NCBI GenBank assembly: GCA_949316235.1
Contig: OX438748.1
Coordinates: 32,048,836-32,112,835, forward strand
DNA from: Oegoconia quadripuncta
Taxonomy: Eukaryota > Arthropoda > Insecta > Lepidoptera > Autostichidae
DNA length: 64,000 bases
Direction: 5' to 3'
Part shown: positions 1-64,000 of the stretch, piece after piece
Position numbering within the stretch: the stretch's first letter is position 1
Layout: each line of letters opens with the position of its first letter
Notes under the pieces: generated by a model
Told to the model about the DNA's origin: nothing
The model's database searches: none
Seen by the model: only the letters and a program-made list of their open reading frames with translations
Program-made: the position numbers and the translations under genes

Positions 1-81
1 AATACAAAGTAATAATTAATATTATCTATGAGTGAGACTCGATCTCAATCCTAAGATAGATTAGAGCTATTAGAATCGGTG

Positions 82-222
82 TCGTAAAGTGGTGTCAAAA
101 AGGTCTCCACTCAGCATGAGTTGCAGTTGTATAAAAAATTACAACGCTGATTTTCTGTGATTCGAACCCGCGACCTTTTGGTATAGCAGCAGAGTTTCTA
201 ACCACTACACCAAACAGGTCGT
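82..222 (-). repeat. tRNA-derived SINE (family 1), minus strand
   Basis: On the minus strand the sequence reads as a pol III promoter: an A-box-like TGGTGTAGTGGTTAGAA and a B-box GGTCGCGGGTTCGAATC. It is not a tRNA gene because no cloverleaf arms pair around these boxes. Related copies lie at 24205, 57663 and 58236. Confidence 0.7.
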
Positions 223-240
223 CGAATTATGTAGATAGAG

Positions 241-904
241 ACTGCATTTTTTGTTTTAAAAAATATTAGGAAACAAAGGCATGACAAGCCGTTAAAATCA
301 CCTTTTTTCTAAAATTTTGTTCCGAAGATTGTATCTTCCCATGGACCTATGAACTTGAAATTTTGTGATAATATTTATTATTACGTATAGTTGACCAACA
401 AATACCAATATATTGATAAATCTGAATATTTCACTGAAATTCCCTCATTTTGATATTACAAATCAACTTAATTTTGCGGCCAAACGCACAGACGGTACGG
501 TACGGGGGTTCCGTACCAAATGTAGAAACCGTCTGTGCAAACTTCGTGCGTTGTCCGACACGCATTCGGCCGGTTAAGTTTTTTGTCTACCGTGTTGTGG
601 CCAGGTTAGGGTTTTAGTTTTAGACAAGAAATCTGACGCTGTTAGAATACATCTCTCTTGATGTTGACAGTGGTGGAAATGCTTCACAATCCTTCTTGCT
701 GGACAAGCTCGCTCACATATCAGTAGGCAGTTAAGTATCTAAGTATCAAGCGAAGGCGTCACTTGAGTTGACCTATCAAATGAGTGAGGCGCGTCGAGTC
801 ATGTCATCACATGAGTCGAGCCATCACACACACACACACACACGTCACACAATCATCGCCATTTCATCTTCGGACTAAAATGCCTGAGCAAGGATTCTAC
901 CCTT
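241..904. other. no gene seen; foldback and CA microsatellite
   Basis: AT-rich spacer. A short foldback lies at 487-538, where GCACAGACGGT pairs with ACCGTCTGTGC. A (CA)n tract lies at about 825-843. No exon with splice sites was recognised. Confidence 0.5.
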
Positions 905-1068
905 ATGTAAGTAGTTAACATGCCGGACATTCGAACTAAGCGGTTCGACTTCATAATACGAACAGCCAAGGCATGGAACATCGAGCAGGGTGAATAGGCA
1001 TTTACTGAGATTGCGTGCTTCATTTTCGGCCACATCGTCACTTTTCATTAGGTGAGACTGTGGTCGAA
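905..1068 (+). mobile_element. CR1-like LINE 3' end fragment
   Basis: Matches the 3' end of the LINE family seen better preserved at 18170-19000 (minus strand) and 23135-23352: the 'IRTAKAWN...' coding segment followed by the short tail 'catcaggtgagattgtggtc' in degenerate form. Internal deletions make it non-coding. Confidence 0.6.
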
Positions 1069-1527
1069 CGCGTACCTATCCAGTTTATCATAAAAAGCGC
1101 AAACTCCACACAGTATAATATATTATGACGCAGGCCTTGATTATAAAGATATACCTAGAGCCTCTAGAAAAAATTGTATTTTCCTAATATGATACACATA
1201 CGAATAAGTGAACTTTTCCATTTTTTATTACTTTTTTGGACCTTCCATCAATTAGCAAAATCATGATTCACATGGACGTATATGAATGAATACATACATA
1301 TCGAGATTGTAAGTATTATATACAATATAAATATATAAAGGTATTCTGTTGTAGATATTTCAGACATTTACAATTTATAAAACCAAAAAATATATGTATT
1401 AAAACGAATAGTAATAAATGCATAACAAAATGTGGTTGAGCTTATTTTGCTAAAGCAGGTCTTTGGATCTTTGTCTTCTCTTCAGTCTACTGAAAGCTTT
1501 CCAGTAATTAATAATTAAATAATTCGG

Positions 1528-1960
1528 ACTCTTACACTAATCATCTAATCCCAAACTAAGCAAAACTTGTACTAGATAACGGATAAACATATATAAATAA
1601 TTACATAAACAAACAAGCTATTTTTATTTCGGACGATTAAATCCATAGGCGTAAAATTAATTAAAAATTGTGTTAGTAGGACTATGACCAGAGAACACTA
1701 AAAACGACGAGGCTCTGCGACAACAGTAGCATGCAGCCGCATCCACCGCGCCCACAACGGCGAGTCCTAGCGCTGGGCTAACACGCTCAAGATGCCGTCC
1801 ATGCTGGCACGAACACGATTCAGTAGAGAGGCGCTATTCTCATAATAAAAAAAATATCCATGACTCGGGAATAAATGTTCGTATTCATCACACAAACATT
1901 TACCCCTCGCGGGTTTCGAATCCGCATGAATTGGTTTCGCAGACAGGATTACCCACCTAC
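1528..1960 (-). repeat. tRNA-derived SINE (family 2) split by an insertion
   Basis: The two ends (1528-1615 and about 1853-1960) match continuous copies at 33785 and 57890. The tRNA-like part, with 'cctcgcgggtttcgaatccgc', is at 1900-1945. About 240 bp of unrelated sequence, GC-rich at 1700-1830, separates the halves. Confidence 0.6.
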
Positions 1961-2167
1961 TAGAGTTAGATCAATCTATATTAATCTAAGGGAATGCACC
2001 GGCTGATTCACCTAAAGCTTGTAAAGCCGAAATGTGTGAGCAGATGTTGAAAAGTGTATTCCATTAGTTAGAGGCGCACTAAGAAGGATTTTTTTCTAAG
2101 TTCACTCCTCTACTCAAAGGGTCAAAGGTGTAAAAGAAATATTTCCAACAAAAGTCAATATCTCAGG

Positions 2168-2265
2168 AACAAAGAACACTAGAAAAATTAAAATTAGGTA
2201 GTACCTATGTAGAGTAGACTCTACATAGGTACTACCTAATTTTAATTTTTCTAGTGTTCTTTGTT
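2168..2265. repeat. near-perfect long hairpin, 48-bp arms
   Basis: Arms 2168-2215 and 2218-2265 are exact reverse complements around a 2-nt loop. The arm includes AAATTAGGTAGTACCTATG. No coding potential. It may be a foldback transposon or a recent inverted duplication. Confidence 0.85.
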
Positions 2266-2586
2266 TCCATAATAGACTATGGAAACAAATATAATTCATA
2301 TAGAACAACGACATCTTTAGACATGGCTATTAGATGGCGATATATAGTTCTATAAACGATATGCTAGATGGCGCTAGCGGTATTTTGAAGCGAGCTTTAG
2401 TTATTTCTATTTATTTCGACATCCTCGCTGATCACAAGTCACACCGATATTATATAACGGCCAAATGGCCAATAAATGTGCATAATTATGCCGTTTTCTG
2501 AAAACGAACTTCAAATGTAAGAATTCGGACTCGAAAATCGGAACAAAGGTAATTTCCAATCTGTAAAATTGCATCACCCAACTTAC

Positions 2587-2765
2587 AATTTGATTCATCT
2601 TCATTTGCCGCTCCCTTCTTATCTCATCCGAGGCGACTCGGATCGTATCATCATCTATTTCCCTCTCTCTCATCTTCTCGTTCCGAAGCCTTAGCAGTTT
2701 CAACTGATGTCCCTCAATGAAATTTGTTTTGTTCAGTGTTTGCTGATCTTTCTTGGTTTTTATTG
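2587..2765 (-). CDS. TPH-type gene, exon 5 of those seen
   Basis: Acceptor TTCTTTTCAG at the upper edge and donor GTAAGT at the lower edge (2581-2586). 179 nt, phase 1 in and phase 0 out, open throughout, encoding a charged helix (NEKMREREIDDD). The first two bases complete the Ala codon opened by the previous exon. The next exon downstream was not found in 1-2580. Confidence 0.6.
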
Positions 2766-5700
2766 CTGAAAAGAAGATATTACACATCACTGTAGACCTC
2801 AAGTCAAGACCAGCCACCTATCTCGATATAGCCGAATGTTCTAATATCAATAAAAATAAACAGAGAGGAAGCGAGCGGCGAGTGCAGGGACGCCAACCAT
2901 TTCTGCTTCGCGGCCACGCCGGGTAACCAAAACTGCATGTGGGTCATAATCATAACATGTTAAACCGTTTTCGAGCTTCGGCTTTCACAGTAATAGCCTG
3001 ATTACATCTACCGAGTAGAGCGGCGAGACAGTGTCCTCGGCCGAGCACACGGTATTTGTAAACACATACTCGAGTATTTCTTTAAAGCTTCGGGAATTAG
3101 GTAGAAATAACAACATGTTGTCCGCATTTTATTATTGCTACGTTCAAATTATTATATATGCTGAGTAACTTTTGTAACCGATTTCATATCTTACAAATGT
3201 TCAATTTGTTTGTTGTTTTGTCCATACGGGACAAAAAGGCTCTTAATTTGTCGGTGATGCATCCACCGTCAAAATCAACTTCGCGCCATGCAGGATCGAA
3301 ATGTAGTAATAATACTCGTATTTGATCGCAAGAAAGTAGAATTTATTTCAATTCCATTCCATTCCATTCCCATTTAGTATTTTAGTGTATATATATATAT
3401 ATATATATTATATAAAGTTACGATAATAATTGCTGGACAAATGCCTTCCCAAGATCTCCACAAAGATCGGGTTTTCGCTTGATATGTATGATGATGACGA
3501 TAATAATTAATTAAACCCAAAAATTATTGTAATTGCGATAGGTACATTAGTCGGCTTTGGAGCATTTCAAATAGCTTTTACTTTATCTGGCGGTTCCCTT
3601 ATTCCGTTCCTGTTTGTTACATGACCTAAGTAACCTATTTCCTCTTTGAAAAATACACTTTTACCCCTCTGTACCTACTGTGAATCCAGCTTGTTCTAAT
3701 CGTTTTAACTGTTCTCTGTTTTTATATCCCTAACCGTTATGAGGACGTCATCCAGAATATTACTATTTCTTATAGGACTTGTAGGACACATGCATCGTTC
3801 GTTGGAATACTGCGCGTGCGCTTTATAAGCCAAACACTATACGAGTAGGTAATAGGTATATTTGAAGAGGCCGCCATGTGTTTGGAAAGCATGTTAGGTT
3901 CTGAGATTGGTCTGCAAGACAGAATTTATTGTACGCCATAGACAAATTATTGTATCACACCTGCGTAATGGTCTTGTTCCATCTTGTTCCTGATCTTTAC
4001 GAGCTGTTTGTTCTCTCTTTCCCTCTCTTCTCGAAGAGCCTCTCTTCTATTTATATTTGCTCTAGCTATCTGTTCGTCATATGCTCTGCGACAGTTCAGC
4101 ATCTCCTGATGCTTCCACTTAAACTCCATTCTTTCGCAGTATTCCTGAAATGTCATTACATTAGCAATAATAAATACGGGGTATTTATGATTCTCAATTT
4201 ATTTGGGCTGGCTGGCTTTTGTCTGTGGAACAAGTTTTATGATGACATTCACACTCACTTACGCTCGCATTTCAGAATAGTTAGAAAGATGCCGATATAC
4301 AAGATACATAAAGTTGTCCCTTTTTAACTGTCCTCAAGCGGAGATCTCTGCTTGAGTAACATTCTGTATTACGGCCCTTAATTTTTAGGCATTGACTTCT
4401 TTTGAGATATCACGATCGGTTTGCATTTGCATCGGTCATTATTAATTGAACCGCTGATCTGCCACTCATCGTTTGGTAGCAAATTTGTCGCCGATTTAAT
4501 TTACGGTTAAACGGATTCATTTCTATTATTCGTTACTTGTGTGGTTTCTCAAGGAAACCCGCAGTGGATTTGGCGGACACGTGCGGCGGTCTAAGTTCAT
4601 TTTAATAAGCTACCTTGGAGTCAAGAGAGTTATATTGTCTGCGTGAGCTATCGAAGGGTTTTCGCGAACATAATATTTATGGTTTATCTCTCGTCATAGT
4701 TAGTAGTGCTCATATATTTCCAGACGTTTCGACGTGTCGTCACGGGGATTGCAATGAGTATGTCTAATGTATTATAGTGCAAGAAGAAACTGGATTGCGT
4801 GGCTATCCAGACGTTTGTTAAGTAGGTAATCCCCGGAGGAATTCGTGTTCGGAACAGCATTTACAGACATGTAGTACCTATATGGCTTCGGTACCCAAAT
4901 TAGCCGAAATATAATTTTGCTTATTTGATGATTACCTATTTAATAAAAGCCGCACCTAAGTACCTACGTAAGCGTTTTCTGCGAGCGAGAGCGCTCTAAG
5001 GGCCCTATTAATAAACCTATCTTGAGATTGATATCGCGTCTCATTCTCAATACAATTTTTTTTGATGCTGTTTTAATAAACAACAGATCCTCAAGCGTCA
5101 ACTTAAGATCATATCTTGAGAACGGTTTATTAATAATGACCTCAGATCCTGCCTCTCTAAGCGATTTGGTTACACATTTGGAATTCAAAGGCATCAGAAC
5201 TCTACTGTGATTACATTTAAACTGGAAAAATCGTTTATTATTCGGCACATGGATTTGACGTCATTAACCGTAATTTTAAGACTTCGTAGATATGACGTAT
5301 CATTACGGATATCGAAGATTTACATAATTTTCGGATGCAATGTTTTAGGTAAAATTTTAAAAGCTGTCAAGGTTGGCTTAGGATCAGGTGGGTCCACCGC
5401 TTTGACCATATTCGACCTTAAACTGTCTTAAGAGGCTGAACATAGCCAAAGACCTTGAAGTTGAAGTAGTTCAACATTATGGATCTCAATTATTTCGTTT
5501 CGATTTCGATGTTTAGACGAATTTGGTATATAGATAGAACATACCCGGGTTTAAGATAGAATATTTTTATCCCGATAAAGTGAGTATTCCCTACATTAAC
5601 TCACAAAAAAAATCTTGGAACTTTGCATTGATCTAATATTTCAATCATTTTGCAGGTTGTTCTCGAAAAATTTCGGCAGACATGACGGAGAGAAGTCACT

Positions 5701-8700
5701 TGCACTCGTACACTGCGAATAAGGCAGAGTTTTTGAAAAATGCACGAAACGTAACATCTCGGCTGGGCAACCTGGGCTATTTTTGTTCTGCAGAAGCGAG
5801 CGGTTCGTGCGATCTACAAGTTAGGCTCCCGAGTATCTCTGAGGAATAAATTTCAGGAAATCAATATATTAACTTTGGCATCGCAATATATTTACGAAAA
5901 CTTAATGCACGTAAGAAAGAATCTGCATTTGTTTAGGAAAAATTGTGAAATACACATTGTTAAAACAAGCTATAAAAATAAACTTGCTATCCATAGCAGT
6001 CGCTTACACAAAGTTACTAAGTCATTCACGGGACAATGTATACGCTTTTACAATAAGGTTCCGGTAGACATTCAAAATACATTTAAAACAACCATTAGAC
6101 AGAAAGTATGTTCCAAAGGCTATTATAAAATTTCTGACTATCTGGATGATAAGAATGCGTGGACATGAACCGCTCGGCAATATCCAGTATATATTATCTT
6201 ATTTTTCCCTGTGGAATCATAAATTTAACAATTATTTGTAATTGTATTTGTATTGACTTATTTAAAAAGAGCAACCCCGAAGAACGAGCATTCTTCGGGG
6301 GAGGCTGCCTAGTGAATGAGCGATAACTGTATGTCATGACGATTTCAAATGTTATGTCGTTCGTAAAAGGCGACTGAATATACGTCAGCTTTTCTTACCG
6401 ATTGTCTGGTCAGACTATCTGATAGTATTTACTCGATTCACGTCCGATTGTTACGTCAGACTTTTTCTGAACGCAGTCGTTCTCGTGCTATTATCACGAG
6501 TGCTTGCACAGTCGCATTCTCTATTCGTTTTCGATTAGCGAAGTCAAGCTATGTCTGGCGCGGTCAGTCCTTGGATGGGTGATTATAAGTGGCATTTTAA
6601 TGTGAGTGTTTCCGTGCTTCGGATGACACGTTAAATTGTCGGTTGTTTTCAATTGAAGGCAGTCGTTAAGCCAAGTCGGTGGCTAACAGGGGCAGCTCAA
6701 TAACACTGATTGTCAGGTGGCCACTAGTCTGACACAAATGCACCAATACACACAATTTTAACCACCTCCGTGGCTCAATGTTTACATTGGGTTTAAGCAT
6801 CGGAGGTCGCGGGTTCGATCCCCAGCGGGGTACACGTTTAAGTACTCGGTTTGGTTGATGATAGGGCAGTTTAAATGTCCGCCTGGGTCCGCAGTCTCGA
6901 CATAGATAGCAACCGATTTCGGTCGTTAACTCCTAACGATCTTATTCTAAATTTTATAGTGTTCATAATCATATCGGTTTTTGTTTGAAGCTTGAATCCT
7001 AATTTCAATGGAATTAAAAAAATGTTGATACTAAAGACTCTAATTCTCCAATTAAAATAATATTGTTAGGACTTAACGAGCGAAATCGGTGGTATAGCGA
7101 TCGTTATCTAAGCCGAGACTGCGGGCCCTGGCTAGCTGTGTTATAGCTGTGTTAATAGCTAATGTTAATAGCATTGTTCTGTTCCGCTTGTCAGAGATAA
7201 AATAGCCAGTCCCCCAAATATGTTGGGATTTCCCGGGTCAGTACGCTTCCATACCTTCGACCTCATCTTCACTTAACATCAGTTGTGATTGAGGTAAAAA
7301 ATAACTCTAGACCCGCATAGTGGACTATGGCCCATACGATCCGCACTGGGCCGGCGGCGTGGTGGATTATGGCCCACACGCTCTCCCGGTGAGAGGAGGC
7401 TGTGCCCCAACAGTTGGAACCTGTAAGGCTGTTGATGATCACTATACTTGAGTAAAGATGGGGCCAGTCATCATGGGCTGCACCGCGCATGTACTCACCT
7501 TAATCTTAACATCTTCCTCAAGCACCTGATGCCACAATTGGTCAATTTCCTTATGCTCTCTGTCCCTGGCATTTTTCTCTTGTATTTGCAATTTCTGCAT
7601 TTTACGCAGAATTATTTCATCCTGTTTTGTGCACTGCATGCCATTTGATCTACTAAGGGAGCAAAGTCATATAGAAACAAGGCTTTAAAACTATAAATTG
7701 ATAATTTCGTTTTATCGTAAAAGTTTAAACGTAAACAAACATAATTAAATACTGTTTTAGCAGGGAATTGGTTGGTGGTAGGGCATTTTAAGTGATTACA
7801 ATCTGAATTCAAAGTGTTTCTGTGGCATGTACTTCTTCCGTTTTTGATAAAATTAAACAATAATTACCTTTTGGCCTTCTCACACGCTTTGATCTTCTCT
7901 TTCTCTATATCCTCCAAGTATCTTTGTATCTTGCCATCTTTCTCCTTGCAGAACTCGCATTCTTCCAATGCCTGCTTCGTTATCAGCTCCTGAATAAGTG
8001 CCTCCTCCTCTCGTTGTAGAAGTAACTTGAGGCGTTCTTGTCTGTGTCAGAGTTTTATGTCTTCTTGGTGTAAAAGTTCTCTTACTTTCTCTCCGGTTTG
8101 GTTTAGAATGAGTCTGGAAAGAAATGTTGCTAAATTGTAAATCAACAATTGGGAATGTTATCACCGCTATGCGTAGTGTACAACTATATAGGTTAGGGAC
8201 AATGTCTTTTCCAGATGACAATAAAAAAATATATTTTCTCGACAGATGGCGCTGATTAAAAGTTATGTGTCAAAATCAAGACAATAATCCGTTTTTATAA
8301 ACTATATACTTGGTAAATCAAACAATTTCAACGATTTATGTTCATGATTGATGAAATGAAGAAGAGTTAAGCCACAGAGTAGTAATTTGTGCTATTTTTT
8401 TATGGAATTTTACTTTGGATGGAATTGACTTTCGTACAACGCCATCTAGTTGATTACTTCTTATTCAACTAGAAATATTGCGAAAATTTTCTTATTGTGC
8501 TTTTTAAACACTTGCGATAACGCAATCAACTATTAATATACGCAAGCAATAACAGTTGATTACTATGGTATATACACGAACAATCAAATTTTCAGGATTA
8601 TCAGCCATAGGTCCTCAGTCCACACTGTTGAGGTACAGCCTCTTAGGAGAGTGTATGGGCCATAGTCCACCATGCGGGTCTATATAGAGTTATTTTTTTA

Positions 8701-9673
8701 CCCCAATCACAACTGATGTTAAATGAAGATGAGGTCGAAGGTATGGAAGCGTACTGACCCGGAAACCCCAACATATTTGGGGACAGGCTATTTTATCTCT
8801 GACAAGCGGAACACAACAATGCTATTAACATTAGCTATTAACACAGCTAGCCAGGCGGACATTTAAACTGCCCTACCACCAACCACACCGAGTACTTAAC
8901 AATGTACCCCGCTGGGGATCGAACCCGCGACTTCCGATGCGTAAAGCCAATGTAAACATTGAGCCACGGAGGTGGTTCAAATTGTGTATATTAGTGCATT
9001 TGTGTCAGACTAGTGGCAACCTAATAATCAGTGCTTTTAAGCTGCCCCGTAGGCCACCGACTTGGCTTAACGACTGCCTTCAATTGAAAATAACCGGGAG
9101 CGACTATTTAACGTGCCCTCCGAAGCACGGAAATACTCGTGTTAAAATGCCTCTAGTGATCACACATCCAATGGCAGACCTTTACTAAATGCTAAATTGC
9201 GTTAGCGATTTTACATTAACGACTACAAACCTTGGGATTTCCAAAAGCGCAGGGAATGGGGTCTATTGAGATGGTGTATACGTTCCTACATTAGACCACA
9301 TCGTCACTTACCATCAGGTGAGATTGTGGTTTGACACTCTCATAAAAAAGTACAACAAAATTTAACGCCTCAATTGAGGTCACGGGTTCGATTCTTAGGG
9401 GAAATTTTTCGATGTGATTGATGGTAGGCCTATACCATGGTAGCAGTCACTTCTATATGTCCGCCTAGTCGCACTATCATGGAAATGTCGGCATCTTTTA
9501 CTTACATTGAAGGACGCATCCAACCGCGACTGCGCTACGAGTTGCGCCATTCTACAATTGAAATAAAAATATCCCTCTTACTTCTGTAAGTGAACACCGT
9601 CATATCCCACGACGTCGGTCAATTTTTTCATTTCATTAACATTGACCATTTCAATATCCGATAGTCGACGCTC
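2587..9673 (-). CDS. TPH-type coiled-coil protein, partial gene of five exons (CFAP53-like)
   Basis: Five minus-strand exons join in phase in the order 9582-9673, 7868-8113, 7499-7652, 3961-4144, 2587-2765, giving about 285 codons without either end of the protein. The product is highly charged, with long Glu/Arg/Lys helices such as REALREERERENKQLVKIR and almost no Gly or Pro, as in trichohyalin-plectin-homology (TPH) proteins of the ciliary axoneme. The stretch KVRELLHQED resembles the start of the helical region of CFAP53 as I recall it, and DQLWHQVLEED resembles a conserved LWEED segment. In that family the proteins lie inside microtubule doublets; in an insect such a gene would mainly serve sperm flagella. 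Family assignment is from pattern and memory, so MNS1 or CFAP45-type relatives remain possible. An in-frame TGA at 8047-8049 may mean a null allele, a pseudogene or an error. Confidence 0.6.
2821..3950. other. intron of the TPH-type gene, no other gene seen
   Basis: Holds a GC-richer patch at 2860-3060, possibly a MITE remnant, an ATTCC-rich patch near 3350, and a (TA)n microsatellite at about 3388-3409. No second set of splice-bounded exons was seen. Confidence 0.45.
3961..4144 (-). CDS. TPH-type gene, exon 4 of those seen
   Basis: Acceptor TGACATTTCAG and donor CAG/GTGTGA. 184 nt, phase 0 in, phase 1 out. Encodes EYCERMEFKWKHQEML and the Arg/Glu-rich helix that follows. The phase 0 entry fits exon 7499-7652 and the phase 1 exit fits exon 2587-2765. 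Confidence 0.65.
4267..4377. mobile_element. short MITE with TTCAGAAT ends
   Basis: Ends are GCATTTCAGAAT and, inverted, ATTCTGTATTACGGCCC. Inside lies the palindrome-like CTCAAGCGGAGATCTCTGCTTGAG. A second copy in the opposite order is at 28414-28556. It lies within an intron of the TPH-type gene. Confidence 0.6.
5001..5141. mobile_element. short TIR element (MITE)
   Basis: Left end GGCCCTATTAATAAACC and right end GGTTTATTAATAATGACC are imperfect inverted repeats. A secondary pair, ATCTTGAGA, lies just inside. Non-coding. Confidence 0.5.
5460..5640 (+). repeat. fragment of short lepidopteran interspersed element
   Basis: Contains 'atttggtatatagatagaac' and 'tttttatcccgataaagtga', shared with better copies at 15108, 22070 and 42268. 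Confidence 0.5.
5795..6290 (+). pseudogene. LINE (Jockey/CR1-like) pol C-terminal fragment
   Basis: The frame opens with QKRAVRAIYKL, the region after the reverse transcriptase domain, and continues in 5875-6168 as MASQYIYENLMHVRKNLHLF down to DYLDDKNAWT and a stop. It is 5'-truncated, with no RT catalytic motif. The same family appears at 55530-55622 and 63285-64000 (DYLDDKQSWT). The short 3' UTR ends near 6290 at 'aaaaagagcaaccccgaaga'. Confidence 0.7.
6540..7465 (+). repeat. composite SINE-like repeat, plus orientation
   Basis: A tRNA-like core (CACCTCCGTGGCTCAATG, then GGTCGCGGGTTCGATCCCC at 6805-6825) lies between flanking blocks that recur with it elsewhere: 'ggcagtcgttaagccaagtc' on the left, 'ttgggatttcccgggtcagt' and 'gtggattatggcccacacgc' on the right. 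The same arrangement, inverted, is at 8605-9185. Partial copies are at 16505, 32945 and 35590. A MITE (6883-7127) is inserted in this copy. Confidence 0.65.
6883..7127. mobile_element. MITE with long inverted ends, nested in the composite repeat
   Basis: The left end includes CGCAGTCTCG, then ACCGATTTCGGTCGTTAACT (6912-6931). The right end (7065-7127) carries its inverse, GTTAGGACTTAACGAGCGAA, ending in CGAGACTGCGGGCCC. Absent from the inverted copy at 8605-9185. Confidence 0.6.
7499..7652 (-). CDS. TPH-type gene, exon 3 of those seen
   Basis: Acceptor TTTGCTCCCTTAG, donor AAG/GTGAGT (GTGAGT at 7493-7498). 154 nt, phase 2 in, phase 0 out. Encodes a helix with LRKMQKLQIQEKNARDRE and then DQLWHQVLEED. 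Matches its neighbours in phase on both sides. Confidence 0.65.
7868..8113 (-). CDS. TPH-type gene, exon 2 of those seen, with in-frame TGA
   Basis: Acceptor ATTTCTTTCCAG and donor AAAAG/GTAATT. 246 nt, phase 2 in and out. Encodes LNQTGEKVRELLHQEDIKL, a stop (TGA at 8047-8049), then RQERLKLLLQREEEALIQEL and onward. The reading frame on both sides of the stop has the same charged coiled-coil character and fits the neighbouring phases. One base change from TGG (Trp) or CGA (Arg) would explain it. A longer open frame exists in another phase but its sequence is not helical. Confidence 0.6.
8222..8600. other. intron, no gene seen
   Basis: AT-rich intronic sequence between exon 7868-8113 and the inverted composite repeat. 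Contains short pieces such as 'gatggcgctgattaaaag' and 'cgccatctagttgatt' that look like ends of a small inverted-repeat element. Confidence 0.4.
8605..9185 (-). repeat. composite SINE-like repeat, minus orientation
   Basis: Reverse-orientation copy of the element at 6540-7465, including the tRNA-like core (8905-8975) and both flanking blocks. Lies upstream of exon 7868-8113 in the sense of the minus-strand gene. Confidence 0.65.
9230..9345 (+). mobile_element. CR1-like LINE tail fragment
   Basis: Carries 'ccttgggatttccaaaagcgcag' and 'atcgtcacttaccatcaggtgagattgtgg', the degenerate end of the LINE family at 18170 and 23135. Confidence 0.55.
9582..9673 (-). CDS. TPH-type gene, exon 1 of those seen
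   Basis: Acceptor ACTAAACTTCCAG, donor AGAA/GTAAGA. 92 nt, phase 0 in, phase 2 out, encoding ERRLSDIEMVNVNEMKKL and a short continuation. It joins exon 7868-8113 through a Lys codon. Earlier exons were not identified upstream. Confidence 0.55.
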
Positions 9674-10139
9674 CTGGAAGTTTAGTGTATGTGTTATTGA
9701 CAATTTGTATATAATCTGCCTCGGCATGAATTGCATAGAACGTTTAGGTAAAGTATGAAATATTGATCTGATGACTGCAGAGTTTGGTGCATATCACGCT
9801 TGCGCCCAAATTACACACACACACACACATATTACACACGCAGTCACACAAACTTTGCACACTCACATACACGCTCGCAACACAGCATTACTATATCCCC
9901 CTTTCTTACTCCACGAATTTTTTTTTGTGTAATGGTTCGACCCTATATGCTAAGAATGCGGGAAGGTACTGACTCTTTAAAGCCTGACACTACTGGTCAT
10001 GTCTAACCCATCATCTCCAATGGCCATACCCTTCTTGATTTTTCTGGCCGATATTTGAGAGATAAGCCCTAGGCACATCATTCTTTAGGCTCTTTCCATT
10101 CCTAAATTTCTTGACTTTCTATAAATAAACAATACAATA

Positions 10140-10645
10140 CATTTTATTGCACAACAGAAATGAAAATACAGTTTCAGAAAAGCGGTAACAATAGAATGTA
10201 CAATTTGGCGACCTTATTACTAAAAGAAACAGATAGGTTGTGCGGTATTAAATAGGGATGCAGATACAAACTACGTGAATAAATTTCATATATTTACATA
10301 CACAACATACTCTTACATAGATCAATATACAAATATACCTACTTAAACATAGCATCTATAAAATTGCAACAAAATACAAACGTAAATATATAGGTGTACT
10401 AAACAAATATTTCTGGATATATAAAATAATAATAATAAGCGACAACATGATTGTGCTAAGGTATAGAGAGAAGATAAGAAAGTAGCACAGATTAAAGCAC
10501 CAGGAAATGCTCTTGGACGGCGACTTTGAAAGCATTCAAAGTTTGAGCTCGTCTGATGGACTCGGGTAAGGAGTTCCAGAGACGAATGGCTTGAAGTGTA
10601 AATGATTGGCTATAGAATTTTGAGGTGTTTGGGGGAACACTCTAA
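10140..10645 (-). mobile_element. LINE 3' fragment, minus strand
   Basis: Minus-strand translation near 10500-10610 has a degenerate 'LWNSLPESIRRAQTLNAFK' type segment, the usual C-terminal end of insect LINE pol, followed by a 3' UTR toward 10140. Frames are broken. Confidence 0.5.
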
Positions 10646-11020
10646 ACTATATAATGTTGTTACTATACTTGAGAACTATGTTAGTAAAACAACGTTTAAT
10701 GGTCAATATGATCCACTGAAGATTCCTCTCTCCCACTGAACATCTGGATCCCGATTCTCGTGCACTCGACATTTCACTGTCAATAAGAAAGAAAGAAAGA
10801 AAAAAATGTATTTATTTGGATTTCTGTTATAAAGATGTATACATAAGTTTACAATACCTATACTAAATCCAAAAAGGTCTCCACTCAGCATGTGTCGGGT
10901 TGGAGCAACCACGACGCTGGTATTCTGTGGAGCCGAAAGGCAGAGTGGTGCCACTGTACTACTTAATATTAACACAACTCTCCATATCAACTACCCATAA
11001 TCATCTATTTTTTACTTAAT
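10646..11020. other. no gene seen
   Basis: AT-rich spacer with a (GAAA)n patch near 10788 and a partial repeat 'aggtctccactcagcatg' also found at 101. The mariner begins immediately after. Confidence 0.45.
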
Positions 11021-11021
11021 A

Positions 11022-12303
11022 ATAGGTCTTTACCTATGAAATTGCTGTTCTGCAGTACTGGCCATTTCAAATCAAAATAATTTTTGTTTGGCTAAGAATT
11101 CTAATTTCAAATTAATTTTATTTTAAAAACATGCAATTCTTTTTCCAAAAGTAGTCATTTGTTTATTGATTAGTGTTATATTTTCATCGCACATTAATCT
11201 TTTTCGTCATCATGGATACGTTAAAAATTCCAGTAATTATGGAATATGAGTACCGTCGTGACAGCAACGCGGCACAAGCGGCACGCAACATCAACGACGT
11301 TTACGGAGCTAACACTACAAACCAACGCACCACCTGTTATTGGTATGCTCGCTTCCGTTCGGGGAATTTCGACCTGAAAAATGAACCTCGCGGTCGTCCG
11401 AAGACTTTGGTCGACAACGTCGAATTAAAGGCGATTGTGGAAGCTGATGATACACAATCAACGGCTGAATTAGCAGCAGCTTTCGACGTTAGCGTCAAAA
11501 CAATATTGGTCCATTTGCGTCAAATTGGCAAGGTAAAAAAGCTTGACAAATGGGTGCCCCACGAACTCAATGATCGCCAGCGCGAAGTACGCGTCGAGAC
11601 GTGCCTTGCACTGCTCAACAGACACACAAATGAAGGAATTTTGAACCGCATTGTTACCTGCGATGAAAAATGGATTCTGTTTGATAACCGCAAGCGCTCA
11701 GCAAGTTGGTTGGATCCTGGTTCAGCACCTAAACAATGCCCTAAACGAAAACTTACCCGTACAAAAGTGATGGTCCCTGTTTGGTGGTCTAGCGCCGGTG
11801 TGAATCATCACAGCTTCTTACCAAACGAGATGAGCATTACTGCAGATGTACTGTGAAGAACTGAACACAATGATGGAGAAGTTGGCACATCTCCAACCAG
11901 CATTGGTCAATCGCTCCTCTCCGCTGCTCCTGCACGACAACGCGCGACCTCATACTGCACAGCAGACGGTCTCCAAGTTGCAAGAACTGGGGTTGGAAGC
12001 TCTCCGTCATCCGCCCTACTCAGCAGACCTTGCGCGTACAGACTACTACTTTTTCCAGAATTTGGATAACTTCTTGGCAGGAAAAAAATTCAATACCCGA
12101 GAGGCAGTACAAAATGCCTTTGAAGAATTTGTTGCCTCCGTCCAGCTGATTTCTTTAAGAAGGGCATCAATAAACTGCCACTCCGTTGGCAAAGATGCAT
12201 TGATTGCATGGGTGATTACTTCGATTAATACAAATAAAAAATACATGAAAAAAAATCGTTTACATTACAATACAAAACGGCAATTTCATAGGTAAATACC
12301 TAA
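11022..12303 (+). mobile_element. mariner element with both TIRs
   Basis: The left TIR TAGGTCTTTACCTATGAAAT at 11023 is mirrored by CAATTTCATAGGTAAATACC at 12281-12300. The length of about 1.28 kb is that of a full mariner. The same TIR sequence bounds the non-autonomous elements at 23495-25077 and 56352-57100. Confidence 0.9.
11212..12228 (+). pseudogene. mariner transposase, two frameshifts
   Basis: Cut-and-paste transposase that would bind the TIRs and insert at TA. The first ATG is at 11212. Visible landmarks: an N-terminal HTH region, the linker WVPHEL, TCDEKW with the first catalytic Asp, LLLHDNARPH with the second, and a degenerate YSADLARTDYYFF containing the third at the spacing expected for DD34D. 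A first indel near 11842 moves the frame by one. A second near 12150 returns it to the original frame, so the natural stop is at 12226-12228. The catalytic residues survive but the middle third is out of frame, so this copy cannot make a full enzyme. Confidence 0.85.
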
Positions 12304-12960
12304 TATAATTGTAGTGCTTTCTAAACTAATATTTAAATACATATCTATCTATTGTAGATATATTGACACACAAATGAATATATAAGTACCACTTTATAAG
12401 ATAACTTTCTCCTTGTATAATATCATTAATATTGCACTTATGGTTTACTATTACTATCGATAGATATCAATAGGGTTGTCACTTTTCCACACGCATGCAA
12501 GTGTGAAAGAGATAGACGTGGCAATGTCAGTCGACAGTGAAATGTCGAGTGCGTGAGAATCTGGGTTGCTAAAATTAAATCTGAAAGATACTTTATGATA
12601 GGCAAGAATTAGCTTCGCGAATTGGGCTCCTATTGTTTCCGTTCCGTCTAGTCCTTTCCGTCGACAAAATACGTCATTGCATTGAACACATGACTCATTG
12701 CCTCGTGGTATTGCCCACAATACCTAATTAGTCAGACAACTTGTCTTAATAAATTGTTATCTTTCAATTTGTGATCTATACAGAAATGCACGCCAAAGAG
12801 TTATTATCAACGTTTTAATGCAATGTTATACCTATTCACACTTAAACATGTGATCCGAATAATAAGGTTGTTAATAAATAAACAGATGATTGCGACAAAC
12901 GATAGTCGCGAGTTATCATTTTTATAAGCGACCTAATGTAAAAATGAGTGTTTTCTATGG
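12304..12960. other. no gene assigned; moderately GC-rich patch
   Basis: 12450-12720 is less AT-rich than its surroundings and holds a minus-strand open frame of about 88 codons with no recognisable domain and no good splice sites. It could be a promoter or old repeat; I see no proof of a gene. Confidence 0.35.
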
Positions 12961-12966
12961 TGACAC

Positions 12967-13720
12967 TTTGAAACGCATAATGTTTATTGTCATAAGTTCA
13001 ATTGACATACATCATATGGCATATAATAGTGTTTCGCAAATTTATTATTACGCATAAACATGGTGGGAAACCGCCAAGGATAGAAATGAGTGGAAGAGTT
13101 TGGGGGAGGCCTTTGCCCAGCAGTGGGACACGATAGGCTAATAAAAAAAAAATAAAAAAAATAAACATGATAACGCAGATTGTTGATGGGCATAATAATA
13201 AAAGCCATAACCATATAAATCTATATTTTCATTTGCCTTATTTTTATAAGGCATACTTTGAAACGCAGATTTTAATTATGCATAAATTACCATATTCATA
13301 ATTTTGTCGAGTGAGAGCGAAGCGAACACGGGAGTTCTTGGCACCCCGACATGGATAGGTTAGGTTCGAATTCGATCGCCCGCCATACCCTTCGTGTTAG
13401 GTTGACATGTATACATCCCTGCTTGCCTATTTGCTTGCTTGCATGCTTGCTCTTAGAAGCTAAGTGATTTTGCCGGTTATTCTTATTAAATATATGCTTT
13501 TTAAATATTATGTCTTTTGAATATTATGGTCAACAAAAATTATGCCTTCCATTACTTATGCTTATTAAAATTATGCCTTTCTATGATTATGCCTTACAGG
13601 TTTCGGCCATATGATATAATGTGTAATGAAGTTATGCTATAACGGTTTATTGCAAATGGCTATTATGGCGAGTAATATTATGAATTGTCAGTTTATGGTG
13701 AAAAACGTTATGCGTTTCAA
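12967..13720. mobile_element. non-autonomous TIR element with repeated ATTATGCC motifs
   Basis: Ends TTTGAAACGCATAA (12967) and its inverse TTATGCGTTTCAA (13708-13720). The interior is crowded with ATTATGCC-type motifs on the plus strand (13541-13600) and their reverse complement near the left side (13018, 13188, 13248), as in elements with subterminal transposase sites. A retroposon tail is nested at 13061-13166. Confidence 0.65.
13061..13166 (+). repeat. lepidopteran retroposon tail
   Basis: Contains 'ggcctttgcccagcagtggg' followed by an A-rich tail with AATAAAA units. This tail is very common in moth and butterfly genomes. It interrupts the TIR element at 12967-13720. Confidence 0.65.
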
Positions 13721-13759
13721 TAGGTAACCGTTTTCTATACTTTAGTTATAAAAGTTAGA

Positions 13760-15100
13760 CCCTACGTCTATAGTTGCCGTGAATGTACGTAGATGTAAGT
13801 ATGTAGGAAAAACTAGAAATCAGCCTAATATCTTCTCGATACACAAAGATAGATAGGTAAATGTCGTCTAGATAGCGTTTACTTTTATGAAAGAGAGAGA
13901 TAGAAGATTGACTTCTACTGTGCAAGAGGAAGACACACATTTTACCTGCCTTGTGGGTGTTATTAACATAAAAACTTGTTTTTATCCCATCTGTAGAATA
14001 TTAAAAAAATGCGACTACGTACAGGAAATTAGCGAATTAGTGATGTTACTAATTGTTACTTGTCATAGCTTATTGCATACCATTAGAAAGGGGACAGTCC
14101 AGAGATGTTTTGAAAAAAATGGAAGAACAAGGTCACTTTTAGTTTTTTTTTATTGAAGTCTAAAGTTGAGGTTTCAGTTTACTTTTTTAACTTCAAAAAA
14201 CTTTGCGTGGCAAAAAACTAGATGTTGCTGGCAAGTGATTTTTATTCCACACACATTATTTAATTTTTCACAACAAAATTAAAAAAAATGGCATAAAAAA
14301 TTCCGTGGGGCTAAGAATTTTTTAGGTGCTGAGGGTGCTGAGGGGGTAGCGAAAGACCCCTCCTATCGCCCTATTCAATTTGGCACACGATGCACCAAAC
14401 ACCCTGTATAACGTCACGATATTTATCCCAAATGGGGTGGTCAGAGATATTCTTAACATAAGCGTTTGGGTGTTCTAACATAAAAGTTTAAACACTTGAC
14501 AGGGGGTGAGCCCATCCGCCGTTAAAACTAAATCTATAGATGATTACTGTAAGAAAAGAGGTCAACTTCTCATTCAGTTGTCATTTAGATAATAAATAAA
14601 AGAGTTGAAATCTAGATCTAAGTTTCTAGTCAAAACCAAAGTACTATTGTATGCCTTTAAGTCTTGTCGAGTCTTGCCTTTAAGTTTCGTATAAATGACT
14701 TCAATGATACCAACACATTGTTGAACAATCCAAACTATCTCAACTAATGTTATAAATGCGAAAGTTTGTATATGTATATAGGTATTTTGTTACTACTCCA
14801 CGCCTTATACTTACGAATGAAGTTTCATTAGAATCGAACTATAAAATTAAAAAAAAAAAATTGTACGGAATGCGGTGTGGAATAAATCCTCTTAAAAATA
14901 AAATATATATTTGACATATAGGTAAGTATCTATGTACTATAACGATCAGTATGAGTCCTGAATCCCGAATTACGGAGACTTGTATTTCAGTCAGATTATT
15001 TTCCTTATTTGCTAATCCTCCAAATTCATTAACTAAATCCGCGTAATCAGTGTGATGTTGATAATGCGCTTAATTAAGCAAATAGAGATCAGAATCTAAT
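13760..15100. other. no gene seen
   Basis: AT-rich intergenic or intronic DNA. A plus-strand 89-codon frame at 13887 has no domain and atypical composition. Around 14280-14420 is a piece ending 'caccctgtataacgtcacg' that looks like a transposon end. No splice-bounded exons were seen. Confidence 0.4.
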
Positions 15101-15107
15101 AATAATC

Positions 15108-15305
15108 TAACTTATTATATGTATAAATGCGAAAGTTTGGATGTTTGTTTGTTGCGAAACGGATAAACGGATTTGGATGAAATTTGGTATATCATATATG
15201 ATATTTTTTATCCCGATGAAGTGAGTAGCTCCAGCGGGATAAACACATTAAACATATCCGCGATAATGTTATTCCACACAAGCGAAGCCGCGGGCGGAAA
15301 CCTAG
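15108..15305 (+). mobile_element. short non-autonomous element, ends CTAG (Helitron-like?)
   Basis: Begins near 'tataaatgcgaaagtttgg' and ends 'gcgaagccgcgggcgg...cctag'. Same family as 22070, 23972 (minus) and the cluster at 41905-42660. A CTAG 3' end next to T, with no TIR, fits a Helitron derivative but is not proof. Confidence 0.55.
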
Positions 15306-15500
15306 TAAATGTATAAATTGGTATATCGTAGAATATCAGTAATAATACAAGCTTTAAACTTTTAATATCAAACGCACAAACAGTATTATTATACTCGTAC
15401 TTTAAAATATTCTGCGACATATCAATTTACAGACTCATTGTTCAATAATGTATTTGGCCTCATCTATGAGACTTCTAAGCCATTTATTTGAAACTCTTGT

Positions 15501-16452
15501 GACAAGCACAAGACTTTATAACTGTAGTTATAGACTAGACTATAGTTCGTAAACTAGGTATCATATAGTCATCATATCAGCCACAAGCCGTCCACTGCTG
15601 AACATAGGCTTCCCCCATAGAATTATGTTTACTTAATACAAACTTACCTTCCAAAATCGGTAAGGATGGCCGAAGTACACGCTGGCCTCCTTAGTTCTTA
15701 ACTTCGTTAGACGCACCATTGTCACATGAATTGTTTGTGACAAGCACAAGACTTTATAACTGTAGTTATAGACTAGACTATAGTTCGTAAACTAGGTATC
15801 ATATAGTCATCATATCAGCCACAAGCCGTCCACTGCTGAACATAGGCTTCCCCCATAGAATTATGTTTACTTAATACAAACTTACCTTCCAAAATCGGTA
15901 AGGATGGCCGAAGTACACGCTGGCCTCCTTAGTTCTTAACTTCGTTAGACGCACCATTGTCACATGAATTGTTTGTGATAAGCACAAGACTTTATAACTG
16001 TAGTTATAGACTAGACTATAGTTCGTAAACTAGGTATCATATAGTCATCATATCAGCCACAAGCCGTCCACTGCTGAACATAGGCTTCCCCCATAGAATT
16101 ATGTTTACTTAATACAAACTTACCTTCCAAAATCGGTAAGGATGGCCGAAGTACACGCTGGCCTCCTTAGTTCTTAACTTCGTTAGACGCACCATTGTCA
16201 CATGAATTGTTTGTGACAAGCACAAGACTTTATAACTGTAGTTATAGACTAGACTATAGTTCGTAAACTAGGTATCATATAGTCATCATATCAGCCACAA
16301 GCCGTCCACTGCTGAACATAGGCTTCCCCCATAGAATTATGTTTACTTAATACAAATTTACCTTCCAAAATCGGTAAGGATGGCCGAAGTACACTCTGGC
16401 CTCCTTAGTTGTTAACTTCGTTAGACGCACCATTGTCACATGAATTGTTTCC
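15501..16452. repeat. 238-bp tandem repeat, four copies
   Basis: Units begin with GACAAGCACAAGACTTTATA at 15501, 15739, 15977 and 16215, exactly 238 bp apart and nearly identical. Each holds the interspersed motif 'gccgtccactgctgaacata'. The unit contains a donor-like 'cttacctt' but no consistent open frame. Confidence 0.9.
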
Positions 16453-16504
16453 TAGAAAATTTCCAAACTAGAATGAGTAACTGGCATATACCTACATCAT
16501 CATC

Positions 16505-16745
16505 AATAGCCTTAAATATCCACACTGTTGTGGCAGTCTCCTTTCTTTGGGAGGGGGTATGGGCCATATCCACCACGCGGGCTCAGGCTATCGGTCAGCT
16601 GTCAGTCAATGTTTTTAGTTCGCTCCTGAAAGCGATCGACTTGGCTTAACGACTGTCTTCAATTCAAAGAAACCGGAACGGACTATTTAATGTGTCCTCC
16701 GAAGCACAGAAACACTGTTATTAAAATGGCACTAGTGGTCACCCA
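16505..16745 (-). repeat. partial composite SINE-like repeat
   Basis: Shares 'ccacactgttg', 'gacttggcttaacgactg' and 'cactagtggtcacccatc' with the minus copy at 8605-9185. The tRNA-like core is missing. Confidence 0.55.
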
Positions 16746-16809
16746 TCAATGGTGATGGAACAAAAACGAACCGCATTTGCGCCACGAGAGTGCTTCGAAA
16801 CCTATTAGG

Positions 16810-18165
16810 AATGTGAAACAAAATGTTAACCCATAATCATTATACAACGTGTAACGGAAAGGGTATATCAAGCCGAAATGTACGATGTCTTTTAAAGGTT
16901 TCAAACTACGTTAAGTACTTTTTAGTCGTCTACCTAATATTAAAAAAAATTGTTACATATAATTAGTTTTATATCCATGTCTGCATTACGACGGATTCTC
17001 TGCCACGTTCCAAATTTACTGACCGTGTAGGGTTGGGACATGTTTATTTTGTAAAGATTAATAAATAATCGATAAAAAAATAATAATTCTTATTTTTCAA
17101 GGCAATCGCGTTTGGTCTGAAATCACAGAGGCTCTGAATAAGATACCGTGGCCGACTCTTTCGGCTTGATATACCCTTTCGGTTACACGTTGTATAGAAT
17201 AAGGAAATAACTGACCTGAGATAGATACAGACACAAATCGACAAACTTATGAATTCATACACCACATTGTATTATAGTTAAACTGTTTGAAGTATAAACG
17301 TAAGTACAGCTTTAACTTGGCTGCCCGTTAACAACAAGCACAGGGTTATTGATCCAACGGTTGCTATTAGTTACCAGGATATTCTAAGGAATATTTTAGG
17401 TAGATTTGTAGATCAGGGATGGGCCTGAGGTTTACTTTGGTTCAAAAATATTCTCTGAAATATGCTTGGAAAGAGCATTACTTTGGCAACCTTCTTCGAG
17501 ACAAATCGGAAATGCCGCGCTGGTCAAACATATGCGAACAGCGGCCGGCAAAGTTTAAGTTGTATAGAAATCCTTCTATTGTGTTTAGCGGTCGAATATA
17601 TTCCTATCTATGAAAACGCGTGTAATTTAAAAATGGAACTATACTTTTTACTCCGAAACATGGCTACCACTTCGGGTAGTGTTATTCCTCTATGCTACCA
17701 CGGAGGTAATTTATCGAAGGTTTTATTTAAAACAGCTTGCGAATTGAGAGCTGTTTAATAAAAAAGAAACAAATGAATAATTTGGCGCATGAAAAATTAT
17801 TGTTGCTCGTCATTCATTTCGTTAGATAAGTTGACAAAATGATTTCAACGAAGAAAGTGAGTGTGATGAACATAATTTGACGCTGCCTGTACTAGAAAAC
17901 TTTTTGTAGAAATTTTGTTCAATGGAAGACTGAAAATGTTCCACATAGGTACCTACTACTTACTTAGTTCCAATTTTAAAAGTTACATTAGAGGCCTTGG
18001 CCGCAACCAGGCATTGATGAACTACTACCTCTTGCAGCCACGTAATGTTCTAAGTATTTTGCGGTCGACTGAATGTATGGTTTGGTTTAAAAGAGAGAAA
18101 TAAAACTATTTTTGTAATAAGTACATATATTTTTTTTTTTAATTAAAAACTGGTTTCGCGTTTGA
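16810..18165. other. no gene seen
   Basis: AT-rich. Overlapping frames of 64 and 98 codons at 17419-17758 share no domain with anything I recognise and lack splice sites or a poly(A) signal in support. 'gataccgtggccgactcttt' near 17140 may be old repeat. Confidence 0.35.
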
Positions 18166-18169
18166 CTAC

Positions 18170-19000
18170 AATCTCACCTGATGGAAAGTGACGATGTAGC
18201 CGAAGATGTATCACGTGCACCCAGTAAATGCCTATTCACTCTAGATTTAAAGATCCCAAGGTTGTAAGTGTCGGGAAAAACCGACGCGGGCAGTGAGTTC
18301 CATACTTTAGCAGTCCGCATTATAAATGATGAAGCAAAGCGCTTAGTGCGGATGTTCGGTATGTTGACAACATAATGGATGGAAACCCCCCCCCGCGCCT
18401 GGTTGTCCGAAGATGGAAAGGGGACGGTGGAATAAGATCGTGCAATTCCATCGCACACTCACCGAAATGTATCCTATAAAATACTGAAAGGCATGGGACC
18501 CTACGGCGGTGTTCAAGGCTTTGCAATTTGCCGGTAACCGTTGAGTCATCGCCTATGAGTCTTATGGTGCGTCGTTCCACAGAATCAAGTGCAGCCAGTT
18601 GGTACTTGGCTGATCCGTCCCAGAGGTGACAGCAGTATTCCATGCACGAGCGGATCTGAGCTTGGTAAAGCTCCAGCAGCTGCTTTGGTGTGAAATACCG
18701 CCTGACCTTAGAGAGAATTCCAAGCTTCTTAGCTGCTAATTTCCCTTTCGATTCGATGGAGCGCCCAAAATTCAGACTCGAGGTTAACTCCAAACCCAAG
18801 AGGTTGAGATGGTCAGAGATTGGAATGGATACATCCCGGAAAGTCGGAGTGAGGTGGAAAGGACTCCGTTTGCTAGTGAATAGACACGCCTGTGTTTTGG
18901 AAGAATTGAATTCGACAAGATTGGCGTCGCTCCCAGTCGGACACTGCCTTTAATGTCGAATTCGTACGCTCCACCATTCATTGACTCCCTGTTAGAACGA
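18170..19000 (-). pseudogene. CR1-like LINE pol C-terminal part, minus strand
   Basis: The frame at 18320-18799 encodes the stretch after the RT catalytic site: LNFGRSIESKGKLAAKKLG, RRYFTPKQLLELYQAQIRSC and MEYCCHLWDGSAKYQL, typical of insect CR1/Jockey-group LINEs. A shift near 18400 leads into IMRTAKVWNSLPASVFPD and the end at 18174. Upstream to about 19000 the frame is degenerate. The copy is 5'-truncated and dead. Confidence 0.8.
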
Positions 19001-19261
19001 ATCTCATCTCCACTAGATTGTGCACTGGACATGTATCTCTCTGACGTATAAGTATCTAATAATGATTAAAACGTACAAAATTTGCATAGTTCATTCCACC
19101 TTACATTTTCGGGTGGATGTTTGGCACTGCATATTCCCCGCAACTTTATTACATTTAGCAGCATCACATAATGCAAAAACGTTGCATGACAGCTATGTTC
19201 GGTTTAAAACAAATTGACAGTTGTCAACCTTACTTTAAGGATTATAATATACTGACTGAGT

Positions 19262-19445
19262 TTTAAAAACTCATTGGTAAATGGTCTGCCTGGGAATCGA
19301 ACCCGGACTTCCCAAATTGGGAGCATCGACGCTCGAACGTAGAAGCTTATTGACCCAGAAACCCCATCTCATTTGGGGGACTGGCCATCTTATTTCTGAC
19401 AAGCGGACCACAACAATGCTATTACTATTACATATTATTTTGTTT
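19262..19445 (-). repeat. SINE family 4 remnant plus composite-repeat piece
   Basis: 19265-19335 has 'aactcattggtaaatgg' and 'tcgaacccgga', a tRNA-like B-box on the minus strand matching 37505-37592. 19340-19440 matches the 'gaccaggaaacccca' block of the composite repeat. Confidence 0.5.
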
Positions 19446-19814
19446 TAATTCCTGTAGTACCTATAGTATCCTCCCATGGAGAGTGATGGCCAGGTCTGAT
19501 CAATGAAATCATAGATTACGTTAACATACACACAAAGGAACCTGAAACACAGGAATACCTAGTTTAGGCGCTAGTGTTTACGTACTCGTATACCTATGTA
19601 TGTATAGTATACTCGTACACAAATCCATCATTATCATATCTCATACCCGCTCATACCCTATCCTAGTCATAGAGAAGGCTGTGGGGACGAGTAATGCTGT
19701 TGATAATGGTGATGATTAATCGATTACTTCATAAAATAAAAAGTTACAAAATGAAGACTTAGCTAAGTAGGTCATCGATGACTGAACCACGTGTCGCACT
19801 CACGCCGACAATAC

Positions 19815-19952
19815 AATGTGATGCTACGTTCACACGCGCGCGTTCAACTCGACATTCAACGTGCACATTCACATTCCCGAGCGTGTAAACGCGCCTGTGA
19901 ACGTGAATGCCACCGGGCTGCACGGCGTGCATGTGAACATAGCATGACACGC
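19815..19952. repeat. foldback element, GC-rich
   Basis: GTGATGCTACGTTCACA near 19818 pairs imperfectly with TGTGAACATAGCATGAC near 19934. Between them are alternating CG/CA-rich segments. Non-coding despite an open frame on each strand. Confidence 0.55.
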
Positions 19953-20219
19953 GCGCGCTGCCGTCGTAGTACGGTCGTTGACCGACTGCAATGTGTGCTA
20001 TGTAGAGCTGCCCTTGGATATTTGATTTTCCGTTCCTCGGTTTATTTGCACGCGTAGTGTCGTAATTATATTTTTGCGACACTTCCTTAACACGTGCTGC
20101 AGCAAAGAGGTTGATGATCAGGATGCCAGTGCGGCTGATAGATACGTTCTTAGTGGTGAAGCCACTGGCAGTTTGAGTTTGACAATGAGGACGGCCATTT
20201 TAGTATGTATAGATCTTTT

Positions 20220-20350
20220 TTTTATGATTATCTGGAGACGCCTTTGACCACAATCTCTCCCGAAGAAAAGTGACGATGTGACCGAAGACGACACGATCTG
20301 AGTAGATGTGCATTCACCCTGCTATTGAAGGTTGTAGGATTCAGAAAATC
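20220..20350 (-). mobile_element. CR1-like LINE tail fragment
   Basis: Minus-strand match to the 3' end of the family at 18170: 'gaccacaatctctcccgaag' and 'gtgacgatgtgaccgaag'. Confidence 0.5.
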
Positions 20351-20505
20351 TAATTTGTGTTATAGCAATGGTTTATAGCAATTTCTCGATGTTTATTGAT
20401 GTTAAAACGTCATTGATAACCACAGATTTGATAACGCTCGGGAGCGAAAGGCAATTTGTAAGTAGGTATCTCCTGTCATTGTAATTCAGACTGTACGTGG
20501 TAAGC

Positions 20506-20513
20506 TATAAATA
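20506..20513 (+). promoter_or_regulatory. candidate TATA box
   Basis: TATAAATA, about 120 bp before the first ATG of the orphan ORF at 20629. Weak on its own in AT-rich DNA. Confidence 0.3.
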
Positions 20514-20628
20514 TACGCAGACTACATAATTGGTACCTAAATTAACGATCAAATGCATAAATATTTACGTGGTACATACAGCTGCAGAACGCGAGCGCAG
20601 CTTATTAGGAGCTGTTCATAAGTTGCCG

Positions 20629-21075
20629 ATGGACACCAAGGTCGCCTTAGCGGTCGCGTTTGTATTGGATGACATAGGCTGCGTCTACCATGGGACTCGT
20701 TACGTTAAATGTGAACGGTTGCTGACGAACGGTTTCCAAACCGGTAGTCGGTATAGTTTCGATGACTTCATGTCATCTGCGGAAGAAATGGTAGATATTA
20801 AATTTGGGTCCGGCGGGCGGGACCCGCCACAATCCCTTGACCATAGCAATGATGTCATTGTTGGAGAATTACAGCGAAGGATAAAATGGCACAGTAGCAA
20901 AGGTCCTGAATTAGCCATTATATTAGGTATATGTAGCCATGATTTAGTCATTATAAAGAATGATCAGAGGCAAATTATTGGTGATCGAATCCAAAAATTT
21001 TTATGTGGTACAACGCTAATGTACAATAATCGCTCGTTATTCCATGTATGTATTACTGGTTCATCTGAGTATTAG
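20629..21075 (+). CDS. orphan ORF, 148 codons, function unknown
   Basis: An open frame from ATG 20629 to a stop at 21073-21075. It extends upstream without a stop to about 20530, where an acceptor-like ACATACAG precedes CTGCAGAACGCG. The predicted protein starts MDTKVALAVAFVLDDIGC and is of mixed composition, with no signal peptide, transmembrane segment or transposase motif that I can recognise. GC content is higher than the surroundings, and AATAAA follows about 105 bp after the stop. It may be a small host gene, the last exon of one, or an unrecognised transposon relic. No function is assigned. Confidence 0.4.
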   Translation: MDTKVALAVAFVLDDIGCVYHGTRYVKCERLLTNGFQTGSRYSFDDFMSSAEEMVDIKFGSGGRDPPQSLDHSNDVIVGELQRRIKWHSSKGPELAIILGICSHDLVIIKNDQRQIIGDRIQKFLCGTTLMYNNRSLFHVCITGSSEY

Positions 21076-21179
21076 ATGGGTGATATCGTGACAAATGTCA
21101 TTCATATTACAGGTACAGATACTCATAAGCCGAATTTATTGTAATGTGTCATTCTTCATTATGTCAATACTATATTATA

Positions 21180-21185
21180 AATAAA
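21180..21185 (+). terminator. candidate poly(A) signal
   Basis: AATAAA about 105 bp after the stop of the orphan ORF. The surroundings are AT-rich, so chance is likely. Confidence 0.3.
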
Positions 21186-21199
21186 CTATTCCCAAATCT

Positions 21200-22065
21200 A
21201 CAGTTTTTCTAGTTTGGGAATTAGGAATAAGATTTATACAACATCTCTTTTGCCTACAATCTGTACTGGTTATGGCTTGGATAGTTTAACTTATGTTTTG
21301 TTTAAAAAAATAATTAATCGTATGGGGTGATTATACCATATTCGCCCTGTTCTATGAAATATCACAAGTCTGGACCTAGCCTTATGTAACATGATGCAAT
21401 ATCGAATGAGAATTGAGATTGCATCATTCCCTCATTTGCCGCGCGTTTTTTTATTCCCGATGGGGATAGACTACAATCACACCTATGTTAATTGAAGATG
21501 AGGCTGCAGTCATACGAGTATTGGCTTATTGGAGTATTGTTTATCTTATCTCACACAGTTTTACGCAGTACCTACGTATGATCGGTTGGATATACTGGCT
21601 GACAGACAAATCCATAAACCGTATTATTTTTTAATAACAATTAGCTACTTAAAATGACTTTCAATAAATGATATCATTGTCTGTCTGTACCTATACCGTT
21701 TAAATTGCATTAAATTATTTTTTAAAAGGGACGGGGAGAACTCTATTATTTTCTGTAATCTGTACTACATTTGTATGTTGCTCAATCACGGCGATACGGA
21801 TTTGGATAAATAATAAATAATACAATAATAAATAAATAAAACGGTTTTATTTTGAGTTTCTTTTTAAAGCGTTACATTATTGTATAATACTTATTACGCA
21901 CTTCTACCAAACTATAAATAGTTTATGGGCAGAAAATATGCTTCCTTGATTTTAATAATCTTACAATGTAGGTATATACTTAACACATTATTTAAACTTT
22001 TCTGAACTTCATAGTATTATGCATGGTAAATTGAACATAAACATCGTTCTTTGTTTCACAAATAT
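21200..22065. other. no gene seen
   Basis: AT-rich spacer. Pieces of interspersed repeats occur, for example 'gttgctcaatcacggcgatac' at 21777, matching the element at 42268. Confidence 0.4.
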
Positions 22066-22069
22066 TTAC

Positions 22070-22245
22070 AAGCATGATTTGTAAACAGGATAAACAGGAT
22101 AAAATTTGGTATATAGGTAGAATATACCTTGGATTATAACATAGGATACTTTTATGCCGATTAAGTGAGTAATACCCGCGGAATTAACAAATTAAATATA
22201 TATCCGAGGTAAAGGTATACATAGTAGCGGTCGAAAGGCTAGTTA
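22070..22245 (+). mobile_element. short CTAG-ending element, degraded
   Basis: Shares 'taaaatttggtatataggta', 'gattaagtgagtaatacccg' and the end 'aaaggctag' with the copies at 15108 and 42268. Confidence 0.5.
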
Positions 22246-22249
22246 TAAA

Positions 22250-23130
22250 TAATTTTAGTCTCTCAAAAAGTTGTAAGAGACAACATTGTAGAACTAAATT
22301 CTATAGTAGGTATAAAATTGTGTATTTCTTCTCTTTGTGTAGGTTACGTTTAGTTATAGGTAGGTTTGAATAGCTTTTATTTATAGGATTTTTACTATAC
22401 AGACGTCTTTTTACCACGCTTTGATTCGCTTGTAACTAATACTGTAATCAAATCTTGATAGTTAATTTAAACTTACTTCCAATTGTCGTATCGAAATTAA
22501 ACTTTGTATGTGTATGTAATTCTGATGACAATACTATAATTTGGTATCTTGGAGCTGATCTGATGATCCAGCCAGCCAGGAGCCAGGAGGTGGATGGTGA
22601 AACTCTTTAGCGGCTATAAGTAAACCCCTCGAGTTTGGGCTCATATGATTCGTTTTGACGAGTCCAATATATTATACTTGGTGTCGACGATCTGATGATG
22701 GAGCCAGGAGATGGATGGTGGGAATGTAGCGTGTTTTTTTAATTTTTTAAAGTACATCCTATTCTTATTACAAGCTTTTATTTAACTTGTAATTTTTATT
22801 AAATGGAAGTTGTTGAAAATTTGCAGGTAAAATTAGAACCATTTCCTATTTATCTATAAGGAGCTGAAATTTTGCTTACATGTCAGTTCTGATGATAATA
22901 CATTCTGATGCTGCATCCAGATCATCTCACGAGGGGAACTCCTTTACTGTTAGCACGTATACAAAATTTTTCATACATACTCAGATAGTTTTGATAAGTA
23001 AACATGATTTTTAGGTTGACATGCTGCTGCAGTCGGGATTGTCACCTTAAGTGGGATTTCCTCTACGGTTAATAGTGCGAATACGAAATTTTGCATACAT
23101 GGTTAGACTAGAGAAAATAATACGTGATAA
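22250..23130. other. no gene; partially duplicated repeat sequence
   Basis: Near-duplicate blocks 'ggagccaggagatggatggtg' occur at 22573-22600 and 22697-22720. The segments at 22850-22960 and 23000-23105 both run 'gggaactcc/gggatttcc...acgaaattt...catac', a diverged tandem pair. Confidence 0.4.
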
Positions 23131-23134
23131 TCAT

Positions 23135-23352
23135 GATGGAGTTCGATTCGAGCACTAAGAAGTTCCATTCTTCATTCATCATCCGAACAGCCAAGGCATG
23201 GAACTACCTTCCGGCGTCAGTCTTTCCTGAATCCTACAACCTTGGGATCTTCAAGAGCAGAGTGAATAGGCATTTACTGAGATCGCGTGCTTCATCTCCG
23301 ACCACAACGTCACTTTCCATCAGGTGAGATTGTGGTCAAACGCGAATCCAGT
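23135..23352 (+). pseudogene. CR1-like LINE 3' end
   Basis: Encodes FHSSFIIRTAKAWNYLPASV...PESYNLGIFKSRVNRHLL and ends in the short tail plus an A-run at 23351. Best preserved copy of the LINE 3' end in the window. Confidence 0.75.
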
Positions 23353-23494
23353 CAAACATAAAAAAAAAAGAGTATTAAGGGCGGCTTAGTGAGGAAAATT
23401 TCGAATCGACCTATTTTTGGTTGAGACTTTAGCCATCAAATATTATTTTATTTAAGCCAGAAAAGTAAGCATCAATCATGATGGTGCAATTATA

Positions 23495-25077
23495 TTGGGT
23501 CTTTACCTATGAAATTGGAGTTTTTTTTCTTCGTTAATCATGTGTACCAATTCCTGCGATTTTCAAAGCTATATCCAAATTTTGTTTTTTATTCGGAAAA
23601 AGGAATATCATCTTGCACGACATTGTGAATGGACGGATTGACTGTACAGACTTAGTGGCTGGGGTAACATTTTGTACGCCACAGCAACGTACACGACACA
23701 CACCTTTACTATATGTGCCACGTCATAAGACAAACTACGCAAACAATGCCGTTCTCACGCGCATAGCTAGCACATTATAACAATCAATTTAGTGAAGTTG
23801 ACCTATTCCTGTATTCTAAGAATGCTTTCAGAACACATCTTATCAAAATGTTAACTAATTCATCAGCTGGTCGTACATGACAGTGTCGTGGTTGGTAGTG
23901 TATAAGCAACTGGTGGGCATTCATTCATTTATTTATTTTTTTAAGTATTCTTTACTGCACCAAAATATTACATACCAGCTTTCCGCCCGCAGCTTCGCTT
24001 CTGTGGAATAACTTTATCGCGGTAATTTATTAACAAACAAACATCCAAACTTTCACATTTATAATATTAATTAGATGACAGAGTAATAACGATAGGTCAA
24101 GTAGTCAAGGTCAAGTACAAAGGTAGTGCCAATCTGAGCACTGAGGTAGAAAATTCAGTTTAGCAACTTTTTTTATTTTTTATTTTATTGTCAATCTGTA
24201 TATATGACGACCTGTTTGGTGTAGTGGTTAGAAGCTCTGACTGCTATATTAAAAGGTCGCGGGTTTGATCCCGATAGGGGCATGTACTTGTATGATGAAT
24301 ACAGACATGTGTTCCCGAGTTATGGAAGTTTTACACTTAACGTATATATTTATAAAAAAAAAGAAAACGTATATATGTAGTTTATCAACCAACTGGTATC
24401 CATAATACAAGCCTATAGTTGCTTGGTGTGGATCTAGATGGCGCTGTGTGTATATGCCAATATATTTATTTATATTATTCTGCAATTGTGCGTATCTGCA
24501 GCTGCACATATCATACGAATACTCAGCATTATTTGCAGCGTTGTCTCGATGTCCGTAAACCTACCCATTACGTGGTTCCTAACTAACTACTTAGCTTGAA
24601 CTTCAATTAAAAAAAAATAAAAATAAAACAATAATAGTTTATATGATGAAACCTGTAATTTGCCTTATTTTTTGTATTCCTACTTGGTAATATTTATACA
24701 CAACTGTAACGCTGTTGGTTTCTTTAATAAATAAATAAATAAATAAATAAATTTCAAGGTTTCACATGAAATATTTTTTAATTTCTGGGCTAAATCACAT
24801 AATAAAAAAAATTTGAACAGAGCTCTTTTCATGTGCTTCCCATAACAGTTTCTTAAATTCGCTGAAACTTTTATAAAGCGGTTACTTTTAAAAATTAACA
24901 CTGCCTATACTTAACTTAATGTTATCCGATAAACACAAAGTTTACAAAGTTTTGTTGTTACACAAAGTTTAGCTAAATTTGGATTTCCCAAAAAAACAAT
25001 CAAAAATGTTTGTATGGAGAAAACAGTCTTAATGAAATTCTTCATACAAAACGCCAATTTCATAGGTAAGGACCTAA
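23495..25077. mobile_element. non-autonomous mariner-type element with nested insertions
   Basis: Starts after TA at 23493 with TTGGGTCTTTACCTATGAAA and ends CATAGGTAAGGACCTAA before TA at 25078. Flanking DNA of the element at 56352-57100 is identical in type: same TIRs and inner block 'tttcacatgaaatatttt'. About 1.1 kb (23611-24750), ending in (AAAT)n, separates two segments that are adjacent in the other copy, so it is a later insertion. That insert holds a CTAG-type fragment (23972-24073) and a family 1 SINE. Confidence 0.75.
24205..24450 (+). repeat. tRNA-derived SINE (family 1), plus strand
   Basis: A-box region TGTTTGGTGTAGTGGTTAGA and B-box GGTCGCGGGTTTGATCCC, followed by the family body 'atgtgttcccgagttatgga' and 'tatccataatacaagcct'. 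Confidence 0.75.
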
Positions 25078-25079
25078 TA

Positions 25080-25940
25080 TTATTATGATTTTAAAGTTAG
25101 TTTCAAAGAAAGTGAGTGTACCATCTCGTGCCATTTTTTGATGGATTTCTGAATTTAAACAAGGAAAATTTTCCTTATAAGATGTTAACAGAATTGCCCA
25201 TCCTGCGACGTAACGGATCATTTGGATAAAAACACAACACTATTTAGAAGCATAACATATGACAGAATTAACTCAAAACCATAAATTAATTTATTCACAA
25301 CCGAAACTCGGACGAGAAAGCTCCTCTATCCACCAACTGCACACACTATTATCGACGCAATTCGTTCTTTTATAGAACAATTACATAAATTAATGAGGTG
25401 TACAGAAGGCATGAGGAGATTAACTTGTTCGCAACAAGCTTCCCGGGTGTTCGGAAGCTGATGATAGCTGATTACATGGACTCTTTGCTCTAACATTATG
25501 ACAAAACAACATTGTCATCATAATAAAAGTATTCTTATTTTTATCATTAATTAGACGCTCATTTTTTTTTATCTTATTGATTTCGTAAGCCATACATCAT
25601 ATGATTCATCAAAATTAAAATAAAACCAAAAAAAAAACATTTTAATGTTATTCTAATCTAATGTAAAGGGATTAATGGTTAAAGAGTATTTTTATAATGT
25701 TGAAATCTAAGATTCAGTGAGTGTATGATGAAACTTAAAAATCGATCACTATATTCGATAGTGAACCCTGAGCTTAAAATTTGATAGCAAAAGAAGAGGA
25801 GATCCCCTGCAGAATAATCCAAAAAAAAATTAAATTCCGGCCGGAATCGTGACAGGAGCCTAAAAGTCATGATATCTATTAATATTCTCTTCCTGCCCTG
25901 GTTCCCATTTATTTGGTGTCGGCATAGTACGTCAGTCAGT
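25080..25940. other. no gene seen
   Basis: AT-rich spacer with two A/T homopolymer patches near 25565 and 25630. No domain or splice-bounded exon recognised. Confidence 0.4.
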
Positions 25941-25944
25941 CGTC

Positions 25945-26085
25945 AGTCTTTCCTGAATCCTACAACCTTGGGATCTTCAAGAGCAGAGCGAATAGGCATC
26001 TACTGGGATCGCGTGGTTCATCTTAGACCATATCGTCACTTTCCATCAGGTGAGATTGTGGTCAAACGCGAATCCAGTCAATCAT
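25945..26085 (+). mobile_element. CR1-like LINE 3' end fragment
   Basis: SVFPESYNLGIF-type frame (25940-25985) followed by the tail 'catcaggtgagattgtggtc'. 5'-truncated. Confidence 0.65.
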
Positions 26086-26511
26086 AAAAAGAAACGTTTT
26101 TTCCTTCCAATCCTATCAGCTCATCATTTACGCCTTTTTCGTTCATATCACCTTTCACACAATCCATCCGCCTTTTTCGGGGTCTTCCTCTTCCTAAAAA
26201 TCATGATACCTATGTCAGGACACATTGATCTGGTAAACCTACTTGGGAGGTTAATAGTTCTCGTGTTATAATGGCCCATTAAACGACTCCATATAATTAT
26301 TTAAGTATTTAAAAACCAAAAACCCGACAGCATATTATGTATTTTGCGGACGCCATGTTGGATTTTTTGCCATAAAATTACACCCAGCTCAAAGTAACAA
26401 GCGCCGTAAATATGCGTCAATATCTGTAACCCACGAGTTTGCGGCGCTCGCAGTGGAGACATTGGGCCCTTGGTCTTCTGACACGAACAATGTGTAAAGG
26501 ATTTATCCCTT

Positions 26512-26710
26512 AGACTGGTCCACGCCTCTGGAGATGTGAGAGCTGGTGCCTACTTAGCTCAGCAGCTGAGCTTATGCATTCAGCGGGCCAATAGCGCTAG
26601 CGTACTAGGTACTGCCTCACGGAAGCGAGTTGGACGGCGTATTTTTTCTATAAGATATAGGTATTTTCAATTGTGTTTTATAAATTTGTTGTTTCATGTA
26701 ATTTAATTAA
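26512..26710 (+). repeat. interspersed repeat family ('cacgcctctggagatgtgag')
   Basis: Shares nearly 200 bp with 31468-31690, from CACGCCTCTGGAGATGTGAG to 'tttgttgtttcat'. A minus-strand piece is at 36745-36840 and a tail at 62060. The three main copies differ by internal indels. Class unknown, perhaps a SINE or a MITE. Confidence 0.7.
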
Positions 26711-26719
26711 AATTTTAAA

Positions 26720-27240
26720 ATTATATACAAAAATAACTCCAAGTGTAAAGACGAATCTAACGCCACCAATGGACTTCGAAATCGAGCAATTGAGGCTATA
26801 GGATGCGCCAAAGGAACTGACATACTACATACACTCGAAAAACATTACCCTCTTTTCTTGGGAAGTCGGGTAAAACGGAGATTTTTCTACGTTCTTTTGT
26901 AGGTTTTTGTATGTATGTGTATTCATATTTTCGTTAATTATTAACCGATTTTGATTATTGTTGCTGTGATCTGATGAGCATTTCGGAGATAGTCGAAACT
27001 TACTGAACTCGGATATTTCACGAATTTTGGCGGTTCAATTATAGTCTCTTGTTAAACAACCTATTATTTTTGTACAGAGTTTTTGAATGGTTAGGATATG
27101 ACTTTCTTAATTACGAGCGAATTGCCAGTGAATTGATTCAAAAACATACAAATGGGGCTGAAGAACTTCGTCCTTTTTGAAATCAGTTGAGAATCGATTC
27201 CAAACTCTCTTTTTGTATATTTAACTTAACAAGGTGTGTT
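26720..27240. other. no gene; interspersed repeat remnants
   Basis: Contains 'aaccgattttgattattgtt'-type sequence common in repeat tails of these genomes and no open frame of note. Confidence 0.4.
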
Positions 27241-27289
27241 CGTTTCCAATCCGAGGCATCAATTTTCCTTCTGAACGTCACAATGGGGA

Positions 27290-27577
27290 ATGACCCTAAC
27301 TAAGGGGTAGTTTAACGCGCATGCGCCTGCACCCCCAGACATGGCCGTCCAGTCCGCTATTGACGCGCGGTGCTGTTGAACGTTTCAGCGCCCTAATTCT
27401 AATAAAACCGACCTATTATGCCGTGTCCTAGCGGTAATTATCAATCAGTGCTTTGAGTGTTTGTGACAGCTCTATATCAGTGCTATTATAATAATCTATT
27501 GACGTAAAAAGGATCTGTGTAACGAGTGCTGTGGTGACCGGATTTTTCTGGATTGCACCAGCGCCGCCCTCACCAAG
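27290..27577 (+). promoter_or_regulatory. candidate promoter and non-coding first exon
   Basis: A GC- and CpG-richer island in AT-rich DNA (acgcgcatgcgcctgcaccc near 27317), two arthropod initiator-like TCAGT motifs (27445, 27477), then about 100-130 nt without ATG ending at a strong donor CACCAAG/GTGAGTAAA at 27578. This is how a 5' UTR exon followed by a long intron would look. No downstream exon was identified on the plus strand within the window, so the gene body is unproven. Confidence 0.4.
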
Positions 27578-27584
27578 GTGAGTA

Positions 27585-28410
27585 AAACCGAATTGTTTGA
27601 CAGCAAAGCGTTTGTAATGGCGATTTGAAATTGGAATAAAAGCTGTCTCCTTCTATTATTGCTGTTCTACTTTCGACTAAGGATTAATAGTAATTACCAA
27701 GCGTGTGTCAGTTGAGCCCTTGTGCGTGTGTTAGTGTATTACGATCGAAGGAACATTACTCGCATAATGCCCTGTTTAGAATGTTTTGAGTTATTGATTT
27801 GAGATAGTATTCACGTTTTCTGTACTTGAATACGTTTTCATGGCTCTTACATTAGTATTAGTACACTAGATCCATCGAAATAGCAGTTGGATATTAAACA
27901 AAAATTTTATTTGTCTAATTTGGGACTAAATAGTTGGTGTTAGTGTCCAAAATTGTTTATTCATAAGAAATAAATATCATAGGCCAGTGATGGGAAACAG
28001 CGTCATTGGCGGATCTGTATAAAATATAGGTACCTATCTATATTGTCACCAACCAGCCTGCCCATCGTGACGATTATGCCCGATTAACATGCAGACAGTG
28101 CGTAAGTATAATTGATTGTGTGAATTTGCTAAAAAAGTAACCGCATCACATTTTATACGAACTCCTAATATGCCAAACAAAATTTTGTACAAACTGCTAA
28201 AAAAAATCAAATTGTACGAAACGAGACTTTGTACTAATGTCGATGCTTTCGGTTCGAGTTCGTAGATTAGATAGGATTATGTTTAGCACGCGGTTTGGTT
28301 GGTAGTGGATATTTATCCGTGTGTTAACTACCCCCATATCTAAGTCTGCAGTCTAGTAGCAATGTTGCTTAGGAATGCTTGTGTTTGTGCTGGCTGAAAA
28401 AATAAGGAGT
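27585..28410. other. no gene seen
   Basis: Possible intron of the candidate plus-strand gene. AT-rich, with 'gggtaccacttt'-type repeat pieces absent and no exon recognised. Confidence 0.35.
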
Positions 28411-28413
28411 CAG

Positions 28414-28556
28414 GCCCGTATTTCAGAATATTACTCAAGCAGAGATCTCCGCTTGAGGACAGTTAAAAGGGGACAGCTCTATGTATCTTGTATAGCGGCA
28501 TCTCTAACTATGCTCAAGCGCAGATCTACGCTTGACCAAAATTCTGAAATACGGGC
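28414..28556. mobile_element. short MITE with GCCCGTATTTCAGAAT ends
   Basis: GCCCGTATTTCAGAAT at the left end and its exact inverse ATTCTGAAATACGGGC at the right. Inner palindromes: CAAGCAGAGATCTCCGCTTG and CAAGCGCAGATCTACGCTTG. The same family, in opposite order, is at 4267-4377. Confidence 0.8.
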
Positions 28557-28944
28557 CCGAGCGGCTTACACTTTCCCTTTTTCTTCACTTAAAATGTAGC
28601 TGCCCTCGACTCTGTGGAAGGACGTGTCAAGATGGAAGACAGTGTGGAAGGATTCATGTGACGATTTTATGGTCGGTGAATTGTAGAGCATTGATCGAGT
28701 ATTCTTAACCCCCGACGAAGAACGATGGGTGTTATGTGTTTGACGGCGTTGTGTGTCTGTTTTGTGACTGAAACCAAATCAAATTAATCTAAATTCGAGG
28801 CGTTTGCTAGTAGCCATTGAACTCCACTATCCAATTAAATGTGTACGAAGCAGTCCGGCGACGAGTACCTACTGTGGCGTGGCGTCAGCCCGAGAACGGA
28901 GAGAATGACGTCAAAAGGAACAGGATACAAATAAATAATTTGTA

Positions 28945-29340
28945 GAATGTCCAGAAAGTGTGTGTTAAGAAATCAAATTCGACGAAAAAGGTCAGATTTG
29001 TGGAAAGAATATTCTTGGATTTTGCACTACGATAATGCGTCTTCGCACAAGGCCATCATTGTGATCGAATTATTGACCAAAAACTACCATCGAGCAACCA
29101 CCTTATTCACCAGATATACCACGACTTCTTTTCCTAAACTAAATTACCACTTCGTGGCACCCGTTTTTATGCGGTAGAAGACATAAAGGAGACTTCGAGA
29201 ACTCAACTAAATTCGGGAAAAGCGTTTAAAAAATGTTTTGATGATTGGATTATTCGTTGACGTAAATGTATCATTTCTGAAGGAACATACTTTGAAGGTG
29301 ATAAAATAAATGTCCGCAACTTAATGATGTCTAAAATCTA
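28945..29340 (+). pseudogene. mariner transposase C-terminal third, decayed
   Basis: The frame at 28947 gives RSDLWKEYSWILHYDNASSH, the region around the second catalytic Asp of irritans-like mariners. Later frames give a degenerate CIISEGTYFEGDKIN ending near 29300. Frameshifts and loss of the YSPDLAP motif show it is dead. Confidence 0.7.
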
Positions 29341-29344
29341 AGTG

Positions 29345-29830
29345 AGTGTCAAACATAAAGCAATACGAGTAACTTTATACATACATGTCGTTATTTATAG
29401 AATTACAGGAATATTTAATATAATTGTAATGTAAAAATATTGTGGAAACACAAATTGAACAAAGTAAGAACCTGTCACAATGTATCCATAGTAGGTATGT
29501 CATTCATTACACACTTAAGAATTGTAACCATTGTTACGTCTATGTAAATCATGAGAGAAAATTAAAAGCAATCATTATACATATATGTATGACAAAATTA
29601 ATCTATAAAGTACCATAAGTATGTAACCATTGTTACGTCAACATCACAATATTTTTGAAAAATCAAAATGAAATATGAAACATTACGTCGGTTACGTCGA
29701 TTGATTTGCTCATTCGACGCGGGTAGAGTTTACGTTACCTATACTTTGAAGTAGGGTCGGGCGTACATAAGGTTTCGGAAACACGCATGTTAGGGTTACG
29801 TAATCAACAAGGAACCCTTATAGTTTCGCC
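29345..29830. other. no gene; repeat piece
   Basis: AT-rich. 29740-29860 holds 'aacccttatagtttcgccatgtccgtctgt'-type sequence, a dispersed repeat. The motif GTAACCATTGTTACGTC occurs at 29524 and 29624, a short duplicated block. Confidence 0.4.
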
Positions 29831-29864
29831 ATGTCCGTCTGTCTGTCCGAGGCTTACCCCAGAG

Positions 29865-30400
29865 GCTCTTAGTGGAAGACTACACCTTTTCTATTAATTA
29901 ATTCTGGGCATTTTTCTTTAAGAGCTTGTTTCAGATTTTCTAGTTGCTGACAGTAGACATCAGAATTAACCGTTTGGCAAAAGCTCATAATACACAATGT
30001 CTTTGCAGTCCCGCCATACACACTACACGAGTTTGTTCGGTGTGAGGCTAGGCTTTGAGACTATATGCGATGGCTCACCTCGCTTAGACCAAGATCGTTT
30101 TCGAACATGATCAATTTCTAACAACATCAATTTCTCATCGTCTCTTATTAATCTTTTCAAAAACGGGTCGATTTCATTTCGTTTGAGCAAAGTTTCGCAG
30201 ATGGAAATCCTGTTCACCAAGTTTCTGTCACTCAAATCGTGTGGTACCCAAATATCTAGCTTTTTCACATAACGTTTATACTAGTTTTTCTGCAATTCAG
30301 TAACCGCCTAGGTGTCGATCTTCTTCAATTTTTTTTCAATAATAACACTCAAAATTCATTCGTTCAAAAAGGGCGCGAACTTTTCCGACTACCTAATATT
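29865..30400 (-). pseudogene. mariner transposase middle part, minus strand
   Basis: The minus-strand frame 30023-30268 encodes KKLDIWVPHDLSDRNLVNRI, then ISICETLLKRNEIDPFLKR and VRKRSWSKRGEPSHIVSKP, the linker and the first catalytic region (DDEKLM in place of GDEKW). After a gap another frame down to 29870 gives QQLENLKQALKEKCPELINR. The C-terminal third is missing. Confidence 0.75.
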
Positions 30401-31460
30401 TCAGTGTGTTGATTGTCTTGAGGACGGAGGCAGTCTCCAAATTCCTTTTTTTGTTATCTGTGAGTTAAAAAAAGGTAAAGACCACGGGTAAAATAATTCC
30501 CGTGGTACCTTCCAGGGACTATCACAGGGGCCATGGGCAACAAAGGAATTACACGTGTAATTTGGTGTAATTTTTGGATTATATTAATAATTCTGAAGAA
30601 AGGAAATAAAACGAACTTAAAAGATAATCAGAGTATTCATTTCAATTGGTTCAATCACAATTAATTATCAAAACAATGCATAGGTATAATGTAGTATTTT
30701 GAACGTTTCGTGGGGGCTACACACACACACACACGTGGGACACACACAATGAAAAACGACGAGTATTATATGTGTGCGTTCGGTTTTTGTCCGGGCGTAT
30801 CCCAGTAGGTAATGCTCCGAGAAAATGTTCCGATTTGAATGCGATTTTTTTTAATATTAAATTCAGATTAAGAAGATATTTAGCTTTTAACATTGTTTGT
30901 TTGGTCTACCTACACGATATAGTCATTGAATTTTGGTTCGTCGGGTTTTCAAAAAATTTTTACAGTTATTAAACTAAATATTAATGTCATTTTTCTATTT
31001 TTAGATAGTGGATGATGGAAATTTAGGTTATTGTCTATATATGATACAGGCTTTGGCTTTGAGGTCATAGCAAATTTATTCATTGAATGGCCGAGAGCCG
31101 AGCTGCGCTATTTGCTATGAAACTTGCCTTACTATTTTTTATTTGGTTTGATAAGGGCACTATGGAATAATGGCGGATCTCATATCAAACATGCCACTGC
31201 TGGACACAGGCCATTCATCGTATTGTGGAAGTACCGACAAGACTCGGGGGGCGCATACCGAGTTTTTACTTATCGACATACGATTGGCTAAGATTGGCGA
31301 ATTGTTTTCTGTCGTATAGTCAAATCCTGGGCCCATTCGGATGTTTGCTGTCGGCTTAAAACGTAAACGTAAAACTCAACCTATGTAAGTTATTCTTTGC
31401 GATTTAAATGTTGTTATTAAGTAATTCGATAAAAGATAGTTTTTATTGTTACATTATTAT
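30400..31460. other. no gene seen
   Basis: AT-rich spacer with a (CA)n tract at 30720-30734 and a dispersed repeat piece 'gttcggtttttgtccgggcgta'. No exon recognised. Confidence 0.4.
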
Positions 31461-31467
31461 AATTAAA

Positions 31468-31690
31468 TAGGACTAGTCCACGCCTCTGGAGATGTGAGAG
31501 CTGGTGCCCACTTAGCTCAGCAGCTGAGCTTATGCATTCAGCGGGGAAATAGCCCACGCCTCACGAAAATGCCTCACGGAAGCGAGTTGGACCGCGTATT
31601 TTTTCTATGAGATATAGGTATTTTCAATTGTGTTTTATAAATTTGTTGTTTCATATACATACTTAAATAAATTGTGTAATTATTATTCCC
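31468..31690 (+). repeat. interspersed repeat family ('cacgcctctggagatgtgag'), second copy
   Basis: Near-identical to 26512-26710 except for an internal change around 'gggaaatagcccacgcctcacg'. Confidence 0.7.
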
Positions 31691-31699
31691 ACGAATAAA

Positions 31700-32440
31700 T
31701 TAAAGCTTTTTTGATTTGATTAGGTCTCTCGAGTTTAGGTCAAAGCGATTTTTTTTATTAAATAGGATCCATTTATGTTATTCTTTCCTTCTTCATAATA
31801 TATATATTAAATTAAAGAACGGTTTGTTAAAACAGGTGACAGAGGCAGGTAATTTAGGTGTTAATGGGCAGAGATTTGAAAAGCATAGCGGAAATTGTAT
31901 GTCCTTACTGCTTCGTCAGCACCTAACATTGATGTGCGAATTCATATGTATGAAAGTTTGATTCTCTCAAAGCGAAACTATGCCGACTCGATATTGGTGA
32001 TCCTCTGTTGTCTCGAAAAAGTGGTCTAATCCAGGGAAAATGAGTTTCCAAATTGTTTAAAGTTTCTGAATAGCTTGCTGGACATTCTCAAGGCTTAACT
32101 TATCAATTATACCAATCGTTCGATATTAAATTTCGTGACGGACACATGTTAAAGATGTGATACAGAGCTTGATCCTCTTGCGAACAAAAGTTGCATAGAG
32201 ATGACGAAGCTATTTTCATTTTGCTAGATAAAGTGTGAGATATGAATGTGTGGGAAGATTACACTTTCAAATTCAAAAAAGTTTTATTTCGTAAGTTATA
32301 AGAATAACATTTGTATAACGTCAGCTAGCTGGTATAGTTCTGTCTTGTTGTCTGCTAAGAGTTTGATGTCATCATCATACATGAGGTGGGATGTGGGATA
32401 GTTCATGAGATAAAACCATGCTGGGCTGAGAGCGTCTTTT
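31700..32440. other. no gene seen
   Basis: AT-rich, no recognised domain or element. An 81-codon frame at 31716 has no supporting feature. Confidence 0.4.
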
Positions 32441-32456
32441 TGAAAAATGACTCTCT

Positions 32457-32935
32457 GATTACGAAACGATTAACAACCCGCTTGGTTAGGGATGTTCGCT
32501 AGTTATTTATATAGTTGCTGGTAACAAGTTTTACGTTAAAAATGACTTAAATTACGAAGCGATTAACAACCCGCTTGGTTAAAGATGATCGCTAATTATT
32601 TATATAGTCGCTGGTAACAAGTTTTACGTTAAAAATGACTCTGTAATTACGAAGCGATTAACAACCCGCTTGGTTAGAGATGTTCGCTAGTTATTTATAT
32701 AGTTGCTGGTAACAAGTTTTACGTTAAAAATGACTCTCTATAATTACGAAGCGATTAACAACCCGCTTGGTTAGAGATGTTCGCTAGTTATTTATATACT
32801 AGCTGGTAACAAGTTTTATGTTAAAAAGGACTCTAATTACGAAGTGATTAACATTGTTATTTATATAGTAGCTGGTAACAAGTTTTACGTTAAAAATGAC
32901 TCTCTGATTACGAAGCGACTAACAACCCGCTTACT
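32457..32935. repeat. ~94-bp tandem repeat, five to six copies
   Basis: Units starting ATTACGAAGCGATTAACAAC recur at 32458, 32551, 32645, 32743, 32835 and 32907 (spacing 92-98, the last shortened). Contains TTTATATAGTTGCTGGTAAC. Non-coding satellite-like array. Confidence 0.85.
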
Positions 32936-32944
32936 TTTGCTTTT

Positions 32945-33400
32945 ACTTAAACAACCACCTCCGTAACCAAAATAAGGTTTAGGAATCGGAGGTCGCGGGT
33001 TTCGGTCCGTAGGGGGTACTTTTTTAGTACTCGGTGCTGTTGGTGGTGGGGCATTTTAATGTCTGGCTTGCTACCACCATCTTACTTAAATCTGCCGCCA
33101 AACAGCAATGTTAATAGCATTGAAAAAAAAACTGAAGGCATTGGAAAGTCGCCCATACTTTCTTTGGTGGCAACAACTACTCTGCATGGGGGGACTGAAA
33201 ATCAGCAACATTGCTGAGTCCCTACCCAATATGTGGTTCTCGATTCTAATTATGCTTGTGTTTTCTTTTTTATGATGAATAAATACTTTTATTATTTATT
33301 TATTATTATAGTTTCCCAAATATTTGGGTTTCCGGGTCAGTACGCTTCTACATTCAGCCTCATCTTCACTTAACATCAGGTGTGATTGAGGTCAAGTGCG
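32945..33400 (+). repeat. partial composite SINE-like repeat
   Basis: tRNA-like core 'caaccacctccgtaacc' and GGTCGCGGGTTTCGGTCC at 32990, then 'gggtttccgggtcagtacgc' at 33328. Degraded relative to 6540-7465. Confidence 0.55.
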
Positions 33401-33439
33401 AACCCGTTGTGCATCGAAGAAAAACAATCTTTTAATACA

Positions 33440-33720
33440 CAAGCATGATTATTACAAATTATTGTAGTATACAAAGACGAGTAAGATAGAGTCCATCAGG
33501 AAATTTCAGTGGCAAACTTCTGACTCCATCTCCAGACGCTCGTCATCATATGTAATAGAAAGTGCTCATGGCAACAAAACAGGTTCGAATATCTTGCTAT
33601 CAGGGAGTTCCAGTCTTTACATATCGGCTCCATCATCAAATCAGCTCGATGGTACCATGACGTTACGTTGTCACCAACCTTACAACGTGCTAAACTTCAG
33701 CTCAATCAAATTTCAGTAAA
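33440..33720. other. no gene; dispersed repeat
   Basis: Contains 'aacaggttcgaatatcttgc' and 'tcggctccatcatcaaatca', which I take as a dispersed lepidopteran repeat from general recollection. No exon structure. Confidence 0.35.
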
Positions 33721-33784
33721 TGGTTGAAAAATGGTTTGCAAATTTTGAAACTGATAAATATTTTTAAATGAAATAAATATTTGG

Positions 33785-34000
33785 TGCACTTACACCAATC
33801 ATCTAGTCCCAAACTAAGCAAAGCTTGTACTATGGATACTAGATAACGGATAAACCTGCATAAATATTTATAAAAACCATCCATGACTCGGGAATAAATG
33901 TTCGTATTCATCATACAAACATTTACCCCTCGCGGGATTCGAACCCGCAACCGTTGGTTTCACTGACAGGGTCACTATCCACTACACCAATCGGTCGTCA
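33785..34000 (-). repeat. tRNA-derived SINE (family 2), complete copy
   Basis: On the minus strand: TTGGTGTAGTGGATAGTGAC (A-box region), GCGGGTTCGAATCCCGCGAG (B-box region), then the body to the tail 'agtaagtgc' near 33790. Reference copy for family 2 in this window. Confidence 0.75.
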
Positions 34001-34009
34001 ATATACCTA

Positions 34010-34940
34010 CATACATACGAACATAGCGAATGAAATAAAAGCTTGTAAAAATTTTACTATTAGTAGGTAAGAGTAGGTAATATTTTTTAATTTTGTAGGA
34101 ATAAACTTGCTGCGTGACCAGTGGAGCTTTACTCCCACTTCCTGGGCACGCCAATTCTTCGTCATACTCGTACCTAAAATTTGAAAGGTCTGTGATGAAG
34201 CACTACTCCCAGGCTGATGCTGCAGATGTTCAGGAGTAGGCCACAGTATGAAGAACAGTACAACACAGTACAGTATGATGAGCCGGCGGAAAACTTGATA
34301 TCGTTGTCGGTGACAACTTTATTTTTAAGGGAATCACGAACACAAATATCTTTACACTGTTTATACGTGAAATATATTTAGACTGAATAAAATAGAATAG
34401 AAATAATAATAACAGAAAGGTATACGTCCAGTCTTTGAAACGGTAAATCATAAACTGAATAAACAAAAGAAACATAAAGAGAGAGAGAGAGAGAAAGAAC
34501 AGGCAGAGTTAAAATTTTGAATTTAAAATATTATGACAACCGAAAAAGAAACAAACAAGGAGAATACTGAATAAAGAGAATCAACGAGGCGCATGGCGTC
34601 TCGTTACAGTGATACGAGTATATACCTACGTAATCCATGTGCATAGGACATTCCGTTACCATGCCATTTTAAACTGTATTTGACCCTAGAGATAACCTAA
34701 ACGCTAATAAAAATAGCACTGACTTATCTAAGTAGCGAGTAGTGAAAAGCGCTAGGGCTGCGACCTTAAAAAGAAATGTAGATACAAATTATAATACATT
34801 ACTAATTATTATATAATTTATTAGTCTCAGTGAGTCGATGGCAATTTATTGTAAGTAATATCGGTTTTGTGGTCACGGGCAGAGTAGATTAAGTTCAAGT
34901 CATCGGTGACGCCAAACGATCGTAAGAAAACAGACAGACT
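34010..34940. other. no gene seen
   Basis: AT-rich spacer with an (AG)n tract at 34478-34495 and a TATAAT-rich stretch near 34790. No recognised coding sequence. Confidence 0.4.
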
Positions 34941-34949
34941 AATGATAAT

Positions 34950-35040
34950 AAATGATTATATTCTTCACACAAAACGTTTACCTCTAGCGGGATCCGACCC
35001 ACGAAACAGTTTTTGCATATTAACCAACATTCCTTGCATT
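34950..35040 (-). repeat. degenerate SINE (family 2)
   Basis: 'acaaaacgtttacctctagcggga' followed by a damaged B-box ('tccgacccacgaaac'). Confidence 0.4.
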
Positions 35041-35099
35041 TTCAAAATTCTAGACAATGCTACCCCGCTTTATTACATGTCTAGTTAGGTATGTTCTGA

Positions 35100-35585
35100 T
35101 TAATATATATTTATAAGTATTATTATAAAAAAAAAGAAACAAGACAACAACAAATGGAATTAATCCCATCGACCGTTTAGATTTTTAATTCAAAAATAAG
35201 TGTTACGTTTTTTGGAAATACAACAGAGATATTGTTTCATTTACTCTTCTTTCAGGCCTCATACCTATTATGACAACAACTTGTGCTCATGTTGTTTTTT
35301 AATGTAAATGTTTTTAGTGAAAAAATGGTAGCTAGCAGCCCTGTAGCAAGATCGAGCGGTCGGGGCGTTGCCATTCCGAGCGGAGAATCCAGCCTTAGCG
35401 ATTTGGCAACATGTGGTATTTTGTTACCTACTGCAACTATGGGGGCTGCCATCTTGATTCGAATAACGTCACAGATTTCAGCCAATCAATCGTATTAGTT
35501 CATAGAGTGAGAATTATTTTTAGTAGTCTGGTTTTAGTTACATATTCAATTGGGTTACTTACAACTCGTACAAATCTTGCAGTCG
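35100..35585. other. no gene assigned; one possible minus-strand start
   Basis: 35252-35485 contains a minus-strand frame with AAGATGGCAGCC near the beginning (MAAPIVAVGNK...). The context resembles an AAGATGGC promoter-proximal motif, but there is no clear donor site or downstream exon. Confidence 0.25.
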
Positions 35586-35589
35586 CTAT

Positions 35590-35870
35590 TCGTTTTCGAT
35601 TAGCAAAGTGAAGCAATGTCTGTCCCGATTCCTCTTTGGATGGGTGACCACTAGTGGCACTTTGATACGAGTTACACAGACGGTAAACAATTGGTGCCGG
35701 TTCTTTTAGATTGAAGGCAGTCCTTTAGCTAAGTCGACGGCCTACAAGGGCAGTCTGCACAGAATCCACCAATCCGCACAGAAGCCGCGTGGTGGATAAT
35801 GGCCCATAACCTCTTCTAGTGGAAGAAGGCGGTGCTCTAACAGTAGGGACGTGTAAGGCATGGTCCTGAT
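35590..35870 (+). repeat. partial composite SINE-like repeat
   Basis: 'gcaaagtgaagcaatgtctg', 'ggatgggtgaccactagtgg' and 'gtggtggataatggcccata' match blocks of the copy at 6540-7465. Confidence 0.55.
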
Positions 35871-35879
35871 GAAAATTTT

Positions 35880-37380
35880 GATCGTGATGCACCATAGTAA
35901 ATTATAAATTATTTGATTAACAGAGTAAATATCTAGTCTATACCTAAAAACATTATTGTCTTTGATTTGGACACAGTGAGAGCAGGGCTCACGCATGATA
36001 CCATGATCGTCATTTAACATCAGAAATCCAACGAGGAAACGCTGCCAGCGTTTAGGGGTACCTTGCCTCGCGACCCCAATTTTTACATTTGTTCTAGTTT
36101 ATATTTAATTTCCGTCTCTTTATTTGTTACTGTTTTTAAATAAATAAATTAATAACATCATAATACAAGGTCAAACTTGCATTTAAAACACCCCCGCACG
36201 GTATTTCATACAAATTTTCAAGTCCAAATTTTTTGAAATGAATTAATCGATTCTAACGTAACTGTTAGGCATAAAGCTAGTAGGTAATATAGGTCTAAAT
36301 AGTAGAGAATATTTTTGAAAAACAGCATTCAAAATAAGTTGGAGCGAATTTAAGTTTTCCTTAATAGCAGAAAAATATAATGCTTTTAAATTCGATATTT
36401 TGAATATGTTTTCTGCTAACGTTTTAGATTATGTATTCAAGTTTAATTAGAATCGGCTTATTCATTTCGGAAAATTTGGAATTGAACGTTTGTATGTAAT
36501 GAGGTGCGGGATGAACCCTCTTAACATTGTTTAGAGATAAATGTATATAGAATGGTGTAGGTAGGTGGCTAGAGATAACATGACGTTAACTTACATGTAA
36601 TAAACTTCGCCATCAAGGGTCGCAAGCGCTGAATTGTGAGCGTCGCTTACGAATATTATCACTCATTTCCACTAGAATATTTTCACTTATTCACTGTAAG
36701 CACCTTCTAAATTATTATTTTAAGTAATAAGACCAATATAATACACTAGAAACAACAAATTTATAAAACACAAATTAAAAATACGCCGTCCAACTCGCTT
36801 CTGTGAGGCACAGTACATTGTAAATTATTTTCATAGAAATGATATAGGTACTAAGGAACTTGTATTCGTACCTAATGTTTTTTTAATTTTATTTTTAAAC
36901 ATGTTAATTCCACTTCAACATTTAAAAAGCTTTATCGAAAATTATGTCTACATCAGACTGCAGTTTAGCATATTTTAAGCGGAATACGTTCAGAACAAGC
37001 TTCACATGTGAACGATATATTTAAACTGAAAATTCGGTTTTGTTTTGATAGCCCGGCCACTGTGATATAAACAGGATAACCTTGGGTAATGCTAAATTTA
37101 ACAATAGAGATACTTCGCCAGCAATAGATAAGCAGTACTTAATTGTAATATTTAGATGTATTTAAAGATTTTAATTAGGTATGCTGAGTGAATTTGAATT
37201 CGTGTAATTCCCATAGTAACTGGTAACCCCACTCTTGATTATGAACAACTTTCCTCAAGGAACCACAGTCGAATTCTATCAAAAATTTTCGATTACTTAC
37301 AAAGTAATCATCACTTTGTCTCCTTACTGAGGTTTGCTGGAAGAGATCTCTTATAGAGATAAGCTCGCCTTTTGTATATT
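35880..37380. other. no gene; repeat pieces
   Basis: AT-rich. 36745-36840 is a minus-strand fragment of the 26512 repeat family. 37190-37340 and 37615-37750 are two diverged copies of a sequence with 'gtgaatttgaattcgtgtaattccc'. No exon recognised. Confidence 0.4.
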
Positions 37381-37389
37381 TTAATATTC

Positions 37390-37452
37390 TCCTGTTTTTT
37401 TTGTTTTGTTTGACGTGTATGCTTATATACAATAAAGTGTTAAATAAATAAA
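37390..37452. repeat. short (TAAA)-tailed retroposon fragment
   Basis: 'tgtttgacgtgtatgcttat' followed by 'aataaagtgtt' and TAAA repeats. The same sequence is inserted in a SINE at 58026-58092, showing it is mobile. Confidence 0.55.
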
Positions 37453-37504
37453 TAAAGTAAACCATTCTGAAACCACAATGTATGGAAGTCCAACAATTTA
37501 ATTA

Positions 37505-37592
37505 AATTTAAAAACTTATTGGTACATGGATTGAACCCGGACCGCCCAAATTGGGAGACCGTGTCTTAACCGCTGAGCCACCGACGCTTATT
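37505..37592 (-). repeat. tRNA-derived SINE (family 4)
   Basis: Minus strand: GTGGCTCAGCGGTTAAGACA and GGTCCGGGTTCAATCC form A-box and B-box regions. Related to 19265-19335. Confidence 0.6.
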
Positions 37593-37979
37593 TATATATG
37601 GTAATAGTATACAGGGTGAATTTGAATCCGTGTAATTCCCATTAACTGGTGACGTCACTGTTGATTACAAACAACTTTCCCCAAGGAAACGTAATCGAAT
37701 TCGATCAACTTCGATTACTTACTTAATTTCGATTACCCATACAAAGTAAGCCGTTCTGACACCACCTTTAACATGGAATTCCAACAATTTTCTGCTGGTG
37801 ACTCCACTCATACGAACAACTTTCCACTAGGAACCATAGCCGTATTCAGCCGAAAATATGTTAGATATTCATCCTAAAGGTGGTTCAGAATGGTTGACTT
37901 TGTATGGGTAAACACGGTTACATGAGAGCTCGGGTGACAAAGAGATGCCAACTATCTCACATAGCGAACTAACCTTGCC

Positions 37980-38760
37980 ACTATACTGTATGAGTTTTTT
38001 TACCGTAAGAAAAAAAATAGGGCATATTAAGTAAGTGAAATAGAAGCTATTCGCATAGGGTAGTTTTTTTTTTTTTTTTCAATATCTTGCGAAATGTTCC
38101 TATCTTGCGAATTTTACGGTTTTGAAGAAAAAAAAATTAAATTACCTATGCCAATACCTCCTATTACACTTACCTAATATGCCCTATTTTTTTCCTTTGT
38201 GATGTCGGAGGAAATATGAATTCACTTTGCTGGGTTTTTCCATATTAATCACTTTATTTCTCTGATGGTAGAGACAACTTAGCCCTTAGGCTCCGTAAAT
38301 AGTAATCCATTGTAATTCCTTGTAATTCGTAGTAATTAATGTTACATCTTTTCTATGTTCTTATATACTAACTATATACGTGCTACACCGAGACATTGTT
38401 AATTTGGTGACTGATAACGGTACGTTGAGCGTACCACGTTCACCTATCTATGTATCATCAGCATAGATAAATCTTTATCAATTTTGACACGTTCCAACGT
38501 ACAGCCATGGTCACACTACACCTTATGGTAAAAAAACTCATCCAGTATAATAAAACGTTGTAGCGTTTGACGGTCGCGCATGTAGCCTATTGCACATATT
38601 ACATCATTAAATTAAATAAATTGAAAAAAAAAACTTGGAGAAAATATAAGTTCCAATTAAAATTAGCATGATAGGAACCCTAGGAATCCCGCCAGTCATA
38701 TATCAATCTCCGGCAGGCGAGTGGCCCTAATATGCCCTATTTTTTTCCTTACAGTAAAAG
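37980..38760. repeat. nested inverted repeats ('gtttttttaccgtaag')
   Basis: TATGAGTTTTTTTACCGTAAG at 37990 is inverted at 38520 (TATGGTAAAAAAACTCAT). 'aatagggcatatta' at 38017 is inverted at 38173 and 38730. Probably overlapping foldback elements. No coding sequence. Confidence 0.5.
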
Positions 38761-38786
38761 TCAACTCGTCCATATAAATATTTCGG

Positions 38787-38985
38787 ACACTTACACCAAT
38801 CATCTAGTCCCAAACTAAGCAAAGTTTGTATGGATACTAAATAACGGAAAAACATATAAATACTCGTATTTATATAAACATAAATGAAATAAATGTACGT
38901 TTTCATCACATAATCATTTACACCCGTCATGGGAATCGAACCCGCAACGGTTTCGCAGATAGGGTCACTATCCACTACATTAATC
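38787..38985 (-). repeat. SINE (family 2), diverged copy
   Basis: Body 'acaccaatcatctagtccca' and damaged tRNA-like part 'gggaatcgaacccgcaacgg'. Confidence 0.65.
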
Positions 38986-39076
38986 TTTTGGGGTACCCTC
39001 TACTTGTTAACCCCCGACGAAGAACGACGGGTGTAATTGTGTGTGTGTCCAGTCTTTATCTGGATGTATCCGAGTT

Positions 39077-39264
39077 AGTGTGCCCGTCCACGACCGAGTT
39101 TTTGTAGGACCGATAATCGGCCGCTTTTTTTCGTCAATACTTTTATCATCGATATTGTGACCGATTTCTTGTAGGACGTGAGCGTTGAAACATTGCAGTC
39201 AGTACGTTCCATTTTTCTCCTACAAAAAATCGGTCACCGATTATCGGCTGTGGGCGGGTAGCCT
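39077..39264. mobile_element. MITE with GTCCTACAAAAA inner repeats
   Basis: Ends TAGTGTGCCCGTCCACGA and, inverted, CTGTGGGCGGGTAGCCTA. Inner pairs include GACCGATAATCGG and CCGATTATCGG. Confidence 0.55.
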
Positions 39265-39269
39265 AAGGC

Positions 39270-39840
39270 ATGGTCCGATTTTTAAGGACTAAACGAGGGT
39301 GCAGGTTCTTAGCCATGTTTGATAAAAATCGGTTGAGCCGTTTCGATGATATTTCGATGACATCATATTCTTTCGAGGGTATTCATTTTTTTTTATAATA
39401 TTTAAAATTAAACTAGGATTCTTAGTCATTATGATCGAAAGATATTTATCTTTGGTCTATCTTTCAAATATTTGTCTTTCAAAATTTTCATCATTTTAAT
39501 AATTACTAAGACCTATAGTCTTGATTGTTTGTTCGTTTGCACACATCAGGGAATGAAAACGTTAAATAATAAAATACACAGATTACCAAATAACAATTTA
39601 TTGAAATTCAAATGCAGTCATATAAATAAAAATTTCACAGACTCATTAATTATACAAAATAAGCTACTTTGATTTCTGCAGATATTCTCGGTAACAACTT
39701 TCGTTTAATATAAAATCTAAGCAGGATCCTGAAACAGTTAAATTTCTATGGTGTTGTTACCGTTGTGAAATAACAACGCAGTTGTATTATTTATCATAGC
39801 CAACAACGGCAATCATCTAAATAAATAAATATAGTATATT
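39270..39840. other. no gene seen
   Basis: AT-rich, including a 66-codon frame at 39472 with no recognisable feature. Confidence 0.4.
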
Positions 39841-39845
39841 TCAAT

Positions 39846-40440
39846 ACAAGTGCGGAAAGCCTGTCATTGCAAAGAGTTCCGACAAATGTCACCCGAGCCG
39901 AGGCGTAGCCGAAGGTGAGGGTTGACAGTCGGAACGAGTTGCAATGACGGTTCCGCACGTGTACTGAACGACTATTTTTAATACAGTTGCTAAAAAATTA
40001 AGCAATTTAATAAAATGAAATTTTTTGGAAAATGGCGCCAAACGTAAAAGTGTATTCTTTACACTTTTAAAAGTTGGCTGTATGACGTATACTGCAGAGA
40101 CTATGGCAGTATACGTCATACAGCCAACTTTTTTATATTTATAAATTTAATTTGGCCGATACTAATATTAATTTGTTTAAATTTCAATTAAAATTACTTT
40201 TAAATCTGATATTGAAACAAATTAGTAGCTTTTTTTAGAAATATTTGCATAAATCATAAAAACTTCTATGAATTTTTTTAGTAAAAACTTCATGGTTGGT
40301 TTTTTCTTTTTAATAGACATTATTTTGACAGTTTGCAAAGAAAAAGCACTAGTTCGGGAAATCCCACTTCCCGCACGCTATACGTCCCTGCAATATGCCA
40401 CTTTTTGAGCAACTGTATTTAAAAAATATTTTTCACATAC
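39846..40440. repeat. foldback element with nested hairpins
   Basis: GTGCGGAAAGCCTGTCATTG near 39851 pairs with CAATGACGGTTCCGCAC near 39942. A perfect 27-bp hairpin follows (arms 40069-40095 and 40106-40132). The right part ends near 'cccgcacgctatacgtccct'. The layout suggests a compound foldback transposon. Confidence 0.55.
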
Positions 40441-40444
40441 ACAC

Positions 40445-41900
40445 AGCGCCATCTAATAGTTCCACAAGCAAATAGCCTTGTATTATGGATACCAGATGGA
40501 TGATACTAAAATACATTTTTTTTTCGTAAATTATTAATACTTTATAAATGAAAAACATATGTAACCCGGATAAACATATCTGTAGAATTATTGGCCCAGT
40601 TTTAAAATCTTTCCAATACCGGAACTGATGGCATGTAAAAATTCAATTTTACTCCTGTGTTGATGGTCTGCATATTATTTCACTTTGACCTTACATTAGA
40701 GTAATACTAGTAGAGTATAGAACTTTTTGTATCGGAGAATTTTTAAAATCAAAGGGCACCGGGTACATTGTACAATTCTTATAAACAATAATGCGTTTCA
40801 ACGAATAGTTCTTATGGCGTTATGTTGGCTCCCCTGTCTTTCAAAGTCATTTTTCATTTAATTTTCGACTCAAATCATGCCCAAAACTTTGCAAAGTGGT
40901 GAAAGAATGATGGTGCTGAAGGAGAAGAACATTTGTGAACGTGAAAAAGGCAATGATGCCCCAATAATTCCTTTAATACTTAATACAATACAGAAAAACA
41001 TTGCTGCCAATATAACGTCATAGGCACTGTTCGGTGAAACGCACTCTGTACGGGGCGTATATTAACTGAAACAAGGCATCCTTCCAAGAGATGCTTACAC
41101 TGATGATTACTGAATTGAAAACGAAAAAAACATATACTTAATTGACCAAGGTATATTACATTATGTTACGAAACTATTAAAAGGTTAGCGAAGATTTTAT
41201 GATTTACTGAATAGGCATTTACGATGGACCACATCGATTTGAAGATGAAGTGTTACAGATAATATACGCCCTTCACAGTATGAAAGCAAATGTTATTATC
41301 GAATCTAGGAGAGTACACACAGTGGAATTCACCTATTTTGACAATGCCAAAAATCTGTGCTGAAACAGTGCGAAATAGTGCTTAAAGAAAAAAATAGTGC
41401 CAGTGTAGTTTAATGTGTTGCTAGAATATAGTTAAAGCAGTTTCTGTGTACGACAATGAGGATGCAGCAACACATGACGCCAGAATGACGCCATTTATTG
41501 TATATCTGAATTAATGAATTATTGGATCGTTTATTCAATAGATTTGACGGATTATTGAATTGTTTACTTATTGCATTATTGAATTAATTGATAATTGAAT
41601 TGTTTATGTACGTACTTATTCAATTAAATTTAATAGAATTGTGCTGAATTGATTAGACTCAATGTTAATTATGTTTATAAATCATTGACAAACTTGAATA
41701 ATTTAATAACATTGACAGTGAAAGACTGAATAAAGATTGTAAAATTATTAATTATTATTGACGACCTCCTTAACGCCACAGACAGTGCTGTTAGAGTGGC
41801 TAAGTTTTGGTCCAATAAAATTTGAAACTTGCCTCGACACGAATAGAAGAAGAAGAAGAATTATTATAATAGTTGGGATAACTATAATAATAATTTTATA
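40445..41900. other. no gene seen
   Basis: AT-rich. 41280-41470 has a run of small open frames in slightly less AT-rich DNA but no splice-bounded exon. 'attgaattgtttatg...attgaattgattag' near 41520-41660 is internally repetitive. Confidence 0.35.
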
Positions 41901-41904
41901 ATAA

Positions 41905-42660
41905 TGTTATAAATGCGAAAGTTTGTGTGTGTGTGTGTGTGTGTATGTATTTATGTATGTTTGTTAGCTCTTTACGCCTAAACAGCTGGACCGATGTGGT
42001 TGGTAGACAGATTAGGACCTGGATTAACATAAAGGCTACTTTTTATCCCGGAAAAGTGGCTGGTTCCTGTAGGATAGGTATTATTAGTGGGATTGCTTTG
42101 GGGCCATAGAGTGACGCATTTGATAATAGATTTTTTCCTAATGATGACGGTGATGGTGATGGTGATGATAATGGTGATGATTGGCGTATTTGGTTAATAT
42201 GCACTAAGCGAGTTTTTTCCTAATGATAGTGATGACGGTGTGATGATATTCCAATCCCAACAAATTTTCTTTACTAATATTATAAATGGGAAAGTTTGGA
42301 TGTTTGTTTGTTTGTTGCTCAATCACGGCGAAACGCATGAACGGATTTGGATAAAATTTGGTGCATAGGTAGAATATAACCTGGATTAAGAGATACGATA
42401 TTTTTTATCCCGATAAAATGTGTAGTTCCCGTGGGATAAACAAATATCCGCGATGAATTTATTCCACGCAGGCGAAGCCGCGGGCGATAAGCTAGTATTT
42501 TATAAATGCGAAAGTTTGTGTGTGTGTGAGTGTGTATATATAGTATTGTTATCTTTTCGTGTCTAAACGGCTGGACAGATTTGGTTGTTTAGTTGGTAGA
42601 CATAATAGGACATGGATTAACAGAAGTGACTGGTTCCTGTAGGGTAGGTAACAGAACATT
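41905..42660 (+). repeat. cluster of three short CTAG-type elements
   Basis: 41905-42110 begins 'ataaatgcgaaagtttgtg' with a (TG)n tract. 42268-42496 is the most complete copy, ending 'gcgggcgataagctagta'. 42498-42660 starts directly after it with 'ttttataaatgcgaaag'. A GATGATGGT-rich microsatellite lies at 42131-42240. Confidence 0.6.
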
Positions 42661-42834
42661 ACATTTATGAAAATTCTAGGAAAGTCCACAACTGAATGTA
42701 AGCCTTTCCCATGAATTAGCCATAATTGCTACGCTTATATTTGGTTGCCCCGTACCAATGACAATACTAGCCATAACTGGTTAATACTCACCTCGATTTA
42801 CTACTTTTTTTTTTTTTTTTGACTTTCGTATGAG

Positions 42835-42840
42835 TTTATT
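42835..42840 (-). terminator. poly(A) signal of the stalk-array gene
   Basis: AATAAA on the minus strand, 7 nt after the TAA stop. A genomic A16 run follows 14 nt later (42805-42820). Confidence 0.6.
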
Positions 42841-42847
42841 TTTTCGC

Positions 42848-43050
42848 TTACAATTTTATAATCTTAAGTTGAATGTCCTCAGCGCGTCCAGGATCCTCCG
42901 GGGTTGCCGTGGGTTGCATCTGCCTTTGACGGGTTTCTCTCGTTCGATTAAATATTTTGAAGCTGTACAACATGTTGTACAACATGTTGTACAGCCTCTT
43001 CCGGCATAAAAATGCGACAAAAATGACTAAAGATGATATAACCAGGTCCC
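42848..43050 (-). CDS. stalk-array gene, last exon: transmembrane helix and tail
   Basis: Acceptor CTAATTTTTCACAG, phase 1 in, 203 nt to TAA. Encodes [15 protein letters not shown] (helix, extended by residues from the previous exon), then the basic stop-transfer RKR, then [11 protein letters not shown] and a polar tail ending [14 protein letters not shown] fits the YxxPhi endocytic sorting pattern and occurs twice in tandem because the DNA there is a perfect 34-bp palindrome (42962-42995). The intron in front of it is a diverged copy of the 591-bp array unit. Confidence 0.65.
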
Positions 43051-46000
43051 CTGTGAAAAATTAGATAATTTAGCAAATACATATATGCAAATAAAAGATG
43101 CAGACATAAATAGAGGGGGTGATAGCCTACCAAAAGCTGGAGGTCTACTACCAGGTTAAAAATGTATAGGTAATGTTGTAACCTATATAAATGTGTGTGT
43201 TTTTAATATAATTTTAACGGCCCACAATCAGTAGATGATGCCTTGGTTGTTTTATTTAGTTTTCGAAAGAAAAAGTCTACTTAGTGTGTTTCTTACCGAT
43301 TTAACGTTATGTTCTCGCCGAGAAAAGGTAGGCACCATTTATCTCGAGATACCGAGACGTCTACGACATTTGAAATATTTTCCACAAACTCGTATGTAAT
43401 AATAATCAAAATTTGAAGTACACATACAAGTACATCAAAAATATATAAAAAAATTGTATCTTTACTTACATATCAAATTTCTAACAGAATGCGGTGATGT
43501 CGTGCCACCGTTTGCACCAGGCCCGCCTGTGAATAAATTAAAACATTTAGCATATATAGAATATATGTATAACGGCACGTAGTGAATTAAATTAAGATTT
43601 AGTCGATTTATTGTATCTGTAATTAATTTTGGAATGTTTATGGAACGAGTATACTAGGCAAATAATAGTTGCGTTCTTCGATATTAACAGTGACTGGTAT
43701 ACTTGGTACAATATTGTGGGCCTTTAGGATTAGAGCGGGCAATACCCGAATGGAGTTGCGGGCGGCGCTTGGATCGCACTGACATTCTTTGACAGAAGGT
43801 GGCCGAGTGAACACGCAAGCAAACCCATTTGCTCTAATCCATTCTAATCTGTGAAATCTTAAATTATTTCTTAGTAATCATAATTGAAATCATTAAAGTT
43901 ATTGTGTATCTACAATACGTGAGTGTTATTTACGAGATAGTTCATCCTCTACCCACATGGGCGATAACGAGCACGTGCTAATTCCGGACGACCCGCCCGG
44001 TGATCCGACATCAGAAGTGGGATCGCAACGAGCTATGGAGCACCACGCCAACACAGGTCAGATCAATGATTCGATGAACAATGAAAGTGATCGCTGGAAA
44101 CAATTATTTCAATTGCAACAAAATAGTTTATTGGAATTAATTAAATCAATTAAAGAGCCGAACGACATTAAATTGACGCTACCAGAATTCAACCCGGATA
44201 ATACTGACAGCGATGCACATTCATGGTGTAATACAGTCGATTTATGTATGCAAGAAAAGCCGTTGAGTGGGAGCGGTTTAATTATTGTGATGAGTAAAGC
44301 ATTAAAAGGCACCGCCGCTTCTTGGTTAGCGCAAAATAGTTTTGCTGGTATTACGTGGCCTCAACTAAAAGATCTTTTTCTGGCACGTTTCGACAGCGTT
44401 GAGACCCCAGCTACTACAGTGTATAAAATGCTTAACGAACACCCCAAGGAAGGCGAATGTCTGTCATCCTATGCTAATAGGGTTCTGAGTTCTTTAATGA
44501 ATCGCTGGCGATCTATGTCAACTGAACAAATTGCTATAGCTGTTACACTGGCGCATACCGCTAGGATTGAACCTCGACTACAACGCCTCGCATTTACTAC
44601 CGAAATCGATTCGAGGAACCGATTGCGACAAGAGCTAATGGCTTTTGTATACCGCAAGAGAGGACCACCAATACAGGAGAAGTCAAACATTTCAAATGAC
44701 GCTAAGAGGCCGCGTTTAGATCCATCTACTAGACGATGCTACAATTGCGGCAGAGCTGGTCATCGTGCTTTCGAATGTCGGAGCACTGTCCACCGAGACA
44801 GTAGTACTGCAGCACGGCCTTTTTCAGGTTCACTTTCTGGATCGATGGGTTCTACCCTTCAGCCAAAGGAAGCTGAGTTACAGAAGAAGATCATCGTGAC
44901 GACCTGCTACTTTTGCGGCGAAGCTGGCCACATAGCGACGCGCTGTCCCAAGAAAGACGCCATCTCTACTGATGCCAAGCCGGAACGGCGAGTAGATATC
45001 TGCACTGTCAAACCAGCTTCGGACTATTTGTCTAACTCGGGTGAGAAGTTTTCATTTTGCTTTGATTCTGGTGCTGAGTGCTCTCTGATAACTGAAAGTT
45101 TAGCGGAAAGATTTCCAGGTAAACGTGTTAATAATACAGTAACTCTCATAGGTATCGGTAAATCAAGTGTTACTTCTAATTCACAAATACTAGCGACTGT
45201 GACTATTCAAAATTATCCCGTCGAACTGCTATTTCATATTGTGCCTGATTATTGTTTAACGAATGAAGTTATGATCGGCCGTGATTTGATATCTTTAGGG
45301 TTTTCTGTGAAATTATATGACAATCATCTTAAACTAAGTAAAGTAAAACTCGTGTCGATTTGTGATAGAGGAACGAAAGTTCAGAACTTTTTCGGTATTG
45401 ACGCTGATATTCCAAGGGTAGAAAAAGACACACTTCTGTCGTTGCTTAATGAATATTCTGATTATTTTGTTGAGGGTATTCCACTGAGCAGAGTGACGTC
45501 GGGGCAATTAGAAATTAAATTAATCGACCCAAATCGCACGGTACAGCGTAGGCCATATCGTTTGAGCCCTAACGAACGACAGGTTGTGCGAGATAAAATT
45601 AAAGAACTTTTAGAGGCAGGTATAATACGTGAGAGTTCATCCCCGTTTGCCAGTCCTATTTTATTAGTTAAAAAGAAAGATGGAACTGACCGACTTTGCG
45701 TAGATTACCGTGAATTGAACAGTAATACAGTGCCTGATAGATATCCATTGCCATTAATTGGTGATCAGATACAACGTCTAGTTGGTGCTCATTATTTCAC
45801 CTCATTAGATATGGCGAGTGGGTACCATCAGTTGCCAATTCATACTGACTCCATAGAACGTACTGCTTTTGTTACACCGGATGGTCAGTATGAATATCTG
45901 GCCATGCCGTTTGGTCTGCGGAATGCCCCGTCAATTTACCAACGCGCCATTAATAAGGCTCACGGTGAATTGACAGAGTCTTTCGCCGTAGTTTACCTGG

Positions 46001-49000
46001 ATGACGTAATCATTCCATCACGGACTATAGAAGAGGGCATTTATCGACTACGCCTAGTTCTCGAACGTTTATCACAGGCAGGTTTCTCTTTTAATTTAAA
46101 CAAATGTGTTTTTCTAAGAACTAGAGTAGAATTTATGGGATATGAAGTGTCTGCCGGTGAAATTCGGCCAAATCCGCGCAAAATCAAAGCTTTAACCGAG
46201 GTGATGCCCCCTCAGACTGTCACTCAACTGCGGCAATTTATAGGTCTAGCCTCGTACTTCCGCCAATTTGTCCCCAGTTTTTCGTTATTAATGGCCCCGC
46301 TATACAGGCTAACGTCTGGTAAGGGAAAAGTAATATGGACAGCTGAGTATGAGAAAATCCGCCAGAACGTGATAGCAACGCTTACCGACAAACCGGTACT
46401 AACAATATTTGACCCAGATCAGCCTATTGAGCTACACACTGACGCCAGCGCTGAAGGATATGGCGCGATACTCATGCAAAAATTAGATGGAAAAATGCAT
46501 GTGGTCGAATATTATAGCCGCCGAACCTCCAGCGCTGAATCAAAATATCATTCGTATGAGCTCGAGACGCTTGCAGTCGTCAATTCCATCAAGCATTTCC
46601 GTCACTATTTGCATGGTAGAAAATTTGTTGTCGTAACCGATTGTAACGCTGTTAAGGCTTCGAAGTCGAAGGTTGATCTCACTCCTCGTGTCCATAGGTG
46701 GTGGTGTTTCTTACAAACGTTCGACTTCGATATCGAATACCGTAAGGGGAAACAGATGAGCCACGCAGATTTCTTATCGCGAAATCCTTTACCAATGCCA
46801 GAAATCAACAAAGTCGAACAAAAGAGAGTTAATTTGACGGCGATTTCTGACAACTGGCTTCAAGCCGAACAGCAAAAGGACCCCGAAATCACTCTAATCT
46901 TGACCCAGCTTCAGGAAAATAGTATTTCCAGGGATGTAGCTAACACTTATGAAGTGAGACGAGGTATTTTGCACAGGAAAATAGAGCGCAACAACAGGAG
47001 TGTCTGGTTACCAATCGTTCCTAGAGCATTTCAGTGGGCTGTTATCAATCACGTGCATGATAGTGTTGTGCATTTGGGATGGGAGAAAACACTTGAGAAA
47101 GTTTATTGCCACTATTGGTTTCCTAACATGAACAAGTATGTTAGGAAGTTTGTAGAAAACTGCATAACTTGCAGATTATCTAAGTCTCATTCAGGAAAGT
47201 TCAGGCCGAGTTACATCCAATCCCAAAAGCAACAACACCCTGGCATACCATCCACATGGATGCCACAGGAAAACTCAGTGGTAAAAATGATACGAAGGAA
47301 TATGTATTCGTGTCAATAGACTCGTTTACCAAATACGTTCTACTACACCACACACTTAATATTGACACAAATAATGCTATCAGAGCTCTAAAGTATAGCG
47401 TGTCATTATTTGGTGCGCCTATACGTGTAATAGCGGACCAGGGTAGATGTTTCGCAAGTAAAGAATTTAGGGATTTTTGTGCCACCTATAACATTAATTT
47501 GCACTTGATAGCGACAGGAACTAGCCGTGCAAACGGACAAGTCGAACGCGTTATGTCTACTTTAAAAAATATGTTAACGGCGGTCGAAGCTGATAATAAA
47601 ATATCGTGGCAGGAAGCACTACCAGACGTTCAATTAGCTTTGAATTGCACTACTAATCGCGTTACAAAAGCCAGTCCTCTTGAGTTACTTATGGGAAAGG
47701 TTGCTAGACCCTTAAAATTAATGGCCTTGGATACTGATGACATTGAAGTTGACTTAGATGATATTAGAGAGCAAGCAGCGCTAGCTATTGCAGCTAACGC
47801 TTCTAATGAAAAGGTTAGGTTTGATAAAAACAAAGCAAAAGTCAAAAACTTTGTAGTCGGTGATTTTGTACTATTAGAAAATCACGAAAGGAATCAAGCA
47901 AAACTAGATTCAAAGTTTAAGGGACCATTCAAAATAGTCGAACTGCTAGATGGTGATAGATATCTACTGAAAGCCCTTAACTCTAATAGAACGTATAAGT
48001 ATGCGCATGATCGTATTAGGCCCATGCCTGAGTGCTATGTCCCATTGGAGTTAAACAGTGGTTTGGACATAGATGCTTCGATGTCAGGATGCCCAGATAA
48101 CGGCAATGGTGAGTAATATTATAAGAATGCCCTACCTGTGTGGCAGTCGCCTGTGTGGCAGTCGCCTGTGTGGCAGTCGCCTGTGTGGCAGTCGCCTGTG
48201 TGGCAGTCGCCTGTGTGGCAGTCGCCTGTGTGGCAGTCGCTTATGTGGTAGTCGCCTGTGTGGCAATAGCCTGAGTGGCAAAGGGCTGTGTAACTTTTCG
48301 ATTAAATAGGCTTAGGGGCCTGTGTGGCATTCTACAGTTACTGTTATCAGTCTGTTTTGATTTGAGGTGCTTTTAGTATGTAAGTTTTAAATGATGATGA
48401 TGATGATAATGATGAGTTTGTTTTACGATGCATTGATAGTTAATTAAGTAAAAATGAATAAGGGTTACTGTGATTTAGGTAGTTGCCCATTTACTGGTCA
48501 GAATGACCGAACAGTACCGTGGTGAGTCACATTGGGTTTCACTTTTGTTCACAGATTCAGAGCAAGAGGAATCACACGAGGACGTGTGAAAGCGCAGGAC
48601 GGCCGTAACGGCACGTAGTGAATTAAATTAAGATTTAGTCGATTTATTGTATCTGTAATTAATTTTGGAATGTTTATGGAACGAGTATACTAGGCAAATA
48701 ATAGTTACGTTCTTCGATATTAACAGTGACTGGTATACTTGGTACAATATTGTGGGCCTTTAGGATTAGAGCGGGCAATACCCGAATGGAGTTGCGGGCG
48801 GCGCTTGGATCACACTGACATTCTTTGACAGAAGGTGGCCGAGTGAACACGCAAGCAAACCCATTTGCTCTAATCCATTCTAATCTGTGAAATCTTAAAT
48901 TATTTCTTAGTAATCATAATTGAAATCATTAAAGTTATTGTGTATCTACAATACGTGAGTGTTATTTACGAGATAGTTCATCCTCTACCCACATGGGCGA

Positions 49001-52000
49001 TAACGAGCACGTGCTAATTCCGGACGACCCGCCCGGTGATCCGACATGTATAATATAATAAATAATAAGAACTTGGATGGTTTTGAAAAAAAAACTTAAT
49101 CTACGCCATAACCTTCGAATGCAATCACCTGTCCTATTTTATTTCCTTACGGTAAAAAAACTCATGTGTATATATTTCTTTTCATGCATGTACTAAATTT
49201 TTATGACAAATGTGCGAACAGCAAGCCGTGGACAGTGATTGCTACTGCCCATAACCTCAGAGAAGGAGGTCGATGGCTTCGACTATCGATGAAAATACAC
49301 AGGAAATGGCTATGTGTGTTATGTGTTATTTTGATGATTGACGACATAGGTTAAACCTCCATAAGCAGATCAGTAGATGACCATGCGTTGGTTGTATTAT
49401 TTTATCTTCTTTTGAACACCAATAAATGTCTCACAAAGTATCACTTAAACTAAAAAAACATGAACCCAATAGATAGGTTTCCACTGATAATGTCCACAAA
49501 AAATCAATTGAAAAATAAAAATTATACAATGTAAGAAAAAAATTTAAAATACTTGAGATGTTGTATACACACACATAATAATTATCAAAACTTGAAGTAC
49601 ACGAATTACAAGGAATATAAAACTTGTGCCTCTTTACTCACCCTTATCTGGCGTATTGGGTTCAACAGGCAATGGAGTCGTACCAGTAGAGTTTATAGCA
49701 CCATCTGCACCAGAACTGTCTGTAAAAAATTAAAACATTTAGCACATATACAATTATATATATCGATTCTTTTCATGCATGTACTAAATTTTTATGACAA
49801 ACGTGCGAACAGCAAGCCGTGGACAGTGATTGCTACTGCCCATAACCTCAGAGAAGGAGGTCGATGGCTTCGACTATCGATGAAAATACACAGGAAATGG
49901 CTATGTGTGTTATGTGTTATTTTGATGATTGACGACATAGGTTAAACCTCCATAAGCAGATCAGTAGATGACCATGCGTTGGTTGTATTATTTTATCTTC
50001 TTTTGAACACCAATAAATGTCTCACAAAGTATCACTTAAACTAAAAAAACATGAACCCAATAGATAGGTTTCCACTGATAATGTCCACAAAAAATCAATT
50101 GAAAAATAAAAATTATACAATGTAAGAAAAAAATTTAAAATACTTGAAATGTTGTATACACACACATAATAATTATCAAAACTTGAAGTACACGAATTAC
50201 AAGGAATATAAAACTTGTGCCTCTTTACTCACCCTTATCTGGCGTATTGGGTTCAACCGGCATTGGAGTCGTACCAGTAGAGTTTATAGCACCATATGCA
50301 CCAGAACTGTCTGTAAAAAATTAAAACATTTAGCATATATACAATTATATATATCGAGTCTTTTCATGCATGTACTAAATTTTTATGACAAACGTGCGAA
50401 CAGCAAGTCGTGGACAGTGATTGCTACTGCCCATAACCTCAGAGAAGGAGGTCGATGGCTTCGACTATCGATGAAAATACACAGGAAATGGCTATGTGTG
50501 TTATGTGTTATTTTGATGATTGACGACATAGGTTAAACCTCCATAAGCAGATCAGTAGATGACCATGCGTTGGTTGTATTATTTTATCTTCTTTTGAACA
50601 CCAATAAATGTCTCACAAAGTATCACTTAAACTAAAAAAACATGAACCCAATAGATAGGTTTCCACTGATAATGTCCACAAAAAATCAATTGAAAAATAA
50701 AAATTATACAATGTAAGAAAAAAATTTAAAATACTTGAAATGTTGTATACACACACATAATAATTATCAAAACTTGAAGTACACGAATTACAAGGAATAT
50801 AAAACTTGTGCCTCTTTACTCACCCTTATCTGGCGTATTGGGTTCAACCGGCATTGGAGTCGTACCAGTAGAGTTTATAGCACCATATGCACCAGAACTG
50901 TCTGTAAAAAATTAAAACATTTAGCATATATACAATTATATATATATCGATTCTTTTCATGCATGTACTAAATTTTTATGACAAACGTGCGAACAGCAAG
51001 CCGTGGACAGTGATTGCTACTGCCCATAACCTCAGAGAAGGAGGTCGATGGCTTCGACTATCGATGAAAATACACAGGAAATGGCTATGTGTGTTATGTG
51101 TTATTTTGATGATTGACGACATAGGTTAAACCTCCATAAGCAGATCAGTAGATGACCATGCGTTGGTTGTATTATTTTATCTTCTTTTGAACACCAATAA
51201 ATGTCTCACAAAGTATCACTTAAACTAAAAAAACATGAACCCAATAGATAGGTTTCCACTGATAATGTCCACAAAAAATCAATTGAAAAATAAAAATTAT
51301 ACAATGTAAGAAAAAAATTTAAAATACTTGAAATGTTGTATACACACACATAATAATTATCAAAACTTGAGTACACGAATTACAAGGAATATAAAACTTG
51401 TGCCTCTTTACTCACCCTTATCTGGCGTATTGGGTTCAACAGGCATTGGAGTCGTACCAGTAGAGTTTATAGCACCATATGCACCAGAACTGTCTGTAAA
51501 AAATTAAAACATTTAGCATATATACAATTATATATATATATATATCGATTCTTTTCATGCATGTACTAAATTTTTATGACAAACGTGCGAACAGCAAGCC
51601 GTGGACAGTGATTGCTACTGCCCATAACCTTAGAGAAGGAGGTCGATGGCTTCGACTATCGATGAAAATACACAGGAAATGGCTATGTGTGTTATGTGTT
51701 ATTTTGATGATTGACGACATAGGTTAAACCTCCATAAGCAGATCAGTAGATGACCATGCCTTGGTTGTATTATTTTATCTTCTTTTGAACACCAATAAAT
51801 GTCTCACAAAGTATCACTTAAACTAAAAAAGTATGAACCCAATAGATAGGTTTCCACTGATAATGTCCACAAAAAATCAATTGAAAAATAAAAATTATAC
51901 AATGTAAGAAAAAAATTTAAAATACTTGAAATGTTGTATACACACACATAATAATTATCAAAACTTGAAGTACACGAATTACAAGGAATATAAAACTTGT

Positions 52001-55000
52001 GCCTCTTTACTCACCCTTATCTGGCGTATTGGGTTCAACAGGCAATGGAGTCGTACCAGTAGAGTTTATAGCGCCATCTGCACCAGAACTGTCTGTAAAA
52101 AATTAAAACATTTAGCATATATACAATTATATATATCGATTCTTTTCATGCATGTACTAAATTTTTATGACAAACGTGCGAACAGCAAGCCGTGGACAGT
52201 GATTGCTACTGCCCATAACCTCAGAGAAGGAGGTCGATGGCTTCGACTATCGATGAAAATACACAGGAAATGGCTATGTGTGTTATGTGTTATTTTGATG
52301 ATTGACGACATAGGTTAAACCTCCATAAGCAGATCAGTAGATGACCATGCGTTGGTTGTATTATTTTATCTTCTTTTGAACACCAATAAATGTCTCACAA
52401 AGTATCACTTAAACTAAAAAAACATGAACCCAATAGATAGGTTTCCACTGATAATGTCCACAAAAAATCAATTGAAAAATAAAAATTATACAATGTAAGA
52501 AAAAAAATTAAAATACTTGAAATGTTGTATACACACACATAATAATTATCAAAACTTGAAGTACACGAATTACAAGGAATATAAAACTTGTGCCTCTTTA
52601 CTCACCCTTATCTGGCTTATTGGGTTCAACAGGCAATGGAGTCGTACCAGTAGAGTTTATAGCACCATCTGCACCAGAACTGTCTATAAAAAATTAAAAC
52701 ATTTAGTATAATATATACAATTATATATATACATTCTTATACTAGTGATGAAAATGCACAGGAGACTAAAAAAAACTAAATAAACTAAACAAACATGATA
52801 GCCAATTCCACTGATAGCGTCCACAAAAAATCAATAGAAAAATAAAAATTATGCAATGTGAGGAAAACATTTCACATACTTGAAATGTTGACCCGCGACC
52901 CGTGCACCCACTGGCTTCACCCACCGGTGGGTGTAGGGGTAGTTCCTGTTTACCCGTGTACCCACTGCGATATGGTTGGATTTAATTATCGATGAAAAAA
53001 ATAAAATAATAATACGATAAGTTCGATGTTAAAGAGAAAAATAATACAAAAAGTTTTAAGCCTCGTTATATACTATTAGACCTATTTGTACATATCTTAC
53101 ACACGTATCGTACACACACACGTAATACTTATCAAAACTCGAAGTACACGAAGTACAAGGAATATAAAAAAATGTGCCTCTTTACTCACTGTTATGGGTT
53201 CCAGTAGGCAATGGACTCGTGCCATTAGTATTTGTCTCAAGGTGTTCGTCATTAGGTACAGTGGGCGTCTCGTTTCTAAAAGAAAATGGGAAACTGAATT
53301 ATTGCTAACCACGGTACTTCCTTATTCAACGGACCTCACTAATTTGGACTCTTATCCATTTTACCGACTGTTAATTAAGTTTTAGGTAAACTTATTTAAA
53401 GACTTATTTTTAAGCAATTTTTGAATCCCAGTGGTTGTTCAACGAACGTGAACATATATTTGATACCTGGGAAAATTTTCAGGATGCGATAGGCATTCTG
53501 GCCATTGATTTTGATTGGGTACATCATGATGGTTTGGTCAGGAAATTAGCCATTATGGCATAATGGGCCGTGCCTTTTGGAATCACACTTATGTAATCGA
53601 GTCAAAGTGTTTGATGTCAATGGTAAGTCGTCAGGGTTTCCAGTTTGCATAGGTGTTTCACGGGGCCCGATTCTTGGGCCATTCCTATTTGTTATCTATA
53701 TCAATAATCTACCTAATCGTGTAGACGGAAACTATGAGATAATAATATTTGCTGATGACACTTCCTTGCTCTTCAAAGTCAGAAGACGACGGGAACTCTT
53801 GATGAGGTGAGTAGTGCTATGGTTAAAGTAATTAAATGGTTTATGTCAAATAACTTACTCCATAAGAGACAAAAGTAAAACAAATGCAAAAACTCTCGCT
53901 ATCTAGTGTCAAACAGGTAGCTAGTACTGTATTTGAAAACTGTGCATGAATTGGGATTCGGTATCAGATCAATTTACTTCTAAAGTTAACCTGGCGGATG
54001 ATCAATGTACAAAACGAAAACTTCTTTCCGAGCTGTCATGTGTCTTCGACGTTGCCTACCCCAGTTATCTTTCTGGCAAAGTACATTATCCAGAGGATTT
54101 GAATTCTCCACCTTGGCTGGGACGAGGAACCGCCCGAACATATTGTGACTTTGTGGTCTCAGTTGTTGCCTCAGCTTTCAAGTCTTGCACTCTGTGTGTG
54201 CCTGATCGGTTACCCGCATGTGGTTCTCTAACAGATGCATGGGTTTTGTGACGCGCACTACCTGGGTACGTAGCTGCTATCTATTTGAGGGTTGGTCTCT
54301 CTGACGGTACTTACGAAGCCTGTTTGGTATGCACTAAATCCAAAGTGGCACCAACGCACTTGTCACCTTGCCACGTTTCGAGCTAATTTATTAGCATATA
54401 TTTTTGAAAATGTCCTTCCCAATAACGTCTGTGTTTTCAATTGACGCAATCCAAGCGTGGTCAGATTCAATCATCCATCATTGACCTGGATCTTTTCCCA
54501 TCCTTCCAAAAGGAAGACGTTCGTAGGTAATCAAGTTGCAAATATGCAACGTAAATTGCCGTCTGCACGCTGGAACTATATTAGCACCCATGAGACTGCG
54601 CTTCAAGGGCCTTACTGCCAGACGCTCTTATTTCTCACTCTCTTTAGGTCAAGGGTTTTATTACCTAATTTCATCGTAATCGTCATCGGTTACTTTTTAA
54701 CATGTGATTGGTTGCCTCATCGCTCGCTCGCCAATTTGACGGATTCTCATTGGTCAACATAATCGATGCCGATACTGATGAAGTTACACAATCTAAGGGC
54801 AGGGCAGTTCTCTCTTTGCCCCCTGAGCAGTGGCCATCGACAACTCTTCCCCCCACAGCTTGTGTAACTTCAGAATTACAAATTGAAGAAATCGTTCAGC
54901 CCTCCTCACCACGTCCGAGGCTAATGCTATAATGAAGCTTTGTTCCGGTTTTCTACACTGAAGAAAATTCTGCTAGTAACTGCGACTCTGCTTAGGTTCC

Positions 55001-58000
55001 TCAATCTGTTGCGTAAGCAAAGAACGTACAGTGGTGCTATATGTGAGCTAGAACTTAACAAAGCCACAATGGTTCTTGTTCAATACTGTCAATAAACATT
55101 TTTCCAGAAGAGATAAGCTCGAGGATATAAAGAATAATAAAACTTTGCCCAAAATTTTGTTATACGCTCAGTTAAAACACACTTCACACGTGTTATTGGT
55201 GACCATCTTTTAACTTTTGAGGAGCTTAATACTCTCTTAGTGCAATTCGAAACTGTCTTAATCTCACGGCCTCTCTGTGCAGTTAGTAGCGATCCAACCG
55301 ATCTTTCTGCCTTGACGCCAGGACATTTCCTGACACTCACTCCCCTCACAGTCACTCTGGATGACACTGATCCCAATTAGAGGTTCTCGCTCTTGGACAG
55401 CTGTTACAGCGTCTGCATACCAATTTATGGGATCCATGGCATTAGGGCTATCTGAATACACTTAGCAAGCGTAACAAATAGACCACCAATTTTCGCCCTA
55501 TTAAAATTAGTGATCTGGTTCTCGTTAAGGAAGACTCGTTATGCAAAAGCCTATTACAAAAATTCTTACTATTTAGATGATACATAATTGGACATGAACC
55601 GTTCGGTGATATTCAGTCTATTACTTCTTTTTCTTAGTTCTGAATGTTGGGCAATGAAAGAAACTGTTGAAAGTAGAATGCATGTTTTTTTTTATATATG
55701 AGAGATGAGATGTGGCAGAGATGAGAATGCTAAGATGGATGTGTGGTGTGACTAGAATGGATAAGATCAGGAATGAGTATATCAGAGGAAGTCTAAAAGT
55801 GGCGCCAATAACAGAAAAGCTGAGGAGTAATAGGTTAGCATGGTTTGACACATTATGAGGAGGGATGAAAGGCACGTAACAAGGCGAGTGTTAAGTATGA
55901 ATGTGGAGGGATACAGAGGTAGAGGAAGACCAAAGAAGGTGTGGGTAGACTGCGTGAGGAATGATATGTGTGTGAAAGGGGTGAGTACGGAGATGACGGC
56001 TGATAGAGGAGAGTGGAAGAGGATGACATGTTGTGCCGACCCTACCTAGAGTGGGATAAGGGCAGGAAAATGATGACTTCTTTTTCTTAGTTCGGTCGAA
56101 AAAATTGTAATAATATTTATTTAAGAAGAGCATCACTGAGTTTCTTGTTCTTTCTTCTATACCAGTCTTGTGAATGACCGGTAATAGTATATGTCTTACG
56201 AAATAATACTCATTTGATTTAATTTGACATTAATCATTTTACAGACATTTTTACACATGTGCGTTGTGGTGTGATGTGAAACAGTAGATATTTTGTTCAT
56301 ATTTTGAGAAGTTTCAAATAATATGCTACTTAATGGTTGGTAAACAAAATATTGGGTCTTTACCTATGAAATTTGAGTATTTTTTCTTCGTTAATCATAT
56401 TTACTAATTCCTGCGATTTTCAAATAATAAATTCAATTTTTCTAGACAATAAGGTCCATCTTTGTTAGTATAGTCACCTATAACTAAGTTAATAAACAGT
56501 GGTAGACATTGAAAATTTAAAATAACAATTGTGAATTCAAATGTCAATTGAAAAATTAAAACAAAGAAAAATCTAAATTGAAACATGGAAGTTAGATTAT
56601 ATTAATTTGAAATTATTTTGAAAATTGAATTATTATTATAGAAATTGTAGAATTTGTATGTCAGAATTATTATGTAAGTAAAATTCAACTATTGTATGTG
56701 ATCTGGGGCACTGGTGCATGCAACGACAACCAGTGCTTCATGAATGGCCCCATCCATGCGTCCTGCCACTATAATCAGGCAAATCATAATAATCACTATA
56801 ATCAATATAAGCTATATCCAAATTTGTTTTTTATTTGGAAAATGGAATATTATTTCAAGGTTTCACATGAAATATTTTCTAATTTCTGGGCTAAATCACA
56901 TAATAAAAAAATATTGAAAAGAGCTCTTTTCATGTGCTTCCCATAATCATTTCTTAGATTCGCTGAAACTTTTATAAAGCGGTTACTTTTAAAAATTAAC
57001 TCTGCCTATACTTAACTTAATGTTATCCGATAATACACACAAAGTTTAGCTAAAAATGTTTGTATGGAGAAAACAGTCAACTTCATAGGTAAGGACGTAA
57101 TATAAACAAAAATGCAATGTCACTTACTTTTTTTCCTTCGAGAGTGTAGTATTTAGAGGCGCACTATCGGACATACCCTCTTTCAAACAAATTTCTTCGC
57201 ATGCGCCAGTACAGTCTTTACTAAAAAAGAAATTAGATCGTAAGGATAAAGTTTTGTCATTAGAAAGTTATTGCACAGGTAATAATTTACATTTCTTGAG
57301 TTCTAAGCTCTGTGAAATACTCTGTCTTATTTAAAAGGGCTTATTCCGTCCCTTGATTCGAGGAGCTTGGAATGGTATTTGTAATTGTAATCTTAAATAA
57401 CACCTAAATATCTTTAATTACGGTTATTTTCGAGAATTACAAATTATTGACAATTATGGATATTTTCTGTAGGTATTAAGTATATCCACGAATTAAGAGG
57501 GTTTATTCCGTCCAGTGTCAGTGGCAGTCATTAGATAACTTAAGATTTCATTTTAAATACAGAATAAATCGAAAAAAGCTCTGAGCTGCATTCAAGAAGC
57601 ATAAAAGCTATATTATAAATAATGCCTAAATAGTTATGATTGGGGTTATTTTCTAGAATTCACGATTATAAAAAAAGTGTGTTAGAAACTCTGCTACTAT
57701 ACCAAATGGTCGCGGGTTCGAATCCCGCTAGGGACATATGTTCGTATGGTGAATACAGACATGTGTTCCCGAGTTATGGATGTTTTCATTTATATGTGTA
57801 TTTATTTACAAAAAAAAGTATTTGTGTAGTTTATCAACCATCTGGTATCCATAACACAAGCCTAGATAAATAAATAAATATATTTCGGACACTTACACCA
57901 ATCATCTAAGCAAACTAAGCAAAGCTTATGCTATGGATACTAGATAAGGGATAAACATACTTACATAAATATTTATATAAACATCCATGACTCTGGAATA

Positions 58001-61000
58001 AATGTTCGTATTCATCATACAAAGTTTTTTTGTTTTGTTTGACATGTATGCTTATATACAATAAAGTGTTAAATAAATAAATAAATAAAATAAACATTTA
58101 CCCCTCGCGGGATTCGAACCCGCAACCGTTGGTTTCACTGACAGGGTCACTATCCACTACACCAACCGGTCGTCCGCTTGCTTACTATGGACCTAGATTG
58201 CGCTGTGTGCTTGTGCAAGGACATTTCTTATTATTATAACTCGGGTACAAATGCCCGTATTCATCACACAAACATATGTCCTTAGCGGGATTCGAACCCA
58301 CAACCTTTTGGTATAGTGGCCAGAGTTGCTAACCACTACACCAAACATTATCCACCCAACCCCCCAACATTATTCACTCATTCTAGTAGTAAGGTCAAAA
58401 ATGCAATATTAGGTACCTAATTAAGGCGCTGAATAGAGCCAATGACCTTGAGCAATGGATACGCCCACTTAATGTTCGATAAAGCAGCGCTGCGTCTGCG
58501 ACACGGTCAATATGCGTACCGTCAGACGAGTCGACCTTACGGGAAACCTTCTTGCGAACTGAACTTTGAGTTAGAGCTCTCCTAAATGCAACAGGTGGCG
58601 CTGTTCGCGAAATAAAAAACAACACAAATTAATAATATAACAAGGATGATTTATTGAAATATAAATGTATAGGTATTCATAGAATGTTTTCAAAAATAAG
58701 TTTGGGACCAGAATGTTTCAGACACGGCGAAATAAATAAATAAAAAGTGTTATTTTTAAACGACTTCAAAAAAGGAGTATGTACACCGATATCTCCGAGA
58801 CTTGGCGGTTGATTCACATGGTTCTTTTTGTAAATGAAAGGGGATACCGTCGAGTTGGTCCCATTGTAATTTCAGCGCAATCGGTCCAGTAGTTTTTGTG
58901 TAATCATGGTAAATATCAGAATGGCATTACATATTTAGACGATTGCGTAGTTTTTACACAGGGAAACTAAGTAGATACAGTTTGGGTTTGTATGGAAAAA
59001 GTGTAGACTAGATCGGTGTGATTATCAGCAATAAATATGACAAATCGAAGATCATCAGGTCGAGCTGGTACACCCGAACTGCCCATTTAACCTGTAGGAG
59101 CGAGAAGGTCGCCATCGCACAAAAATTATCATGGAGATTAGCAACCACGGATAATACTAATAACTTTTTTTAACCGACTTCAAAAAAGGAGGAGGTTCTG
59201 TATTATTTATGTATGTACATCGATTAGTCCGAGATTTTTAAGCCGATTTACGTCGGTGTGATTATCAACAATAAATATGACAAATCGAAGATCATCAGGT
59301 CGAGCTGGTATACCCCAAGTGCCCACCTAACCTGTAGGAGCGAGAAGGTTCGCCATCGCACAAAAATTATCATGGAGATTAGCAACCACGGATAATACTA
59401 ATAACTTTTTTTAACCGACTTCAAAAAAGGAGGAGGTTCTGTATTATTTATGTATGTACATCGATTAATCCGAGATTTTTAAGCCGATTTACGTCGGTGT
59501 GATTATCATCAATAAATATGACAAATCGAAGATCATCAGGTCGAGCTGGTATACCCCAAGTGCCCACCTAACCTGTAGGAGCGAGAAGGTTCGCCATCGC
59601 ACAAAAATTATCATGGAGATTAGCAACCACGGATAAATACTAATAACTTTTTTTAACCAACTTCAAAAAAGGAGGAGGTTCTGTAATCTTTATGTATGTA
59701 CATCGATTAGTCCGACATTTTTAGGCCGATTTACGTGATTATAAGGCCGTGCCTGCGCTCACGCTGCTCAGCGGACTCCTCGGCAAGCCGATCGTGTATA
59801 AAACCGAGTCTATGCTCGTTCTGTTCTGGAGTTTCCTGGCGAATACGTGATTTAACGTAATCTTTCATAGCTACTAGACGTACTCGGCGAGCTTCGGGCG
59901 TCTCCTGGGAACGCGAAATTGCGTTCCGTGAGGCATTTTTTTCAAGCCGTAGTACCCTTTCAGTTTCGGTTTCTTTTGACCGACAGTTCTTTAAACGAGC
60001 AGCACCTTTCGTAAGCCTGCCCATATTGGTAAATTAATATATTTTATTATTTTGTAATGTCTGACCAGACACTAAAAAGAATTAAATAAAAAAGGATTTA
60101 AAAAAAACGACTTCAAAAAACCCGGAAAAAATAATTTAATTAAACTACTGCAATATTAATAACTGAAAAGTATGAAATAAAAAACCAGAGCAGAATGTTC
60201 TTTAGAGATAAATATACACTATTATATATAATGAGAATACAATACAATTTATATGCTATACAATAATAGTTAGGTATAATGATCATTGAGTTCGTGGGGC
60301 ACCCATTTGTCAAGCTTTTTTACCTTGCCAATTTGACGCAAATTGACCAATATTGTTTTGACGCTAACGTCGAAAGCTGCTGCTAATTCAGCCGTAAATT
60401 GTGTATCATCAGCTTTTTGGAATAGCATCCATCAGCAATCACATCAATTATCGGTATACCGTTTTTCCTAAGGCTTCCTTCTGCTATCGCAAAATTTCTT
60501 TCTTTTTCCCCTGCTTTCTTCATAGTTTCTTGAGCAACCCTTTGCCAATTTCTGGACAGAACGTCATGTTGGGTTTGGTATTTTTTATTTGAAATAAGAG
60601 GTAGATTTATTGCCGTAGAAAACTCTTTCAAATGTGAATGACCACCACCAATAGATATTATGCCTGCTATGGCACAACTATTGACATCTAAGTAATCATC
60701 CTCCGGATAATCATTTTCTATATGAAACTTTAAATTGCACATTCTACACACGAAAGTAAATTTAGAGATGAGCCCATCTTGTTTTTCGTTTATTAAATCG
60801 ATAGTATTCAGATTACAGCCAAGAGGTCCGTTCAAATTTCTTGCAATTTTTTATAAAAATGCGAGTTGGCTACAAACCGCCGACAGATGCAGATTTCTTA
60901 TTCCGTATTCTGATCACTTGTAATCTGATAAGTCTGAAACAGAAAACTTTCGTTATTATTTTATTAGTTAATATTATATTTACCGACTACGGCCCATTAT

Positions 61001-62921
61001 TATTATTATTTCGTCTTTGGCCTAAGTGTTTCTCAAAAAACAAGACAATAAGGCGGTCATCACGAACAAAATACTTTTTAGTCATATTTTCCGTAGTCAG
61101 GAATTAGTTTTTGTCTTTTATTTCATATATTATATAGCGCATTTGACGTTAGTTTGACATTTAGTTGACCATTCAGGTTACTAAGCCATTAGTTAGTACA
61201 TACCTCTTCATCTTTTTTTTTTCTGAACACCTTGTGCCTCAATGTCGTACCTGTCATTAAAAGATAATATTATTGAAACACTTCAGGAAAACTTTTTGAA
61301 TAAAATCTGTTAACTTTAATGTTTTATTTTTTATTTTTTTCGTAATAGGTACATCCTATACATACACTCTGCAACGTTTGTCGGGTTAATTTTGTTAGAC
61401 CTTATATAGTATGATGGCCGAATCTGTGATTTTCGTAAGTCTATGGTAATTCTCAATAGATTATTTTAGCGGTTGAAAGGAATTTATTTGTTTTTTTTTA
61501 TATAATTTTTATTATATGTCCCATTGGCAATCATTTTATAAAAATCTCAAAGTTATGCTTTTGTTTTATGATGACCTTTACATATTTCTTTCGACAAGGT
61601 TTGTTTTTGGTCAAAAATAACAATATTGCCTATTATCTATTTCAGAAATCCTAGATACTGGTAAAAATAATAATTTTACTCACTCTTGCAAAACAAGTCC
61701 GGTTGATGACTCTTCAGGGCCCAAATGATTTTTAGAACTGAAAATCAAAGAATTGTAGTACGTCAGCACCTAGGAATATATAATGAGTACACAGCCATGC
61801 ACAAAAATGAAATTTTTGATAAATATCACTTAGACATGTAAAAAAAGATTACAGGATTTATTTAGACATACAATAAATAAAAGCAAATAAAATAAAAAAG
61901 ACAAGAAAAGTACTGGGATCGATCCAGCACGACGAAATTCAAGCGACAAGCCCAAGTCGACTGAGCCAAACGTCTTACATAAGCGGTGACGAAAAAAGGT
62001 ACCTATACATCCCGTATCAGTAGACGCAACTACAAAATAGTGAAAACATAATTGTGGTTGCGTTTTATAAATTTGGTGTTTCATGTATATACTTAATTAA
62101 TTAAAAAGAGATATAATATTTTATTATACTTACTTTACAACCTCCATCATGTGTTTCTGATTTCTTTTATATTGCCGTTTCTTCGGTTTTGTTTTTTTTT
62201 CGAGTCCATTTTCTATTATTAACTTTACCAACTTATTTATTTACAACTGTGATTACCTACCTAATAAATAAAATTATTTACACACATACAAAATTTTACC
62301 CTAATTAAATAAACAAAACAAGAAAAAGAAAGTCCTGAATATGAATATGAAAAAAAGTTCGAATATTTGGGAGAGCGTCTCAGCGCACAACACAGGTCCA
62401 TCCAGCAACGCGCCTAAGCGATCACTGTCGCATTGAGTACGAGTAACAGAGAAAGCGTTACTTAGAATTATAGGGCGTAAGTGCAAATCACAAAATCAAT
62501 TATTTCAATTAAAATAGACGCATTATTGAAAATCTAAAACATGAATTTGTTTTAGTAACATATACGACACAATATTGTACAAAATATCATTTATGTTAGT
62601 GAATGCATATCTGAGAAAAATAAGATGTCATGCATTTTTAGATGCTACTTTGCAATTAAATTCTATCGAGAGAAGATTGTGTAATTATGTTTTGAAAACA
62701 TGAATCATGTCAGAAATATGATCAATTTTACCTATAACTTTTTTTATAATGATACGAGCTATATGCTTTACAAAAAATGATAATCTTTCAACGCAATTGG
62801 CTGCTGTCAGCCTCTTAATTATACTCACTCCTTTAACACATTTGATTTTTTGTCCTCTTCTACATGTTCCCAAAGACATATTATTACGTAATGATAATCG
62901 CAGGAATGGTTTGCAAAGTAA
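42848..62921 (-). CDS. type I membrane protein with tandem-exon stalk (partial gene)
   Basis: Twelve minus-strand exons with good splice sites join in phase: 62829-62921, 61684-61737, 57128-57220, 53190-53275, six 78-nt exons between 52683 and 49642, 43470-43526 and 42848-43050. The predicted product runs from a Cys-containing segment (possibly the end of a C-type lectin fold), through Cys-rich and Thr/Pro-rich extracellular segments with N-glycosylation sequons (NHS, NTT, NET, NGT, one NST per array exon), to one transmembrane helix, RKR, and a tail of about 50 residues. I do not recognise a named orthologue. The role may be a cell-surface or immune receptor with a glycosylated stalk; this is inference. 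Exons coding for the N-terminus and signal peptide lie beyond 62921 or outside the window. The introns carry mariner, BEL/Pao, LINE, SINE and Ty3/gypsy insertions. Confidence 0.6.
42962..42995. repeat. perfect 34-bp palindrome within coding sequence
   Basis: Built from ACAACATGTTGT units; the entire segment equals its own reverse complement. Encodes the repeated YNML of the cytoplasmic tail. Confidence 0.95.
43470..43526 (-). CDS. stalk-array gene, diverged array exon next to the anchor
   Basis: Acceptor TTAATTTATTCACAG, donor GATAT/GTAAGT. 57 nt, phase 1-1. Encodes [18 protein letters not shown], clearly related at its start to the array exons ([12 protein letters not shown]). The upstream intron matches the array-unit intron up to the point where the Ty3/gypsy element is inserted, 43 bp before this exon. 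Confidence 0.6.
43570..44010 (+). mobile_element. 5' LTR of Ty3/gypsy element
   Basis: Identical to 48606-49046 except for two substitutions. Flanked outside by TGTA at 43566-43569 and 49047-49050 (target-site duplication). Its last 54 bp include the ATG (43957) and first 18 codons of gag. Confidence 0.9.
43957..48116 (+). pseudogene. gag-pol of Ty3/gypsy element, one frameshift in integrase
   Basis: Polyprotein of capsid, protease, reverse transcriptase, RNase H and integrase. Landmarks by residue of the first frame: two CCHC knuckles near 262-275 ([14 protein letters not shown]) and 317-330, protease FDSGAECS near 368 (DSG instead of the commoner DTG), RT with CVDYRELN and YLDDV near 680, RNase [11 protein letters not shown] near 827 with ELETLAVV, and the HHCC zinc region of integrase ending NCITC near 1070. 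At about 47202 a one-base indel shifts the frame. The integrase core continues in the frame 47256-48116 with [13 protein letters not shown] and GQVERV holding the D, D and E. Apart from this break the element looks intact. Confidence 0.9.
44011..44030 (+). other. candidate primer-binding site inside the gag frame
   Basis: TCAGAAGTGGGAT immediately follows the 5' LTR and, as far as I recall insect tRNA-Leu, is complementary to its 3' arm starting five bases in from the CCA end. Because the LTR already contains the gag start, the site lies in coding sequence. Confidence 0.4.
48131..48285 (+). repeat. 15-bp minisatellite inside the retrotransposon
   Basis: CCTGTGTGGCAGTCG repeated about nine to ten times with decay at the right edge. 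Starts shortly after the pol stop. On the plus strand it reads as a Cys-Gly-Ser-Arg-Leu repeat but has no independent start context. Confidence 0.9.
48570..48605 (+). other. candidate polypurine tract before the 3' LTR
   Basis: GTGTGAAAGCGCAGGACGG precedes the 3' LTR start at 48606. Purine-rich but interrupted. Confidence 0.35.
48606..49046 (+). mobile_element. 3' LTR of Ty3/gypsy element
   Basis: 441 bp. Differs from the 5' LTR at two positions, G to A near 48707 and near 48811. Ends CCGACA before TGTA. Confidence 0.9.
49642..49719 (-). CDS. array exon 6 (last in transcript order)
   Basis: Acceptor AATTTTTTACAG, donor AAGG/GTGAGTAAAG. Encodes [17 protein letters not shown] and then [10 protein letters not shown] subtype. 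The NST sequon is present. Confidence 0.65.
50233..50310 (-). CDS. array exon 5
   Basis: Same splice sites as its neighbours. Y/M subtype: Tyr in place of Asp in GAYGA and Met in place of Leu in TTPMP. Confidence 0.65.
50824..50901 (-). CDS. array exon 4
   Basis: Y/M subtype, identical in sequence to the exon at 50233. Confidence 0.65.
51416..51493 (-). CDS. array exon 3
   Basis: Y/M subtype, differing from 50233 by one silent change (CCT for CCG). Confidence 0.65.
52015..52092 (-). CDS. array exon 2
   Basis: D/L subtype with one silent change relative to 49642. Confidence 0.65.
52606..52683 (-). CDS. array exon 1 (first in transcript order)
   Basis: D/L subtype with Lys for Thr in PNKPDK. 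Acceptor is ATAG instead of ACAG. Confidence 0.6.
52740..53185. other. intron with a small foldback insertion
   Basis: Diverged array-unit intron. 52880-52975 is a short insertion with CACCCACCGGTGGGTG at its centre, absent from other units. Confidence 0.5.
53190..53275 (-). CDS. stalk-array gene, Thr/Pro exon before the array
   Basis: Acceptor CCATTTTCTTTTAG, donor AACA/GTGAGT. 86 nt, phase 2 in, phase 1 out. Encodes [20 protein letters not shown] and PLPTGTHN. Its end (TSPLPTGT) resembles the array exon (TTPLPVEP), so it is probably the parent or an old member of the array. Confidence 0.6.
53465..53945 (+). pseudogene. LINE reverse transcriptase fragment
   Basis: Frame 53577-53810 includes [20 protein letters not shown] and [14 protein letters not shown], the RT motif with FADD. 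Broken frames on both sides. Likely the same family as 5795 and 55530. Confidence 0.7.
53946..55460 (+). pseudogene. BEL/Pao retrotransposon remnant
   Basis: Successive broken frames: [20 protein letters not shown] and SELSCVFDV (RT to RNase H region), GFCDA and TKSKVAPT (RNase H), and near 55190-55375 [20 protein letters not shown] and SALTPGHFL (integrase C-terminal side), the signatures of BEL/Pao pol. No LTRs were found. Frameshifts throughout. Confidence 0.7.
55530..56150 (+). mobile_element. LINE 3' end interrupted by an RTE-type LINE
   Basis: 55545-55622 matches the DYLDDK...WT end and 3' UTR of the family at 5795, resuming at 56094-56150. The interruption is 55641-56075 plus an 18-bp target duplication. 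Confidence 0.7.
55641..56075 (+). mobile_element. 5'-truncated RTE-type LINE with 18-bp target-site duplication
   Basis: ACTTCTTTTTCTTAGTTC at 55623-55640 recurs exactly at 56076-56093. The insert encodes the RTE C-terminus ([41 protein letters not shown]) and ends at GGAAAATGATG, a typical short RTE 3' end. Confidence 0.85.
56155..56350. other. intron spacer, nothing recognised
   Basis: AT-rich DNA between the LINE nest and the mariner-type element. Confidence 0.4.
56352..57100. mobile_element. non-autonomous mariner-type element
   Basis: TTGGGTCTTTACCTATGAAA at the left, CTTCATAGGTAAGGACGTAA at the right, TA on both sides. Shares its right half with 24750-25077. Its right end lies 28 bp from the donor side of exon 57128-57220. 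Confidence 0.75.
57128..57220 (-). CDS. stalk-array gene, Cys-rich exon
   Basis: Acceptor AATTTCTTTTTTAG, donor AAAAA/GTAAGT. 93 nt, phase 2-2. Encodes [20 protein letters not shown] and [10 protein letters not shown]: three Cys within nine residues and one NTT sequon. Confidence 0.6.
57230..57655. other. intron, nothing recognised
   Basis: AT-rich. 'ttattccgtcc' recurs at 57345 and 57500, hinting at an old duplication. Confidence 0.4.
57663..57866 (+). repeat. tRNA-derived SINE (family 1)
   Basis: 'ggtcgcgggttcgaatcccgc' B-box region at 57706 and family body to 'catctggtatccataacaca'. The A-box side is partly lost. Confidence 0.7.
57890..58172 (-). repeat. tRNA-derived SINE (family 2) with nested insertion
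   Basis: Body at 57890-58025, tRNA-like part at 58093-58172. Interrupted by 58026-58092, a (TAAA)-tailed fragment identical in type to 37390-37452. Confidence 0.75.
58236..58347 (-). repeat. tRNA-derived SINE (family 1)
   Basis: 'gcgggattcgaacccacaac' and 'ctaaccactacaccaaac', minus strand. Third SINE in a row, opposite in orientation to 57663. Confidence 0.7.
58350..58745. other. intron, nothing recognised
   Basis: A minus-strand frame of 76 codons at 58395-58625 has no domain or splice support. Confidence 0.35.
58750..58925. repeat. 'cgacttcaaaaaaggag' repeat, single diverged unit
   Basis: Starts like the 240-bp array units that follow but continues differently ('tcggtccagtagtttttgtg'). 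Confidence 0.5.
59014..59735. repeat. ~240-bp tandem repeat, three copies
   Basis: CGGTGTGATTATCA starts units at 59014, 59254 and 59495. Each contains 'aaatcgaagatcatcaggtc' and 'aaccgacttcaaaaaaggag'. Adjacent to the STPR-like ORF and probably part of the same transposon. Confidence 0.85.
59731..60024 (-). CDS. STPR-like repeat ORF (transposon-associated)
   Basis: 97 codons beginning [20 protein letters not shown]. Contains repeats of about 24 residues around [20 protein letters not shown] and [10 protein letters not shown], the pattern of STPR DNA-binding repeats. In insects such repeats also occur at the N-terminus of Helitron-encoded proteins (from memory). The frame runs off into the tandem repeat, so it is truncated or the first exon of something longer. 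Flanked by the CGACTTCAAAAAA repeat on both sides (59655, 60108). Confidence 0.5.
   Translation of the reverse strand: MGRLTKGAARLKNCRSKETETERVLRLEKNASRNAISRSQETPEARRVRLVAMKDYVKSRIRQETPEQNEHRLGFIHDRLAEESAEQRERRHGLIIT
60281..60413 (-). mobile_element. 133-bp mariner fragment
   Basis: Matches 11443-11575 of the mariner in this window over exactly 133 bp with about three differences, including the WVPHEL linker. No TIRs, so it did not move by itself. Confidence 0.9.
60383..60850 (-). pseudogene. Mutator-like transposase domain fragment joined to mariner piece
   Basis: Minus-strand frame with [10 protein letters not shown] (a CxxC), then [31 protein letters not shown] and [11 protein letters not shown], which fits the Mutator-like transposase domain found in many arthropod and mollusc elements (from memory). 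A complete domain would continue well past DGCYSK. Here the last residues come from the mariner fragment and a stop follows. The 5' boundary near 60850 is an in-frame stop rather than a start. Confidence 0.6.
60855..61680. other. intron; one rejected exon
   Basis: AT-rich. 61204-61250 has splice-like edges but shifts the frame into a stop. The rest shows nothing. Confidence 0.4.
61684..61737 (-). CDS. stalk-array gene, Ser/Glu-rich exon
   Basis: Acceptor TTTGATTTTCAG, donor CAAGA/GTGAGT. 54 nt, phase 2-2, encoding [17 protein letters not shown]. Symmetric, so it could be skipped without changing the frame. Confidence 0.55.
61905..61995 (-). repeat. tRNA-like SINE remnant (another family)
   Basis: On the minus strand: GACGTTTGGCTCAGTCGACT and CTGGATCGATCCCAGTAC resemble A-box and B-box regions. 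Confidence 0.45.
62000..62825. other. intron, nothing certain
   Basis: AT-rich. 62055-62095 is a tail of the repeat family at 26512. A donor-like site at 62133 has no acceptable acceptor or phase. Confidence 0.4.
62829..62921 (-). CDS. stalk-array gene, most 5' exon found
   Basis: Acceptor TTTTCTTTTTACAG, donor AAGGA/GTGAGT. 93 nt, phase 2-2. Encodes [20 protein letters not shown] and [10 protein letters not shown]. Two Cys separated by seven residues followed by xWE resemble the last disulphide of C-type lectin domains (C-x7-C then E), but the usual preceding WND is absent. Phase 0 is also open, so the frame is chosen because it fits the next exon. Confidence 0.5.
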
Positions 62922-62929
62922 CTGTAAAA

Positions 62930-63280
62930 AGAAAAGTAATGTTAGGTTATTTATTAAGCACTTAAGAGCCGTTTTACCGATTTTGAACAAAATCCGTTTT
63001 GTCGTCCGATTTCTTATAAAGAAAAAGTTTTTAAATTTGTAAGTAACTGTTTCGTGAAGGTTATTTCTTCGTATTGAATGTAACAATCGTAAATTTTCGT
63101 ATTATTGTACTATAAATAGTTATAGCCAATCTTCCAAAACCATTCTCTGTAAATTCACTTGTTGTATATTCGAATTGAACACAACATCGCTATATTTTTG
63201 TTTTAACTACACAATATCCAGGAAGAAAATCTTATTTGCAAGGAATATTAGTCAAATAATGGTGCGAAATAAACTGTTAT
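62930..63280. other. intron or intergenic, no exon seen
   Basis: AT-rich. No minus-strand donor with an open upstream segment was found, so earlier exons of the stalk-array gene must lie outside the window. Confidence 0.4.
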
Positions 63281-63284
63281 ATTC

Positions 63285-64000
63285 CACCAAAAACGCCAAA
63301 ATGCAATGGGGTCCTCATATACATAAATTGGCGAAAAGCCTCAGCTCTGCAGCGTACCCAGTCAAAAAAATTCGACAAATGTCAGTATTTACACTGCTAG
63401 ATTAGTATATTTTCGTTATTTCCACAGCTTGATGTCTTACGGTATCTTGCTGTGGGGAAATGCCGCGGATATAAATACAATCTTTGTTTTACAAAAACGA
63501 GCCGTTCGCGCAATTTATCAATTGAAACCTGCAGTGTCACTTAGAGATAGGTTTAAAGTGTATAACATTCTAAACTTTTCGTCACAGTATATTTTTGTAA
63601 ATCTAATGTATGTCAAAAAAAATATAGCATAATTTAGGAAAAATAGTGATAAACATGATGTCAGTACAAGAAATAAAGATAAACTTGCAGGCCACATAAG
63701 TCGCCTCCGCAAAGTCAGTAATTCATTCAAAGGGTTATGTATACGCTTTTTCAATAAAGTTCCTGTTGATATACAAAATCTTCCTTTCAATAAATTTAAA
63801 GATACTATAAAACAGAAACTTATTAAGAAAGCATATTATAAAATATCAGATTATTTAGATGATAAACAATCATGGACATAACCAGCCCGTTCGCATAACC
63901 AGGCTATTTCACAATTAATAATGAAATATTATAATATAAAATAATAATTTTGTAATATAAAAACCTTTTTTTAAAAAGAGCGACCTCTCGAGTTTCTTGC
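63285..64000 (+). pseudogene. LINE pol C-terminal fragment, runs to the window edge
   Basis: MQWGPHIHKLAKSLSSAAY, then after a frameshift near 63400 SYGILLWGN and LQKRAVRAIYQLKPAVSLRD, then a stop near 63630 and a degenerate end DYLDDKQSWT at 63855-63880. Same family as 5795-6290. The 3' UTR continues past 64000. Confidence 0.75.

What the first reader, a model, noticed from the sequence alone, without database searches (positions are those of the whole stretch)
49172..52735. Array of six near-identical, phase-symmetric exons building a variable stalk
Six ~591-bp tandem units each carry a 78-nt minus-strand exon (26 codons, phase 1-1) with strong splice sites and an NST glycosylation sequon. 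Exons before and after, found independently by splice consensus, have exactly the phases needed to join the array, and the last one encodes a transmembrane helix, stop-transfer, stop codon and AATAAA. Any number of array exons can be included without a frameshift, so stalk length could vary by alternative splicing and by copy number. I recognise no named gene like it.
Basis: partly seen in the sequence, partly recalled or inferred. Interest (0 to 1): 0.88.

Follow-up and report, generated by a model that had tools for sequence, protein, structure and literature searches.

The report
Repeated stalk exons in membrane glycoprotein
In a probable moth or butterfly genome, a predicted single-copy surface protein appears to have a stalk built from six near-identical tandem copies of one small exon, so its length could change in whole steps without breaking the gene; no RNA evidence was available to prove this.

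Summary
The array is real: six tandem units (591-603 bp), each with a 78-nt minus-strand exon-like segment, phase 1-1, flanked by the strongest splice-site pairs in the 64 kb. I extended and corrected the gene model. A signal-peptide exon and a short Cys-bearing exon lie about 41 and 27 kb beyond the window. With 62921-62829, 57220-57128, 53275-53190, the array, 43526-43470 and 43050-42848 they form a phase-consistent open frame: signal peptide, Cys-rich head, sequon-rich stalk, transmembrane helix, 51-residue tail, stop, AATAAA. A further phase-matching candidate, 61737-61684, is rejected: it lies inside a young transposon. The neighbouring exons are not independent support: 53275-53190 and 43526-43470 are diverged copies of the same exon-intron module. 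No other copy of the gene was found in its genome, and no family was matched above a cut-off. Within the array exons vary at least as much as introns, so no coding constraint is shown; splicing, copy-number variation and expression are untested. Best reading: an orphan type I membrane glycoprotein whose stalk grew by repeated exon-intron duplication, like Schistosoma SmPoMuc mucins or spider flagelliform silk. New member of a known architecture; moderate interest.

The parts
62829..62921 (-). Predicted exon 3 (93 nt, phase 2-2), [30 protein letters not shown], Cys-rich head; exons 1 and 2 lie outside the window at C7:32154088-32154227 and C7:32139864-32139911
   Evidence: Best non-array exon by splice score in the window, 9.9 bits; no second copy found in own genome
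57128..57220 (-). Predicted exon 4 (93 nt, phase 2-2), [30 protein letters not shown]
   Evidence: Only open frame is 2-2; splice score 7.2, rank 14 of non-array minus candidates; no second copy found
53190..53275 (-). Predicted exon 5 (86 nt, phase 2-1); its 3' part and downstream intron are a diverged copy of the array module
   Evidence: Exon alignment score 35 against shuffle maximum 23, 0 of 300; intron 143 against 35, 0 of 300; splice score only 6.3, rank 25
52606..52683 (-). Array exon 1 (78 nt, 1-1), D/L type, T to K change
52015..52092 (-). Array exon 2 (78 nt, 1-1), D/L type
51416..51493 (-). Array exon 3 (78 nt, 1-1), Y/M type
50824..50901 (-). Array exon 4 (78 nt, 1-1), Y/M type
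50233..50310 (-). Array exon 5 (78 nt, 1-1), Y/M type, identical to array exon 4
49642..49719 (-). Array exon 6 (78 nt, 1-1), D/L type
49172..52738 (-). Tandem array of six exon-intron units, borders in TA-rich sequence about 55 nt upstream of each exon
   Evidence: the full unit was found only here in the genome (40 of 611 candidates scored)
43470..43526 (-). Predicted exon 12 (57 nt, 1-1), [18 protein letters not shown], diverged module copy, 21 nt shorter than the array exon
   Evidence: 60 nt before it score 55 against shuffle maximum 28, 0 of 300; the exon itself 20, reached by 2 of 300; splice score 8.4, rank 4
42848..43050 (-). Predicted last exon (203 nt, phase 1 in): most of the transmembrane helix [19 protein letters not shown] (begun in exon 12), [11 protein letters not shown] tail, stop TAA
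   Evidence: frame; acceptor 6.4 bits; no second copy found
42835..42840 (-). AATAAA poly(A) signal, followed by a 16-A run at 42820-42805

Best explanation
A single-copy orphan gene on the minus strand, about 62.5 kb from start codon to stop, encodes a type I membrane glycoprotein: signal peptide, short Cys-rich head, Ser/Thr/Pro- and sequon-rich stalk, one transmembrane helix and a 51-residue tail. The stalk grew by repeated duplication of one exon-intron module with phase 1 borders, at several ages: old copies survive as exons 5 (in part) and 12, and a recent burst gave the six-unit array. Because each array exon is 78 nt and phase 1-1, unequal crossing over (probably at the TA-rich unit borders) or exon skipping changes the stalk by 26-residue steps, each adding or removing one N-glycosylation sequon, without a frameshift. 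Shown from sequence: the array, phases, splice consensus, module homology, no other copy found. Inferred: that it is transcribed and spliced so, surface placement, glycosylation, the mechanism of growth. Not shown: any length variation in use or between individuals.
For: Array exons rank 1-6 among splice-flanked open exons on both strands (looser scan). One phase-consistent frame joins all proposed exons. The best signal-peptide exon in 106.7 kb, both strands, has the phase needed; 0 of 20 simulated sequences of that length gave one as good, thresholds set afterwards. The best internal 2-2 exon in the gap supplies exon 2. The full unit was found only here in the 622.6 Mb genome (40 of 611 candidates scored), and in the window the unit matches only 43.2-53.2 kb. 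Splice sites and phase survive in module copies whose introns diverged. Sequons: 6 in 94 residues of exons 3-5 plus the first junction, background 244 in 36,906, Poisson 4.7e-5. Array peptide is 42% Ser/Thr/Pro. No second copy of the proposed exons was found in the genome (150 of 279 candidates scored, 6 of 6), unlike the rejected transposon exon.
Against: No RNA evidence of any kind. Within the array exon sites vary more than intron sites (5 of 78 against 11 of about 505, Fisher p 0.05) and 3 of 5 changes alter the protein, so coding constraint is not shown. Exons 4 and 5 have unremarkable splice scores (ranks 14 and 25 of non-array minus candidates). Introns of about 14 and 28 kb separate exons 1, 2 and 3. 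No relative in two protein searches of a database that does hold lepidopteran proteins; but both queries contained the false exon and lacked exons 1 and 2, and the first lacked exon 3. 29 of 657 open segments of 40 or more residues are as hydrophobic as the helix. A rival exon at 101832-101686 (continued coordinates) also fits phase 2-2. Exon 2 is short and its own-genome match is weak (E 0.01).
Confidence: 0.7

Rival explanations
1. Same gene structure, different meaning: the array is a recent, nearly neutral expansion. The gene is expressed, some or all array exons are included, and stalk length has no function. Copies accumulate and homogenise by unequal exchange because extra phase-symmetric stalk repeats are tolerated. 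(This is nested in the best explanation and shares its probability.)
For: Exon variation not lower than intron variation, and 3 of 5 exon changes are non-synonymous; exon types and intron similarity do not group alike, as expected of exchange.
Against: None decisive; sequons and splice sites are intact in all six copies.
Confidence: 0.4
2. The array is a non-coding satellite-like repeat (or skipped pseudo-exons) in an intron of the gene; the mature protein joins exon 5 to exon 12 or omits them too.
For: No purifying selection within the array; part of the unit is a dispersed old repeat; skipping keeps the frame.
Against: Strongest splice sites of the window; diverged module copies keep splice sites and phase; sequon and Ser/Thr/Pro bias in the one open frame.
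Confidence: 0.2
3. Decayed gene: the locus once encoded such a protein but is now a pseudogene with transposons in its introns.
For: Recent insertions: a Gypsy element (LTRs 440 of 442 identical) and a Mutator-like element starting about 10 nt after the end of exon 3.
Against: Every proposed exon is open, with splice sites, start, stop and AATAAA in place.
Confidence: 0.08

Closest known systems
SmPoMuc polymorphic mucins of Schistosoma mansoni (PMC2576457)
   Same: A small exon with its introns repeated in tandem, intron parts of the repeats more than 94% identical, repeats separated by microsatellites, a glycosylated repeat region with Ser, Thr and Pro, concerted evolution (passages).
   Different: There 27-bp exons in ~1 kb repeats near the 5' end of a multigene family, with transcripts, splice variants and repeat-number differences shown; here 78-nt exons in ~591-bp units near the 3' end of a gene with no other copy found and a transmembrane exon, all untested by RNA.
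Spider flagelliform and Argiope MaSp silk genes (passages in PMC2576457 and PMC9779670)
   Same: Tandem exon-intron units; introns at least as homogenised as exons.
   Different: Large secreted structural fibres; here a short membrane-anchored stalk.
Schistosome micro-exon genes (PMC4350168) and aphid bicycle genes (PMC9168663)
   Same: Many small exons; bicycle exons are nearly all of one phase, and in micro-exon genes symmetrical exons allow splice variants (passages).
   Different: Not near-identical copies of one exon, as far as the passages say; recalled as mostly secreted proteins, here a predicted membrane protein.
CD164/endolyn sialomucins (Pfam PF05283, MGC-24)
   Same: Small glycosylated type I membrane protein (recalled); weak whole-model match E 0.025.
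   Different: 15.3 bits against a cut-off of 28.5; a shuffled control reached another family at E 0.02; the genome's own above-cut-off match is on another contig and this locus is not among the three matches.

Membership tests
Gene with a tandem exon-intron repeat array (SmPoMuc / flagelliform type) | Near-identical tandem units each holding an exon and intron | tested here: met
   (exon status by splice consensus and open frame only)
Gene with a tandem exon-intron repeat array (SmPoMuc / flagelliform type) | Introns homogenised as much as or more than exons | tested here: met
   11 of about 505 intron columns against 5 of 78 exon columns vary, p 0.05
Gene with a tandem exon-intron repeat array (SmPoMuc / flagelliform type) | Repeat exons present in mRNA | not testable with these tools
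   no RNA data held
Gene with a tandem exon-intron repeat array (SmPoMuc / flagelliform type) | Copy number differs between individuals | not testable with these tools
   one assembly only
SmPoMuc family | Multigene family with sequence homology to SmPoMuc | tested here: not met
   no other copy found in own genome; no protein relative listed (queries with the false exon and without exons 1-2)
MGC-24 / CD164 (PF05283) | Score above the curated cut-off | tested here: not met
   15.3 bits against 28.5; 0 of 6 shuffles matched it, but one shuffle reached another family at E 0.02
Nitrophorin / lipocalin (PF02087) | Score above the curated cut-off | tested here: not met
   16.8 bits against 23, and it vanished when the transposon exon was removed
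TNF receptor (PF00020) | Cys-rich domain recognised by Pfam | tested here: not met
   not listed at E up to 10 for the head (filters drop most matches above about 0.1); resemblance of the Cys spacing is recalled only

The most novel reading that the evidence does not exclude
A lineage-specific insect surface receptor whose stalk length and glycan load are set by a modular exon array: individuals or cells display different numbers of 26-residue glycosylated steps, of two exon types (D/L and Y/M), through copy-number change and exon skipping, as a length-tunable membrane protein in host-pathogen or cell-contact roles.
Probability: 0.15. Interest if true: 0.75.

Novelty: new member of a known kind. 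Interest (0 to 1): 0.5.

Why it matters
If transcribed, it is an insect example of stalk lengthening by whole exon-intron duplication, with module copies of several ages side by side in one gene. That makes a testable case of how repetitive glycosylated stalks arise and are homogenised, and of whether tandem exon number varies between individuals. Such a gene is also easy for assembly and annotation to miss: exons of 48-203 nt, introns of up to about 28 kb, near-identical repeats, transposons in its introns (inference).

Tried and rejected
Exon 61737-61684: fits in phase and scores 7.8 bits, and I used it in early protein models, but it lies in a Mutator-like transposon. Of nine fetched places (L030-L038), eight match at least 60227-62818 of the window at 99.4-99.8% and one in part. 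The left end 60182 is only the edge of the fetched loci. Dropped; the frame is unchanged.

Nitrophorin-like head: E 0.007 with the false exon (best PDB E 0.099), gone without it. CD164 sialomucin: below cut-off, and the genome has a better match on another contig. TNF-receptor-like head: recalled Cys spacing, no Pfam match.

Exon 101832-101686 (phase 2-2, 8.2 bits) as an extra exon between exons 1 and 2: not excluded; left out because it would split the Cys-rich head. Whether it or exon 2 lies in a repeat was only tested for exon 2.

Purifying selection in the array: tested, not found. Rfam and tRNA: nothing in the window. The 591-bp unit against phages (distant) and plasmids (near), and an early protein model against viral contigs: nothing. 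Literature: ten searches gave analogues but no lepidopteran case in what was listed; that is a statement about these searches of an open-licence library only.

Full report
What is there. Six tandem units at 49172-52738 each hold a 78-nt minus-strand segment with TTTTTACAG at its 5' side (TTTTTATAG in the first) and GTGAGTAA at its 3' side; the segment reads DSSGA(D/Y)[10 protein letters not shown](L/M)PVEPN(T/K)PDK in phase 1-1. Units are 591-603 bp as cut. Intron pairs differ at 0.8-2.5% of aligned sites, a figure that includes one poorly aligned unit end. Two linked protein-level differences split the exons into D/L copies (1, 2, 6) and Y/M copies (3, 4, 5); copies 4 and 5 have identical exons but introns that differ at 8 of 513 sites, while copies 5 and 6 have the most alike introns (4 of 513) and different exon types. 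That is what repeated exchange among units would leave.

Is it more than chance. A simple splice-site scan with matrices typed from general knowledge, both strands, whole window, put the six array exons first (13.3 bits five times, 11.3 once; 35 minus and 12 plus candidates). With looser thresholds (111 minus and 68 plus candidates) the best non-array exon was 62921-62829 at 9.9; the best on the plus strand was 9.6. Exon 43526-43470 ranked 4th, 57220-57128 14th and 53275-53190 25th among non-array minus candidates, so the last two rest on phase, uniqueness and homology rather than on splice score.

Module homology. The intron after exon 53275-53190 (score 143, maximum of 300 shuffles 35), the intron before the last exon (54 against 38), and the 60 nt before exon 43526-43470 (55 against 28) are related to the array intron; the last 60 nt before the last exon only marginally (33, reached by 2 of 300). 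Exon 53275-53190 is related to the array exon (35 against 23), exon 43526-43470 marginally (20, reached by 2 of 300), and the last exon, 57220-57128 and 62921-62829 are not. The 57-nt exon differs from 78 nt by a multiple of three. A blastn of the unit against the window hit only 43.2-53.2 kb.

Genome context. The window is C7:32048836-32112835 of a 622.6 Mb, 45-contig assembly. The full unit was found six times, all here; two diverged pieces lie just beyond, and the other 39 of 47 listed matches are 74-83% matches to positions 216-370 of the unit only, an old dispersed repeat inside the intron (40 of 611 candidates scored, so counts are lower bounds). The gene's exons match nowhere else with confidence: (150 of 279 candidates scored) the eleven best matches, E 7.5e-5 or better, were exons of this locus, the next was 0.024, and the remaining rows fell on the stretch of the query that came from the transposon exon; (6 of 6 scored) five matches were exons of this locus, two of them weak because short (exon 2 at E 0.01, exon 5 at 0.56), and the sixth was at E 4.2.

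Rest of the gene. I took 100 kb beyond the window end. The best signal-peptide exon in 106.7 kb, both strands, is C7:32154088-32154227: MVFTRYFSVLVFALLLFFSTCNG then ALFVDLPCPEGQFRPISFCISCP, donor GTATGT, phase 2 out. None as good in hydrophobicity, donor and phase came in 20 simulated sequences, though I set these thresholds after seeing it. Among phase 2-2 exon candidates between exon 1 and exon 4 the best is C7:32139864-32139911, YLESQGEDDLYLKHC (11.4 bits), then 62921-62829 (9.9), 101832-101686 in continued coordinates (8.2) and 61737-61684 (7.8). The last is a transposon exon: it sits in an element reaching from at least 60182 to 62818 whose fetched copies elsewhere are nearly identical and which holds a Mutator-like transposase (PF20700, E 3.7e-32). 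Removing it keeps the frame. The model then reads: signal peptide; Cys-rich head; stalk; helix [31 protein letters not shown] and 39 more residues; stop; AATAAA 7 nt after the stop.

Protein character. Exons 3-5 plus the first array junction hold 6 N-X-S/T sequons in 94 residues; other open segments of the window hold 244 in 36,906 (Poisson 4.7e-5). The exons were chosen before the count, but the set was revised once (with the transposon exon the figure was 6 in 112, 1.2e-4; with exons 1 and 2 after the signal peptide 6 in 134, 3.2e-4). Each array exon adds one sequon and is 42% Ser/Thr/Pro; 91 of 6177 background 26-residue stretches reach that. YNML fits the YXXphi sorting motif as I recall it; that is a lead only.

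Relatives. Pfam, NCBIfam and PDB gave nothing above a curated cut-off or at a convincing E-value (NCBIfam and PDB with early or partial models). Two searches of 5.8 billion proteins gave none at E up to 10 among 7995 and 7986 scored candidates. The database does hold lepidopteran proteins: a mariner query found 412, with Melitaea, Euphydryas, Bombyx, Plutella and Spodoptera among the names of the 120 listed. But both gene queries contained the false exon and lacked exons 1 and 2, and the search needs shared 5-residue words, so a fast-evolving orthologue could be missed. I therefore call it an orphan only within these searches.

How it most likely works. The exon is symmetric, so gain or loss of whole units or skipping of exons leaves the frame intact, while retention of an array intron would end translation at once (the donor GTGAGTAA holds a TAA in frame). 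Unit borders lie in a TA-rich stretch and unit lengths differ partly there, which suggests where unequal exchange starts; SmPoMuc repeats are likewise separated by microsatellites (PMC2576457, passages). Whether length varies in nature is unknown. The neutral-expansion reading explains the lack of constraint equally well, and I rate it as the chief rival about function, not about gene structure.

Literature seen. PMC2576457: passages. PMC9779670: passages. [quoted passage not shown] PMC4350168: passages. All other papers: search listings only.

Noticed in passing
43570-49047: Young Gypsy-type LTR element on the plus strand in the intron between the array and exon 12: LTRs 440 of 442 identical, likely 4-bp target duplication TGTA, reverse transcriptase, RNase H and integrase domains.
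   Followed up: partly
60182-62818: Very young Mutator-like element with nearly identical copies elsewhere in the genome, inserted about 10 nt after the end of exon 3; it carries its own splice-like exon at 61737-61684.
   Followed up: partly
42805-42820: A 16-A run (minus strand) 14 nt after the AATAAA of the last exon, one of the two longest A/T runs in the window; looks like a poly(A) tail in the genome, perhaps from cDNA-mediated conversion of the 3' end.
   Followed up: no
48135-48280: 15-bp minisatellite, 9.7 copies (CCTGTGTGGCAGTCG), inside the Gypsy element.
   Followed up: no
15497-16450: Four copies of a 238-bp tandem repeat at 99% matches.
   Followed up: no
59013-59736: Three copies of a 241-bp tandem repeat at 96% matches.
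   Followed up: no
2410-7649: Several Glu/Arg-rich coiled-coil-like open stretches on the minus strand (2410-2817, 3950-4198, 7499-7649), possibly exons of one gene; no Pfam match above cut-off for the two tested.
   Followed up: no
L045 (C2:17084374-17084490): Above-cut-off match to the C-terminal part of MGC-24/CD164 in the same genome (36.8 bits), probably the true CD164 homologue.
   Followed up: no
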